A stretch of 64,000 nucleotides of DNA. Origin: Eriocheir sinensis. Its lineage: Eukaryota > Arthropoda > Malacostraca > Decapoda > Varunidae. Location of the stretch: assembly GCF_024679095.1 (NCBI RefSeq), contig NW_026110553.1:37224-101223 (forward strand), in the 5' to 3' direction. The notes under the pieces were generated by a model. The model did not search any database and had not been told where the DNA came from. It was given only the letters and a program-made list of their open reading frames with translations. Below are positions 1-64,000 of the stretch, in pieces; within the stretch, counting starts at the first letter, position 1, and every line of letters starts with the position of its first letter. The translations under genes were made by a program, and so were the position numbers.

Positions 1-140
1 ACTGGTAGCCTGGTAACATACACTCCCAGGTCTCTCTCTGGCTCTGTGGTGGATAGTGGAGTGTTTCCCATGTGGTATTGGTGTGCTGGATATCCCTTCA
101 CTGGTAGCCCGGTAACATACACTCCCAGGCTCGTCGCTGC
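1..140. repeat. Dispersed ~115-bp repeat R1, copy 1
   Basis: The sequence running from 'actggtagcctggtaacata' through a 'gtggatagtggagtgtttcc' block recurs within this stretch and again at 3535-3745 with a few substitutions. It has no open frame of note. It appears to be a short non-coding repeat unit present as partial tandem copies at two sites about 3.5 kb apart. The window starts inside it, so its left edge is unknown. Confidence 0.75.
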
Positions 141-187
141 TACTCGGTGAAGCCACAAATTTATCCCGTCGCTGCTACTGGTTTAAT
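127..187 (-). repeat. Fragment of the piggyBac-like MITE
   Basis: The pattern 'cgtcgctgctact...ggtttaa' matches the terminal part and one internal ~34-bp unit of the MITE described at 740-956. Only the terminal piece is present. The end reads TGGTTTAA rather than CCGGGTTAA, so the copy is degenerate. Confidence 0.6.
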
Positions 188-735
188 GATCCTGTGGTAG
201 CTTGACCCTTCTTGTGTGCCATGAACCTAATAAAACACTCATTAAAACATTGCTGATCTCTTTTTTAGCACTTGAAAATAGTTAATGACTTCTGTGCCAT
301 GAACCTAATAAAACACTCACTAGAACATCGCTGATCTCTTTTTTTAGCACTTGGATATAGTTAATGAGAGAGGTGGGAGCATCTCTGAACACCAACTTCT
401 GTCTCACTCATCCTGGATAATCACAAACTCATGTAGACTCAGAAAATGTAACCTTCATTAGACTAACAACAGAGTTTCTTCCAGGCAGCCAGATGGTCGA
501 TGCTGTGAAGAGGAGGAAGATGACTGCAGGAGGCGGTGTGTGTGTGTGTCGGGGAAGGAGACGACGGCACCAACCTCACACACAGCTGGTTAAGGTACCG
601 ACTGATTTCTTTCGTTGCAATCAAAACTTTTTCATATGGATTATTATGGGTAGAGGTCTCATAGTGCTGTTGGACATGAATTCATTTAGCGTGAAGTCTT
701 CTGCAAGTGTAAACCTTTCTAATTACAGACATATT
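188..735. other. Non-coding; short tandem duplication at ~215-365
   Basis: No gene is recognised. A block of about 83 bp containing 'gaacctaataaaacactcac' and 'gctgatctctttttt' occurs twice (about 220-300 and 303-365). At ~475-545 a pyrimidine tract ending in 'ccag' is followed by purine-rich GAGGAGGAAG sequence; the same cassette layout recurs at 1.48, 32.7 and 33.4 kb. Short ORFs here look like chance. Confidence 0.5.
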
Positions 736-739
736 TTAA

Positions 740-956
740 CCCGGTAGCAGCGACGGGCCAAATTTGTGGCTTTACCGTGTAGCAGCGACGGGCCAAATTT
801 GTGCCATGATTTAAACCCCCCAAAATAGATGATACATAATCTGATCACAAATACTTTGATATATATATTATGAAATGGTTTGTGTGAGGGGTGATTTTTT
901 CTCATTTTTCTCGCTTAGAGGGACCATTAAGAAACATGATCCCCGCTGCTACTGGG
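740..956 (+). mobile_element. piggyBac-like MITE, copy flanked by TTAA
   Basis: The unit is about 217 bp, begins CCCGGTAGCAGCG and ends CGCTGCTACTGGG-like (inverted termini), with TTAA directly outside at 736-739 and 957-960. A TTAA target duplication and CCC/GGG termini are the hallmarks of piggyBac-superfamily transposons. The element has no coding capacity, so it is a non-autonomous miniature derivative. It contains about two copies of a ~34-bp internal unit ('gacgggccaaatttgtggc' type) followed by an AT-rich core. Related copies lie at 35.0, 36.0, 43.7, 44.1, 47.2, 52.5, 53.0 and 56.8 kb. Confidence 0.8.
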
Positions 957-960
957 TTAA

Positions 961-1440
961 GATTAACATAACATTTTGGCGCCCAAGCTTGCATATATTT
1001 GACTAGGCTTTCATGGGACTCCTGTGCCTTTCCACGGGTAGTTTTAAGACCCTGGTGGCAGTTTGACCTTTATCAGTTTGCAGAAAATGTAAACCTTTCT
1101 CTGATTAACAAATTTTGGGGCATACTTAAATAAACCATTTCAGCACTTAAGCTCACATATTTGACAAGGGATTTCTGTGTCTTTCCACGGGTAGCTTTAA
1201 GACCCTGGTGGCAGTTTGACCCTTTTCAGTTTGCAGAAAATGTAAACCTTTCTCTGATTAACAAATTTTGGGGCATACTTAAATAAACCATTTCAGCACT
1301 TAAGCTCACATATTTGACAAGGGATTTCTGTGTCTTTCCACAGGTAGTTTTAAGACCCTGGTGGTAGAGGTAGACGACCCTTCTTTTGTACCATGAACGT
1401 AGAAAACACACTCACTGGAACTCAGTTGATCTCCTTTTTG
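961..1440 (+). repeat. ~154-bp tandem repeat, about 2.5 copies
   Basis: A unit running from 'gcagaaaatgtaaacctttc' through 'aaataaaccatttcagcact' and 'tttaagaccctggtggcag' is seen starting near 1080 and again near 1232, with a partial earlier copy near 1000-1075. No coding signal is seen in it. Confidence 0.75.
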
Positions 1441-1740
1441 GTGTTTTTGAAATAGTTGATGTGGAAGCGACTGACAGTACCATCTTTTCCAGGCGTGCAA
1501 GAGAGCCCAGTCAGTGAAGAGGAAAAGAAGACAAGAAGAAAGAAGAAAGAAGAAAGCAGAAAGAAGAGACAAAACAAGAGGAGGGGATATTTTTTCTGTC
1601 TATACTTGAGGTGTCATGAATTTACTAAGGGTGTATTTAAGTCTGATATAACGCGGTGCATTTAAATAAGGTATATTTAACGGTACCAGTGTGTAGCCTA
1701 CTTTTGCCTGGAGTTGGAGACGGTAAAATGCTCTCCGACT

Positions 1741-2055
1741 CCTTTATTGTGGTGCTGTGTGGTTTGTTTACTGTGGTGCGATGTGGGTCATTTACTGTGG
1801 TGCGGTGTGGTTCGTTTACTGTGGTGCGGTATGGTTCGTTTATTGTAGTGCGGTATGGTTCGTTTACTGTGGTGCGGTGTGGCTCGTTAATTAAGGTGAG
1901 GTGTGGGTCATTTATTGTGGTGCGGTGTGGTTCGTTAATTAAGGTGAGGTATGGTTCGTTTATTGTAGTGCGGTATGGTTCGTTTACTGTGGTGCGGTGT
2001 GGCTCGTTAATTAAGGTGAGGTGTGGTTCATTTATTGTGGTGCGATGTGGCGTTG
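1741..2055 (+). repeat. 24-bp minisatellite (8-codon period), ~13 copies
   Basis: Units of the type 'ttcgtttactgtggtgcggt' plus 4 bases repeat with a strict 24-bp period and two common variants (cgtttattgtagtg and cgttaattaaggtg). Because 24 is a multiple of three and the units lack stops, frames stay open on both strands: a 199-residue frame on + with period SFTVVRCG, and a 235-residue frame on - with period EPHRTTVN. Nothing outside the repeat supports a gene, so I treat both frames as by-products. Confidence 0.85.
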
Positions 2056-3140
2056 CGGGCTTTAATTTCCCTACCACTGCACCAGACAAGGGTAAGGGGG
2101 AGGGGGTGGAGTCAAAAATTTTTATATCCGACTCCACACCCGTGTTAGTATGTAAGAGTATTGATGGAATATATTTAAGGTGCTGGGGGATACTGTGGTG
2201 CGCTTGTCGCGGCAACCCATTCTGCTTCTGCATAATAACCCGTTCTGCTGCATGACGCATAGCAACCCGTGTTTTTTCCGCTGTTGCAACGACCCGTACT
2301 GCTGCATGATGCATAGCAACCTGTGTTTTTTTCCGCTGTTGCAACGACTCGTACTGCTAACGCATAATGACCTGTGCTGCTTCTGCTATTGTAACAACTC
2401 TTACTGCAATAACTTACTGCTGCTTCCATTTAAAAACGTATAAACGCATAAACCCGCTGTGTTGCCAACTTGTCAACAACCCAACTAATGTATTTTCTGA
2501 TCAAAGATCAAAGAGAGGATTAGGCCTTCAGGGGACACCTCTTAAATAAAAACGCGCCTGGGACTTTTACCTCAGAGGTGGTGTGGAAAAAAAGTCCAGT
2601 CACGAAAATAAGTATCTTATACTCCATGAAAGTGTCTCAGTCTTATGAGAACACAAAGGTTGAGAGGGCTCAGACATTCTGTTGTTTACTGCACACACTC
2701 CCATGTTAGCAGTAAGGGTACTAAATTCTGATCTCTGTACAAAACAACCAAATAATAAGGAAAAGAAAGTTGAATAAAATGTTTGCCTGCATTATCCATC
2801 AGCAGCGTAGACGTAACAAGGGTTGAAAAAATAACTTATTTATTACAGCCGCTGGCCAACGCCTTGACCCCAGAGGCTTTGTGTTTGTCTCCGCGTCCTC
2901 CGCACTACACTGCACAGAATCTGGCGAGCCTGGGTTGTGACAGCTATTTCCCAAAGCCTCCAAGGATACCAGTCAGGCTTATGAGTGTTTTTCGTGTTGT
3001 TGGGGAAGCTCGCAAATCTACACCTGGAAATACTACTACCAACACAACCCATATGAAAGCCTTTCCTAAAACATAAAACCTCTACCAGTGCCTTACCAGA
3101 AAGAACCAAAGCTTACCAAATACCCAAAAATCTCTACTAT
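2056..3140. other. Non-coding; degenerate ~57-bp repeats at 2210-2420
   Basis: At about 2215-2420 a unit containing 'gcatgacgcatagcaacc' and 'ccgctgttgcaacgac' repeats three to four times with drift. Similar 'ctgctgttcgtaac' sequence occurs at 34.2-34.35 kb. From 2440 to 3140 I recognise nothing; the short ORFs there (for example 2783-3076) show no familiar motif. Confidence 0.55.
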
Positions 3141-3355
3141 ATGTCTTGTTGGGTCTGTTATTTGTTCTATATATAAGGTATTGAATTTGCACTTATTTTT
3201 TATAATGACGTTAGTGTCCCTCATATGTCGTGTCATTGAGGGAGTGTTTGGGTCTATTATTTGTTCTATATATAAGGTATTGAATTTCCACTGATTTTTT
3301 ATGTTACTGTCCCTCATATGTTGTGTCATTGAGGGAGTGTTTGGGTCTATCATTT
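3141..3355 (+). repeat. ~101-bp tandem repeat, about two copies
   Basis: The block containing 'tctatatataaggtattgaa' followed by 'gtccctcatatg' and 'gtgtcattgagggagtgttt' occurs at ~3155-3255 and ~3257-3345, followed by a partial third start. It is non-coding. Confidence 0.8.
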
Positions 3356-3534
3356 TTGTTTTGATGCCCCTTTTATGGATCTAAATAATGACATCCACCT
3401 TTAAATAAATGTATGTGTCTGTGGTCATCCCAAAGCTGAAGGTTGGTATCTACTCCACTGTTTTTCATGTTTTCTCGGACAGTTCATATTATTAGCAAAT
3501 GTTTTTACCCGTCCGCTGTGATTGGCACGAATTT

Positions 3535-3745
3535 CGCCTTCACTGGTAACCTGGTAACATGTACTCCCAGATCATTCTCTGCCTCTGTGGTGGATAGTGG
3601 AGTGTTTCCCATGTGGTATTGGTGTGCTGGATATCCCTTCACTGGTAGCCTGGTAACATATGTACTCCCAGATCATTCTTTGTCTCTGTGGTGGATAGTG
3701 GAGTGCTTCCCACGTGGTACTGGTGTGGTGGATATCCCCTCCCAA
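3535..3745. repeat. Dispersed repeat R1, second locus (about two copies)
   Basis: This is a near-identical relative of 1-140: 'cactggtaac/gcctggtaaca', then the 'gtggtggatagtggagtg' block, in two tandem copies. It is open across both copies in one plus frame, but there is no recognisable protein. Confidence 0.7.
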
Positions 3746-4330
3746 GGTGCAGGACTATATTTTTCTTCACTGAATTGTAGCAGCCACTTTTTGCTCCACT
3801 CCTGTAGCTTGGTGATGTCTTCTTGTAGGAAATCCACAGTGAAGGGTTTAAGCAAATGAGGTTTTACCCTCCCATGACCAGTGTACAGAAGGGACCCTGT
3901 AGTTGTTTGAAGGAATATTACCGGATTGATTAACTAGATGGTACATATTAGATTAGGGCAAAATGTGAGAATGGGGGCAGGAGACTGGCTTCAACTAGAG
4001 GGTATAATACAGAATGACCTTGTAGTTGTTTGAAGGAATATTACTGGACTTGGGAGAGAGGGTGGAGGGAGGAGGAGAAATATTGATAACAGACGATAGT
4101 GATCCTTTATATGGTGATGGGAAGGTGATAGGTACTGGTGATGATAATGGTGATGTTATAGTGATGGAGGGATACTTGAAATGAGGCAGTGCTGGTGATG
4201 CGTTATAATGATGGAGGGAGGGATGTGGCAGGTGGCTGGATGAGAGGGGAAGGGGAGGTGAGGGGAAGAGGAGGAAGCGTGGGGGGTGAATGGGTAAGAA
4301 GGGAGAAGGGAGGGGATGGGGGCAGGAGAT
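3746..4330. other. Non-coding, G-rich; ~120-bp duplication
   Basis: The phrase 'tagttgtttgaaggaatatt' appears at ~3901 and ~4024 inside a duplicated block. From ~4070 the sequence is rich in GATGG/GGAGG triplet drift. No gene is recognised. Confidence 0.5.
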
Positions 4331-4396
4331 GAATACATAGGAAGAACAGACACCAGAAGACCTATCAGTCTATGGCGAGGGTGTCTGTTTACTACC
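4331..4396 (+). repeat. Dispersed repeat shared with 32.50-32.57 kb
   Basis: The string 'acataggaagaacagacacc' followed by 'agaagacctatc' and 'tctatggcgagggtgtctgt' occurs here and at about 32,502-32,570 with one visible substitution. It is short, has no ORF, and is probably a fragment of an unidentified interspersed element. Confidence 0.65.
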
Positions 4397-4510
4397 GCTA
4401 CTAGTAATCTACGTGTGGTAGGACAGGACAGAAAAGATGAAGGGTGGAGAGGGGTTGAGGGGTGCGAGGGCTGGCTGGGCTCTTCCCATTGTGTGGCCCC
4501 TCTTGACAGG

Positions 4511-4511
<1 letters not shown>

Positions 4512-4599
<88 letters not shown>

Positions 4600-4766
4600 T
4601 TATCTATTAAATCATTGCATTTATTTTTTCAATCCATCTTATTCTTCCTTTTCTTTTCTTTCTCGTTCTTCTATTTATTTATTTATATTTGGGTCAAGCC
4701 TTTGGTCACCTCAATTACTCGATCGTTCATACGGAATTAAAAAGGATTTGATCGGACACACCTGGC

Positions 4767-4808
<42 letters not shown>

Positions 4809-4817
4809 ACAGCCTAG

Positions 4818-4853
<36 letters not shown>

Positions 4854-5115
4854 TCCCGTTACCTACCTCTCTCCTTCCTTCCCTCCCCCTCCCCCTCTTC
4901 CTCCCTTTCCTCCTCTCCTTCCCTCCTTCCTCCCTAACCCCCTCCTCCTCTGAGTAAGCAATATATGACTAACGAATGATTATGGCATTGGGTAATCACC
5001 TCCTCCCCTTCCCCTTCCTCCATCACCTCTCCCCGTCACTTTCCTTCCCCTTCTCACACGAACCGTTCACAGCCCCTCACTTCCCCCTATACACACACAC
5101 ACACACACACACACG
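4512..5115. repeat. Microsatellite cluster: (GT)n, (GA)n, (CA)n and pyrimidine tract
   Basis: (GT)n spans 4512-4595, (GA)n 4771-4805 and (CA)n 4821-4851. Pyrimidine-rich CTTCC-type sequence follows at 4852-4942, and a shorter (CA)n at 5091-5114. ORFs crossing these tracts are produced by the low-complexity sequence. Confidence 0.95.
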
Positions 5116-5254
5116 CACAGTACACGTAAGACTGATAGATATAACACATCCTCACGTGGGTTCAAGGGTTAGATATGAGGCGTTTAAGGGATAAGTCACT
5201 CTATTAGCTTATGTCAATCTTCGGAAATAAAAAAAGAAACAAAAAAGGAAGCCC

Positions 5255-6235
5255 CGGTAAGTGGTGCCCCCTGTGAGCAAACACGCCTGGTATGCCATTC
5301 ATTCAGCAGGGGACGAGGTGAGAATCCAAAGCCCAAGTCGTGTTTTTTCGCCGTGCATTCAGGCTAATTTCGGGCTATTTCTGGGCGTTCGGGGCGTGGT
5401 ACATTGCTTTTCCTGTAGCCACAAGGAACGTAGAGGTATAGGACGGTACGTGGAGGTGTTTCCATAGCCACAGACAGTATATAAAGCGATAATTCAACGT
5501 CTATATTGCCTACTCTCAGCCGCCAAGAAGTCCCTCCCAATGTACCCCGTGAACTCCCGTGTGCATGGGCTGTGTGTGGGCGTTTTGGGTGTGATACATT
5601 AGATTTCTAGCACTAATGAGGAAGCTGTAGGTATAATATTGTACGTGGAGGTCTTCCCATCGCCATAGACAGCTCATAAAAGGGGTAAATCAGCGTATAT
5701 ACAGCCTCCCCTCCCCGCCCAGCGCACCCGTGAACTCCCGTGTGGCTGAGCTGTGTGTGGGCGTTTGGGCGTGATACATTAGTTTTCCATCACTTTTAAG
5801 GAAGCTGCAGGTATAATATTGTACGTGGAGGTCTTCCCATCGCCATAAACAGCTCATAAAGGGTAAATCAGCGTATATACAGCCTCCCCTCCCCGCCCAG
5901 CGCACCCGTGAACTCCCGTGTGTGTGGGCGTTTGGGCGTGATACATTAGTTTTCCATCACTGTTAAGGAAGCTGCAGGTATAATATTGTACGTGGAGGTC
6001 TTCCCATCGCCATAAACAGCTCATAAAGGGTAAATCAGCGTATATACAGCCTCCCCTCCCCGCCCAGCGCACCCGTGAACTCCCGTGTGTGTGGGCGTTT
6101 GGGCGTGATACATTAGTTTTCCATCACTGTTAAGGAAGCTGCAGGTATAATATTGTACGTGGAGGTCTTCCCATCGCCATAGACAGCTCATAAAAGGATA
6201 AATCAGCGTAAATACAGCCTCCCCTCCCCGCCGCA
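5255..6235 (-). repeat. ~170-bp tandem repeat, about five copies
   Basis: The unit contains 'gggcgtgatacattagtttt', 'gtacgtggaggtcttcccat' and 'cgtatatacagcctcccctc'. Clear copies start near 5555, 5722, 5901 and 6068, with a more diverged copy at 5385-5520. A diverged extra copy lies at 6580-6710. Minus-strand frames (for example 5690-5905, 5854-6072) repeat the same short peptide and reflect the array rather than a gene. Confidence 0.85.
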
Positions 6236-6734
6236 TGCCCCGCCCACCGTCTCCCCGCAGCCAGTCCAATACACTTCCAGTCAGGCCTTCCCAGTACATT
6301 GTATCACCCGGCTTCTGGCTGAACACAATCCCACTCACGTCAGTTACCGTACCCAAGCAAACACTGTGCATGAAGCCTAACTGTTGGTGTAGGTTATACG
6401 AGCGGAAAGGATTGATCTGAGCTCCTAAACGTCATTTTATTGTTGTGTCTGAAGGAGTTGTCGTATAGCTGGCATCGCCCTCCCTGGCCCGCTAGATTCA
6501 ACTAAGGCCCGTTCTCCCTTTTTAGGGGGTAAATCCTTCATCATCAACTAAGGCCGCCTCTCTTTTCCTTCATTTCTTACGTTATAGGCGTGATACATTT
6601 GTTCTCCAGCAGTCGTAAGGAAGGTACAGGCATAGGACAGTAGGTGGAGGTCTTCCCATGGCCGTAGACAGCTTATAAAGTGATAAATAAACATTTATAC
6701 AGCCAGATCGAATAGGCAGGGAGGGGGGTGGGGT
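6236..6734. other. Unassigned; contains an outlying copy of the ~170-bp repeat
   Basis: No gene is recognised. The segment 6580-6710 is a diverged single copy of the array unit at 5255-6235 (gcgtgatacat..., gtggaggtcttcccat). The rest shows nothing. Confidence 0.5.
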
Positions 6735-7152
6735 CGCACTCTTCGGCAGGGACAATCTAAGTGTGTCATTAACAACTTAATCAAGGAAGATAGGCGTCAA
6801 GATATAGGAATGTGTGTAATTGGGGATTTCAATGATAGGAACATAGAGTGGGATACTTTATCCGGAGACCAAGAGGCACAGGATTTGTTAGATGTGATAC
6901 AGGATAGTTTCCTTAAGCAGTTAATTAGAACACCAACGAGGGAAGAAAATATTTTGGATTTGTCGTTAACTAATAGAGAGGACATAATAAGCAACATTGA
7001 GGTTGGGGATTCATTAGGTAACAGTGATCATAAGGAAATTAGATTTAATATTAAATGGGAGGATAGAGTAAGCAGTAACAACACATTAATACCTGACTTC
7101 AGGAAGGCAGACTATGAGGGGTTAAGAAATCAGCTGCAGAAGCTTAGGGGAG
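6735..7152 (+). pseudogene. CR1-type non-LTR retrotransposon ORF2, endonuclease C-terminal part (5' piece)
   Basis: The open frame through 6810-7152 encodes the C-terminal half of an apurinic-type endonuclease domain. Visible motifs are GDFNDRNIEWD (the GDFN block), ILDLSLTN, and LGNSDHKEIRFN, whose SDH triplet carries the catalytic histidine region. A DFRKADYEGLR linker follows; it closely resembles the segment between endonuclease and reverse transcriptase in CR1-clade elements. The N-terminal endonuclease half is missing. The frame is interrupted at 7152 by the LTR retrotransposon and resumes after 11863. In an intact element this domain nicks the target DNA to start reverse transcription. 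Here it is a truncated, split fragment. Confidence 0.85.
7148..7152 (+). other. Left target-site duplication GGGAG of the LTR element
   Basis: GGGAG immediately precedes the left LTR and is repeated at 11859-11863 immediately after the right LTR. Five-bp duplications are normal for Ty3/gypsy-type integrases. Confidence 0.9.
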
Positions 7153-7560
7153 TGTAGAGGCCAGTAGGAGCACAACAAACACTTTTCTCTGCAGTGCAGT
7201 TTATTTGCAGTGCAATTAAATTGAGTAACAGCAATAAGTAACAAGGGCTGCGCCAGTCGTCAGTAGCCAGTGGTCCGCTTCCCCTGATTCGCCGCCGCCG
7301 TCGTAGGCCTTCCCAACAGCGGGCACTCCGGACTCCGGCACACAGCCGACGGTGCCTCGCACAGAACCTCGCCCCGGGCGGTATGAAGGCCTTCTTTGCG
7401 GGGCCTCCTTCTGGTGTGCTTGCTGGCGGCCAACTGCCCCTCTCATAATCGGGAACAGCTTCTTCACCTCGCTTCATTCCTCAGGCCTTTCCGCTGCTAA
7501 CACAGCGCGCATGACTCACATCACTTAAATGAGAAGAGGCTATTAATTACACAAACGAGC

Positions 7561-7648
<88 letters not shown>

Positions 7649-7689
7649 TTAATCACCCAACAAACCATTCTCACTTCCACACACATACA
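7153..7689 (-). mobile_element. 3' LTR (minus orientation) of the gypsy-like element
   Basis: The 537-bp sequence begins TGTAGAGGCCAG and ends ACACATACA on the plus strand (TG...CA ends) and is matched by 11358-11858. It contains a long (CT)n tract at 7563-7645, which is shorter in the partner. The rest of the two LTRs differs by only a few substitutions and indels by eye, suggesting a fairly recent insertion. Confidence 0.93.
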
Positions 7690-7698
7690 CTCCCCCCT
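7690..7698 (-). other. Polypurine tract
   Basis: Read on the minus strand this is AGGGGGGAG, directly abutting the start of the 3' LTR. This is the expected plus-strand DNA primer site of an LTR retroelement and fixes its orientation as minus. Confidence 0.85.
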
Positions 7699-7704
7699 GA
7701 TATA

Positions 7705-9837
7705 TCAATCACATACTAAACACTGTCGCCGTCTTGCTATCCTGGTCGAACGTCTTAATGGTTGTTCTGCCTCCCCTTCCTCGATAACCCTCCGTTGACC
7801 CACGTCGGCATCATCTTGAACAGGGAACGCCATTATCAATTCATCGTCACTACTTTCAGAGGCGATAATATCTTGCTCTTGTCGTTGACGGCTCGAACTA
7901 CGCTTCCGGAGATCCTTGACATGCCGCGGAATTTGATCCACCTCCGCAACTTGATCAGAAACAATACTGGTCACCGTGCCCTCCTTATATCGGTCGTCGC
8001 AGCGTCCTCTTGGCGGCTTCACCCATACATTATCTCCCATTTGGTAAGGATTGTGTTGTACCCTGACATTTCTTTCTATTTCAGCCTCTCCTCGCACTCT
8101 CATGGCGTAATTGTAGATTACATTTCCTGGAGCGGAAGACTGCGTACAATCATCAGAAGGCGTGATGTTGTATAGATACACTGCCTCTGCTATCGAACAG
8201 CCTTTCCTTGCCGCAATCACCTTCACAGTACGGTGGCAGCGTTCCACTATACCATTACCAGATGGGGCATAGGCTCCCCTATAGTGGACACGCACATTCC
8301 ACCGCAAGGCGAACTGAGAAAACAACTTACTGCGAAAAGCTGTGTCGTTATCCGTCAGTAGCTCCTGCGGCGCCCCACGTTCAAAGAACACCGCTTCCAG
8401 GTGCTTAATGACGCAATCACTTGTCTGAAGCTGAAGCAGGCGCCAAATGGTGAAGCGTGATGGTCCACAGTCTATTAGTGAGAGATAAGACTGTCCTCTG
8501 CAGTGCGTGATGTCCATCCCGACTCTTTGCCAAATGCCAGTCACGGACAAGTCACCAGTATGCCACTTCGCAGGCGCCGGGTCGATAGATAGGCATTCCT
8601 GACAGGTGGTAGTAATTGAGCGCACCTGTCCCCTGGTTACTGCCGGGTTGACCCTCCTCGCGAAGTAAAGAGTCCGTCTCACACCAGGATGACCTCGAGA
8701 ATGGTGAACGTCTGCCACTAACTGATCAATAGCAGGGTCTGCAGCAATGGCACAAACTGACGGTGACAGATCGACTGTTGATGATGCTTTCAGCCATCGC
8801 TGGGGCACACGTGTGAGGGAGTCTGCTTTGTTCTCCGCGGACGATATTCGCGTGATGGAAAGCGATAGACCGCACTCCTTGACCAGGGACACAATGATGC
8901 CAAGGCGTCTACGTATCAACATTTCGCTAGCCGCTTTCGTTTTCAGCCTTGCACGACCAGTGAGGGCATCCTCTACCCACCGACACACAGTGGTAGAGTC
9001 ACTCATTAATTCTACAGTTTTCATCTGCCAAGCTAGTGCAAGGTTGAGTCCCTTGATGACTGAATCGAGTTCTGCCATATTTATATGATCCGTGCCTTCA
9101 GGGCGAAGCCAGCTAGCGTCTTCGATGATGCACCCGTCCACCTCAACCGCTGCGCCTAGAGCCAGGGAACTTGCATCCACCCACACTCTTGCAGTGTCTC
9201 CTTTAACATCCCACCTGCCTCGAGCTGGGTCGTCCTTCTTTACCCTAGTCAAGATCTCTGTTAGCAGCATCCGTGGTTCCTCACCAACAACGGCATCATC
9301 CCATCCTCGCGTTGAAAGATTAACCCTTCTAATCACATAGGCAGATGCCACTCTCAACCATCCGCACACTGGAAAGTGACCAACCAATTTTCCACAGTAG
9401 GAAAACACACTTCTTCGAGTGAGCTGTTCAGGTAATTCGCTTATCCTGCCATCACGACCCCAAGCCAGTGAGTGATGCTCCCCCCAAACCTTCAAGCCCA
9501 ACACTCTTGCTCCTTCAGCCACACGCTCGGGGTTTTTGGCAGCCAGTCCATATTGTTCAAGATGTTCTAAAACACGGTTGGCAGCAACGATGTCTTCGTT
9601 TACTATGATGTCGTCAATGTAGGCCGACGTTCCCCGCCTCACATCAGGATCTTGTGATAACACGCTGTTGAGCACTGCTTTCATCACTAATGGAGCAACA
9701 TTCAGGCCGAATCCCAGACGAGTAAGGCAATACCTGCGGCCTTTATACATCACAGTCTGATATGGCCAGAGAGATTCGTGAATGTGTATTTGTAGGTAGG
9801 CCTTCTTTAGATCTACAATAGACACGTTTGTTCCTTT
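7705..9837 (-). CDS. pol: pol, downstream part: reverse transcriptase (C-terminal), RNase H, integrase
   Basis: This is a frame of about 706 residues counted from the GTG codon at 9825; it remains open back to the TGA at 9838-9840. Reverse transcriptase shows SIVDLKKAY (catalytic Asp near residue 5) and the YIDD box at 69-72. RNase H follows with Asp in VWVDAS (~217), Glu in MAELDS (~252), Asp in LMSDST (~276) and Asp in ENKADS (~334). Integrase has an HHCC zinc finger (His 374-379, Cys 408/411) and a D-D-35-E core: Asp 438, Asp 492, Glu 528. A basic C-terminal tail follows. These enzymes copy the RNA genome into DNA and insert it. The TGA just upstream separates this part from the N-terminal reverse transcriptase segment in the same frame, so the protein is not made as one piece unless the stop is read through. 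Confidence 0.92.
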   Translation of the reverse strand, partial: KGTNVSIVDLKKAYLQIHIHESLWPYQTVMYKGRRYCLTRLGFGLNVAPLVMKAVLNSVLSQDPDVRRGTSAYIDDIIVNEDIVAANRVLEHLEQYGLAAKNPERVAEGARVLGLKVWGEHHSLAWGRDGRISELPEQLTRRSVFSYCGKLVGHFPVCGWLRVASAYVIRRVNLSTRGWDDAVVGEEPRMLLTEILTRVKKDDPARGRWDVKGDTARVWVDASSLALGAAVEVDGCIIEDASWLRPEGTDHINMAELDSVIKGLNLALAWQMKTVELMSDSTTVCRWVEDALTGRARLKTKAASEMLIRRRLGIIVSLVKECGLSLSITRISSAENKADSLTRVPQRWLKASSTVDLSPSVCAIAADPAIDQLVADVHHSRGHPGVRRTLYFARRVNPAVTRGQVRSITTTCQECLSIDPAPAKWHTGDLSVTGIWQRVGMDITHCRGQSYLSLIDCGPSRFTIWRLLQLQTSDCVIKHLEAVFFERGAPQELLTDNDTAFRSKLFSQFALRWNVRVHYRGAYAPSGNGIVERCHRTVKVIAARKGCSIAEAVYLYNITPSDDCTQSSAPGNVIYNYAMRVRGEAEIERNVRVQHNPYQMGDNVWVKPPRGRCDDRYKEGTVTSIVSDQVAEVDQIPRHVKDLRKRSSSRQRQEQDIIASESSDDELIMAFPVQDDADVGQRRVIEEGEAEQPLRRSTRIARRRQCLVCD

Positions 9838-9840
9838 CCT

Positions 9841-10711
9841 TCACCATTCCCGTATTTTGTCTGCACAGACATCCGCATCCGCTGTAAAGGTGTCTATGTA
9901 GGAATTCAGCTCCCTGAAATCGAGTACGGGCCTCACCTTCCCATTGTTGTGTTGTATAACAACCATCAAAGGGATGAGTCCCTTTGCTGGACCGTGTTTT
10001 CTTTCGTCGAATGGCACCATCCATTTGTCTTCTATCCACTTATCGATTTCTTCTTCATACTGTGCTCTCACTCCGCGGGGGACTCCGTATGCCTCCATCT
10101 GGTTTTTCAGAAGGCCTGGCTCTTTACCGTTTGACCACTTCCATGCCGCTGTCCAGGAGCGACTTGCTGTGTCGTAAGATGCAGTGAAGTCTCGTTCCTC
10201 TATCACTTTACCAACCGCTGCGGCACACACATTTGTATTTGCTGTCCCAAACCGCACTTCACGTCCATTGATGAAAACACCACCGAGTGCAGTAATGCCG
10301 TTCATTCCTAGTATAAACGTGAATCCTAGTGGTTTGACACTAACAACAATCACTTCAACCTCGGCAACAGCACCGTTACCCAATTGGATTCTTACAACAC
10401 CTGTGCCCTCACACTGCTGCTCCTTCCCACTAATATTCAGGATGGACACTGCCTCTTTCTTCCAATTCTTACAGCAGGAGACATGAGCCACGCATCGAGA
10501 GCAGCCAGTATCAACCAATACGCTGTGCTTGTCCCCGTTCAATGTCACTACTGTAGTTGGTAGCGCCTCTTTCACTAATCTTTCTGAGGAGAGACTGGCG
10601 CTGACGCCTCCCCTCCACTCGCGTTTCCCGAGCACGCTGATGAAACATGGCCCCAAACACCACAACGATAGCACCGCACACGGCGTCTCTGAGAAAGTCC
10701 TCTGTTGGTGC
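9841..10711 (-). CDS. pro-pol: pro and start of pol: aspartic protease and N-terminal reverse transcriptase
   Basis: The frame is open from 10776 to a TGA at 9838-9840. The real product probably begins by -1 frameshifting near the end of gag (around 10,580), because homology starts with a ...TVVTLNGDKHSVLVDTGCS segment. The VDTGCS active site of a retroviral-type aspartic protease lies at about 10,504-10,515. A linker follows, then the reverse transcriptase fingers with KVRPVLDFRELN. The reverse transcriptase continues in the same frame past the TGA into 9837-7705. The stop could have come from a CGA arginine codon by CpG decay; this is inference. Confidence 0.85.
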
Positions 10712-11342
10712 CTGCTTCCCCACGACGAGCCAAGCAGTTCCTGGCAAAGTGGTTCACGCCGTCGCAGATGTAACATCGTTGATTGGAGGCGCTGATCTGT
10801 TTACCGTCTCCTTGGGCGGCAAGACATGCTTCCTGAATACCAGAAGTCCCATCATCTCGTATGACAGCCCTCGCTCGAGTTAGGAGCTGTCCAATGTCCA
10901 GTGCCTCCATTCGTGATCCAGCTCTAAGTAACTGCCGAACACTCTCTGGAAGGCCAGAAACAAATGCACAAGCCAGGCCCTTCTCAGACATCCCGCCAAA
11001 CAGAGAAGAGAGGCGCCGCAGCTCAGCTAGAAAGACGTCAGGACTTTCACCTGGTGTCAATTTTCGGCTGACGAACTGTTCATAGGCTGCATAGGGGTCC
11101 GCGGCAAATGCGGCCAGAAGTGCTTCCTTTATCTTCTCTTTCTTCTTCTTTTCCTCTTCTCCTAATTGAAGATAAACAGCAAATGCACCCCCAGAAAGGC
11201 GAAGAGGGATCACACTGGCCACATCATCAATTTTCCGTAACTTGCAGACGAGTTCTAGTTTTTCTATCCATTCCACCACAGACGCAGTGCCACTGCCGTC
11301 ATACTGTGGTATCCATTTCAGGTCGAGGGAGTGCTCAGACAT
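10575..11342 (-). CDS. gag: gag: nucleocapsid-type polyprotein with two CCHC zinc knuckles
   Basis: The probable start is the ATG at 11340-11342, giving MSEHSLDLKWIPQYDGSG; the frame runs upstream into the LTR, but that part has no homology. The central region (WIEKLELVCKL, PYAAYEQF, GESPDVFLAELRRL) resembles the retrotransposon gag capsid region. The C-terminus has two zinc knuckles of form C-x2-C-x4-H-x4-C, CYICDGVNHFARNC and CYRCGVWGHVSSAC. The protein packages the element's RNA. The pro-pol frame overlaps its 3' end and is in the -1 frame relative to gag, consistent with programmed frameshifting. I did not find a textbook slippery heptamer. Confidence 0.9.
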   Translation of the reverse strand: MSEHSLDLKWIPQYDGSGTASVVEWIEKLELVCKLRKIDDVASVIPLRLSGGAFAVYLQLGEEEKKKKEKIKEALLAAFAADPYAAYEQFVSRKLTPGESPDVFLAELRRLSSLFGGMSEKGLACAFVSGLPESVRQLLRAGSRMEALDIGQLLTRARAVIRDDGTSGIQEACLAAQGDGKQISASNQRCYICDGVNHFARNCLARRGEAGTNRGLSQRRRVRCYRCGVWGHVSSACSGNASGGEASAPVSPQKD

Positions 11343-11357
11343 AATGCCTAGATAGCT
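11343..11357 (-). promoter_or_regulatory. Very short leader between 5' LTR and gag; candidate atypical primer-binding site
   Basis: Only about 15 nt separate the 5' LTR from the gag ATG. Read on the minus strand it starts AGCTATCTAGGC, not the usual TGG of a site complementary to a tRNA 3' end. Its complement, GCCTAGATAGCT, resembles the first 12 nt of many tRNAs (GCCxxGATAGCT). The element may therefore prime from an internal or 5' tRNA fragment. This is speculative. Confidence 0.35.
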
Positions 11358-11758
11358 TGTAGAGGCCAGTAGGAGCACAACAAACACTTTTCTCTGCAGT
11401 GCAGTTTATTCGCAGTGCAATTAAATTGAGTAACAGCAATAAGTAACAAGGGCTGCGCCAGTCGTCAGTAGCCAGTGGTCCGCTTCCCTGATTCGCCGCC
11501 GCCGTCGTAGGCCTTCCCAACAGCGGGCACCCGGACTCCGGCACACAGCCGACGGTGCCTCGCACAGAACCTCGCCCCGGGCGGTATGAAGGCCTTCTTT
11601 GCGGGCCTCCTTCTGGTGTGCTTGGCGGCCAACTGCCCTCTCATAATCGGGAACAGCTTCTTCACCTCGCTTCATTCCTCAGGCCTTTCCGCTGCTAACA
11701 CAGCGCGCATGACTCACATCACTTAAATGAGAAGAGACTATTAATTACACAAACGAGC

Positions 11759-11821
<63 letters not shown>

Positions 11822-11858
11822 TCACCCAACAAACCATTCTCACTTCCACACACATACA
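11358..11858 (-). mobile_element. 5' LTR (minus orientation) of the gypsy-like element
   Basis: This 501-bp partner of 7153-7689 has the same TG...CA ends and a shorter (CT)n tract at about 11,762-11,818. Transcription of the element should start in this LTR on the minus strand. Confidence 0.93.
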
Positions 11859-11863
11859 GGGAG

Positions 11864-12088
11864 TGAGATCAGAAGTAGGTCAGGACCCAGAGCAGGGAGG
11901 GGCGGTAATCTCTGGTGAGGTCACTAGTCAGGTCAGTAGCTTGAAGGGTGAGTACAATAGTCTGGTCAGGGAGATTAAATTAGGACAGAAACAGTTTATA
12001 CCTCACAGGGAAGTCAGGTCAACAGGTAATTACCCGCGATGGATGACAGACAGGCTAAAAACTGAAATAGGAAGGAAAAGAGGACTAT
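11864..12088 (+). pseudogene. CR1-type ORF2, segment after the LTR insertion (3' piece)
   Basis: The plus frame resumes directly after the GGGAG duplication with RSEVGQDPE... and LVREIKLGQKQFIPHREV, ending PRWMTDRLKTEIGRKRGLY near 12,085. This matches the spacer that precedes the reverse transcriptase in CR1 elements. The sequence is cut off there and joins an unrelated minus-strand non-LTR fragment. No reverse transcriptase domain remains. Confidence 0.8.
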
Positions 12089-13170
12089 ATGTTTCATCCT
12101 GGGTGTGATCCACGGGGTGTCTGAGGGATGGACTCTTCGTGCTTTCAATGGGAAGAAGTGTTGGTAGGCTGTGGTGATGGTGGCGGTGTAGCGTTTCCAC
12201 TTGTCATGGACATCTTCCACGGTGAGAACCTCAGTCCAGCGGTGGTGCGTGATCCACTGTCCGAAAGAACGGGTGGCTGAATCCGTTACCGGCCTGTAGG
12301 TCTTGGTGATGGGTGGAGCCTTGCTGGAAATGGTGGGTGCAGGTGTCCACAGGACTGAGAGGTGTGTGCTCCGTCCCATGGGAGGGAGGGGCTTAGTGGG
12401 GAGGTAGAGGTGCGTCAGGTCAGTGAGGATTAGATCTAAGGTGTTTGGGCCGTGTGTGGGGAAATTAACCACCTGTGTGAGGTTTAGTTGTTCTTCTATG
12501 TCACTAGTTTTAAGCTGATTGAAGTCACCACAAACCATTACATTTGCTGACGGAAAAAATGTGCGCTGTTGGTCCGTGTTTTCTATGATGTGGTCGATTA
12601 GCGTGGAGGCGGAGGCAGCACAATGATGATACACAAGGCTGATGAGCATCGAGGCAACGTTGCGGGGGTGGGAGGGGGGGGACAGCCTCACCCAGAGGGT
12701 TTCGACACCCTCAGGGGGCTCCACCGGAAGGAGGGTGGTGTGCAGATGGGAGCTTGCCTGTCCTGAGGCGATGAAATAGTTGGTAGTCGGTGATGCTGCA
12801 AACTTCTGGAATTGTCTGCCATGCTTCTGTTATCGCCACAACGTCGGCACTGGTGGACTTGATGGTAGTGATAACCTCGTCAAGCTTGTTTGTGAGTGAG
12901 GTCACGTTGAGAGGAGCACGGTGGGTAGGTCATACCACTGGCGCGGCACCTCGAAGTGTTTGTATTCCTTGGTCTGCTGGGTATGTTGTGAGGCACACGT
13001 TTGTCTTTTCTCGCACTGCGGTTTCGGAAGAGTTTAGTTTCTTGATCATTTTCACTGGCGGGTAGGCAGAGGCACGTCGCAGGCGGTATAAGTCTGTTGC
13101 ACTGTATCGTAGTGCTGGAGGGCACATTGCACTTAGCACCGATAACGAGAAGAGTAGTAAGATCATGTCC
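12086..13170 (-). pseudogene. Second non-LTR retrotransposon fragment: apurinic-type endonuclease, frameshifted
   Basis: On the minus strand, 13,166-12,880 holds an N-terminal segment (MCPPALRYSATDLYRLR) like that preceding the endonuclease in many arthropod non-LTR ORF2s. From 12,905 a shifted frame gives SLTNKLDEVITTIKS and VVAITEAW. After a second shift, 12,724-12,088 gives NVMVCGDFNQL, LDLILTDL and STHLSVLW, then ITPRMKH. These are endonuclease blocks in the right order. At least two frameshifts and the loss of the reverse transcriptase make it a pseudogene. It differs clearly from the CR1 copy at 6.7 kb and may be a jockey- or CR1-like relative. Confidence 0.8.
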
Positions 13171-13189
13171 TTCCCGTGTGAGGTCGGAA

Positions 13190-13190
<1 letters not shown>

Positions 13191-13230
<40 letters not shown>
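13191..13230 (+). repeat. (CTA)n microsatellite
   Basis: There are about 13 CTA triplets in a row. The next 400 bases (13,231-13,632) hold no gene I recognise. Confidence 0.95.
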
Positions 13231-13632
13231 ATCTATCCGTTACTTGCGTTGTGAGAGGTATGTTTTCTCGTATTCTCTTACAAAGCAATCCATTGGCCAC
13301 GGCCCCTCCATTAATTGTGGCCGACAACCAACTTTATTTAGTTAATTTTGCAAATAGCGTTATAGAACTTCAAGCTAACCGAGCCTCTGGGTTGATACCA
13401 TTACACGTGACCACTTCCATCGCAGGGCAATGACATAAGCGATATTTTCTTATATAAACTGAACCCTTTTGCCCTGGTAGGTACAGGTGCTGTTGGCCAG
13501 GTCGATGCTTCTGTGCTATTGATTGTTTGATTGATAGTTTATTGTTGCAGGTAAACAACAAGGGAGAAGGGAGGAACATGCCATCCCAACCCCCCAGGCA
13601 GGACAGAGTGTGATTATACAACTATTAATACA

Positions 13633-13638
13633 TGTGTA
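13633..13638 (+). other. Left 6-bp target-site duplication TGTGTA of the Polinton-like element
   Basis: TGTGTA directly precedes the AG-initiated inverted repeat and is repeated at 26,707-26,712 directly after its CT end. Six-bp duplications are characteristic of Polinton/Maverick integration. Confidence 0.85.
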
Positions 13639-13924
13639 AGTAGTAACAAATGTACGGAAGTGGGGGTAATTTGGAAGTGGGGGGGACTGGAAGTGGGGTT
13701 GGGGGTCAGCAGGGGGTTACAGGAGTGGGGGTAATTTGCAGGGGTTACGGAAGAGGGGTATCTGGACCCCCCCCACCCCCACCCACCCATCTCTTTTACC
13801 TTTTCACCCCCCCCCGCACCCCCCCCCCGCACCCCCACTCGGACGAGCGTACGGAAGGGAGAAGGTGCCGGGGGGTGGGGTGCCCAGCAGGGAGGGCGGG
13901 GGGGGGGTGACGGGAGTAGGGATA

Positions 13925-14418
13925 CTTGAAGGGTTAAGATAAGATCTATCTTTGACACTCGAATGACCACGAGATTATAATCACGGAAAAGGTTAAGGAC
14001 ATTAGGTTAATGACCAGGCTGAAATATGAATTTACTCTCTAATGCAAGTCCGAAAATAAAATAAAAAATCGCCATTGAACGTAAGACTCGATAAATTATT
14101 TAAGTTTTTGCTGGATGTATTGTATCATTATCTTCTTATTTCTCATTTCTCAACTTGTTTCTTCTTATTTCTTTCCTCAACTTATATATATTTTTTTTTA
14201 CTCCGGTTATTTGGTGCCATCTAACCCTAAACACTGCAGCACCAAGTCTTTTTTTTTCTGATTTTGCATTAATTAATGTCTTATATCTCATTTCTTAACT
14301 TCTTTCTTATTATTTCTTTTCTCAACTTGCATTTCTTTATATTTTCTGCATGCTCTTCGATGTCATATGACCTTAGGCGTTGCCGCATCGAATTTACCTT
14401 TTTCCGTGAAAAAGGGAT

Positions 14419-14460
<42 letters not shown>

Positions 14461-15120
14461 CCATTCCCTCCGATTCTTGAGAAATCTGCGGCTAGCTCGA
14501 AATTTTGTGGGCCATCTTTTTTAGCCGATTATATGCTCCGAAGCGGAATTTAGTGAGGATTCTTATGGTATCTTCAAATTCCTCATACGTCTATTAGTTC
14601 CCGAGTTACACCGAGAAAACTGATTTTTTTCTCTCGGTAGGGGTGCCCAGCAGGGGGGGAGCGGCGGTGACGGGAGAAGGGATACTTGAAGGGTTAAGAT
14701 AAGATCTTTCTTTGACCCTCGAATGACCACGAGATTGTAATCACGGAAAAGGTTAAGGACATTAGGTTAATGACCAGGCTGAAATATGAATTTACTCTCT
14801 AATGCAAGTCCGAAAATAAAATAAAAAATCGCCATTGAACGTAAGACTCGATAAATTATTTAAGTTTTTGCTGGATGTATTGTATCATTATCTTCTTATT
14901 TCTCATTTCTCAACTTGTTTCTTCTTATTTCTTTCCTCAACTTATATATATTTTTTTTTACTCCGGTTATTTGGTGCCATCTAACCCTAAACACTGCAGC
15001 ACCAAGTCTTTTTTTTTCTGATTTTGCATTAATTAATGTCTTATATCTCATTTCTTAACTTCGATGTCATATGACCTTAGACGTTGCCGCATCGAATTTA
15101 CCTTTTCCGTGAAAAGGGAT

Positions 15121-15156
<36 letters not shown>

Positions 15157-16279
15157 CCATTCCCTCCGATTCTTGAGAAATCTGCGGCTAGCTCGAAATT
15201 TTGTGGGCCATCTTTTAGCCGATTATATGCTCAAGCGGAATTTAGTGAGGATTCTTATGGTATCTTCAAATTCCTCATACGTCTATTAGTTCCCGAGTTA
15301 CACCGAGAAAACTGAATTTTTTTTCTCTCGTCAGAGTAGCTTAACAAATAAAAATCACTCATTAATTAATGTCTTATATCTCATTTCTTAACATATTTCT
15401 TCTTATTTCTTTTCTCAACTTGCATTTCTTTATATTTTCTGCCTGCTCTTCGGTGTCATATGACCTTAGACGTTGCCGCATCGAGTTTACCTTTTTCCGT
15501 GAAAAGGGATCATGTGTGTGTGTGTGTGTGTGTTCCATTCCCTTCGATTCTTGAGTAATCTGCGGCTAGCTCGAAATTTTGTGGGCCATCTTTTTTAGTC
15601 GATTATATGCTCCGAAGCGGAATTTAGTGAGGATTCTTATGGTATCTTCAAATTCCTCATACGTCTATTAGTTCCCGAGTTACACCGAGAAAACTGATTT
15701 TTTCTATAGTCAGAGTATCAAAACAAATAAAATCACTCATTAATTAATGTCTTATATTTCATTTCTTAACTTATTTCTTCTTATTTCTTTTCTCAACTTG
15801 CATTTCTTTATATTTTCTGCCTGCTCTTCGGTGTCATATGACCTTAGACGTTGCTGCATCGAGTTTACCTTTTCCGTGAAAAGGGATCATGTGTGTGTGT
15901 GTGTGTGTGTGTGTGGGTGTGTTCGAGTCCCCTCCGATTCTTGAGAAATCTGCGGCTAGCTCGAAATTTTGTGGGCCATCTTTTTTAGCCGATTATATGC
16001 TCCGAAGCGGAATTTAGTGAGGATTCTTATGGTATCTTCAAATTCCTCATACGTCTATTAGTTCCCGAGTTACACCGAGAAAACTGATTTTTTCTCTCGG
16101 CAGAGTAGCATAACAAATAAAAATCACTCATTAATTAATGTCTTATATTTCATTTCTTAACTTATTTCGTCTTATTTCTTTTCTCAACTTGCATTTCTTT
16201 ATATTTTCTGCCTGCTCTTCGGTGTCATATGACCTTAGACGTTGCCGCATCGAGTTTACTTTTTTCCGTGAAAAAGGGA

Positions 16280-16332
<53 letters not shown>

Positions 16333-16520
16333 CCATTCCCCTCTGATTCTTGAGAAATCTGCTGCTTGCTCAAAATTTTGTGGGCCAACTTTTTTAGCCG
16401 ATTATATGCTCCGAAGCGGAATTTAGTGAGGATTCTTATGGTATCTTCAAATTCCTCATGCGTCTATTAGTTCCCGAGTTACACCGAGAAAACTGAATGT
16501 TATTCTCTCGTCAGAGTATC
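13925..16520 (+). repeat. Subterminal tandem repeats with (GT)n, left arm
   Basis: A ~385-bp unit starts near 'attaattaatgtcttatat', includes 'catatgaccttagacgttgc', a (GT)n tract after 'aaaagggatca', and 'attagttcccgagttacacc'. Copies begin near 14,270, 15,029 (shortened), 15,362, 15,736 and 16,131. Two copies of a second block of about 340 bp ('gaatgaccacgagatt...') precede the first two. The (GT)n lengths differ between copies. Short repeated ORFs (MSYISFLN...) come from the unit and are not a gene family. Confidence 0.88.
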
Positions 16521-17030
16521 CTAACAAATAAAAATCGCTCAGAGCTCCTCATCTACGTTCCTTAGAAAGATTGCCATATGTTACTATTAAGAAACTTATC
16601 CCAACAACTGCAAATTTGACGCACTTTCATCGAAAACTTAATTTTTAATAATTTTTTATTTACTTTTATGGCGCGTTTCGCGTCATCGTCCGCCAGAACC
16701 TTTTACCCTTGATGACATGAAATGCGTCATCGTGCGCGAGAGGGTTAAATAAGTCAGATTTATCTCAAATTCACTGTCTGGGCAGACAAATATTCGGAAA
16801 AGAGAAGGCAAACCAGTTTGTAGATATATATAAATATGCCGTATATTCACGTCCTTATGGATATCTTCTTGTTGATTAGGGTTTAAATACTCCTGAATCC
16901 CTACAGTTTCGCTCAAACATTGTTGGAGAGCCTCCCAGATGAACGCGTATTCCAATGGTGAACTCCAGGAAAAAGGAACTCTTACACGTTCTATACTCCC
17001 AACATAACGAACCCTATGGTTTAAGCTCTC
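16521..17030. other. Arm segment without recognised gene
   Basis: The segment includes an AT-rich stretch with 'cgcgtttcgcgtcatcgtcc' and 'gaaatgcgtcatcgtgcgcg', mirrored at ~23,560-23,660; a related sequence recurs at 55.74-55.86 kb. The minus ORF 16,683-16,955 (90 residues) shows no motif I know. Confidence 0.5.
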
Positions 17031-17335
17031 AGCTACTTCTGATCTTACTCTTAAGCCTTTGCAGTTACTTTCTTAAACCATCGAAGCCCGCCTTCCTGAA
17101 GTCAGGTATTAAGTCTTGTTTCTGCTGACTCTATCCTCCCATTTAATATTAAATTTAATTTCCTTATGATCACTGTTACCTAATGAACCCCCAACCTCAA
17201 TGTTGCTTATTATGTCCTCTTTATTAGTTAACAACAAATCCAAAATATTTTCTTCCTCCTTCGCACTGTTTTGTATATAGAACGAACTTACATTAGCTGA
17301 ACCCACACTCCTGGAAGAAGCTAAAATTTTCTAAA
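17031..17335 (-). pseudogene. Captured CR1 endonuclease fragment, left arm
   Basis: The minus strand encodes EEENILDLLLTNKEDIISN and LGNSDHKEIKFNIKWED, a close relative of the CR1 copy at 6.9-7.1 kb. A stop and a broken linker with RSEVAESL follow. The same fragment lies in the right arm at 23,020-23,290 on the plus strand. It directly abuts the polymerase remnant and may be what truncates the polymerase N-terminus. Confidence 0.8.
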
Positions 17336-17344
17336 GGCTACAAT

Positions 17345-19590
17345 AAAGTCAATATGACCGATGAAGATACGGCACGTCACAATGAACAAACTCACTGTCT
17401 TCTCTGTAAATACGGGTTTTAAAAGGTAAAGGAGTAAAACATCATGACCATGAAAAATCAGGAAACAATTACATTGAAGCTTATTGTAATAGATGCAACC
17501 TTCAAATGAAAAATATCACAAATTGCAGCGTACTCTCATTGCACATTATGCGGATTACGACATGACGTTAATCCCGCGTGAATTAACGCTACCTGGCTTT
17601 GAAAATCAAACTAAGACCAAAACATTCAGTTCAGAAATACCATGAAGTCATCATAAATGACTTGAGATTTATTGACACGTATGTCTTTATGTCTGGTTCA
17701 CTCGCGGCTTTAGCGAACCAATTCATCAGCACTGGGAACGAGCCCATGTGCACACAACAGATGTTGAAAGATGTGCCAGCACCTGCGTTACCATTATTGA
17801 TCAAGGGAAAGCAGGTTTTTTGTTATGACTATATGGACTCGATGGAACGACTTTCTGAGACACGTCTTCCATCCCGCGAAGATTTTTTTCAATTCGCTTC
17901 AAGAAGCAGAACTTTCCGAAAGTGATTATAAACATGCTCAGAATGTTTGGAAAGTAGCTGGATGTCAGAGCCTGATGGACTATTTGTTGCTTTATGTAAA
18001 AGTGGATGTTGGCCTTCTATGTGATGTCTTCCTAGAGGGAGAGGTATTTTGAAAACACAGTGGAGGTTGGATATTGTAAATTATGTTAGCCTGCCAGGAT
18101 TTGCCTATGACTCTTTTTGTTAAAAACACAGCAGGAATTAGAGATGCTTAGTAGCCCACACATATATCATTGCATTCAAACAAATGTGCGTGGGGCTACA
18201 CAAGTGTTGTGCGTCGTTTTGTACGCACCAATAACATCTACACGAACCCTCAGTTTAATCCAAAACATGATAGAAACACTTTCCTTTCATATCTTGACTT
18301 CAACAGTCTTTATCCCACTGTAATACAAGAGAAGTTACCATGTGGAGATATGAGAAAACTAGATGAGACAGAAATGCACTGGTTTTTGAGCGTGAGGGGC
18401 TAGGTCAATCAAGCAACCGATGGCGATTTTGGATACCTCATTCTGTGCAATACTGAGGCTGTCTCACGTGAAGTCATTGAGAAAACGGATGACCTCCCAC
18501 TGACCATCAGAAGACACAATATCATCAATAGAGATATATCGTCAGCCGCACACGAATGGTATGAAGAAGAAACCGTCCAGTACCGTGTAAGAACATAAAA
18601 CAGATTGGAACACATGTTGCTCAGGAGAAAATACTGTTTGCTCTGTCCTCCTTAAACTGCTATTCAACTAGGCCGGGTTGTTAAAAGTGCATGCTATTTA
18701 TATGTTTAATAAAGCACTTTCTTGCGGACTTCATTCAGGATAACATAGAAGCCCGCAAAGTGCTACTTGCCCTATCAAGAAAACTGCAATCAAGTGTATT
18801 TCAAACAGCATTTTGGTCGATACCTGATGAACGCGGCCAAATATAGTGAAGACATAGATATTGTCACCAACCGCGAAAAGTTTTTGAAGCTGGCCTGAAG
18901 TCCTTACTTTAAACGCGTTGTACCTCAATGATGGCCATGTAGTTGTAGTTCGCCATAAGAAATATTCACAGGCGAATCATCCAAACTACATTGGCTACTA
19001 CGTCCTAAAGCTGTCCAAGCTGCGACTATATGATTTCTTTTACAGTATCATGAAGGCTCATTACGGGGATCGGGCGAAACTAGTGTATTGTGACACTGAT
19101 TCCTTAATAACAGAAACTGAAACTCCTGATCTATTAACAGAGTACTCGCAGGAACCCTTTAAAAGCTATATAGACACAAGTAACTTTAGCTCCTCACATT
19201 CCTTGTACAACACAGACAACAAAGGCAAGCTCGGATTTCTCAAGTCTGAAGTGAGGGAAAGAACCATCTCAGAATTTGTAGGTGTAAGAACAAAGTGCTA
19301 CTCCATCCCCATGGCAGACAGTGACCGGTTGAGTTCAGCTAAGAGCGTTCCAAAGCTCATAAAGAAAAAAAATTGCTCATCAGCGATACAAAGACGTCCT
19401 ATTCCAGAAGCAAACATTTACCTTTGGCTATCAGGGATTCACAGTGCGTAATGGACGAATGAGTACAGTAAAATATCCCAAGAGAGGGATATCTGTAGTT
19501 CAGGACAAAAGACACTGCTTTAGCACTTGGAGTTACGACCTTACGGTCAACCCGATAATAATACAGGGGTAGAGGAGGAGTAGGAAGAGA
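17345..19590 (+). pseudogene. polB: Protein-primed type DNA polymerase B, left-arm copy (frameshifted)
   Basis: The segments, in order, are a cysteine/histidine finger (CLLCKYGF ... CNRCNLQ); exonuclease-side blocks LRFIDTYVFMSGSLAAL and YDYMDSMERLSETRLPS; NVWKVAGCQSLMDYLLLY; motif A SYLDFNSLYP near 18,290; motif B region KKTAIKCISNS-like near 18,780; and motif C YCDTDSL at 19,086-19,106. These match the family B polymerases of Polintons and adintovirus-like elements, which replicate linear DNA from a protein primer. Several frameshifts and stops break the frame (near 17,920, 18,050, 18,400, 18,600, 18,770 and 18,900). The N-terminus is missing compared with family members of about 1,000 or more residues. 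Confidence 0.85.
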
Positions 19591-19699
19591 AGGAAGCTGT
19601 AATCATAATTTGACAAAATACCAAAAAACATTGAGTTGGTTTGACTTGTTTATATGTCCTTTATCAAAAATGAATGAAAAAAAAACAATAATTGTCTTA

Positions 19700-19890
19700 A
19701 AATTTATTCGATTTGTGGAAACATGTAGACAAAACGCGTCTATGTTTCGATCTGGCTCATATAAAAAAAAAAAGACTCGCGAAATGTGCGCGGCGGCGGC
19801 ACCAGCGGGTCCTGCGGCGACATCATGCGACGACAGGATGCAACAGGATTGCGTGGGCTCAAGGGCGGGGGCGGGCGGCCCGGCAGCACG
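19700..19890 (+). other. GC-rich arm tip next to the palindrome centre
   Basis: After an A-rich tract at ~19,765, a GC-rich segment with 'gcgggtcctgcggcgacatc' leads to the edge of the unique centre. The right arm repeats it at 20,430-20,560 with G-run length differences. Its base composition differs sharply from the AT-rich polymerase next to it. Confidence 0.6.
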
Positions 19891-20429
19891 CTACCAAGTT
19901 ATTCTAAAAGAGAAATGAGACACTGGATTTGTCTCTACTATGAACCGGACATGATAGTGTTCTTAGATAGTTATGCTCTCGACCTCAAATTATACTCTGA
20001 TTATTTTAAATATATTGCTTACCCTGGGCTCAGGATATATAAAATGCATTTCGACTTCAAAGCACGCGAAGCGATGTGTGCGGGCTTATGTCGTGTACTT
20101 TGCCTACAATGTTTCACACTTGGGTGTAAGAGAAACTCTTGAAAAATTTGTATGGAGTTTTCCAAGACCGAATATTCGAGGAATGATGAACACGTGATGA
20201 GATTCGCTTACAGCAAGTTTATAATGCCCGTATGACATCAAACATTTAACACGTGTTCATAAAAAGTAAGTATTGACTTTATTGATTTTTCATATTGAAG
20301 TGTATTACATTCCATGAAGCTATTCTCAGCATAAATAATTTTCTAGTTCCTTTATAGAGGTTTGTATAACACGCTTAAATCAGTCTTCTGGCTCCATACA
20401 GGACCTCACTCGTCACCACCACTAGCCCC
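19891..20429. other. Unique centre (loop) of the palindrome
   Basis: About 540 bp are not duplicated between the arms. The left half holds the protease remnant (19,911-20,215). The right half (20,240-20,420) has no recognised coding sequence on either strand. Confidence 0.75.
19911..20215 (+). pseudogene. Adenain-like cysteine protease remnant
   Basis: The plus frame from about 19,914 gives RHWICLYYEPDMIVFLDSYA, with HW and LDSY matching the His and Asp/Glu regions of adenovirus-type (C5, Ulp1-fold) proteases found in Polintons. Near 20,060 the frame shifts; the next frame continues CVRAYVVYFAYNVSHLG, matching the region around the catalytic Cys (family pattern CGxYCxYF, here partly altered). 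The N-terminal part is absent and the frameshift makes it non-functional. It lies downstream of the left polymerase on the same strand. In intact elements this enzyme processes capsid precursors. Confidence 0.7.
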
Positions 20430-20759
20430 AGTGCTGCTGCCCGCCCCGCCCTGCCCCGCCCCGAGCCCACGCAATCCTGTCGCATCCTGTCGTCGCATGA
20501 TGTCGCCGCAGGACCCGCTGGCTGCCGCCGCGCACATTTCGCGAGTCTTTTTTTAAATTTTTTTATATGAGCCAGATCGAAACATAGACGCGTTTTGTCT
20601 ACATGTTTCCACAAATCGAATAAATTTTAAGACAATTATTGTTTTTTTCATTCATTTTTGATAAAGGACATATAAACAAGTCAAACCAACTCAATGTTTA
20701 TTGGAATTTGGTCAAATTATGATTACAGCTTCCTTCTCCTCCTCCTCCTCTACCCCTGT

Positions 20760-22960
20760 AGAATTATCGGATGACCGTAAGGTCGTAACTCCAAGGTGCT
20801 AAAGCAGTGTCTTTTGTCCTAAACTACAGATCTCTTGGGATATTTTACTGTACTCATTCGTCCATTACGCACTGTGAATCCCTGATAGCCAAAGGTAAAT
20901 GTTTGCTTCTGGAATAGGACGTCTTTGTATCGCTGATGAGCAATTTTTTTTTTCTTTATGAGCTTTGGAACGCTCTTAGCTGAACTCAACCGGTCACTGT
21001 CTGCCATGGGGATGGAGTAGCACTTTGTTCTTACACCTACAAATTCTGAGATGGTTCTTTCCCTCACTTCAGACTTGAGAAATCCGAGCTTGCCTTTGTT
21101 GTCTGTGTTGTACAAGGAATGTGAGGAGCTAAAGTTACTTGTGTCTATATAGCTTTTAAAGGGTTCCTGCGAGTACTCTGTTAATAGATCAGGAGTTTCA
21201 GTTTCTGTTATTAAGGAATCAGTGTCACAATACACTAGTTTCGCCCGATCCCCGTAATGAGCCTTCATGATACTGTAAAAGAAATCATATAGTCGCAGCT
21301 TGGACAGCTTTAGGACGTAGTAGCCAATGTAGTTTGGATGATTCGCCTGTGAATATTTCTTATGGCGAACTACAACTACATGACCATCATTGAGGGGTAC
21401 AACGCGTTTAAAGTAAGGACTTCGGGCCAGCTTCAAAAACTTTTCGCGGTTGGTGACAATATCTATGTCTTCACTATATTTGGCCGCGTTCATCAGGTAT
21501 CGACCAAAAATGCTGTTTGAAATACACTTGATTGCAGTTTTCTTGATAGTGCAAGTAGCACTTTTGCGGGCTTCTATGTTATCCTGAATGAAGTCCGCAA
21601 GAAAGTGCTTTTGCTTAAACATATAAATAGCATGCACTTTTTAACAACCCGGCCTAGTTGAATAGCAGTTTAAGGAGGGACAGAGCAAACAGTATTTTCT
21701 CCTGAGCAACATGTGTTCCAATCTGTTTTATGTTCTTACACGGTACTGGACGGTTTTCTTCATACCATTCGTGTGCGGCTGACGATATATCTCTATTGAT
21801 TATATTGTGTATTATGATGGTCAGTGTGAGGTCATCAGTTTTCTCAATTACTTCACGTGAGACAGCCTCAGTATTGCAGAGAATTAGGTATACAAAATCT
21901 AAATCTGTTTCTTGATTGACCTAGCCCCTCCCGCTCAAAAACCAGTGCATTTCTGTCTCATCTAGTTTTCATATCTCCACATGGTAACTTCTCTTGTATT
22001 ACAGTGGATAAAGACTGTTGAAGTCAAGATATGAAAGGAAAGTGTTTCTATCATGTTTTGGATTAAACTGAGGGTTCGTGTAGATGTTATTGGTGCGTAC
22101 AAAACGACGCATTAACACTTGTGTAGCCCCCACGCACATTTGTTTGAATGCAATGATATATGTGTGGCTACTAAGCATCTCTAATTCCTGCTGTGTTTTT
22201 AACAAAAAGAGTCATAGGCAAATCCTGGCAGGCTAACATAATTTACAATATCCAACCTCCACTGTGTTTTCAAAATACCTCTCCCCTCTAGGAAGACATC
22301 ACATAGAAGGCCAACATCCACTTTTACATAAAGCAACAAATAGTCCATCAGGCTCTGACATCCAGCTACTTTCCAAACATACTGATCAAGTTTATAATCA
22401 CATTCGGAAAGTTCTGATTCTTTAAGCGAATTGAAAAATCTTCGCGGGATGGAAGACGTGTCTCAGAAAGTCGTTCCATCGAGTCCATATAGTCATAACA
22501 AAAACCTGCTTTCCTTGATCAATAATGGTAACGCAGGTGCTGGCACATCTTTCAACATCTGTTGTGTGCACATGGGCTCGTTCCCAGTGCTGATGAATTG
22601 GTTCGCTAAAGCCGCGAGTGAACCAGACATAAAGACATACGTGTCAATAAATCTCAAGTCATTTATGATGACTTCATGGTATTTCTGAACTGAATGTTTT
22701 GGTCTTAGTTTGATTTTCAAAGCCAGGTAGCGTTAATTCACGCGGGATTAACGTCATGTCGTAATCCGCATAATGTGCAATGAGAGTACGCTGCAATTTG
22801 TGATTTTTTTCATTTGAAGGTTGCATCTATTACAATAAGCTTCAATGTAATTGTTTCCTGATTTTTCATGGTCATGATGTTTTACTCCTTTACCTTTTAA
22901 AACCCGTATTTACAGAGAAGACAGTGAGTTTGTTCATTGTGACGTGCCGTATCTTCATCG
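20760..22960 (-). pseudogene. polB: Protein-primed type DNA polymerase B, right-arm copy (better preserved)
   Basis: This is the inverted duplicate of the left copy. The palm and C-terminal part is open for 272 residues (21,637-20,819), including motif B (KKTAIKCISNSIFGRYL) and motif C YCDTDSL (YCDTD at 21,218-21,232). The motif A piece SYLDFNSLYP lies in a separate open stretch at 22,205-21,999, and the exonuclease-side block LRFIDTYVFMSGSLAAL at 22,720-22,493. Breaks remain between these stretches, so it is still a pseudogene. Several frame breaks of the left copy (for example near 18,770) are absent here, so the arms have diverged or been called differently since duplication. Confidence 0.85.
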
Positions 22961-22999
22961 GTCATATTGACTTTATTGTAGCCTTTAGAAAATTTTAGC

Positions 23000-23290
23000 T
23001 TCTTCCAGGAGTGTGGGTTCAGCTAATGTAAGTTCGTTCTATATACAAAACAGTGCGAAGGAGGGAAGAAAATATTTTGGATTTGTTGTTAACTAATAAA
23101 GAGGACATAATAAGCAACATTGAGGTTGGGGGTTCATTAGGTAACAGTGATCATAAGGAAATTAAATTTAATATTAAATGGGAGGATAGAGTCAGCAGAA
23201 ACAAGACTTAATACCTGACTTCAGGAAGGCGGGCTTCGATGGTTTAAGAAAGTAACTGCAAAGGCTTAAGAGAGTAAGATCAGAAGTAGC
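23000..23290 (+). pseudogene. Captured CR1 endonuclease fragment, right arm
   Basis: This is the mirror copy of 17,031-17,335: ILDLLLTNKEDIISN and LGNSDHKEIKFNIKWED on the plus strand, followed by a stop and the broken RSEVAESL linker. Confidence 0.8.
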
Positions 23291-23789
23291 TGAGAGCTTA
23301 AACCATAGGGTTCGTTATGTTGGGAGTATAGAACGTAAGAGTTCCTTTTCCTGGAGTTCACCATTGAATACGCGTTCATCTGGGAGGCTCTCCAACAATG
23401 TTTGAGCGAAACTGTAGGATTCAGGAGTATTTAAACCCTAATCAACAAGAAGATATCCATAAGGACGTGAATATACGGCATATTTATATATATCTACAAA
23501 CTGGTTTGCCTTCTTTTCCGAATATTTGTCTGCCCAGACAGTGAATTTGAGATAAATCTGACTTATTTAACCCTTCGCGCACGATGACGCATTTCATGTC
23601 ATCAAGGGTAAAAGGTTCTGAGGACGATGACGCGAAACGCGCCAGAAAAGTAAATAAAAAATTATTAAAAATTAAGTTTTCGATGAAAGTGCGTCAAATT
23701 TGCAGTTGTTGGGATAAGTTTCTTAATAGTAACATATGGCAATCTTTCTAAGGAACGTAGATGAGGAGCTCTGAGCGATTTTTATTTGT

Positions 23790-23980
23790 TAGGATACTCT
23801 GACGAGAGAATAACATTCAGTTTTCTCGGTGTAACTCGGGAACTAATAGACGCATGAGGAATTTGAAGATACCATAAGAATCCTCACTAAATTCCGCTTC
23901 GGAGCATATAATCGGCTAAAAAAGTTGGCCCACAAAATTTTGAGCAAGCAGCAGATTTCTCAAGAATCAGAGGGGAATGG

Positions 23981-24051
<71 letters not shown>

Positions 24052-24407
24052 TCCCTTTTTCACGGAAAAAAGTAAACTCGATGCGGCAACGTCTAAGGTC
24101 ATATGACACCGAAGAGCAGGCAGAAAATATAAAGAAATGCAAGTTGAGAAAAGAAATAAGACGAAATAAGTTAAGAAATGAAATATAAGACATTAATTAA
24201 TGAGTGATTTTTATTTGTTATGCTACTCTGCCGAGAGAAAAAATCAGTTTTCTCGGTGTAACTCGGGAACTAATAGACGTATGAGGAATTTGAAGATACC
24301 ATAAGAATCCTCACTAAATTCCGCTTCGGAGCATATAATCGGCTAAAAAAGATGGCCCACAAAATTTCGAGCTAGCCGCAGATTTCTCAAGAATCGGAGG
24401 GGAATGG

Positions 24408-24453
<46 letters not shown>

Positions 24454-25194
24454 ATCCCTTTTTCACGGAAAAAGGTAAACTCGATGCGGCAACGTCTAAG
24501 GTCATATGACACCGAAGAGCAGGCAGAAAATATAAAGAAATGCAAGTTGAGAAAAGAAATAAGAAGAAATAAGTTAAGAAATGAAATATAAGACATTAAT
24601 TAATGAGTGATTTTTATTTGTTATGCTACTCTGACGAGAGAAAAAAAAATCAGTTTTCTCGGTGTAACTCGGGAACTAATAGACGTATGAGGAATTTGAA
24701 GATACCATAAGAATCCTCACTAAATTCCGCTTCGGAGCATATAATCGACTAAAAAAGATGGCCCACAAAATTTCGAGCTAGCCGCAGATTACTCAAGAAT
24801 CGGAGGGGAATGGAACACACACACACACACACACACATGATCCCTTTTTCACGGAAAAAGGTAAACTCGATGCGGCAACGTCTAAGGTCATATGACACCG
24901 AAGAGCAGGCAGAAAATATAAAGAAATGCAAGTTGAGAAAAGAAATAAGAAGAAATATGTTAAGAAATGAGATATAAGACATTAATTAATGAGTTTATTT
25001 TATTTGTTAAGCTACTCTTACGAGAGAAAAAATTCAGTTTTCTCGGTGTAACTCGGGAACTAATAGACGTATGAGGAATTTGAAGATACCATAAGAATCC
25101 TCACTAAATTCCGCTTCGAGCATATAATCGGCTAAAAAGATGGCCCACAAAATTTCGAGCTAGCCGCAGATTTCTCAAGAATCGGAGGGAATGG

Positions 25195-25231
<37 letters not shown>

Positions 25232-25890
25232 TACGATCCCTTTTTCACGGAAAAGGTAAATTGATGCGGCAACGTCTAAGGTCATATGACATCTAAGTTA
25301 AGAAATGAGATATAAGACATTAATTAATGCAAAATCAGAAAAAAAAAGACTTGGTGCTGCAGTGTTTAGGGTTAGATGGCACCAAATAACCGGAGTAAAA
25401 AAAAATATATATAAGTTGAGGAAAGAAATAAGAAGAAACAAGTTGAGAAAAGAGAAATAAGAAGATAATGATACAAAACATCCAGCAAAACTTAAATAAT
25501 TTATCGAGTCTTACGTTCAATGGCGATTTTTATTTTATTTTCGGACTTGCATTAGAGAGTAAATTCATATTTCAGCCTGGTCATTAACCTAATGTCCTTA
25601 ACCTTTCCGTGATTACAATCTCGTGGTCATTCGAGGGTCAAAGAAAGATCTAATCTTAACCCTTCAAGTATCCCTTCTCCGTCACCCCCCTCCCTCCCTG
25701 CTGGGCACCCCTACCGAGAGAAAAAAATCAGTTTTCACGGTGTAACTCGGGAACTAATAGACGTATGAGGAATTTGAAGATACCATAAGAATCCTCACTA
25801 AATTCCGCTTCGGAGCATATAATCGGCTAAAAAAGATGGCCCACAAAATTTCGAGCTAGCCGCAGATTTCTCAAGAATCGGAGGGAATGG

Positions 25891-25929
<39 letters not shown>

Positions 25930-26440
25930 TACGATCCCTTTTTCACGGAAAAGGTAAATTGATGCGGCAACGCCTAAGGTCATATGACATCGAAGAGCAT
26001 GCAGAAAATATAAAGAAATGCAAGTTGAGAAAAGAAATAATAAGAAAGAAGTTAAGAAATGAGATATAAGACATTAATTAATGCAAAATCAGAAAAAAAA
26101 AAGACTTGGTGCTGCAGTGTTTAGGGTTAGATGGCACCAAATAACCGGAGTAAAAAAATATATATGTAAGTTGAGGAAAGAAATAAGAAGAAACAAGTTA
26201 AGAAATGAGAAATAAGAAGATAATGATACAATACATCCAGCAAAACTTAAATAAGTTATCGAGTCTTACGTTCAATGGCGATTTTTTATTTTATTTTCGG
26301 ACTTGCATTAGAGAGTAAATTCATATTTCAGCCTGGTCATTAACCTAATGTCCTTAACCTTTTCCGTGATTATAATCTCGTGGTCATTCGAGGGTCAAAG
26401 AAAGATCTTATATTAACCCTTCAAGTATCCCTTCTCCTCA
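23790..26440 (-). repeat. Subterminal tandem repeats with (CA)n, right arm
   Basis: This is the mirror of the left array. Copies of the ~385-bp unit run from about 23,790, 24,196, 24,601, 24,986 and 25,721; copies of the second block lie at about 25,336-25,720 and 26,086-26,440. The (CA)n tracts (for example 23,982-24,049) differ in length from their left-arm partners. Confidence 0.88.
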
Positions 26441-26706
26441 CCCCCCCTCCCTCCCTGTTGGCACCCCTACCCTGTCACCTTCTCGCTTCCGTACGCTAGT
26501 CCGAGGGGTGGGGGGGGGATGAGGGGGTGAAAGGTAAAAGAGATGGGTGTGGAGGGGGGTTAGAGGGGGGTCCAGATACCCCTCTTCCGTAACCCCCTGC
26601 AAATTACCCCCACTCCTGTAACCCCTGCTGACCGCTGACCCCCAACCCCCACTTCCAGTCCCCCCCACTTCCAAATTACCCCCACTTCCGTACATTTGTT
26701 ACTACT

Positions 26707-26712
26707 TGTGTA
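26707..26712 (+). other. Right target-site duplication TGTGTA
   Basis: This is the partner of 13,633-13,638. From here to 27,420 the sequence is single-copy looking and I see no gene in it. Confidence 0.85.
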
Positions 26713-27423
26713 GGTAGCACCATGAAATTAAAAAGATACAATGGTAGGAAGGAAAGCACAACAAGGGAGGGGGCAGTACCTCCCCCTGGACAATAAGAAA
26801 ATAAAATGTGGGGACGGAGAACATTGCCCAAGCACTAGATGGGAATGAATACAGAGATAGAGTAAATACTAGTCCTTAAAGTAAAATACCGCAGAGATCA
26901 CAGCCTTGTATAGCACGGCAGTAGTTCAGGCTGCCACACACGGCATCACCACCGTCGTGCAAACTGAGGGTGTTCCTTGAGGATAGCAGGGAGGACATCA
27001 TGGTTCAGGAGCCAACAAATCGACTCTTTTCCTTTCCTTTTCTTTCCTTATTGTTCTCAGCAAGTCTTGCAGGTTGGTTTTCTGCTCGCCTTCTAGATGT
27101 TTAGAAATATCCTCATCCACCCAATTTCTTGAGAAGGCACTCGTATCCTCAGAAATCCTCTACGGGGAGTATTAATGGCGATACGATTTATTTTCTGTCG
27201 CTAAATCTAAGACGCTGCCATTCAGTATTTCCTAAACAATTCTTACCCTCTTGGCACTGGAAAGAAAGGTAATTTTACGAGCAATCTTTTGGTATCCTTA
27301 AGAAGGCTCTACGTGCGGCACAGACGGAGATATAAGCAGGTAAAGATTTCACCCCCCTCCTCGGCAACTCTACGGGGCTAAACTACCACATTTCCCCCGC
27401 GAGGCCTTAACACGAAAAAGTTA

Positions 27424-28920
27424 AAAAATTGAAAAATCGTTATTCCTTCTTCCAGTTTGATGAGAGAGGTTGATGTACGTGAAGAAAAAAATACTAAAAT
27501 TTCTGGTGCTATCAGAATTGCGATAGGCCTAAAACTGACGGAGTTATGAACGGTTTTGTGAGAGCCTTCGAAAACTTTCTAAGCCTCTAACTCTTGAATC
27601 AATGCGTGTTGCAATATGCCCGATTAGCAACTGATAGAAAAAATTCCGACGAACACGCTGGTGCTTTCAGAATTACGCTACCACTAATGGGTATAGAGAT
27701 ATATTGATTTGAAATTTCGCACTTTTCGACATTTGTGGCAACGTCACTAGCTAGTTTATTATCAATCCTTTCTTCTTCGTCGAAATATAATAAAAGTCTT
27801 ATATTTTGACAAGAAATGCAACGCTGGTCTGCTACATGCTATATTCTGAGAAATGGTCGTAACCCTCAATTTTATCCTCTCGTTTTTTCTCGTGTTCGTT
27901 GCACTCATCTGGTGTAGAATTTGACGCTGAACATTTTGATGCTTATTAGAATCCGATCGGCAGAGTATTAACGGAGCTATGAACGATTTTGTGTTTCCAC
28001 CGTTATGAAACTCTCCGGTGTTTACGGCCAGAATTTCACCTCCTCTAAAACCATCTTTTTTCAAATATGCAAGTTTCGTTATTCTTGCCTGCAGCTTGAT
28101 CAGAGAGGTTCATAGACGTGAAGAAAACAATATTAGAATTTCTGGTGCTATCAGAATTGCGCTAAGCCTAAAACTGACGGAGATATCCACGATTTAAAAA
28201 AACGTGCTGAAACTTTGAAGGCCTATAACTCTTTTAATACTGTAAAGTTTTGTATGCCCAATTGTCGCCTGGGAGAACCAGTTACGGGAAACACGCTGGT
28301 GCCTTCAGAATGACGCTACGACCAATAGTTATGGAGTTAGTATGATCTGTTTTTCGCGTTTTTTTTTAACTTTGATCCAACGTTCATCGTTTAATATCTA
28401 TTTTTTCTCATTCGTCAATAGATAATGAAAGTTTTAGAATTTAACGATGAATACAACGCTGGTCTCGAATCTTCGCTACGACCTTTAGTTTTGGAGACAA
28501 CACGTCATTTCTTTAACCACCTGTCACGCCTTTACTAGTGAAGATACGTTTATGGAAATAAGTATCACGAGTTGAACCGACATGAGCTATAATTTGACGT
28601 TTTTAAATTTAACTTTGAACGTGTTTGGTTCTTTTTTTTTATTTCTTGATATTTCTTGATGAGCAACTGATACAAGGTGTAGAGTTTACCGGAGAACACG
28701 ATAGCGCTGTCAGAATCAAGATAGCTTTTTTCGTTATTGAGCTATACCGGTCCAAAGGTCGGTCTTAACGGTTTTCGCCTGCGCCTCTTGCTGTGTCCAT
28801 GTTTTCCTCGTGTTTGTGGAGCTCCCCGGGTGTAGTATTTGACGCTGAACATTTTGGTCTTTACTAGAATCCGATCGGTTGAGTATTAACGGAGTAATCA
28901 ACGATTTTGTGTTTAGGGGG
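27424..28920 (+). repeat. Degenerate ~155-bp repeat field, about nine units
   Basis: A core of the form 'ctggtgct.tcagaatt.cgctta', then an A/C-rich spacer, then 'ggagttatgaacgatttt' recurs with drift near 27,500, 27,655, 27,820, 27,920, 28,135, 28,295, 28,455, 28,695 and 28,845. A higher-order duplication is visible: 27,424-27,540 resembles 28,065-28,180, and 27,905-27,990 resembles 28,825-28,912. No coding frame follows the units. Confidence 0.6.
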
Positions 28921-29040
28921 GGGGGAGTGGTCGGGTGGTATCACCGGGGTGGTGATAGGGGTCTTGGGCAGGGGGGGGTTGTCTATAGGGTGGCCCGGGG
29001 GAGGGGGTGTAGGGGGCGGAGGGGGAGGGTGAACGATGTT
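28915..29040 (+). repeat. G-rich low-complexity tract
   Basis: Runs of four to nine G separated by GT/GTC. The region 29,041-29,510 is AT-rich with no recognised gene. Confidence 0.8.
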
Positions 29041-29510
29041 TTTTATTTTTCGTTTAGTTTAAAAATGTTTCGTGCTGTGAATTCATATGTTGTGTATAGT
29101 TTTTATAATGTATCGTGTATTTTCTTTTTTATATTGGTGGCGTGTTTTACCATATTTGAAGGGGCGCTGTAGACTTTTCTTACGTTACTGAGCCTAAAAA
29201 TAAATAATATGTTGTCTGACGTTCCTAACATTGGTGAATAAGCTTTAATATTGTCGATAGAGGTTTGTTTTGATCAAACCCTTACGGAATGATATACTCT
29301 TTTAAGTTTTTCATTTCGACTTGGTGATCTAAAATGGCGGCAGTCCAGTCCTGCTTATATATCGTTCTCGCCATATAACACCTTCTCCACTGCCTTCTCC
29401 ACCTCCTGCTCCACCTCAACATTCTCCACAGCCTTCCCCATGACCTGCACGGCCTACTAAACGAAGGTACCAGCTCGTTGTTGCCCAACACGCGTTAATA
29501 TTAAGCCATT

Positions 29511-29950
29511 ACAGGGAAGATATTGTGGGCCATGGTGCCAAGTTGTGATTTTCAAGGGTGGTTTAAGCGCCAAGTGTCTACGAGAGTGCCACAAAGGGTA
29601 TGGCCGTAGTATTCAAGGGCCATGGACCACCGAAGGGCCATTAGAGGGAAGATACTGTGTGCCATGGTGCCAAGTTGTGATTTTCAAGGGTGGTTTAAGC
29701 GCCAAGTGTCTACGAGAGTGCCACAAAGGGTATGGCCGTAGTATTCAAGGGCCATGGACCACCGAGGGGCCATTAGAGGGAAGATACTGTGTGCCATGGT
29801 GCCAAGTGTACGAGGGTGCCACAGAAGGTTAGGTAGACGCCCCTGCCATGGCCTTACTCAACCAGGGCCATGGACCACCGGAGGGCCATTGGAGGGGAGA
29901 AATAATGGTCCATAGTGCCATATTTTGTGATGTTCAAGGTTAGTATCAGT
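29511..29950 (+). repeat. 132-bp tandem repeat, ~2.5 copies plus diverged tail
   Basis: Units begin at about 29,514 and 29,646 ('gggaagatactgtgtgccat') and are nearly identical. A third partial copy begins at ~29,778, and shortened relatives rich in 'gccatgg' continue to ~30,030. The 132-bp unit equals 44 codons and stays open in one plus frame. No known protein matches, so I regard the ORF as a by-product. Confidence 0.85.
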
Positions 29951-30034
29951 GCCATGGTGCCTGGGTAGGCCTATATAAAGGTGCCATGGTCGAGGGATGC
30001 CACGTACAGCCTGGGCCATGGACCAGAGGATGGC

Positions 30035-30082
30035 CATAGTGTGTGTGTGTGTGTTTTGAGGATATTGTGTAAGTATTTTAAG

Positions 30083-30129
<47 letters not shown>

Positions 30130-30180
30130 TGGTAAAACTATAGAATCACACCCGGAAGTGCCTCTGTCCATGCACGTTTT

Positions 30181-30215
<35 letters not shown>

Positions 30216-30401
30216 CCTGGTAAAACTATAGAATCACACCCCGTAGCAGCTTCTTTCCATTTGTGTTTTTGTCATGTATGTTTTTTTTTTTTGTGTGTGT
30301 GTGTGTGTGTGTGTTTTGAGGAGATTGTGTAAATATTTTAAGGCTGTGTGTGTGTGTGTGTGTGTGTGTGTTTTGAGGAGATTGTGTAAATATTTTAAGG
30401 C

Positions 30402-30432
<31 letters not shown>

Positions 30433-30435
30433 GAG
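30035..30435 (+). repeat. Compound (GT)n minisatellite
   Basis: (GT)n tracts alternate with a ~30-bp spacer ('ttttgaggagattgtgtaaa' plus 'tattttaaggct'), giving at least three composite units. A second spacer, 'cctggtaaaactatagaatc', occurs twice (30,128 and 30,215). Confidence 0.9.
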
Positions 30436-30509
30436 TTTAGTGGTGGCATGGTGGGTAACACACACTGGGGTGTTATGCTATAATAGATTGCTACGCTAAA
30501 TTCAGTGTG

Positions 30510-30620
30510 GAATGTATTGTTATTATTATTATTATTGTTATTATTGCAGGAGTAGCTGTGAATGGCCTCAATGAAGAATGCGAGAAGTCTGAACATGAGA
30601 TACAGGAGGAGGCCCTGATA
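30510..30620 (+). repeat. (TTA)n with a downstream segment repeated at 32.4 kb
   Basis: (TTA)n at 30,512-30,546 is followed by 'gcaggagtagctgtgaatgg' and 'cctcaatgaagaa'. The same arrangement is found at 32,344-32,455. This is a microsatellite-associated dispersed repeat. Confidence 0.8.
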
Positions 30621-30799
30621 CGACAAGAATGTGGCTTCACCTACAGGGGATGCATTTGAGATTAAGGTAGGCCAATGTGTGTACTTACCTTGTTGTATAT
30701 ACCTTGTTGTGAAATACTGGAAAAGAGATGTACTAGGTTCGTGCTGTCCCGTCTCCATAACGCTTAGTAGGCCTATGTGTGTGTGTGTGTGTGTGTGTT

Positions 30800-30905
30800 T
30801 AAGGTTAGATTAAGTTAGGCAAAGCTAGGTTAGGCAAGGTTAGATTAGGTTAGGCAAGGTTAGATTAGGTGAGGTAAGGTTAGTTTAGGTTAGGCATGGT
30901 TAATC
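30800..30905 (+). repeat. TTAGG-like degenerate repeat
   Basis: A mixture of GGTTAGATTA, GTTAGGCAA and GGTTAGG units, resembling the arthropod telomeric TTAGG motif but irregular. From 30,906 to 31,475 I see no gene. Confidence 0.8.
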
Positions 30906-31475
30906 AGCCTTCCAGCAGCTAGTCGTAATGTGTTAAAAAGCTTTGTGAGACTGTACAGGGCAACGCTTACTGGTCTGAACATGCGTTGTTCATGAGAGAC
31001 TAGTGTTTGTAAACTAAAGCGCCAGCTTTTGACGATGGGACACCAAATAACACAACACCGGGTGCCTTCAATACTATGGCATGCTCGCAAACGAATGTGG
31101 AATATCAAATTTGAGGCAGTGAATAATCATTTTTTGGGCAAAGTTAAATGATTTTTCTCTTTGATATATTGATTATTGAGTCTAACATAAAAAAATAACC
31201 TAGTGTTTTAATGTTGATGATCTAAGTATGAAATCTCTTCACCGAAGATATTTCATACCCCAAAGTTTTTTCATACAACACCGGGCGCCCGGGCCACGTG
31301 TAGGGAGATGTTTTTTTCTGAGAGGCGGAAAAAAGTAGCGATTATTGCTAGTTTGGTTACAAAAGTAACGAAGATACTGATATATATTTAATTAAGTAAC
31401 GGATGGCTGATAACCCAATTTTATTATCAGCGATAAAGTATCGCGATAACTTACCGCGATAACGCCCAGCTATGA

Positions 31476-31703
31476 GATTATGTTAGGTAAGGTTAGATTA
31501 GGTTAGATTAGGTCAGGGAAGGTTAGGTAAGGTTAGATTAGGTTAGGGAAGGTTAGGTAAGGTTAGATTAGGTTAGGGAAGGTTAGGTAAGGTTAGATTA
31601 GGTTAGGGAAGGTTAGGTAAGGTTAGATTAGGTTAGGGAAGGTTAGGTAAGGTTAGATTAGGTTAGGGAAGGTTAGGTAAGGTTAGATTAGGTGAGGTAA
31701 GGA
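31476..31703 (+). repeat. 30-bp TTAGG-derived higher-order repeat, ~7 copies
   Basis: The unit 'ggttaggtaaggttagatta' + 'ggttagggaa' is repeated almost without change. It is composed of TTAGG-related pentamers, so it looks like an interstitial array. It is not a chromosome end, because unique DNA follows on both sides. Confidence 0.88.
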
Positions 31704-31754
31704 AAACCGAGGTTTGACTGTATTTTTATTTTATTTTATTTTCTCTTTTTTTGT

Positions 31755-32308
<554 letters not shown>

Positions 32309-32343
32309 CTTCCTCCCTTTCCTTCCATACCAAAACCATTCTT

Positions 32344-32348
32344 CTTAC

Positions 32349-32415
<67 letters not shown>

Positions 32416-32611
32416 GCAGGAGTAGCCGTGAATGGCCTCAATGAAGAACATGAGACACAAGAGAAGATAGGAGGAGGAGGAGGAGGAATACATACATAGG
32501 AAGAATACATAGGAAGAACAGACACCAGAAGACCTATCGGTCTATGGCGAGGGTGTCTGTTTAAGCAGGAGAGAAGGAGGAGGGCCTGATACAACATGAA
32601 AGCCTTCCCAA

Positions 32612-32662
<51 letters not shown>

Positions 32663-32800
32663 TGCTTGCAGGGAGATGAACCTTTATCTGACTAATGAGA
32701 CTTTCTTTCAGGTCTGTGTGGAGGTGGGGGAGGAAGACTGCAGGAGGCTGTAGAGGGGTGGATTGGGTGAAGGGGGACTTGACAACACTACCATGCAAGC
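32344..32800 (+). repeat. (TTA)n, dispersed repeat and (GT)n cluster
   Basis: (TTA)n at 32,344-32,416, the 'gcaggagtagccgtgaatgg' repeat, the 66-bp repeat shared with 4.33 kb at ~32,502-32,570, and (GT)n at 32,614-32,660. A pyrimidine tract ending 'ctttcag' at ~32,712 precedes purine-rich sequence, as at 0.5, 1.5 and 33.4 kb. Confidence 0.8.
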
Positions 32801-32875
32801 TGGGCTAAGATAATGTATGATTGGTTTTGTTACGCTCAGAGGGAAGGGCAATCCCAGATACGTTGTAGAGGCGCT

Positions 32876-33065
32876 GTTTTGGCCTGGCCGTAGTGAGTTT
32901 CTTTATGTGCACCATTTAATTCTGCATGTTTTCGTATATAATACATGATGATTATGTTGAGTTTATGGCTGAAAACTTGTTATATTCAATAGCGACATTT
33001 GAAATTTGGCGTGCACGGTGATCTCGGATACGGTCCGGGGCGCTGTTTTGGCCCGGCCGTAGTGA
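32876..33065 (+). repeat. Isolated unit of the ~165-bp satellite (opposite orientation)
   Basis: It contains 'tttggcctggccgtagtgag', 'aatacatgatgattatgttg' and 'caatagcgacatttgaaatt', the reverse complement of units in the array at 47.6-49.6 kb. It is an out-of-array copy. Confidence 0.82.
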
Positions 33066-34150
33066 AGGGGTTAAGTGTATCTATGAAGGCTAATTATCTA
33101 TAAGTATTTAAGTGTAAGGTTCTGTGGGGTAACTAATCTAAGTGTAATGGTGCATTCTGTGGGAATTACTTAAGTGTAATCTATGAAGGCTACATCTATA
33201 AGTATATAAGTATGTAAGGTCCTGTGGGGTAACTAATCTAAGGTTATGTACAACTACTGGTTCTGGTGCTGTGGGTAACTCCTACAAACCCTTTCTACTA
33301 TGGCTATTAATTAACAAAAACCTCTTACTTTCAGCTTGTGTACTGGGTTAAAAAATAGTTAATGTTAGAGTTGGAAGTGTCTGACAGTCCCATCTCTTTC
33401 TTACAGGCCAAACACTGCAGAGGAGGAGGAGAAGAAGGAGGAAGAAGAAGAAGAAGAAGGAGGAGGAGAAGGAGGAAGAAGAAGGAGGAGTAGGAGGAAG
33501 AAGAAGGAGAAAGAGGAGGAGGAGGAGGAGGAGGCAACTTATAAATACAGGCAGAAGTATATGTGCCAAGGAAAATATTTAAATGATCTGTATTATGTAA
33601 AGTATTGAATTTAAAATATATCTACTAATAATTTCTATGCATGTTTACAGGGTTACATATTTAAGCTGTAATATAATTTGTATGTATTTAAATGGGGTTT
33701 TAGTTATAAGGTGTTTGGTATTGCTATACTTATAAAATCTTCGGTTTTTGGGTATATAATTCTAAGTAAGTGTTTCCCTACGTTATTTAAGTGTAAAGTA
33801 AGTGTGTAAGGTATTAAGTTATATATTAAAGTGTGTACCGGGTTCTCTAATAAGCGTGTAGTGATTGGAATCATTTAAGTGTAATGTATAAAGGTTACAT
33901 ATATATATATATAAGTATTTAAGTGGGAGCAGCAAGTAGTGGGCTTTATTTTTCTACACTTTTTTGCCCTTGAAAAAAAAAATACTGTGAAATCTTTAAG
34001 TGTACTGTATGAAGGCTATACATTTATAAGTATGTGTAACGTCCTGTGGGGGCTAACTAATGTAAGGGTGATTTCATAAGTGTTACCGTAGTGGTGTGAC
34101 TTAATCAGCAACCTCTACTGCAATTAGTCTGAGTACAATTACTGGTTCTG
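33066..34150 (+). repeat. Irregular 'taagtgtaa' repeats with GA-rich tract
   Basis: The phrases 'atttaagtgtaatgtatgaa/aagg' and 'gtaaggtcctgtggggtaac' recur near 33,070, 33,110, 33,170, 33,215, 33,880 and 34,020. A GGA/GAA-rich tract occupies 33,418-33,535, preceded by 'ctctttcttacag'. Proline/leucine-rich minus ORFs over the tract are low-complexity. Confidence 0.6.
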
Positions 34151-34990
34151 GTACTCTGAGTATTAACAAAACCTTTTAATTTCAGTTACCAAGGACAACC
34201 TCTGCTGCTCCGGGTATCAACTCCTGCACTCCTGGGACTGGTGTAACATCTGCATGCCCTCGTAATAACTCACTCTGCTTCTGCTGTTCGTAACACCTCG
34301 CTCTGCGTCTGCTGTCGTAACGAAGCTTCTGTGTACTAACTCCTGCTCGCTTAACCCGCATGGATTTTGTATAACGCCTCTTGTAGTTTTCGTGTGATGG
34401 TTCTCTTTCCTCTTCCTTCATAACTAATCGCACGGCTTTGCATGAAAACTCCAGCAACTTACGGCTTAAATTTCGCATGAGAACTACTCCTGCTTACGTA
34501 TGACAATTCTCTCTGCCTTTCCTAACGACTCATGGATTTTGCATAACCCCATTCCATTTCCGCTGTCATGCTAACCCATACTAATGCTGGCTGGAGTATC
34601 CTAACCCATAGTCTAAGCTGCCGGCCAGAGCTTCAGGTGACCCCTAACTTGAAGCCTGTCGGATCAGCGTCTAGCGAGGGAGGTTCCGTCAGGTTCCGTT
34701 CCCCCCTAGAGATGTCTCCACCTTAAAAAAATAGTTTGACATCATTTGAGAGCAGCAGTACAGGCCAGGTATCAGAGAGGGGTTCAGGCCTATATGGGGG
34801 CACCTCCGTTAGGCTTGTACCTCAAAAAATAAAAGATTAAAAATTAAAAAAAAGACTATGTGTCCAAGTCATGTGAGAATCCTGACTATGGAGGGAGATT
34901 ATCCTCAAGCACGTACGGTTATATATATGTGTGTATCTTTTACCCACCCATGCGTGCAGTACGGTTGAACAGAAGAACGTAAGAACGTGG
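34151..34990. other. Unassigned; short 'ctgctgttcgtaac' repeats
   Basis: At 34,190-34,350 a unit like 'tcgctctgcgtctgctgtcg' recurs, related to the repeats at 2.2-2.4 kb. The minus ORF 34,182-34,478 overlaps it and shows no domain. Nothing is recognised to 34,990, where a (GTG)n tract begins. Confidence 0.5.
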
Positions 34991-35007
34991 TGGTGGTGGT
35001 GGTGGTG

Positions 35008-35247
35008 GTAGGGATCATGTTTCTTAACGGTCCCTCTAAGCGAGAAAAATGAGAAAAAATCATCACTCACACAAACCATTTCATAATACATATCCAAGCA
35101 TTTGTCATCAGATTATGTATCATCTATTTTGGGGGGTTTATATCATGGCACAAATTTGGCCCGTCGCCGCTACATGGTAAAGCCACAAATTTGGCCCGTC
35201 GCTGCTACACGGTAAAGCCACAAATTTGGCCCGTCGCTGCTACTGTG
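35008..35247 (-). mobile_element. piggyBac-like MITE copy (left end replaced by (GTG)n)
   Basis: This is the reverse orientation of the 740-956 element: the 'gggatcatgtttcttaacgg' core, then three ~34-bp internal units, ending with TTAA at 35,248-35,251. The left terminus and its TTAA are missing; a (GTG)n tract stands there instead. Confidence 0.75.
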
Positions 35248-35499
35248 TTAAAAAGCATTACCAAGCACATCAGATGCCCGGGAAACATACTATACTATAT
35301 GAAAACCTTACCAAGCACATGCAACCTCTACCATGCCTTACCTCTCATAAAATAATCTACCAATTAATATATTTGCCTACTCTAACAGTCTACATTTTCA
35401 GGACTTGTATTTATGTATTAATTTTTATTGTGTTATTTTAGTGTTGATTTGTATGTCTGTTGTTGATTGTATAATTCCAAGGCTGAAAAGGTCCGTAAT

Positions 35500-35720
35500 T
35501 GGGTTCTCAAGGGTGTGTTTTGAGGTTGATGGTACAGAGGAAGGGTCACATTTTCAGCTGGGTCATAAAAGCACCCCTGCCTGTATATAACACCTCTGAA
35601 AGCCTTGTCAAATATGTGTTTTTTAGGTTGATGGCACAGAGGAAGGGTCACATTTCCACAGATCATAAAAGCATCTCGGAAAATGCCCAAACCTCCACTG
35701 AAAGCCTTGTCAAATATGTT
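35500..35720 (+). repeat. ~105-bp tandem duplication
   Basis: 'gaggttgatggtacagagga'/'taggttgatggcacagagga' followed by 'agggtcacattt' and 'gccttgtcaaatatgt' occur at ~35,520 and ~35,625. No gene is seen between 35,252 and 35,720. Confidence 0.7.
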
Positions 35721-35721
35721 T

Positions 35722-35960
35722 TATTTTTTTTACGTCATGGCCTATTGCGCCGGTAGGCTTCTTCCCGGTGGATCCTGATGGTCGGCCCAAGGCTTCTTCC
35801 CAGTGGGGCCTGATGGTCGGCCCAGCCCGTTCTGGCGCAGGCAAGTGTTTATAGTGGTGCCATCTTGCATTGGCTCATGCTGCCCTCCCGGAGCTCATCT
35901 TTAATCCTAGAATCTAGAGTCCGGGTTGATAGGTGGTCTTCTGGACAGCATGTGGGTAGT
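35722..35960 (-). mobile_element. SINE-B copy, 5'-truncated
   Basis: The minus strand carries the body of the tRNA-derived SINE seen at 44.7 and 61.7 kb ('gtccagaagaccacctatca', 'actataaacacttgcc') and ends in an A-rich tail (35,721-35,731 on the plus strand is T-rich). The tRNA-like head is missing; a piggyBac-like MITE follows at once. Confidence 0.72.
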
Positions 35961-35965
35961 TTTAA

Positions 35966-36181
35966 CCCGGTAGCAGCGGGGATCATGTTTCTTAATGGTC
36001 CCTCTAAGTGAGAAAAATGGGAAAAAATCATCACTCACACAAACCATTTCATAATAATATATATCAGCATTTGTGATAATTTTATGTATCATCTATTTTG
36101 GGGGGTTTAAATCATGGCACAAATTTGGCCCGTCGCTGCTACACGGTAAAGCCACAAATTTGGCCCCTCGCTGCTACCGGG
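35966..36181 (-). mobile_element. piggyBac-like MITE copy with both TTAA flanks
   Basis: TTAA at 35,962-35,965 and 36,182-36,185 frame a 216-bp copy beginning CCCGGTAGCAGCG and ending CGCTGCTACCGGG. It has two internal ~34-bp units. This is the cleanest example of perfect inverted termini in the window. Confidence 0.88.
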
Positions 36182-36284
36182 TTAAGCCACTTGGCACCCA
36201 TTGGTCTGGGTAAGTTATATTTTATTGGTGAACATTGTAAAGTAAGTGTTTTTTCCTTCATAGCCGGAGAACAGATGCTGCCAC

Positions 36285-37232
36285 TCAGCCACTCAGCCCT
36301 TGGAAACTGCAAATAGCTTAAATTCATGTGAGGATCTAACCTAACTCCCAGCTTAACTCAGCCCTTGGAAACTGCAAATAGCTTAAATTCATGCAAGGAT
36401 CTAACCTAACTCCCAGCTTAACTCAGCCCTTGGAAACTGCAAATAGCTTAAATTCATGTGAGGATCTAACCTAACTCCCAGCTCAACTCAGCCCATGGAA
36501 ACTGGAAATAGCTTAAATTCATGTGAGGATCTAACCTAACTCCCAGCTTAACTCAGCCCTTGGAAACTGCAAATAGCTTAAATTCATGCAAGGATCTAAC
36601 CTAACTCCCAGCTTAACTCAGCCCTTGGAAACTGCAAATAGCTTAAATTCATGTGAGGATCTAACCTAACTCCCAGCTCAACTCAGCCCTTGGAAACTGG
36701 AAATAGCTTAAATTCATGTGAGGATCTAACCTAACTCCCAGCTTAACTCAGCCCTTGGAAACTGGAAATAGCTTAAATTCATGTGAGGATCTAACCTAAC
36801 TCCCAGCTTAACTCAGCCCTTGGAAACTGGAAATAGCTTAAATTCATGCGAGGATCTAACCTAACTCCCAGCTTAACTCAGCCCTTGGAAACTGGAAATA
36901 GCTTAAATTCATGCAAGGATCTAACCTAACTCCCAGCTTAACTCAGCCCTTGGAAACTGGAAATAGCTTAAATTCATGTGAGGATCTAACCTAACTCCCA
37001 GCTTAACTCAGCCCTTGGAAACTGGAAATAGCTTAAATTCATGTGAGGATCTAACCTAACTCCCAGCTTAACTCAGCCCTTGGAAACTGGAAATAGCTTA
37101 AATTCATGCGAGGATCTAACCTAACTCCCAGCTCAACTCAGCCCTTGGAAACTGGAAATAGCTTAAATTCATGCGAGGATCTAACCTAACTCCCAGCTTA
37201 ACTCAGCCCTTGGAAACTGGAAATAGCTTAAC
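36285..37232 (+). repeat. 65-bp minisatellite, ~14 copies
   Basis: The unit 'tggaaactgcaaatagctta' ... 'gatctaacctaactcccagc' ... repeats with an exact 65-bp period (starts at 36,301, 36,366, 36,431 and so on). A few positions vary in linked fashion (gcaaa/ggaaa; catgtg/catgca/catgcg; gcttaa/gctcaa). The sequence of variants suggests multi-unit duplication events. Confidence 0.93.
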
Positions 37233-38130
37233 TTGTGAGGTTCTGTCTACGTATATCTATATTAATTTTATCTATAGCTTATCTTGGTCATATTCTGCTT
37301 AGATGCTTATCACTGACTTAATAACAATGAGTCTATTCTTATGTGAGGAGAACTGTGTGTAGGAAGGGATTGAGTGAGGGAGTCTAGCCATCTGCAAAGG
37401 ACTTGTATTCAGAATTTGCTATATATTTAACACTTGAAAGCTTATAATTAGTACCGGCAAAAATTCAAGGGGCTAAACCATCACATTGAAAGAGGGAGGG
37501 TTGACCTAGGAGAATGAATTAGCTCCCCAGCCACCCACAAACTATTTATATAGAGGGAATTTGACTGTTTGGAAAAGTCCCGTGCTGTCAGAATTTACTA
37601 TGTATTTACTGTTGAAAGTTCAGACTTGTTTATAATCCAAGTTCCTGAGCATATCAATGAACAAGGATTGACCGAGAAGAATTAATGATGTCCCCAAACA
37701 GTATTTATCAGGATCAAGTAAGTGATTAATTACCCAACACAGCACTCGGATATATTAATACTGACTATGTATCCAAGTTCCAAGGCATCAGATTGAGTGA
37801 GGCCTACAGAGATTAATTACACCCCCAAAGGAAGAATTTTAATTGCTAAATCCAGTTGGTATAGAAAGAGAGAGGATCTAGATTAGGTTGAATATGGAAT
37901 GACTATATAGGCCTACACAGAATCACAAAAGTAGCCTATAAGTATTGCAAGTAATTTATAAGAACAGTTCATAAGGAAGAATTTTAATGTCTAAATCCAG
38001 TTGGTATAGAGAGAGAGAGGATTGAGGTTAGGTTGAGTATTATGGAATGTAGGCCTACACAGAGTCACAAAAGTAGCCTATAAGTATTGCAAGTAATTTA
38101 TAAGTGGGGAAGGATTGGTCAACAACCTCA
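37233..38130. other. Unassigned; one ~145-bp tandem duplication
   Basis: At 37,828-38,102 a block with 'ctaaatccagttggtataga' and 'cacaaaagtagcctataagt' occurs twice. The remaining AT-rich sequence shows no gene. Confidence 0.6.
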
Positions 38131-38775
38131 TGGCCCAGAATCAGTCAGCATGTGTTAGTTTCCCATCTGAGCTCAGCATATGGGGGTTTATTAAGTCAGT
38201 AATGTTAATTCTCACTCAGCATAGCCTGTGTATCAATGCTGACTATTTTGAACTCAGGATGGTCAAGATATCACCATGACAGCATTAAAGATTCAATGAT
38301 GTCAGGCTGTACTCAGCATGACCGATTTTTTCATACCAATTCTATGCTATAAATATAATATGCTGACTTTGTTAATCTGAGTTTAGTAAGGATTTGATCA
38401 GCATGGCTTAATTAACATATAAGTTACAGCATGGCCATTTTTTATGCTCAATTTATATCAGCTCAGCATAAACGTTTTTGAGTGCTGTACGTGACCTTCC
38501 TTTAAGTCAGCATGCATTAATTGTCTGAAGCCAGTATCCATGGCCTCGTCCAACTCAGCATATGTTGTTAAATAGGAAGATTTTTGTAGCAATATGCTTC
38601 AGCTCGATCAGCATATGTATGGCCTCTATTTTCAGAGCTCAGCCTAGGCTTGATTGTTATAGATGTCTTGTGGCTCTCAGCATTCAGCATGGCTCAGCTA
38701 GACTCGATGAAGAAAAGTGATATATGAAGTCAGCATTTAAAGTCAGCATCTCTCTCTCTCTCTCTCTCTCTCTCT
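38131..38775 (+). repeat. Field of dispersed TCAGCAT(G) motifs, left part; (CT)n at the end
   Basis: The octamer-like motif (A)GTCAGCATG/CTCAGCAT occurs about 15 times in 620 bp at irregular 20-60-bp spacing (for example ~38,150, 38,176, 38,216, 38,310, 38,398, 38,508, 38,566, 38,609, 38,683). A (CT)n tract closes it at 38,746-38,774. It is not a simple tandem repeat, since the spacers differ. Confidence 0.65.
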
Positions 38776-39199
38776 TCCCGTATTTAGGGGGTAAATCTTA
38801 CGAACGATCTTCCCATCACGGCTTAATTCGATATCAGCCCTTAATTGGTGTTACCGTTAAGTATAGCATTAAATATTATGCATGCAGGGGGCGAGAAAGG
38901 TGGAAAAAGAGTAAAATATGACGAGCCGGAAGAATTATTATGGCAAGCGGGCGGTGTTGCCATTCTGAAAAAAAAAAACGTTATTTTTTCGTAAGTCTAT
39001 AAGATTATTTCAGCGATCCCTCGTGTCTGGGTATGCTAGATCACAGGTCAAGTCAGGCAATAAACATGTTCCGTACGAGTGTGATGACTCCGGAAACGAT
39101 ATATCAGTAGTGTGCTGAGGTGACCGATCAGCTGATTAAAACAGCTGATTGGGTACGCGGAGATTTAAACATTACATCATAGCTGTCGGATGGGTTTTA

Positions 39200-39345
39200 A
39201 TTTACAGATTTACATAGAAAATCAGACCCCATGGTCCAGACTAAGTGGCCTGTCCTTAAACTAAGTGATTCTACATTAATCCGATGGCTCCATAACGTTG
39301 CATTTCAACTCTAGTTAATATATTGAGTTGAAGGAAGTGACGGCC
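39200..39345 (+). repeat. Left arm of a ~145-bp foldback pair
   Basis: It contains 'tttacatagaaaatcagacc', 'ccatggtccagact', 'cctgtccttaaactaagtga' and 'aacgttgcatttcaactcta'. Its reverse complement, with drift, is at 40,410-40,556. The interval encloses a motif field and a CTA tract. Confidence 0.75.
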
Positions 39346-39569
39346 GAGCTTGTTTTTAAAGGGGATCAATCGTGTTACACTGGACCACTGAAGGAAGGCA
39401 GGGAGCTTATTCCATTCTCGCACTACAACGTTGATGAAGAAAAATTTGGTTCAGTCTGAATTTACTTGTCTACATTTGAGTTTTACGCCTTAATTAATTT
39501 GTTCCTCTTACGCAAAGTGTCATCGATCATAAACAATATTGATCTGTCTACATTCGTGAAACATATGGA

Positions 39570-40409
<840 letters not shown>

Positions 40410-40556
40410 CAACTTAATATCAACTAGAGTAGAAATGCAACGTTTTGGAGTCTTCTGATTAATGTAAAATCACTTAGGTTTAAGGACAGACCACCAAGTC
40501 TGGACCATGGGGTCTGTGTGGTCTGATTTTCTATGTAAATCTATGTAAAGGTTGGA
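40410..40556 (-). repeat. Right arm of the ~145-bp foldback pair
   Basis: 'actagagtagaaatgcaacg' ... 'aaatcacttaggtttaagga' ... 'tccagactt'-complement ... 'gattttctatgtaaatctat' mirrors 39,200-39,345. The pair could be the ends of an unrecognised DNA element or a segmental inversion. Confidence 0.75.
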
Positions 40557-42035
40557 ACAATTAGTTTTGAGGTACAACAATGAGTTTTCCTGTTCCAACG
40601 TCCATCTTTCCTTATTAAATATTTCAAAGCCATTATTTACACGGTTTTAGGTTTAATTAAAGAGAAAAAGCGATATAATTACCATTTTATACAGGAAGAA
40701 ACGTTGTAACCAATGGCTTTAAGATCTAATTAATACGTGATTCATTTCCCTTCCTCCCTCCCTCTATCTCCCTCTCCCTCCCTCCCTCCCTCCATGCTTC
40801 ACGTAAGGGAGACTACTAAGTGTATTAAGAACTCCCTGAAGCCATTATTCCCACATATAAGCTCATTACATCATATTGTAAGCCCGTGCTGAAGAGTGAT
40901 AGGATTTTATACTTTCTGCAGTTTCGTTCACAACATGTGCCGAGACCCAGACCCAGACCAACCCATTAATAACGAATAATAATGATTCCAAGGCCTTACC
41001 GCTGTTATTAAGGCCCCGGCAGGACTTAATTGGGGTTTACTAATGACAGGACACGCGATAAAAGGGCAAAGGGGCAGTTAAATAGAGTAATTAATGTTTC
41101 CGAGGTTAAACTAAAACTATTTATGTCAGCGATAATATACCTAAGCACTGCAAAAAAAGCCCTATTAATTAAACATTTCGACCCTATCTCTAAATAAATC
41201 TAGTTATTGGAGCGGAAAAGACAGTTCCAGGGTCATTTAATTCAAGTACGAGAATCTACTGAGGTGGTAGGAATCATCTCGCAGCCGGAAAATAGCTCGC
41301 AAAGGGGACTTGAAACTGCTTAATTTTCAATATATCACTCACTGCTATCGTTTAACTGTCCCTTTGCGACTTCAATACACTGCAAATACATCAGATAAAC
41401 ACTTAAAATCAGTAGAAGGCTTTAAAACAAACACATAGGAGATTACATAGGAGGAACTGCTCTGAGCTGATACTCACTCCTGGTTTGGGCAATCTCAACG
41501 CTTATATATAGATCACAGGTGGTTAAAGAGACATAAATCAAGGCAAATTAAGACGTTTTTTGCTGTCTTTACCCCATTGGTCATGTGTAGTGGGTAGTAT
41601 CGCGACTTATTTCCCCGAGGAGGCATTTCTCGTACACACCTGGCCCCAGCCGTGGAGGGAGGAGGCTGCTGTGTTATTTTTGTGTTTTTTGAAGCGAATT
41701 ATCCTGTTGCCGAGGGAGCCATGCATCTAGAAACGGTAAATAGTCCCTTGTGATTGTTTTGGGTGGGTGAGGGCAGTGAATTAAGGCTTGTAATAGGTGG
41801 AAATAGGGAAAATGTATCGGTGGGGGGAGAGGTGGATTTAAATGGCCGCCGTGGTTGTTCAGAAGTTCATCGTTTTTTACTGATTTCCGGTAAAGTAGAG
41901 TACGTAGCGGCACGGGGCTTGAGGGGCAGGGCGACACGTGCATTGTATTCCTGTGTGTGAAGTTGGAGAGCGGGATATAAGCCGGTAAGGTCAGAAAGGT
42001 CAAGTATATAACTGGCTTGGGGTGTCCGGCTCCAT
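40557..42035. other. Mostly unique sequence without recognised gene
   Basis: This is the longest stretch of non-repetitive-looking DNA in the right half. Small ORFs exist (for example minus 41,674-42,003, 109 residues; plus 41,754-41,960), but I see no domain, conserved motif or splice-supported gene structure. Confidence 0.5.
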
Positions 42036-42405
42036 ATATGACCTTAATTATTAATGACCTCTAAGACCTTCGGGCACTATGATAGGGAGAACTGAGATGA
42101 ATGACCTAATGTATGGGGTCAAATGAGGTGTGAGTGTCTTAAATATTGAATTATGGGCGTTTAGCGGTGAGGTCATAAGGGCGTAACCGGCGGATGGAGC
42201 GAACCATATGTGACGTATTATCTCAGTTATCAATAACACCTAAGAACTTTGAACGCTATGAGAGGGAGAACTAAGCTGAATGACCTAATGTATGGGGTCA
42301 AATGAGGTGTGAGTGTCTTAGATATTGAATTATGGGCGTTTAGCGGTGAGGTCATAAGGGCGTAACCGGCGGATGGGAGCGAACCATACGTGACCTTATA
42401 TCCGT
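42036..42405 (+). repeat. ~181-bp tandem duplication
   Basis: Two copies, containing 'gaatgacctaatgtatgggg' and 'gcgtttagcggtgaggtcat', start near 42,040 and 42,221 and differ by a few bases. Confidence 0.85.
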
Positions 42406-42769
42406 GAGTTTTGACCAGTGTAAGATGCCTGGGTACTCCTATATTAAGGGTTAGGGTGTATTTGTGTTGTATTATTGCAGATATGAGGTGTGGGTTGTGT
42501 TACTCAGGAAATATTGAAGGTTAACGTGAGCTAGAAGTGTTTTAAGGGTGACTCGTCTAGCGGGCGGGGTGAATTTTACGAATTTTTCAGATTTATTTAT
42601 TTCAGTGTTATTTCTCGTGATTTTTTTGCGTTTTCATCGACATGGTTGTGATTTCATGTGTGTCTGAGGTGGTATTGATGGTGATTGTGGTGATTTTAGG
42701 TGATACATGTGGTGGTGATGACCCGGGGTGGTGAACCTATTAACTCTAAGGGGGAATATGTAGGTTAGC

Positions 42770-43400
42770 GTTGTTGCCTTGACCACATGTGCTTACCCTA
42801 GACCATCGGGTGTCATTCTAGAGTTATACATGCTCCTGGTACTGCGAAGGCTGGCATGAACCTATATTTTGCCTGTCAATATTTACTTTGCTCTCACAGG
42901 AGGTTAAGGTTAAAATCTAAGTTTAATCCAAGGTTAGGATAACTTAGTGATGACCAGTATCTTATCCTAGACCTGGGGGCTTCGTGGTGCAGTGGTTAGC
43001 AGTTAGCACACTCGGCTCACAACCGAGAGAGCCTGGGTTCGATTCCCGGGCAGAGTGGGAAAATTTGGGAGGCTTTTCCGATACCCTACGCCCCTGTCCA
43101 CCCAGCAGTGTACCAGGTATTAATTGGGGGTTGTGTCCCGTCTCCTGGGATCTGTTCCCTTCTATAATTCCTTCCCCTTCTGTCTCTCTCCGGCATATGA
43201 CCACAGATGTTGCGCCGACTAAATGAAATTTTCCAACTTTTTTATCCTAGACCATTGGGTGTTTTTCTAGAGGTCTGGTCATGGTACCGTGAGGGCAGGA
43301 ACTGACCTATTTTGTCTGTCAATTTTTATCTTGCTCTCACAGGAGGTTACGTTAAAATCTAAGTTATCCAAGGTTAGGATAACTTAGCGCTGACCGGGCA
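42770..43400 (+). repeat. Diverged ~190-bp duplication interrupted by a SINE
   Basis: 'accctagaccatcgggtgtc' ... 'tgctctcacaggaggtta' ... 'aggttaggataacttag' at 42,791-42,960 is repeated at 43,245-43,395 with several changes. The SINE-A copy inserted at the junction. Confidence 0.75.
42974..43241 (+). mobile_element. SINE-A, tRNA-derived, with 12-bp target duplication
   Basis: The head folds like a tRNA-Val(CAC): anticodon stem CTCGG/CCGAG around CTCACAA, and a T-arm with GGTTCGATTCC (the polymerase III B box). The A-box region 'gtggtgcagtggttagc' carries a small duplication. The tail contains 'ttctataattccttcccctt' and 'ggcatatgaccacagatgtt'. TTATCCTAGACC flanks both sides (42,962-42,973 and 43,242-43,253), so the insertion used target-primed reverse transcription. 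It is non-coding. Confidence 0.88.
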
Positions 43401-43678
43401 TTTTTTTTGTTAATGTTTCCGATATTTTTCAGCCCTTGAATATATAAATAAGTGTGAAGTGATGAGACTTGGGTGTTTTTTCTGGAATAACACCCACTTG
43501 TTTAGGATAAATAGGCAGGATAGGCCTCTCACCACACTGCCGTTGATGTCACTGGCGGGAGAGGTGGCTACAGTCATCTCCATACTCCCCGCCTCTTAAA
43601 ATATTGTCTTGGGGTGCAACGCAGTATATATTTGTTTTATTTCATTGTGGTAGTAGAGTGCACGGCAGGTACGGTTAA

Positions 43679-44131
43679 CCCGGTAGCTGTGGGGATCATG
43701 TTTCTTAACTCGGTAGCAGCGACACATCAAATTTGTGGCTTTACCGTGTAGCAGTGATGGGCCAAACCTGTGTCTTTACCGTGTAGCAGTGACGGGCCAA
43801 ATTTGTGGCTTTACCATGTAGCAGCGACGGGCCAAACCTGTGTTTTACCATAGCAGTGACGGGCCAAATTTGTGGCTTTACCATGTAGCAGCGACGGGCC
43901 AAATTTGTGGATTTACCGTCTAGCAGCGACGGGCCAAATTTGTGGCTTTACCGTGTAGCAGTGACAGGCCAAATTTGTGCCATGATATAAACCCCCCAAA
44001 ATAGATGATACATAATCTGATCACAAATGCTTTATATATAATATGAAATGGTTTGTGTGAGGGGTGATTTTTTCCATTTTTCTCGCTTGGAGGGACCATT
44101 AAGAAACATGATCCCTGCTGCTGCCACTGGG
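43679..44131 (+). mobile_element. piggyBac-like MITE with expanded internal repeats
   Basis: TTAA flanks (43,675-43,678 and 44,132-44,135) enclose 453 bp, twice the usual length. The excess is due to about seven to eight tandem copies of the ~34-bp internal unit ('gcagcgacgggccaaatttg' type). A second terminus-like piece at ~43,690-43,715 suggests a nested or recombined start. Confidence 0.82.
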
Positions 44132-44135
44132 TTAA

Positions 44136-44424
44136 AGGCCCTTCCCCCTAAGCGAGAAAAATGAGAATAAAATCATCACTCACACAAACCACTTCATAAT
44201 ATATATCAATGCATTTGTGATCATTTTATGCATCATCTGTTTATTTATTTATTTATTTTTACGTCTTGGCCTATTGCGCTGGTAGGCTTCTTCCCGGTGG
44301 ATCCTGATGGTCGGTGGTGGGGTTTATATCCTTCTTAATATATCAAGTTACATATCATAGCAAGAATTTGGCTCGTCGCTGGTACACTGTAAAGCCACAA
44401 ATTTGGGCCCTTGTTGCTACCGGG
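44136..44424 (-). mobile_element. Adjacent piggyBac-like MITE with nested SINE-B fragment
   Basis: The minus-oriented MITE core ('aagcgagaaaaatgagaata') is interrupted at ~44,240-44,315 by 'ttttacgtcttggcctattg' + 'cgctggtaggcttcttccc', which is SINE-B 3' sequence. It ends CTACCGGG before TTAA at 44,425-44,428. Its left TTAA (44,132-44,135) is shared with the preceding copy. Confidence 0.75.
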
Positions 44425-44428
44425 TTAA

Positions 44429-44665
44429 GTTAGGTCTTGTTAGGATAGCTCAGCAAGTTTGGTTAGGTTAGGATAGCTTAGATTTAATTCTTTAAATATA
44501 TGGTCTTGGGGGGGACACACCTGGAGATATATTTGTTTATATTGTGTTTTGACAGTGGCTTGCTAAGACTAGATTAGTTTAATTAAAGTTTGGTTAGGTT
44601 AGGATGACTTAGATTTAATTCTCTTTATATATAGTCTGGGATGACACATTGAGGCATATGTTTTT
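44429..44665 (+). repeat. ~135-bp tandem duplication with GGTTAGG
   Basis: 'ggttaggttaggatagctta'/'ggttaggttaggatgactta' each followed by 'gatttaattctt/c' and a TATATAGTCT-like phrase, at ~44,458 and ~44,592. Confidence 0.7.
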
Positions 44666-44692
44666 ACTTTTTGCATATTTGGCGTCGGAACA

Positions 44693-44935
44693 CAGGCCAG
44701 GGAAGGAGACGGTGGCTGAGTGTTTAGCGTGCCGGTCCTGCGTTCGCCGCATCATGGATGAGGAGGGTTTGAATCCACCACTGCCACAGGCTACCTGTCC
44801 TGAAGACCACCACCATCATCCTGGACTGTATGGGACTGTCCAAGAGAAAGCAAGATGGGGCCGCTATAAACACTTGCCGGCTTGGGCCCACCACCAGGCC
44901 CAGCCAAGGGAGGTAAGGAAAAAAAGTATGGCTAG
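44693..44935 (+). mobile_element. SINE-B, tRNA-derived, full head
   Basis: A tRNA-like head with an A-box-type 'acggtggctgagtgtttagc' and a B-box-type GGTTTGAATCC is followed by the SINE-B body ('cctgtcctgaagaccaccac', 'gccgctataaacacttgcc') and an A-rich end 'aaggaaaaaaag'. The 97-residue ORF across it is incidental. From 44,936 to 45,244 there is nothing recognised. Confidence 0.82.
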
Positions 44936-45246
44936 GTTTGAATAAGTTTTAGGTTAGAATAGCTTATTATTAAATTATCTTGTAACTATTATTATTGTCA
45001 ATATTATCATTCCTATTACGCGTACTATTATCCAGCTTGTAAGGGACTGTATGCATATACAAATACACTGTATTGCCAAGAAACAAGAGGAATTAACTAT
45101 TTTAATGATAAATATAAGTGAATCTCGTTATTGAGGACCAGGAGACAGATTTTGTGTTGGAAGTCCGTAAATATAAGAGGCTGAGTACAACAGTCTGGCA
45201 ATGTTGGCACTGCCTCAAAGTATAGGCCTGGCTGTATGTACACCTA

Positions 45247-46652
45247 CCGCAGAAGAAATCGACGCACCATCCGAAATCTGTCTTCAGAGACGTTTTGTTA
45301 GTAATTTTTACTTTTTAAGGGTGAATAAAACACATTTCTTCTTGTTATGAGCAACTACTAGTATTTTGTCATGTTTCCCTTTGCTTTCAGAACAGCATTT
45401 ACACGTTTAGGCATACTGTCAGATAATCTTTTAAAGTATTCAGGATTAACATCAGCCCAGAGCGTGCGTATATTTTCCACTAGGGAGTCAACACTTGACA
45501 ATGGAAGCTTACCAAGTTTTCTTTTCATTTCATTCCACACATTTTCAATAGGATTTAGATCTGGGCTGTGTCCTAGCCACGAAATCAGCTGCACTTGGTT
45601 GTCAGTTAGCCACTTTTTCACTGCTTTTGCTCTGTGGCAAGGTGCACCGTCCTGTAGGAAGTGAGCGTTCTCGTGTGGTGTAAAATGGCAGCATGTAACT
45701 TTCAAGAACGTTCACATAGAGTGCAGCATTCATGTTCACATTTTCTCTAAGAAGTACAAGCCACCACTTCCCTTCTCACCACTGAAACACGCCCACACCA
45801 TCACACCTGCAGGGAACTTTACGGTCTTGACCGTGTACCGACTGTCAAACCGATCGGCACCAAGCGGACGACGCACCAATTTTCGTCTATGAGAGATGGT
45901 TTTGAAGGCACTCTCGTCACTAAACACCACCTTGCGCCAGTCTTCTGATGTCCAGTGTTGGTACCTTTACAGAAATCAAGTCTCTGTTTCTTCATTTTCT
46001 CAGTAAGGAGAGGTTTGAGAGCGCGACGACACGGCAACTTGAGGAGTTTCTGTAGCCTATCCTGTATCGTTCGCACTGACACCTCTCCCAACACATCGGG
46101 GTGTGCTTCCTTCAGTTCCTTGGCAGTGATGAAAGGGTCCTTTTTCACTTCACGCTCCAGCATCTTGTCAGTCCTTGGATCGGTCTTCCTCTTCCTCCCT
46201 GTCCCTTTCTTCCTCTCTGGTGCCTCGTCTGTCCCAAGCACGGCAGCAGCTTTCTTGATGCGACGGACAGCAGCTTCTGATCTTCTTAATCTTCTTCCAA
46301 TTTCTCGGTTACTCAATCCTTCGCCAACCAAAGTCATAACCTTGATCTTCTCGTCCTTGTTCAGCTTGGTAGGTCCCATTCTGAGCGTATTGGGAGATGT
46401 CAGGGGTGAAAAGATATGCAAGTTGTAACAGGAGCGGAGGAGGGGAGCGCGTACGTCACCTCTTACCCTCCCACTAGCGGGGGTGGCGGTTACTAATCAC
46501 TCACGGTTTGAATATGACACTTGCAAGGGAGCGTAGAGTTGCCAGGTGGGTATTATTTGCCAAATAAATGTCCCATAGGATTGACATGCTGAAATAAAGC
46601 TGTGGCGTCGTCGAGCGTCGGGATTTGTTGGGTGCGTCGATTTCTTCTGCGT
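45247..46652 (-). mobile_element. Tc1/mariner element with TIRs and TA target duplication
   Basis: Inverted ends CGCAGAAGAAATCGACGCAC occur at ~45,249 and, reversed, to ~46,651. TA dinucleotides flank at 45,245-45,246 and 46,653-46,654. The length of 1,406 bp is typical for Tc1 elements. One transposase remnant on the minus strand fills most of it. Confidence 0.88.
45358..46380 (-). pseudogene. Tc1-family DD34E transposase, frameshifted
   Basis: The likely start is the Met at 46,378-46,380 (MGPTKLNKDEKIKVMTL). The N-terminus has the paired HTH DNA-binding region (LSNREIGRRLRRSEAAVRRI, then ITAKELKEAH...VSVRTIQDRL) separated by a GRKRK hook. After a frameshift near 45,960, VFSDESAF carries the first catalytic Asp. 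After further shifts around 45,700-45,730, FLQDGAPCHRAK carries the second Asp and SPDLNPIENVW the Glu, 34 residues apart. It cuts and pastes the element at TA sites in an intact copy. At least two to three frameshifts inactivate this one. Confidence 0.92.
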
Positions 46653-46659
46653 TAGCTTA

Positions 46660-47165
46660 TAGAGTTATGAGGGGAGAGAGAGAGAGAGAGGGAGAGTAGA
46701 GGAAGAAAAGTATGTAAAAAAACAAATATGAGAGAGAGAGTATCAATTAATTATCTTAATTATACAGCCCTTGATAGAGAGAGGAAAGTAATATTTTTAT
46801 TGTAATAAGGACTTACTACAGACATGTCGCCAACCTGATTTCCTTGTATAAGTTTAAACCCAGAATAGTCACCCCAATCCCGGCATCAAAGTTCCTAAGC
46901 CCCTAACTCACTCACTGGTGCTAATGCAGGAGCTGTCATCATATATAGTAAATGGCCAGGTGAAAAAGACTCTCAATATTGGCCGCACTCATGTGTGGAA
47001 ATACACAAAAGGAAGTTTAGCTAGCAGGGGAGGGAGGAGTGAGCCTGGCCATGGTTTGGTCTCAAAAAGCTAATAGGCTATATTTTCACCTGCAAGGGTA
47101 GATATATATTTTCAAGTATTTTTTTGCCTTAGTTTGTTTTTGATAGAGAGGGAAAGTAACATGGC
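46660..47165. other. Unassigned; short (GA)n tracts
   Basis: GAGAGA tracts at ~46,673-46,690 and 46,730-46,740. No gene is seen. Confidence 0.5.
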
Positions 47166-47283
47166 CATAAACTGGATCACAAATGCTTGATATGTAATAT
47201 GAAATGGCTTGTGAGGATTTTTTCTATTTTTCTTGCTGGGAGGAAACTATTAAGAAACACATCCCCGCCACCACCGGGGTTAA
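47166..47283 (+). repeat. 3' half of a piggyBac-like MITE
   Basis: 'ctggatcacaaatgcttgat', then 'atatgaaatggcttgtgagg', ending CCACCGGGGTTAA. The 5' half is missing. From 47,284 to 47,620 nothing is recognised. Confidence 0.65.
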
Positions 47284-47624
47284 GCAAAGTTTTCTAAAGA
47301 AAGAATTGCTAAATGAATAGGGAAGTCACTGACACAACAAAACACGTCCTCACCTTCACCACCATCACTGTTACGTGTCATGGACAGTGATATTAGGTGG
47401 TGGAAGAATACACGGGAGCTAAGGTTCAGGAGGAGCTGCTTGCAGACCCTATGTTCTTATGTCAACATCGAGGGCGGATGCTTTAAAGCGCAGTAGGGCC
47501 AAATGCAGTGGGGATTCTAGAGAATGTTCTACCCAGCAGTAAGCATAGCTTCAGACCGAGGAGAAAGACAGCGTTCTGTTACAAAGCAGGCAATGATAAC
47601 AGGAAACTTTATTCTCGATAACTG

Positions 47625-49640
47625 AGTAACTGATAATGAAAACTTAATAACACCTTGCGCTGTATCTGATTTGCCACGTTATACAATTTCAAATGTCGCT
47701 ATTGAATAGACAAGCTAGCTATAAACTCAAATATAATCACTATGTATTATATATGAAAAACATGCAGAATTAAAATGGCACACATAAAGAAACTCACCAC
47801 GGCACAGGCCAAAACAACACCCCTGCATTGTATCTGAGATCGCTACGCCGCTGCTTAATTTAAATGTCATATTGAATATGACAAGCTTGTAGCTATAAAT
47901 CAATATAATCATTGGTATGTTGTTATATGAAAACATGCAGACTACATGGCACACAAAGAAACTCATCATTGCCGGGGCCAAATGAAGGCCCTCGTGTCTG
48001 GAGATTGTCATGCCGCCGCCAAATTTTAAATGTCGTTTATTGAATATAAAAGCTTTCAGCCATAACTCAATACAATCATCATGCATATATATGAAAACAT
48101 GCAGAATTACATGGTTCACATAAAGAAACTCACTACGGCTGGGCCAAAACAAGCCTCTGCTGTCCGAGATCTCAGCGCTATTTAAATTTCAGGCCGTCGC
48201 TGCCTGAGATATAATGCTTTCAGCCATAAACTCAAACATAATCATCATGTTATATGGCGAAAAATGTCGCAGAATTAATGGTGCACATAAAGAAACTCAT
48301 TTACGGCCGGTTGAAAACAGCGCCCTGCAGCACGTATCCACAAGATAAGCCATGCGCGTCAAATTTCAAATGTCGCTTGGTTGAATATAACAAGCTTTCT
48401 GCAGCCATAACTCAACGTTAATCATCATGTATTATATATGAAAACATGTACAGAATTAAATGGTACACATAAAGAAACTCACTACCATGGCCGGGCCAAA
48501 ACAACACCCCGCAACCGTATCCGCCGAGATCGCCATTCGCGCTAAATTTCAAATAATGTCGCTATTGAATAGTAACCGGTATTTCAGCCACTCACAACTT
48601 CAACATAATCATCATTGCGTATATTATATGGGAAAACATGCAGGAATTATATGGTGCACATAAAGAAGAATTCACTACGGCCGGGCCAAAACAACTCTCG
48701 CAAGGCTTACACGTATCCGAGATCGCCATTGCGTGTTACAAATTTCAAATGTCGCTATTGAATATAACAAGCTTTCAGCCATAAACCCAGCATAATCATC
48801 ATTTTTAAGGTTGAAAACAGTAGAATTAAATGGTGCACATAAAGAAACTCCATGGCCAGGCTAAAATAACACTCGCACTGTATCTGAGATCGTTCGCAGC
48901 TAAATTTCAAACGTCGCTTAATTGAATATGTCAGTTTTCAGCCATAAACTCAACATAATCGTCTATGTATAAACAAAAATGATGGAACATATGGTGCACA
49001 TAAAGAAACTCACTATTGCTGGGTTAAAACAGCGCCCTGCGCCGTATCCGCAGATCGCCACCGCCGCTAAATTTCAAATATGTCGCTAGTTGAGTAGGTA
49101 ATAAGCTTTCTTAGCCATAAACTCAACATATCATCGCGTATTACATAACATGCAGAATTACATATAAAGAAATCACTACGGTTACCAAAAACAGCCGTAT
49201 CCGGAGATCGCCAATGCCGCCGCCAAATTTCAAATGTCACAGTTGAATATAAATAAGCTTCTTCAGCCATAAACTCAACATAATCATCAAAACAGGCAGG
49301 CGAAAGCGCAGAATTAAATGGCAATATAAAGAAACGTCACGGTTCGCTGGAAACAACACCCTGCACTGGGTATCCGAGATTGCTGCCAAGCGCTAAATTT
49401 CTAAATAAGTCATATTGAATATGTCAAGCTTTCAGCCATAAACTCAACACATAATCACTATGTATTATATATGAAACATGCAGAATTAAATGGTGCACAT
49501 AAAGAAACTCACTACGGCCAGGCCAAAACAACACCTCGCATCAAGATCCGAGCCAAATTTCAAATGTCGCTATTGAATATAACAAGCTTTCAGCCATAAA
49601 CTCAACATAATCATCATGTATTATATATGAAAACATGGGA
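47625..49640 (-). repeat. ~165-bp satellite array, ~12 units
   Basis: The unit contains 'tcaaatgtcgctattgaata', 'caagctttcagccataaact', 'tcatgtattatatatgaaaa' and 'cataaagaaactcactacgg'. Copies start near 47,690, 47,860, 48,030, 48,190, 48,370, 48,550, 48,746, 48,909, 49,075, 49,230, 49,400 and 49,560. Units in the middle carry many small insertions and deletions relative to the clean end units, which could be real decay or poor consensus. Single units lie at 32.9 and 51.6 kb. Confidence 0.9.
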
Positions 49641-50040
49641 GGAAAGAGAATGGGGGAGGGAAAGAATGTGAAAGGAACCGTCTGACAACACAAAGAGCAT
49701 GGGAAAAAGAAAGGGAGAAAGGGAGAAGAGAGGAAGGTAGGAAGAAACAGGGAGAGATTGGCGTGTGTTTGGAAGTGTTGAGAGGAAAAACTAGAAGGAT
49801 GCAACAGAAAGCAACACACAGAGAGGAGAGAAAGGGAAATAGAAGAGAAAGGAAGAGAAACAGAGTAAGAGACGAGAAGATTTAAAGGAAGAGAAGGAAA
49901 GCAGGAAGAGTAGATAGAAAGGAGAAGAGAAGGAAAACAGCACGAGACCGAAAAGAGGAAACGAAGGAGGAGATGAAGAGACGGACACTAGGAAGAGACC
50001 TCATCAGATGTATTGAGAGAGAGAGAGAGATAGATAATGT
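49641..50040 (+). repeat. Purine-rich (GA-type) tract
   Basis: GGAAAGAGAAGG-type sequence throughout. The minus-strand serine/phenylalanine-rich ORFs are its low-complexity translation. Confidence 0.8.
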
Positions 50041-50228
50041 TATGTAGTTGGGAATGGAGGAAAAAAATTTATCGAGGATGCAACACAGCCCGCCAACACA
50101 AGTAACAATATTTTTCCTTTTCTTTACTCTTGAACGCCGCCGAACACGAGGCAACACTCACGCAACACAAACAAATAGTAAGATTTAAATATTTTTTTTT
50201 TTACTTAGAAACTTAATACACCAACACC

Positions 50229-50260
<32 letters not shown>

Positions 50261-50960
50261 CGCATCAGGGATGGAGTGGATACACGAGTTGTGTTCGAAC
50301 ACGAATATTTCAAATTGCAACGAATACGACTACGAATTCGAAAACCCTAAAGTTATAATTCGAATACAAAACCGAACACTACTAGAAAATATTCATGTAT
50401 AATACATGATTTTTTTCATTGAAAAACACCTTCTCCACGCACCTGGGTGTAGAACTGTTCTGAAGTTATGCAACAGTAAAGTGAGCTCACGTGCACACGC
50501 TCATCGTCCACACTGGTAATGGCAACCGAGTCAGCCTGACTCCAGCCGCCGCGCTGCCAGTCTGCGAACCCTGTCCTATACGACGATTACACGTCCGCCC
50601 AGCAGGAGGCTGGAGGAGTTATGAGAACATGTCTTTTCTGATGAGAAAAGTATTCGTCAGATTATTCACAGGATAAGAAATCTTTACACTTGTATTAGTA
50701 TACTAATGAAATTACTTTGATTTCTATCAGTATTTGTTCGAATGCTAATACGAATACACCCATCTACGGTGTTCAACTTTATTCTGATATGAATACCGAA
50801 TACGAACACTCCGTCCCTGATGCACACATACACGCAATACAACTTTTCTTTCCTCTCTTCTCTGTCTCTTTCACTACTTCCTTATTTTTCTTATTCTGGA
50901 ACACAACACAACACACACAAGGCAATAGTTTTCTTACTTCTTCCTTATTCCTTCTGTCTA
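50041..50960. other. Unassigned; (CAC)n/(CAA)n at 50,220-50,260
   Basis: A triplet-rich tract at 50,220-50,262 and scattered 'cgaatacgaa' words between 50,290 and 50,800. No gene is seen. Confidence 0.5.
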
Positions 50961-51150
<190 letters not shown>

Positions 51151-51584
51151 TCTCTCTCTAAATATTTCTATCGCATCTCCTCTACTACCTGCTCCTCTTC
51201 GTTTCCTCCTTCTTCCTCTAATCCCCCAGGTCCAGACAGGTGGTTCCTCGTGGTCGACCGCCCCAGTCTGTCTCTCAGGCCAGCGACATTTTTTCACCAC
51301 CGCCGGTCAGCCGGGCACATCATGATATCTTTGAAAATTTTAAAGTTGACTGCGGTGGTCGGCTCGTCTACCGATATCTGGGGTCGACCGTGATTCTGCG
51401 CCGCCATCTGATCTTGTGTCGGGCGACCTATCGAGTCATATCGGGGACTGTGACCGGGACCGGGGAATGTGAGAGCCTGCTTACGTAGAGCTCAGGGAAA
51501 AACATACCTGCTTCAGCCTTCCTTCCTCCTCTTAGCCCCACTAACTGGATAAGTATCATGAAAGTACATATATCTTATCACGGC

Positions 51585-51735
51585 GAATTGACCTGGAGCC
51601 CATACCGTGTATCCAGCGAGATATACGTCACTGGAAATGTTGCTGTTGAATATAACAAGTTTCGGCCATAAACACAACATAATAATCATTTATTATAAAT
51701 AAAAACATACAGAATTAAATGGTGGACATAAAACT
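51585..51735 (-). repeat. Isolated unit of the ~165-bp satellite
   Basis: 'gttgctgttgaatataacaa', 'ggccataaacacaacataat' and 'catacagaattaaatggtgg' match the 47.6-49.6 kb array in the same orientation, with more divergence. From 51,736 to 52,350 nothing is recognised. Confidence 0.78.
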
Positions 51736-52479
51736 AATTTGATGAATAGTTTTTGAGATGCTTCATCATAAAGTAGAATAACGTATTGGCTTAAGCAAGC
51801 CAGTATGCGTCCTCGGATAATTTTGAGGCACACGCAAGGATGCCAATGCTACAATTGTTGAAGGGGTTAGTTAACGCTGTCCTTTGACGTTGGTTAGAAG
51901 ACTATGACATTGGCAGAATTTAGAACATTGAAGTACAAGATCACTAGAACACATTTTATATACAGTTTTTCCACCGCAAATGGACTTTCATTCTTTGATT
52001 TGCCTTAGGCCAGTGGGGTCCTTTAACTAACTTTATCCATCTTCATCACAGCTAGTAAAAACTACCGGTATTGGAAAGAGGAGGTCCCATCTAGGAGTCT
52101 GATTGTATACCACTCTTGCGAACATGTACGTTCCGTGTAGAACGTTCTTAACCTCGTCGGTGCGTACAGGATGATCAATATTGAGGAACTGCAGATGCAT
52201 CTCTCCTTCAAAAAGACTCTGTGAGGGGGTATTGCCAACTGCAATGGTTACAACTATTTGGTCGAATCAGTCAGGTGAAAGCTATACAAAAAAATACCTT
52301 TATATTGGGCAAGAACATCACAGTTACTCATCCATTATGAATTTGGGCTGATATGATTTTCCTGGTAATGGCTTTTTTGTTCATACATGAGGAATTAGAG
52401 GGGCGGCTGGGCGCAGCGGCGTTTAGCGCCACCACCAACAAATATGCTACTTGCAACCGCTACTGGCACTTAATGAAAA

Positions 52480-52655
52480 AATTAATGGTCCCTCTAGCGA
52501 GAAAGATAATCACCCTCACCACAAACCATTTCCAATACATATCAAGCATTTGTTGGTCAGATTATATCATCTAATTTGAGGGTTCATATCATGGCACAAA
52601 TTTGGCGGTCCTGCTACCGGTAAGCCACAAATTTGGCCCGTCCTTTATTCTGCAG
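52480..52655 (-). repeat. Decayed piggyBac-like MITE
   Basis: 'taatggtccctctagcgaga' ... 'catttgttggtcagattata' ... 'ccacaaatttggcccgtcc' in minus order, with many small deletions. No intact TTAA ends. Confidence 0.7.
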
Positions 52656-52950
52656 TTTAATTGACCTTCAATTTTACTGGTGACTTATTACACCAAATTC
52701 CTTAATTATGGCCAGGTCAGAAGCCACAGAAATGTGTAGAGTGAATTCAAAGGTAAACACACGCACATGTATTTTGGCCCGTAAAATGGCTTTCTTACCT
52801 CTTGAAACTTCCTGATTGGATATGTTTTCACGGTGCCAAAGTGTGAGCAAACCTTTTAGTGGACGGCAACAGACCCAGGACATTAACCTGAAGCAATTAT
52901 TGTTACCGATGTACAGCAGCAGCAACGGCGAATGAGGGTGTGGCTTCTGA
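52656..52950. other. Unassigned
   Basis: A 97-residue minus ORF (52,674-52,967) spans this interval without recognisable motif. Confidence 0.4.
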
Positions 52951-53275
52951 TGTAGCGACAGACCCAAATTGTTGACTTTACCGTGTATGAGCCAAATTTG
53001 TGGCTTTACCGTGCTATAGCAGACCCAAATTGTGTGCTTCCGTGTAACAGCAGCCAGACCAAATTGTTAACCGTGTAACTGGCGACAGGCCAAATTGTAC
53101 GAAAACTACGATAGCGACGTTAAATTTAATAGTTTTACCGTGTATGTGGTGGTGGCAACTACCGTGTATGTGACGGGCCGTTGTGCCATGATACCGCCCC
53201 CAAAATAGATGCAAACTGATCTAAAATGCTTTATATGGTTTATTAATATTATGATCCCGCTGCTGGGTTGCTGTG
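52951..53275 (+). repeat. Decayed piggyBac-like MITE with expanded internal units
   Basis: About six degraded ~34-bp units ('gccaaatttgtggctttacc' type) are followed by 'gccatgatacc' and an eroded core. It resembles the expanded copy at 43.7 kb but is heavily gapped. Confidence 0.7.
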
Positions 53276-53404
53276 GAGCTATTTGGCACCAATCTGCGAG
53301 GCTGAACGGTAGATGAGGCGAACTACAGTACCCCAGGATGGGATGATAAAGGGACGGGGCGGGTGGCTGGCAGACTATATTGTACTTACTGGATTGGGTC
53401 CGTG

Positions 53405-53690
53405 GTTCTGTATAAGGAAGTCTATTGGTGCGATGGTTACTTACTCAGCTCACCTTTGAGAGAGAGCCGGGTTCATTCACCTGGGTAAGGTGGAAAAATT
53501 TGAGCGGCTTTTCTGATGCACCCTACGCCCTGTCACCCAGCGGTGGTGGTTACCAGGTATTAATCAGGGGGTTGGAGTCCCGTCTCCTGGGTCTGTTCCC
53601 TTCTCCTATAATTCCTTCCCCTTCATCTCTCGGCATGTGACCACAGATGTTGTGCTGCTTATTAACCTATAAACTTTTAACTTTCTCGAT
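53405..53690 (+). mobile_element. SINE-A copy, diverged
   Basis: A tRNA-like head with 'gatggttacttactcagctc' and a degenerate B box (GGGTTCATTCACC) precedes the typical body 'gtggaaaaatttgagcggct' and tail 'cttctcctataattccttcc' + 'ggcatgtgaccacagatgtt'. Confidence 0.78.
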
Positions 53691-54091
53691 GTAAGTGTGT
53701 CCTTTATATCAAATACAAATAAATTATTTATTTTTTTAACATACGTGATGTTGTGAATTGTCACCAGATGTCTCACGCAACTGGACTCACAGCTGAGCTC
53801 AGTTCTTCAACCGCCTTGAACAATACAGTACCCGCTGTACATCTCTCAGCAATAGGGGGTGGGCAGGTGTTATGGTGATTTATAACGATTTGCCAACATG
53901 ATCGGTACCAGTACCAGACTACTCCAGTACCGGTACCAATACTAATGATGGCTCTGAATTGTCCCCTCATTTCTTCCTCACTCGGTGAGGCTGAGACTGA
54001 GTGCCTGAGTGGATATCTACCGGTGATATGGATAAAAAACATCAAGTGAGCTGAATTCTATGTAGTGTGTAAGCAATAAGTAATTCTACGT

Positions 54092-54134
<43 letters not shown>

Positions 54135-55390
54135 CCCCTGATAAAACTACCTCTTGTTTGATTTTACATTGTTTGGTTACACCAATGACCTCTTCAAGGA
54201 CACAATACTCTCGCGTCAGTCATTATTCGCTGTGTACTACCTATAAGGGCGTATATAGCATAGAGGTTATATCTAACAAGAGGCTAGTGAAAAGCTGTGT
54301 GTAAAGGCCCATCACCCCTGGAGGACACTTGGATGGGCATTTTTTATGGGGAGAAAAGTGGAAGTCTTAAATGTATAGATTGAAGTGCAGTGCGAATTCA
54401 GTATATCTGAGTTCAGTTGTATTCGATATGCTGCCATGAGCCAGTACAGGTAACACGATTATTTGATGTGTCTGAAGAGGTACGTAAATCAAAGTAATAT
54501 AGGTGAAACAGAGGTAGAAGGTTTTATCGAAAATAAATATTCACTTCATTCAGTGGAGAAAATCATATCACTGGGAGGAATATCACTCAGGCACTCAATT
54601 CTGTTCTTTGTTGTTGTTGTTATTTGAGCAGTGTGGGTACTGTATTGTTGTTCTTGGCAGGGAAGAACTGAAATCAGCTGTGGCAGAGTACTGTTGCACA
54701 TCTGGTGAAAAGCCTCCAGAAAATATCGTATAAGTGTATGAATTAAACTATTTGGATTTTGGGCCAACGTTATTTCAAAAACTCATATCTCGCGTCAATC
54801 GAGTACCTGTATTCATTTGTAGAAAAATTCGCTCATATATCACCCGAATATTGGCGCTGGTGCCTTTGAGTGAGTATGGTGACACACACTAGAGGAACAG
54901 ATCAATGCTCCGTGCATTTTCTCATATAATTAACTTTTCTGTCTCAAAGTTAATCCTCAGAGGTGGGTTTCATGTAGTGCTCTCAGCATGGTGACGTCAC
55001 AGTTGGGAGAATTTCTTGGGCGTGTTTCATGCCGCGCCACAAAGCTTCAAGTCGGGGCGGTCTTGGGGAGTAACCAGCGTTGCTTAATCTTCCCGCGACG
55101 TCCCCTGTATATGTCTTTATTAACTACACTTCTTATATATAGTATGGAATTATAAATAAACAATATTTAGTTGAAATACAGCGATAGTATCTTCATTGTA
55201 AGGAATATGTGCAAGTATTTTCCGTCTGCATCAACAGCACCACGGTGTAAACAAACTTATTTAGTGAGTCATTATGAGTGAGCCCATACACCTCACCATG
55301 GCCACAGCTTGTACTGTGCATCAATATACTTACACACTGATATATATGCGATACCCCCTTTGCATTACCGCTAACTACCGATATATGTGG
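53691..55390. other. Unassigned; (CT)n at 54,096-54,131
   Basis: No gene or dispersed repeat is recognised in 1.7 kb apart from the CT tract. Short ORFs (53,773-54,045 and 54,546-54,767, both minus) show no motif. Confidence 0.45.
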
Positions 55391-55394
55391 GAAT

Positions 55395-55735
55395 TACCTG
55401 TTGACTAACACGTGGGTGCCATCAACAGCACCCACACACCAGGGAAAGCCAGCAATTTCGTAAACTCCGCCTTCATTCTTTACTGCTCCCCTGGTTTAAA
55501 GAACCCCGACCGCCTCATATTCTCTTGCTTGTGTCACGAGAGCATCCACGGTCTGGGTGATGATTCTACTGACTGTGTGAAACTCAATAATCTGCGCTGT
55601 ACTGCTGCATTTTCTCGGTGGCGGGTAGCAGCATCATAAAGCAACGCCATAGCTCCGCTGTGGCCGCGGCTGCCTCTCAGTCCTGTTGCCTTGGCAATCC
55701 CCGTGTCGCACAAGTCGGTGACAGACAACAGGTAG
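55395..55735 (-). pseudogene. PIF/Harbinger transposase fragment
   Basis: In one minus frame a segment reading VSRIITQTVDALVTQ is followed, after an in-frame stop, by AGFPWCVGAVDGTHV at ~55,460-55,416. A VSRI helix upstream of a GFP-x-CVGAVDGTHV block containing the first catalytic Asp is the signature of DDE_4/Harbinger-type nucleases. The rest of the catalytic domain (second Asp, Glu) is absent, and stops break the frame. It is a short dead fragment. Confidence 0.72.
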
Positions 55736-55739
55736 CACG

Positions 55740-56100
55740 ATGATGTTTTGCGTCATCAAAGTACAAGGTCTCCTGTATGTGGCGCGTGACGCGGAAACGC
55801 GTCATAAAAGTAAAAAAATTATTAAAAAATTGGTGCAAGTATTATGTAGAAATTTGGGTGTCATTTTGTTGGGATAAGTTTCTTAGAACTTATGTATAAG
55901 GAATAAATGAGGACATTGATTTTTGGTTAGCCTACTCAGCGGGAGGAAAATACAGTTTTCTTGGTGTAACTCAAGACTAATGGGCGTACCACGAAGATTT
56001 TGAGGTACCTGATCTCACAATTCCACTTCAGAAACATATATTCAGCTAAATACAAAATTTCAGATATAAATGGGAAGAAGTTGGTACTTAGGATTTGTGT
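55740..56100 (-). repeat. Solo relative of the Polinton subterminal repeat
   Basis: 'gacgcggaaacgcgtcataa', 'ttgttgggataagtttctta', then 'ggtgtaactcaagactaatg' follow in the same order as in 23,600-23,870 of the right arm, with considerable divergence and no (CA)n tract. It may be a remnant of another related element. No gene is seen from 56,101 to 56,810. Confidence 0.72.
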
Positions 56101-56811
56101 CTGTCTCTATGCAGGAGACTTGAAACAGAGGTGTCTGTTTTATGCTCTGGCACTATCTATTTTTTGTTGCACATGTTCTAGTATCTTACACATGCCGAGA
56201 GGTTAAGATGTCCTTCTCAGGCCTTCCTTAGTCCCGGTTTGGCGGGTTGTTACGGGCTGCCATGTTTACAGTCTGGCTTGGAACCTTCCTTGGGGCTTGG
56301 GAGACCCATTATCCCAAAGCAAGATAGGCAGTTCAAGGCTTGAAGACTTTAAATGAAACATGCAGGTTCTCGCACCTTGGGACTACCTCAGACGTGCACC
56401 TAATTGTCAGCAGCTCATGTCGTGGACTTTTGGGTGTGTCCCCAGGAAGCAATCAATGTGCTTTAATATTTGCTTTGGTGCTTTACAATATTCTGAAACA
56501 GTACCTGAATAATAAATAGTTAGGGTTCTAGCAGGTCATTAGAACGCAACCCTATATAATTAATGGGGTTGCTGGGTTCGACATATACAGGTAATTCACA
56601 TTATCTCATGAGCTTTTTGCAGGAGCATAACCATCCTTTTCTTGAATACCATGGTGTACTGATGTAGCGTTATGAATGCACCTGGGTCGTATATGAACAA
56701 ACCTCACACTAGGCTACTGTTTAATCCCACTCCCCAGCGAGACATTAGGAGCAGTCCCTCAAGTTTGAATCCCTCTGATGTGTAGCAACAGGTATTAAAA
56801 TTTGGCGAAAA

Positions 56812-57245
56812 CTGCATTCTTAACCTTGTGACAGGCCAGAATTGTAGCGTCCTCACCGTGCTTAGCAGCAACGGAGGCCCATTGTGGCTTCGCAAATATG
56901 TAGCAGCGACAGGCCATGTCTGCCCGTGTAGCAACGATGACCTTGGCTTCACCGACAGCGACGGGCCATTGTGTACGTCGTAACGACAGGCCATTGTGGC
57001 TTACCGTGTAGCAGCGACCGGGCCAAATTGTGGCTTCACCGTGTGTGGCGACGGGCAATTGTGGCTTCACCGTTAGCGACGAGGCCAAATTTGTGGCTTT
57101 ACCGTGCTTAGCAGCGACGGGCCCAGAATGCCATCGCGATATGACTTCCCCCAAATAAATCTCGCCCATAATCTGATCACGTCTTTGTCTGATATGGTTT
57201 GTCAAAGAAATTGATTTTCTTTTCTCATAGAGGACCGGCGGCATT
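56812..57245 (+). repeat. Decayed piggyBac-like MITE with about eight internal units
   Basis: It begins TTAACCTTGTGACAGGCC, has repeated 'agcgacgggccaaattgtgg'-type units with frequent small losses, and ends near TTAACCCATAG. No coding frame. From 57,246 to 57,490 nothing is recognised. Confidence 0.72.
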
Positions 57246-57509
57246 AACCCATAGAGTTTTCTGCATCTCAAAGTTAACCATGTCGCCTGGGAAGAGGTGA
57301 CACCCCAGCCAATTTTTTCGTTATGTTCTTTCCGTTGCTTTACTTCTCACAACCTAGCGTATGAGTAATGTATTAGTGTGTTTGCATCTACCAACATTAA
57401 TTACAAATTACAAGAAAATATGGTTGGGTCAGGCATTTTTTGCTCCTTCAGGCCGTCTGTACTACAACACGTAGTTCTCAAAGCTCAACATAATACTACA
57501 AGGAGACTA

Positions 57510-57725
57510 TTACTGATGGTTAACACACTCAATCTCCTTGAGGCAGGTTTGATTCGGGCAGGTGGAAAAATTTAGATGGCTTTTCCAGTACTACTACACC
57601 CTGTCCACCCAGCAGTGTACCAGTTATTAATTGGGGTTGTGTCCTGTCTCTGGGGTCTGTTGCCTTCCTAGTCCTTCCCTTCTGTCTCTCTCGGCATGTA
57701 TGACCACAGATGTTGCGCCCTAAGA
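57510..57725 (+). mobile_element. SINE-A copy, 5'-eroded
   Basis: A B-box-like GGTTTGATTCGGGC, body 'gtggaaaaatttagatggct', 'cccagcagtgtaccagttat', and tail 'ggcatgtatgaccacagatg'. It leads directly into the tandem array made of its own tail. Confidence 0.78.
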
Positions 57726-58590
57726 AACTTTCCTGTTCCCTTCATTCTCCCCTTCTGTCTCTCCGTATATGACCACAGATATTTATTGCCCTAAAAGAGC
57801 ACCCCTGTTCCCTTCTACAATTCCCTTCCCCTCTCTCCGGCCATGTGACCACAGATGTGCGCCCACTAAACCAAACTTTCCAACTGTTCTCCTATAAATT
57901 TCCTCTCCCCCTTCTGTCTCTCTCTCAGCAATACAGATGTTGCGCCACTAAACAAACTTTCCTGTTCCTTCTGTAATTCTTTCCTTCTGTCTCGGCATGT
58001 GATACAGATGTTGCGCCCTAAACCAAAACACCAACTGTTCCTTCTCCTGTTCTCCCCTTCCTGTCTCTCTCCAGCATATATTACAGATGTTGCCACCCTA
58101 AATAAACTTTCCCTGTTCCATATCCTGTAATTCTCCCCTTTTGTCTCGGCATATGACCACAGATATTTGCTTATCCCACCGACCAAACTTTCCAGCGTTC
58201 CTTCCTGAATTCCTTCCTTCTACTGTCTCCTCTCAGCATATGACCACAGATGTTGCGCCACCTAAACAAAAAGAAGGCTTTCCCTCTTGCCTTCTATGAT
58301 TCCTTCTACCTGTCTCTCTCCCAAACCATATGACCTAGCATACTAAACCGACTTTCCAACTGTTCCCTTCTCCTAAATTCTTCCTGTCTCTCTCGGCATG
58401 ATACAGATGTTCTTGCCACCTAAACAAGGCTTTCCAGCTGTTTCCCTTCTCCCTACTTCTCCCTTCCCTTTGTCTCTCTCTGACAATACAGATGTTTGCT
58501 ATTTCCTAATTCCCTTCCATAATTCTTTTCTGTCTCTGGCATATGACCTGTGATGTACTGCCCACTAAAACTTTCCTTGCTTCTGTATAA
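57726..58590 (+). repeat. Tandem array derived from the SINE-A tail (~70-85-bp units)
   Basis: About eleven degraded units each carry a 'ctgttcccttctcctataat'-like phrase, 'cttctgtctctctcggcata', 'gaccacagatgttgcgcc' and 'actaaaccaaactttccaac'. This is the 3' end of SINE-A repeated in tandem, with numerous small deletions. Confidence 0.8.
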
Positions 58591-59290
58591 TACTGTAATC
58601 TTCCGACTATCAGTTTTCATTTCGGTCTCTGAGCGTAATTTACCTATTCCTTATGCCATACCGTTATGAATCAAGATGATACTGAAAACACTTTATAATT
58701 TTTACATTTGGAATACTGAACCAATCTCTTTGAGCTAACATCCATTTAAAACTACCAAGACTTACATATTGCTCTTCTTCACTGTCAATGAACAATGTTA
58801 CATACACAAGCTCTCTAAAATAAAAGGGCACATAAACCCTCAAAAAACTACGTATACGTACTAAACACTGCCTTTCTAAGAAATTTGTTACGTTTACGCA
58901 TGCTAAACACTATTTTAATTAGAATCACTTGCCAGTCCTCCTGCAGGGTTAAGTCGCTAAAATGGTATGAATGCCACTCACACTGCTGGGCTGCCTGTTT
59001 AATCCTCCCCTGGCTTGTGAGACATTAGGGCTCCTCAGCAAGTGCTTCCACTAAAAATCCCTCTTGTTTTCTCCCTCTCAACCTTGGCTACTCCCTCTCC
59101 GTTCCATCCTTCTTGCCTCTTAACCTCTTATTTTGGCAGCGTGGGGTCAAAACCTTTATGCGTCATATCCTTTCAGCCTTTGACAAACTTCTCCACGGTC
59201 AATCACCACAAAACAAACAATGTAACAAATTATGTATCTGAATATCGAATAATTTGACTGTACCAATGGTCTATTAAATACCCAATTTAT
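58591..59290. other. Unassigned
   Basis: AT-rich, no dispersed repeat or gene recognised; the 71-residue plus ORF at 59,042-59,257 has no motif. Confidence 0.45.
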
Positions 59291-60990
59291 ATTTCACTCA
59301 CTAATTTCTACCAACCAACCAGGGAGGGTGGCGGCGATGGAAGTTGTGATATCCTCCTCTAGTTGATGAGAAGTATAGTGTTGTACACATGAGAAAGAGG
59401 TTCTCGGCTGGTGGCGGTGGGGAGGTGGTGGTGTGGAGTGAGGGTGAGGAGGTGAGGGTGGGGTGGTGACATGTGGATGAAGAGGCATGGAGATGGGAGG
59501 AGGCTGAATGTGAGGAAGGTGGTGTGGTGATGGATGAGAATGGGAGAGGAGGGCTGAATATGTGAGGAGAAGGTGGGTGGTATTGATGGATGAAGGCGGG
59601 AGATGGAGGAGAGGCTGGATGTGTGAAGGAGAGGTGGTGTTGGTGTGAGGGTGGCAGGGTGATGGATGAAGGGGCGCAGGAGGAGGGCTGGGAATGTGAG
59701 GAGAGGTGGTGGGGGTGGTGGACAGGATAGATGTGAAGGAGGTGGTGTGAGGGTGTGGATGAAGGGAGGGGCTGTGAGGGTGGTGGGGGTTGTGGTGGAT
59801 GAAGGGGCGCGGGGAGGTGGAGGAGGGCTGGGCCAGGAGGGCAGGTGTGAGGTGGTGACGGATGAAGGGCACCAGGAGGTGGAGGAGGCTGAATGTGAAG
59901 GAAAGGAAGGTGGGTGTGCCAGGGGTGGTGATGGTGACGGATGAAGGCGCAGGATGGAGGGAGGGGCGGCTGAATGTGAAGGAGGTGAGGGTGGTGGTGA
60001 CGGATGAGGGGCGCCTTGGGAGATGGAGGGGGCCCAGATGTGAAGAAGAAGGTGGTGGTGAGGTGGGGTGATGGTGACGGATGAAGGGAGGCGTGGGAGG
60101 AGGGGGCTATGTGAAGAGGAGGTGAGGGTGATGGTGACCAGAAGGGGCGCGAGAGAGAGATGGAGGAGGGAGGCTGAATGTGAAGGAAAAGTGGTGGTGA
60201 GGGTGATGGTGACGGAAGGGGCGCAGGAGATGGAGGAGGGGCGAATGAAAGGTGGGTGGTGAGGTGTTTGACGGATGAAGAGGCGCTTGGGAGATGGAGG
60301 GCTGAATGTGAAGGTGGTGGTGAGGTGAGGGTGGTGGTGACGGATGAAGGGCTGGGAGATGGAGGAGGGGCTGAATGTGAGGAGAGAGGTGGGGTGATGT
60401 GACAGAGGGGCGCAGGAGATGGAGGAGGAGGTGGGGTGGGGTGGGAGATGGAGGAGGCTGAAGGTGGTGTGGGGTGGGGTGGAGGGGTGGTGGATGGGGG
60501 CTGGGTGGGGGGATGAAGGGCGTGGGAGATGGAGGAGATGAAAGAGTGGGGTAGTGGTAGAACTGGATATGTGAAGGAGAGGTGGGGGTGATGGTGACCG
60601 GATGAAGGGCGTGGGAGATGGAGGGCTGAATGGAAGAGAAGGTGGGGTGGTGTGTGTGTGGATGAAGGGGCGTGAGATGTGAAGGAGAGGTGGGGAGGGT
60701 GGTGACGGATGAAGGGGCGTGGGGAGGGCTGAAGGTGGGGTGTGGAGGTGGATGGAAGGGGAGATGGAGAGGAGGTGGTGCTGGTGGTGGTGGGGGAGGG
60801 AGGTGGTGGTGGCAACGATGGGTGATTGTGCCAGGGAGTGAAGGGAGGCTACGAAAGCAAGGTTGAATAGGGTGAAAGAAGATAGTGTGTGTGGCAGATG
60901 TGTGTGGTGTGGATGTGGAAGGTGTGGTGTGGTGAAAGAAGTTTTGTGTGGGGTGAAGAGGGGTGAAGCGGATGTATGGGGTGATGGATC
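59291..60990 (+). repeat. Purine/GT-rich minisatellite, ~70-80-bp degenerate units
   Basis: Units of the form 'gtggtgacggatgaaggggc', 'gggagatggaggagggctga' and 'atgtgaaggagaggtggtgg' repeat more than 18 times with strong length drift. The minus strand is open in three frames at once (557, 504 and 192 residues, Pro/Ser/His-rich), which is what a T-poor repeat gives by chance. No signal peptide, domain or conserved end is seen. Confidence 0.85.
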
Positions 60991-61687
60991 ACACATCTCT
61001 GAGTCTTTGCCACGTGACGGCAGCTCGGACACAATAGAAAAAAAAGATTAACAGAGACATCGATTTTCTATAAATTTTTCATCTACATCTATCAGGGACA
61101 GACTACGAAAATAAAAGCGTACTTACAGTGTGACTTTATCTCATATCAAATTATAGACAAAAGTAGTGGTCTTAAGTGGAGCAGAAACAGATGAAAGGTT
61201 AGAGAGGGGCAGAAGTGAGGCCGGGGCAACATGATAGGTGATCAGTACTACAGCGGCAACTCAGTGAGCAGAAATACCACTCATAGTAACCTCTTTTCCC
61301 TCACTTTATTTGTTGTTCTGTAGCGCGACAAAAGATTATTTGACCAATCAGTAGTAACGTCACCCAAAGATCAATATGAGTACGTAAGTACTTCATGTAC
61401 TCTGACATAAGAATAATGTGGGAGGTACATACCGTAGCATATCCGGCAACATTTTGAAAGTCTGGAATTGCCATATCGGGAAGAAATAAATACACTGACT
61501 CAAGCGACCATGGCGCGGTATGCGTCCTTTCGGATAACTCTTCTACGAGAGACAAATGGCGTATACTCGTCCCGTGCTGAAAGGATTGGTACAATGAAGA
61601 TGTGTGGTAGATAATGCCCGACTCACCGCTTAATTACTGATATTGGATGTTACACGGTTTACAGTCTTCACCTAGCGAGGGTGATAT
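60991..61687. other. Unassigned
   Basis: No gene recognised; the minus ORF 61,301-61,594 (97 residues) lacks any motif I know. Confidence 0.4.
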
Positions 61688-62043
61688 TTTTTTTTTTTTA
61701 CGTGGCTGTACTGTGTATCTTCCTATGGGTAGAGGCCGATATGAATGGTCAGCTGAAGCACTTCTGCCAGTGGGCCTGATAGTTTGGCCCATTCATGAAG
61801 CGAGTGTTTATAGTGGCGGCATAACCATCTTGCATTGTATACTGCCCCGGAACTCGTTCTTGATTCGCTTGGACGGCTTCCTCTAGAGTCCGGGTTGATG
61901 GGTGGTCTTCAGGACAGCATGTGGGTAGTTTTAAGCCACTCGGCGGTGGCTGAAAAATCCGAGTGGTAGCGTGGGGATTCGAACCCGCGTCGTCCATCAC
62001 GCGGTGAATGTGGGCCCAGTACTCTACCAATTCGGCCACCGCC
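61688..62043 (-). mobile_element. SINE-B, tRNA-derived, full length with A tail
   Basis: On the minus strand the head reads 'ggcggtggccgaattggtag' (A box) and GGTTCGAATCCCC (B box) at ~61,975-62,043. The body has 'cctgaagaccacccatcaac' and 'gccactataaacactcgctt', and a poly(A) of about 14 (T run at 61,687-61,700 on +). Transcription by polymerase III from the internal boxes is expected for the family. Confidence 0.85.
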
Positions 62044-62303
62044 TACCACAAACGTGGCACGAAAAACAGTTCACTGGTGCTCACATGGGCATAAACAATC
62101 TTCTTACATTCTCCTATATCCTTAGTAAAATATAGCCTAACCGGCAGACAAAGGGGACGAACCAGGTGGTTACATCCTCGTTAAAGAGAAATACTGCACA
62201 GCCCTGCTACTCCGTGGACTAAACACCCTATGTAGTCAATACGTGTATCATACCGAACACACCCGAGACACACGTGACAGACCCTTTATCTCCACTCACT
62301 TCC

Positions 62304-62690
62304 CTGTCCGGGGGAAGAGCCAAGGCGTGTCTGTTAGTGTTTGCACCGCACAAATACAATAATGAGAAAATATATCTATAATATGAACAGGAATTACTTC
62401 ACCTCAGAGCGACGCACCTGTCCGGGGGAAGAGCCAAGGCGTGTCTGTTGGTGTTTGCACCGCACAAATACAATAATGAGAAAATATATCTATAATATGA
62501 ACAGGAATTACTTCACCTCAGAGAGACGCACCTGTCCGGGGGAAGAGCCAAGGCATGTCTGTTAGTGTTTGCACCGCACAAATACAATAATGAGAAAATA
62601 TATCTATAATATGAACAGGAATTACTTCACCTCAGAGCGACGCACCTGTCCGGGGGAAGAGCCAAGGCGTGTCTGTTGGTGTTTGCTGGG
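62304..62690 (+). repeat. 114-bp tandem repeat, ~3.4 copies
   Basis: The phrase 'ctgtccgggggaagagccaa' starts at 62,304, 62,418, 62,532 and 62,646, an exact 114-bp period. The unit is 38 codons and stays open in one frame. Copies differ at only a few bases. Nothing is recognised at 62,044-62,303 or 62,691-63,065. Confidence 0.92.
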
Positions 62691-63065
62691 TGGGGCTCCC
62701 TACACAGCCGCTGCCCGCGGTTCACATCCCTCCCCAGATTTAATTTGAACCCTGATTTGTTCAACCTTGCAACAACCGTCTACGGTACTTTACTCGTCGC
62801 ATGATATTGGTATAATGGTTCCCCTGAATAGCAAGGTGAAAAATTCTAACTAGAAGCTACTATCTTGTATTAAAATTATGCCCATTATCTCGTATGGAGC
62901 CGATCACCTACTTTCTGCAGGCGTCAACATGTATGTCTGTCTGTCTGTCCGTCTGTCTCGGGGGTGTGAGCATCACGCAATAATAATTCAATGTTACTAA
63001 TAATTCTTACATTAACTTAAATGTTACTTACATTAACTTAACATTACTTACCCATACTTAATACT

Positions 63066-64000
63066 ACGTCCCGGCACTACAATATGACCACAGATGTTCC
63101 CTTCTCCTATAATTCCTTCCCCTTCTGTCTCTCTCCAGCATATGACCACAGATGTTCCCTTCTCCTATAATTCCTTCCCCTTCTGTCTCTCTCCGGCATA
63201 TGACCACAGATGTTCCCTTCTATAATTCCTTCCCCTTCTGTCTCTCTCCGGCATATGACCACAGATGTTCCCTTCTCCTATAATTCCTTCCCCTTCTGTC
63301 TCTCTCCGGCATATGACCACAGATGTTCCCTTCTCCTATAATTCCTTCCCCTCCTGTCTCTCTCCGGCATATGACCACAGATGTTCCCTTCTCCTATAAT
63401 TCCTTCCCCTCCTGTCTCTTGCTGGCATATGACCACAGATGTTCCCTTCTATAATTCCTTCCCCTTCTGTCTCTCTCCGGCATATGACCACAGATGTTCC
63501 CTTCTCCTATAATTCCTTCCCCTCCTGTCTCTCTCCAGCATATGACCACAGATGTTCCCTTCTATAATTCCTTCCCCTTCTGTCTCTCTCCGGCATATGA
63601 CCACAGATGTTCCCTTCTCCTATAATTCCTTCCCCTCCTGTCTCTCTCCAGCATATGACCACAGATGTTCCCTTCTCCTATAATTCCTTCCCCTTCTGTC
63701 TCTCTCCGGCATATGACCACAGATGTTCCCTTCTCCTATAATTCCTTCCCCTTCTGTCTCTCTCCGGCATATGACCACAGATGTTCCCTTCTCCTATAAT
63801 TCCTTCCCCTCCTGTCTCTCTCCAGCATATGACCACAGATGTTCCCTTCTCCTATAATTCCTTCCCCTCCTGTCTCTCTCCGGCATATGACCACAGATGT
63901 TCCCTTCTCCTATAATTCCTTCCCCTTCTGTCTCTCTCCGGCATATGACCACAGATGTTCCCTTCTCCTATAATTCCTTCCCCTCCTGTCTCTCTCTGGC
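63066..64000 (+). repeat. 58/54-bp minisatellite derived from the SINE-A tail, running off the window
   Basis: The unit 'tcccttctcctataattcct' + 'tccccttctgtctctctccg' + 'gcatatgaccacagatgt' (58 bp) repeats about 16 times; a 54-bp form lacks CTCC. Cleanly matching sequence is found once in each SINE-A copy, at 43,140-43,210 for example. Variant positions (cttctg/ctcctg; ccggc/ccagc/ctggc) are mixed along the array. Confidence 0.93.

Follow-up and report, generated by a model that had tools for sequence, protein, structure and literature searches.

Polintons/Mavericks (polintoviruses, adintoviruses) are characterized by 6-bp duplications, AG...CT ends and a protein-primed family-B DNA polymerase (PolB), and ideas on how their DNA is copied derive largely from their relatives among adenoviruses and phages. 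Foldback elements such as FB and Galileo consist of a small centre between very long inverted repeats that contain internal arrays. AAV is a parvovirus and is not protein-primed. Its snap-back genomes are described in PMC8235507 as self-complementary and one-ended, some with a loop, and as replicating with helper functions. PMC1864894 presents pAL2-1 and kalilo as invertron-type linear mitochondrial plasmids without an associated integrase function, mentions "racquet" and "panhandle" replication intermediates, and reports long inverted repeats at their integration sites, which, unlike those described below, are flanking mtDNA. A palindromic or foldback Polinton family was not found in the literature searched, which covered few subscription papers and included PMC6431247, PMC8235507, PMC4642659 and PMC1864894. 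The window analyzed here, a 64,000-nucleotide stretch of the Eriocheir sinensis genome, contains one copy of a multicopy non-autonomous ("satellite") Polinton family, the unit of which is itself a near-complete palindrome.

The near-palindrome occupies 13,639–26,706 and consists of arms of about 6.25 kb around a unique centre of 547 bp, with TGTGTA on both flanks (Table 1). When the left half was compared by BLASTN with the reverse-complemented right half, 13,637–19,887 aligned with 26,707–20,435 at 96.3% identity over 6,335 columns (89 mismatches, 72 gap openings), which bears out the 13-kb palindrome proposed in an earlier note; a global alignment of the arms under other settings gave 134 mismatches and 60 indel events. 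The palindromy ends at AGTAGT/ACTACT, beyond which lie TGTGTA and then dissimilar flanks. The array of ~390-bp units, the family-B polymerase fragments and the retrotransposon fragment all lie within the arms. Inverted repeats thus make up most of the window element, as of the sampled core copies described below, which is a foldback-type architecture resembling FB and Galileo in its long, array-bearing repeats around a small centre. In contrast to those elements, the ends, the duplication and the gene remnants are of Polinton type, and the genome contains a parent-type copy with which the founding junction can be compared.

Table 1. Features of the palindromic element, in window coordinates.
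Feature	Position	Strand	Remark
Left 6-bp target-site duplication TGTGTA	13633..13638	.	
Left arm	13639..19887	+	
~390-bp repeated units and (TG)n tracts, left arm	14267..16541	+	
Packaging ATPase gene (Polinton), 3' fragment	16745..17004	+	
Captured LINE endonuclease fragment, left arm	17048..17256	-	
42-bp tandem repeat, single unit	17257..17299	+	4 units in several other copies
PolB remnant, left arm	17300..19580	+	5' truncated, frames broken
Post-PolB region and G+C-rich inner end, left arm	19600..19887	+	collinear with short-TIR Polinton
Unique centre (loop), putative adenain-like protease gene fragment	19888..20434	+	assigned by motif resemblance
Right arm, inverted copy of left arm	20435..26706	-	
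PolB remnant, right arm	20744..23020	-	
Captured LINE fragment, right arm	23064..23272	+	
ATPase fragment, right-arm counterpart	~23,318-23,570	-	placed via arm alignment
Right 6-bp target-site duplication TGTGTA	26707..26712	.	

The PolB remnants matched a PHROG DNA polymerase at 4.5e-5 and stayed below the Pfam cut-off, and their relatives carry PF03175. The ATPase fragment is recognized by a 64-residue stretch at 91% identity that contains one stop and a frame change. For the LINE fragment, an ORF of the parent type at 6687–7157 matches PF14529 at 5.3e-11. The centre is coding over 19,888–20,142 and then, in a shifted frame, to ~20,197; in its motif this ORF resembles an adenain-like protease. 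A protein search with the centre ORF returned no matches, a further protein search yielded two fragments, the protease-like pieces matched no profile or PDB entry, and their predicted structures (mean pLDDT 46.5 and 38.1) gave no usable fold. No rve integrase, packaging ATPase or capsid match was obtained among the scanned ORF pieces of the window element, a set from which some short ORFs were left out. Scans of viral contigs for close relatives and for the element end found none, one scan giving a single distant locus, and phage tblastn returned nothing informative for the window element. The flanks, the 19-mer ends and the PolB remnants agree with the Polinton assignment and 6-bp duplication of the earlier note, and the element is a Polinton derivative, not an autonomous member.

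Further copies were counted as exact matches in the 1.77-Gb host assembly, with reversed patterns as controls, all of which gave 0. The 19-bp element end matched 838 times (430 + 408), the fold-back junction between arm and centre 103 times, and the same site in unfolded form 182 times. Among 100 end matches listed, every + then - pair within 27 kb was taken, giving 30 end-pairs. Nine of these 30 have the same fold-back core as the window copy, and eight of the nine are bounded by perfect 6-bp duplications, each of a different sequence. Inverted repeats of at least 1.9 kb were found in six further end-pairs among the matches listed; another four are short-TIR Polintons, with a best repeat block of 98–243 bp and the same 19-mer ends as the palindromic element, and the remainder comprise eight of 4.4–7.4 kb and three of ~2.95 kb. 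Perfect duplications were present in 28 of the 30 end-pairs among the matches listed. Palindromic copies, typically of 10–13 kb, appear to reside at roughly a hundred places in the genome. A search by end sequence, suggested earlier, has yielded both palindromic copies and a short-TIR copy with integrase and ATPase genes; with nine further core copies read and 103 exact junctions, the element is not the single curiosity it had been taken for.

This short-TIR copy, covered by pieces L016/L036/L017 and read through its middle, contains an open PolB of 917 aa (PF03175, 7.8e-13), an rve integrase (2.1e-8) and a Pox_A32-type ATPase (1.9e-6), as well as a protease-like ORF and a capsid protein that is matched weakly. 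In the other short-TIR copies the PolB frames are broken or cut (475, 213 and 124 aa), and the longest PolB frame in the fetched pieces of core copies, some of whose frames are cut by piece ends, is 278 aa. The sampled short-TIR copies are like known Polintons in carrying integrase and ATPase, whereas only PolB, protease-like remnants and an ATPase fragment are recognized in the palindromic family, whose inverted repeats cover nearly the whole element. Against the short-TIR pieces, the window arm aligns solely at its end, on the PolB side and over a 276-bp ATPase fragment; the left-arm PolB remnant shares 621 of its 2261 21-mers, as exact matches, with the five short-TIR pieces compared. The arm and the loop are collinear with L016/L036/L017 and part from it at the fold, which sits within the protease-like ORF and does not change position among the core copies read. 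The duplicated unit is a defective derivative of a resident Polinton, from its PolB end; it was copied in inverted orientation and turns within the protease-like gene. A 1-bp PolB deletion and the LINE fragment, which is without its 3' end, occur in each arm of those core copies whose two arms are both readable. Since both arms share these two marks, and since the window arm has the ATPase fragment, the founder was probably not an intact replicating genome; it appears to have been defective when it folded back, a single time, and to have been amplified as a palindrome afterwards.

We consider it likely that the satellite family arose from a single inverted duplication with a snap-back turn, was mobilized in trans, and has had its arms kept alike. 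The turn may have been made in the course of protein-primed strand-displacement replication, when a strand folded its 3' end onto its own G-rich tract through ~2 nt of complementarity and extended it back to the 5' end. Replication would open the resulting hairpin, with a 547-nt loop, to give a palindrome whose two ends are identical. This would be similar to AAV snap-back genomes in its self-complementary, one-ended form, its loop and its use of helper functions, though the AAV ones form no chromosomal family. Integrase and polymerase would be supplied in trans by full Polintons, and the arms could stay alike through hairpin passage of new copies or through gene conversion. The serious rival, which we regard as the less probable, is a founding inverted duplication in the chromosome: an integrated defective copy would have broken, and one end would have invaded the other terminal repeat, copied the left arm inwards and been rejoined at the protease gene, the outer duplications being kept and the product mobilized later. 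The terminal repeats provide the homology this requires, the final anatomy is predicted to be the same, down to the one-sided collinearity of the loop, and two scars of chromosomal type are present, the LINE fragment, which core copies have in both arms, and the ATPase fragment. The decay of the founder and these filler-like fragments fit chromosomal repair and snap-back equally. However, the chromosomal route requires a long copied tract plus a separate rejoining, and alone it leaves the arm likeness of copies at many sites unexplained; we favour the snap-back.

The window copy's own anatomy would also suit the lone defective palindromic genome, trapped at integration, that was proposed earlier. 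The inverted duplication of snap-back form survives from that proposal, whereas the lone genome is contradicted by the core recurring in nine of 30 end-pairs among the matches listed and by the 103 junctions, and is now very improbable. An assembly or chimeric-read artefact, to which the error-like make-up of the window arm differences would correspond, is equally improbable. As an explanation of the palindrome it is contradicted, because the palindromy ends with the element and its duplication and many loci show the junction between duplications of other sequences; it may still explain part of the arm differences. Two abutting opposite insertions, raised in the earlier note, would give inverted arms around a unique centre, but this least probable reading is contradicted by a centre that is contiguous with the arm in the short-TIR Polinton and unmatched elsewhere in the 64-kb window, and by a junction identical at many places.

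On average, the two arms within a copy resemble each other far more closely than arms of different copies do. They differ in 30 of 291 informative-site comparisons (0.10) against 0.26 between copies, and none of 5000 permutations gave a within-copy difference as low. Five substitutions are present in both arms of e45 and in no other arm compared, and the number of 42-bp repeats (1 or 4) matches between the arms in all nine copies with those states. Against the preferred snap-back origin with arms kept alike, five of 11 copies (e10, e20, e22, e28, e54) have at least one arm closer to another copy's arm than to its partner, and some copies have unlike arms (e14 and e54), with differences in array length and, in e41, a spacer of 91/139. 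A PolB_N tree, its alignment disturbed by indels, paired the arms in some copies only. Assembly or polishing may also have produced some of the arm likeness. A bolder and less probable version is that the satellite replicates as a self-priming hairpin whose palindrome is remade each cycle, parasitizing full Polintons; if so, both arms of each new copy would be made from one strand. Transcription through the palindrome would give a long PolB hairpin RNA, which could interfere with the helper Polinton, and the family suggests a defective-interfering partner for Polintons. Present beside parent-type Polintons in one genome, the family preserves a fold-back event that can be read to the base, offers about a hundred natural replicates for measuring information transfer between arms, may allow testing of how Polintons copy DNA, and shows an animal genome bearing long palindromes at many sites.

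With the outer 420 columns set aside, the window arms differ by 38 transitions and 65 transversions, together with small homopolymer indels; the substitutions are clustered and mostly private to the window copy. Of the 48 substitutions on the PolB side, the right arm has 30 private ones, 21 of them transversions, and the left arm five, all transversions. Many of these differences may be consensus noise, and dating by arm divergence was therefore dropped, the window substitutions being mostly private to one arm and clustered. The outer 300 bp and the G-rich inner end are alike diverged in the window copy; an old terminal repeat as the source of the outer divergence was dropped, since the inner end has diverged too.

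The element at 13,639–26,706 was described in the earlier note as almost a perfect palindrome, which is borne out by the alignment of 13,637–19,887 with the reverse complement of 26,707–20,435 (96.3% identity). The 6-bp target duplication also claimed there was found as TGTGTA directly outside both ends, beyond which the flanks are dissimilar, and the termini themselves read AGTAGT (left) and ACTACT (right). The centre, or loop, gave only short chance matches on self-comparison with the rest of the window. Both arms carry defective remnants of Polinton genes. The longest PolB piece in the window (273 aa, right arm) matched a PHROG DNA polymerase at 4.5e-5, and a protein search returned 15 matches at E ≤0.001, including two Eriocheir sinensis proteins (82 and 86% identity) and five with PF03175. 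A Pfam scan of the window copy's ORF pieces gave only matches below the cut-off.

Features of the palindromic element, with the left arm read from its end inwards, and other elements in the window
Feature	Position	Length or period	Remarks
Left arm, repeated units		~390 bp	
Left arm, packaging ATPase fragment (Polinton)		64 residues	91% identity to resident ATPase, E 1.9e-36
Left arm, LINE endonuclease gene piece		~205 bp	90–91% identity to LINE at 6,935–7,153
Left arm, repeat		42 bp	
Left arm, PolB remnant	reaches ~19,580		5'-truncated
Centre	19,888–20,434	547 bp	
Right arm			inverted copy of left arm's content
LTR retroelement	7153–11858		rve, RVT, aspartyl-protease matches
Tandem array	36291–37244	~65 bp	self-comparison
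Tc1/mariner-type transposase fragment	45819–46496		HTH_Tnp_Tc3_2, 4.2e-11
Tandem array	63082–64000	~58 bp	self-comparison

The assembly (1.77 Gb, 2158 contigs) contains 430 + 408 exact matches to the 19-bp element end and 0 to the reversed pattern. Searching with this end, as the earlier note had proposed, revealed other palindromic copies together with a Polinton having an integrase, an ATPase and a weak capsid match. From 100 listed end places (contigs C1 to C5), all + then − pairs within 27 kb were sampled, giving 30 pairs, and 40 places lacking such a partner were excluded; the pairs were read as fetched pieces, covering the ends and the middles of some copies. Nine of the 30 are core copies, in which the centre has inverted arm sequence on both sides (10.1, 11.6, 12.0, 13.0, 10.8, 12.4, 8.8, 10.6 and 12.2 kb); one arm is partly deleted in at least three (e10, e26 and e39), and e18 has an internal gap within the centre. 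Six further pairs (e12, e14, e24, e43, e47 and e54) hold an inverted repeat of at least 1.9 kb in any register, their core being deleted, rearranged or unread. Four have short terminal repeats over 14.5–23.8 kb, with the LINE fragment absent from the pieces read, and eight are 4.4–7.4 kb elements. The other three (L049, L064 and L065) form a compact non-autonomous subfamily of near-equal length (~2.95 kb). They share the family's termini, are flanked by perfect 6-bp duplications and carry a LINE fragment, but gave no PolB match. Perfect 6-bp duplications flank 28 of the 30 pairs, including eight of nine core copies (CGTCTC, AACCTT, CTCGTT, AGTGTT, CACACA, CTCTTC, CCCACC and TCTAGT; the exception is L022/L023). 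We class the element family as a foldback, non-autonomous Polinton family. A DNA search with the centre gave 457 first-look candidates, 40 of which were scored, yielding 41 matches at 98–100% identity, all but one being essentially full-length.

The parent-type Polinton at L016/L036/L017 spans 14.7 kb, with a best terminal repeat block of 98 bp and offset, non-identical flanking hexamers. It encodes PolB in a 917-aa open stretch (PF03175, 7.8e-13), an rve integrase (2.1e-8), a Pox_A32 ATPase (1.9e-6) and a capsid match below the cut-off (Capsid_N, 0.022). PolB frames were shorter in the pieces read of the remaining three short-TIR copies (475, 213 and 124 aa). Past PolB, the opposite strand carries a 155-aa ORF whose pattern HW...DSY...CGAY resembles that of adenain-type proteases; a profile search, a PDB search and a predicted fold gave this naming no support.

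From PolB through a G-rich tract into the loop, the palindrome aligns collinearly with the parent-type copy. The alignment consists of two overlapping blocks (78% over 432 columns and 93% over 478 columns), with a short duplication between them in the parent-type copy. The two part at the loop's far end: the parent-type copy continues into the protease-like ORF, and the palindrome doubles back as the complement of the G-rich tract it has just passed, with ~2 nt of complementarity visible at the turn. This fold-back junction lies at the same position in the copies where it was read, for which descent from one founder is the simplest account. Its pattern occurs exactly 103 times in the assembly (43 + 60) and the unfolded version of the site 182 times (78 + 104), with 0 for each control; these are assembly matches that possibly include haplotype duplicates, and a few loci hold two matches. 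Diverged copies escape the exact junction count: e10 and e28 do not match the pattern exactly, and e45 is unlisted. At L043/L044, two junction matches lie ~300 bp apart in opposite orientation, and the core is rearranged. A 1-bp PolB deletion is present in both arms of all eight core copies readable there (e10, e18, e20, e22, e28, e41, e45 and the window copy) and absent from all four short-TIR copies. This deletion, taken with the LINE fragment that the two arms of core copies share, suggests that the founder was already defective before folding. The fold probably formed by snap-back during protein-primed replication, and the palindrome would then have been mobilised in trans. The nearest published mechanisms among the sources consulted are the snap-back genomes of AAV (PMC8235507) and, in invertron plasmids, racquet or panhandle intermediates (PMC1864894). 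A literature search, mostly outside subscription papers, found no palindromic Polinton family.

Arm-to-arm likeness was evaluated in 11 copies at 33 informative sites on the PolB side. These copies include the window copy, e14 and e54, neither of which is a clean palindrome, and e26, in which 5 sites could be compared. Arms of one copy differed in 30 of 291 comparisons (0.103) vs 0.26 between copies, and none of 5000 random re-pairings was as low. Substitutions found in both arms of one copy and in no other arm compared number five in e45, two each in e10 and e41, and one each in e28 and the window copy. The 42-bp repeat, with 1 or 4 units, is concordant between arms in all nine copies having those states, including e54; in this region e14 is also concordant (970/969 bp) and e41 is unequal (91/139 bp). 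In 5 of the 11 copies (e10, e20, e22, e28 and e54) at least one arm is closer to another copy's arm than to its partner, the PolB_N tree pairs arms in some copies only, and array lengths are unequal between arms in several. The arms of one copy evolve together, imperfectly; they might be renewed via hairpin regeneration, and assembly could also have produced the likeness. The e54 copy (L054/L055; G000 C5:10410270-10436905; 26.6 kb) has palindromic-type outer arms and is probably a composite, judging from its right arm, which resembles a full Polinton in PolB, and from an unfolded protease-site match inside it.

Excluding the outer 420 columns, the arms of the window copy differ by 38 transitions vs 65 transversions and by many 1–2-bp homopolymer indels. 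The PolB side accounts for 48 substitutions, of which the right arm has 30 private ones and the left arm 5. Fifteen substitutions, mostly private to this copy, cluster at 18,393–18,523 (right-arm partner ~21,800–21,930), and 13 of them, taking the left arm as reference, are C>A or G>T changes in the right; damage, error-prone synthesis or consensus noise could explain the cluster. Much of the arm divergence may likewise be consensus noise, so no age was assigned to the window copy from it. Short homopolymer gaps also separate the LTRs of the window retroelement, which are nearly identical (besides such gaps, 2 substitutions and a (CT)n tract of unequal length). This retroelement is inserted in a LINE, which appears to resume past 11,858.
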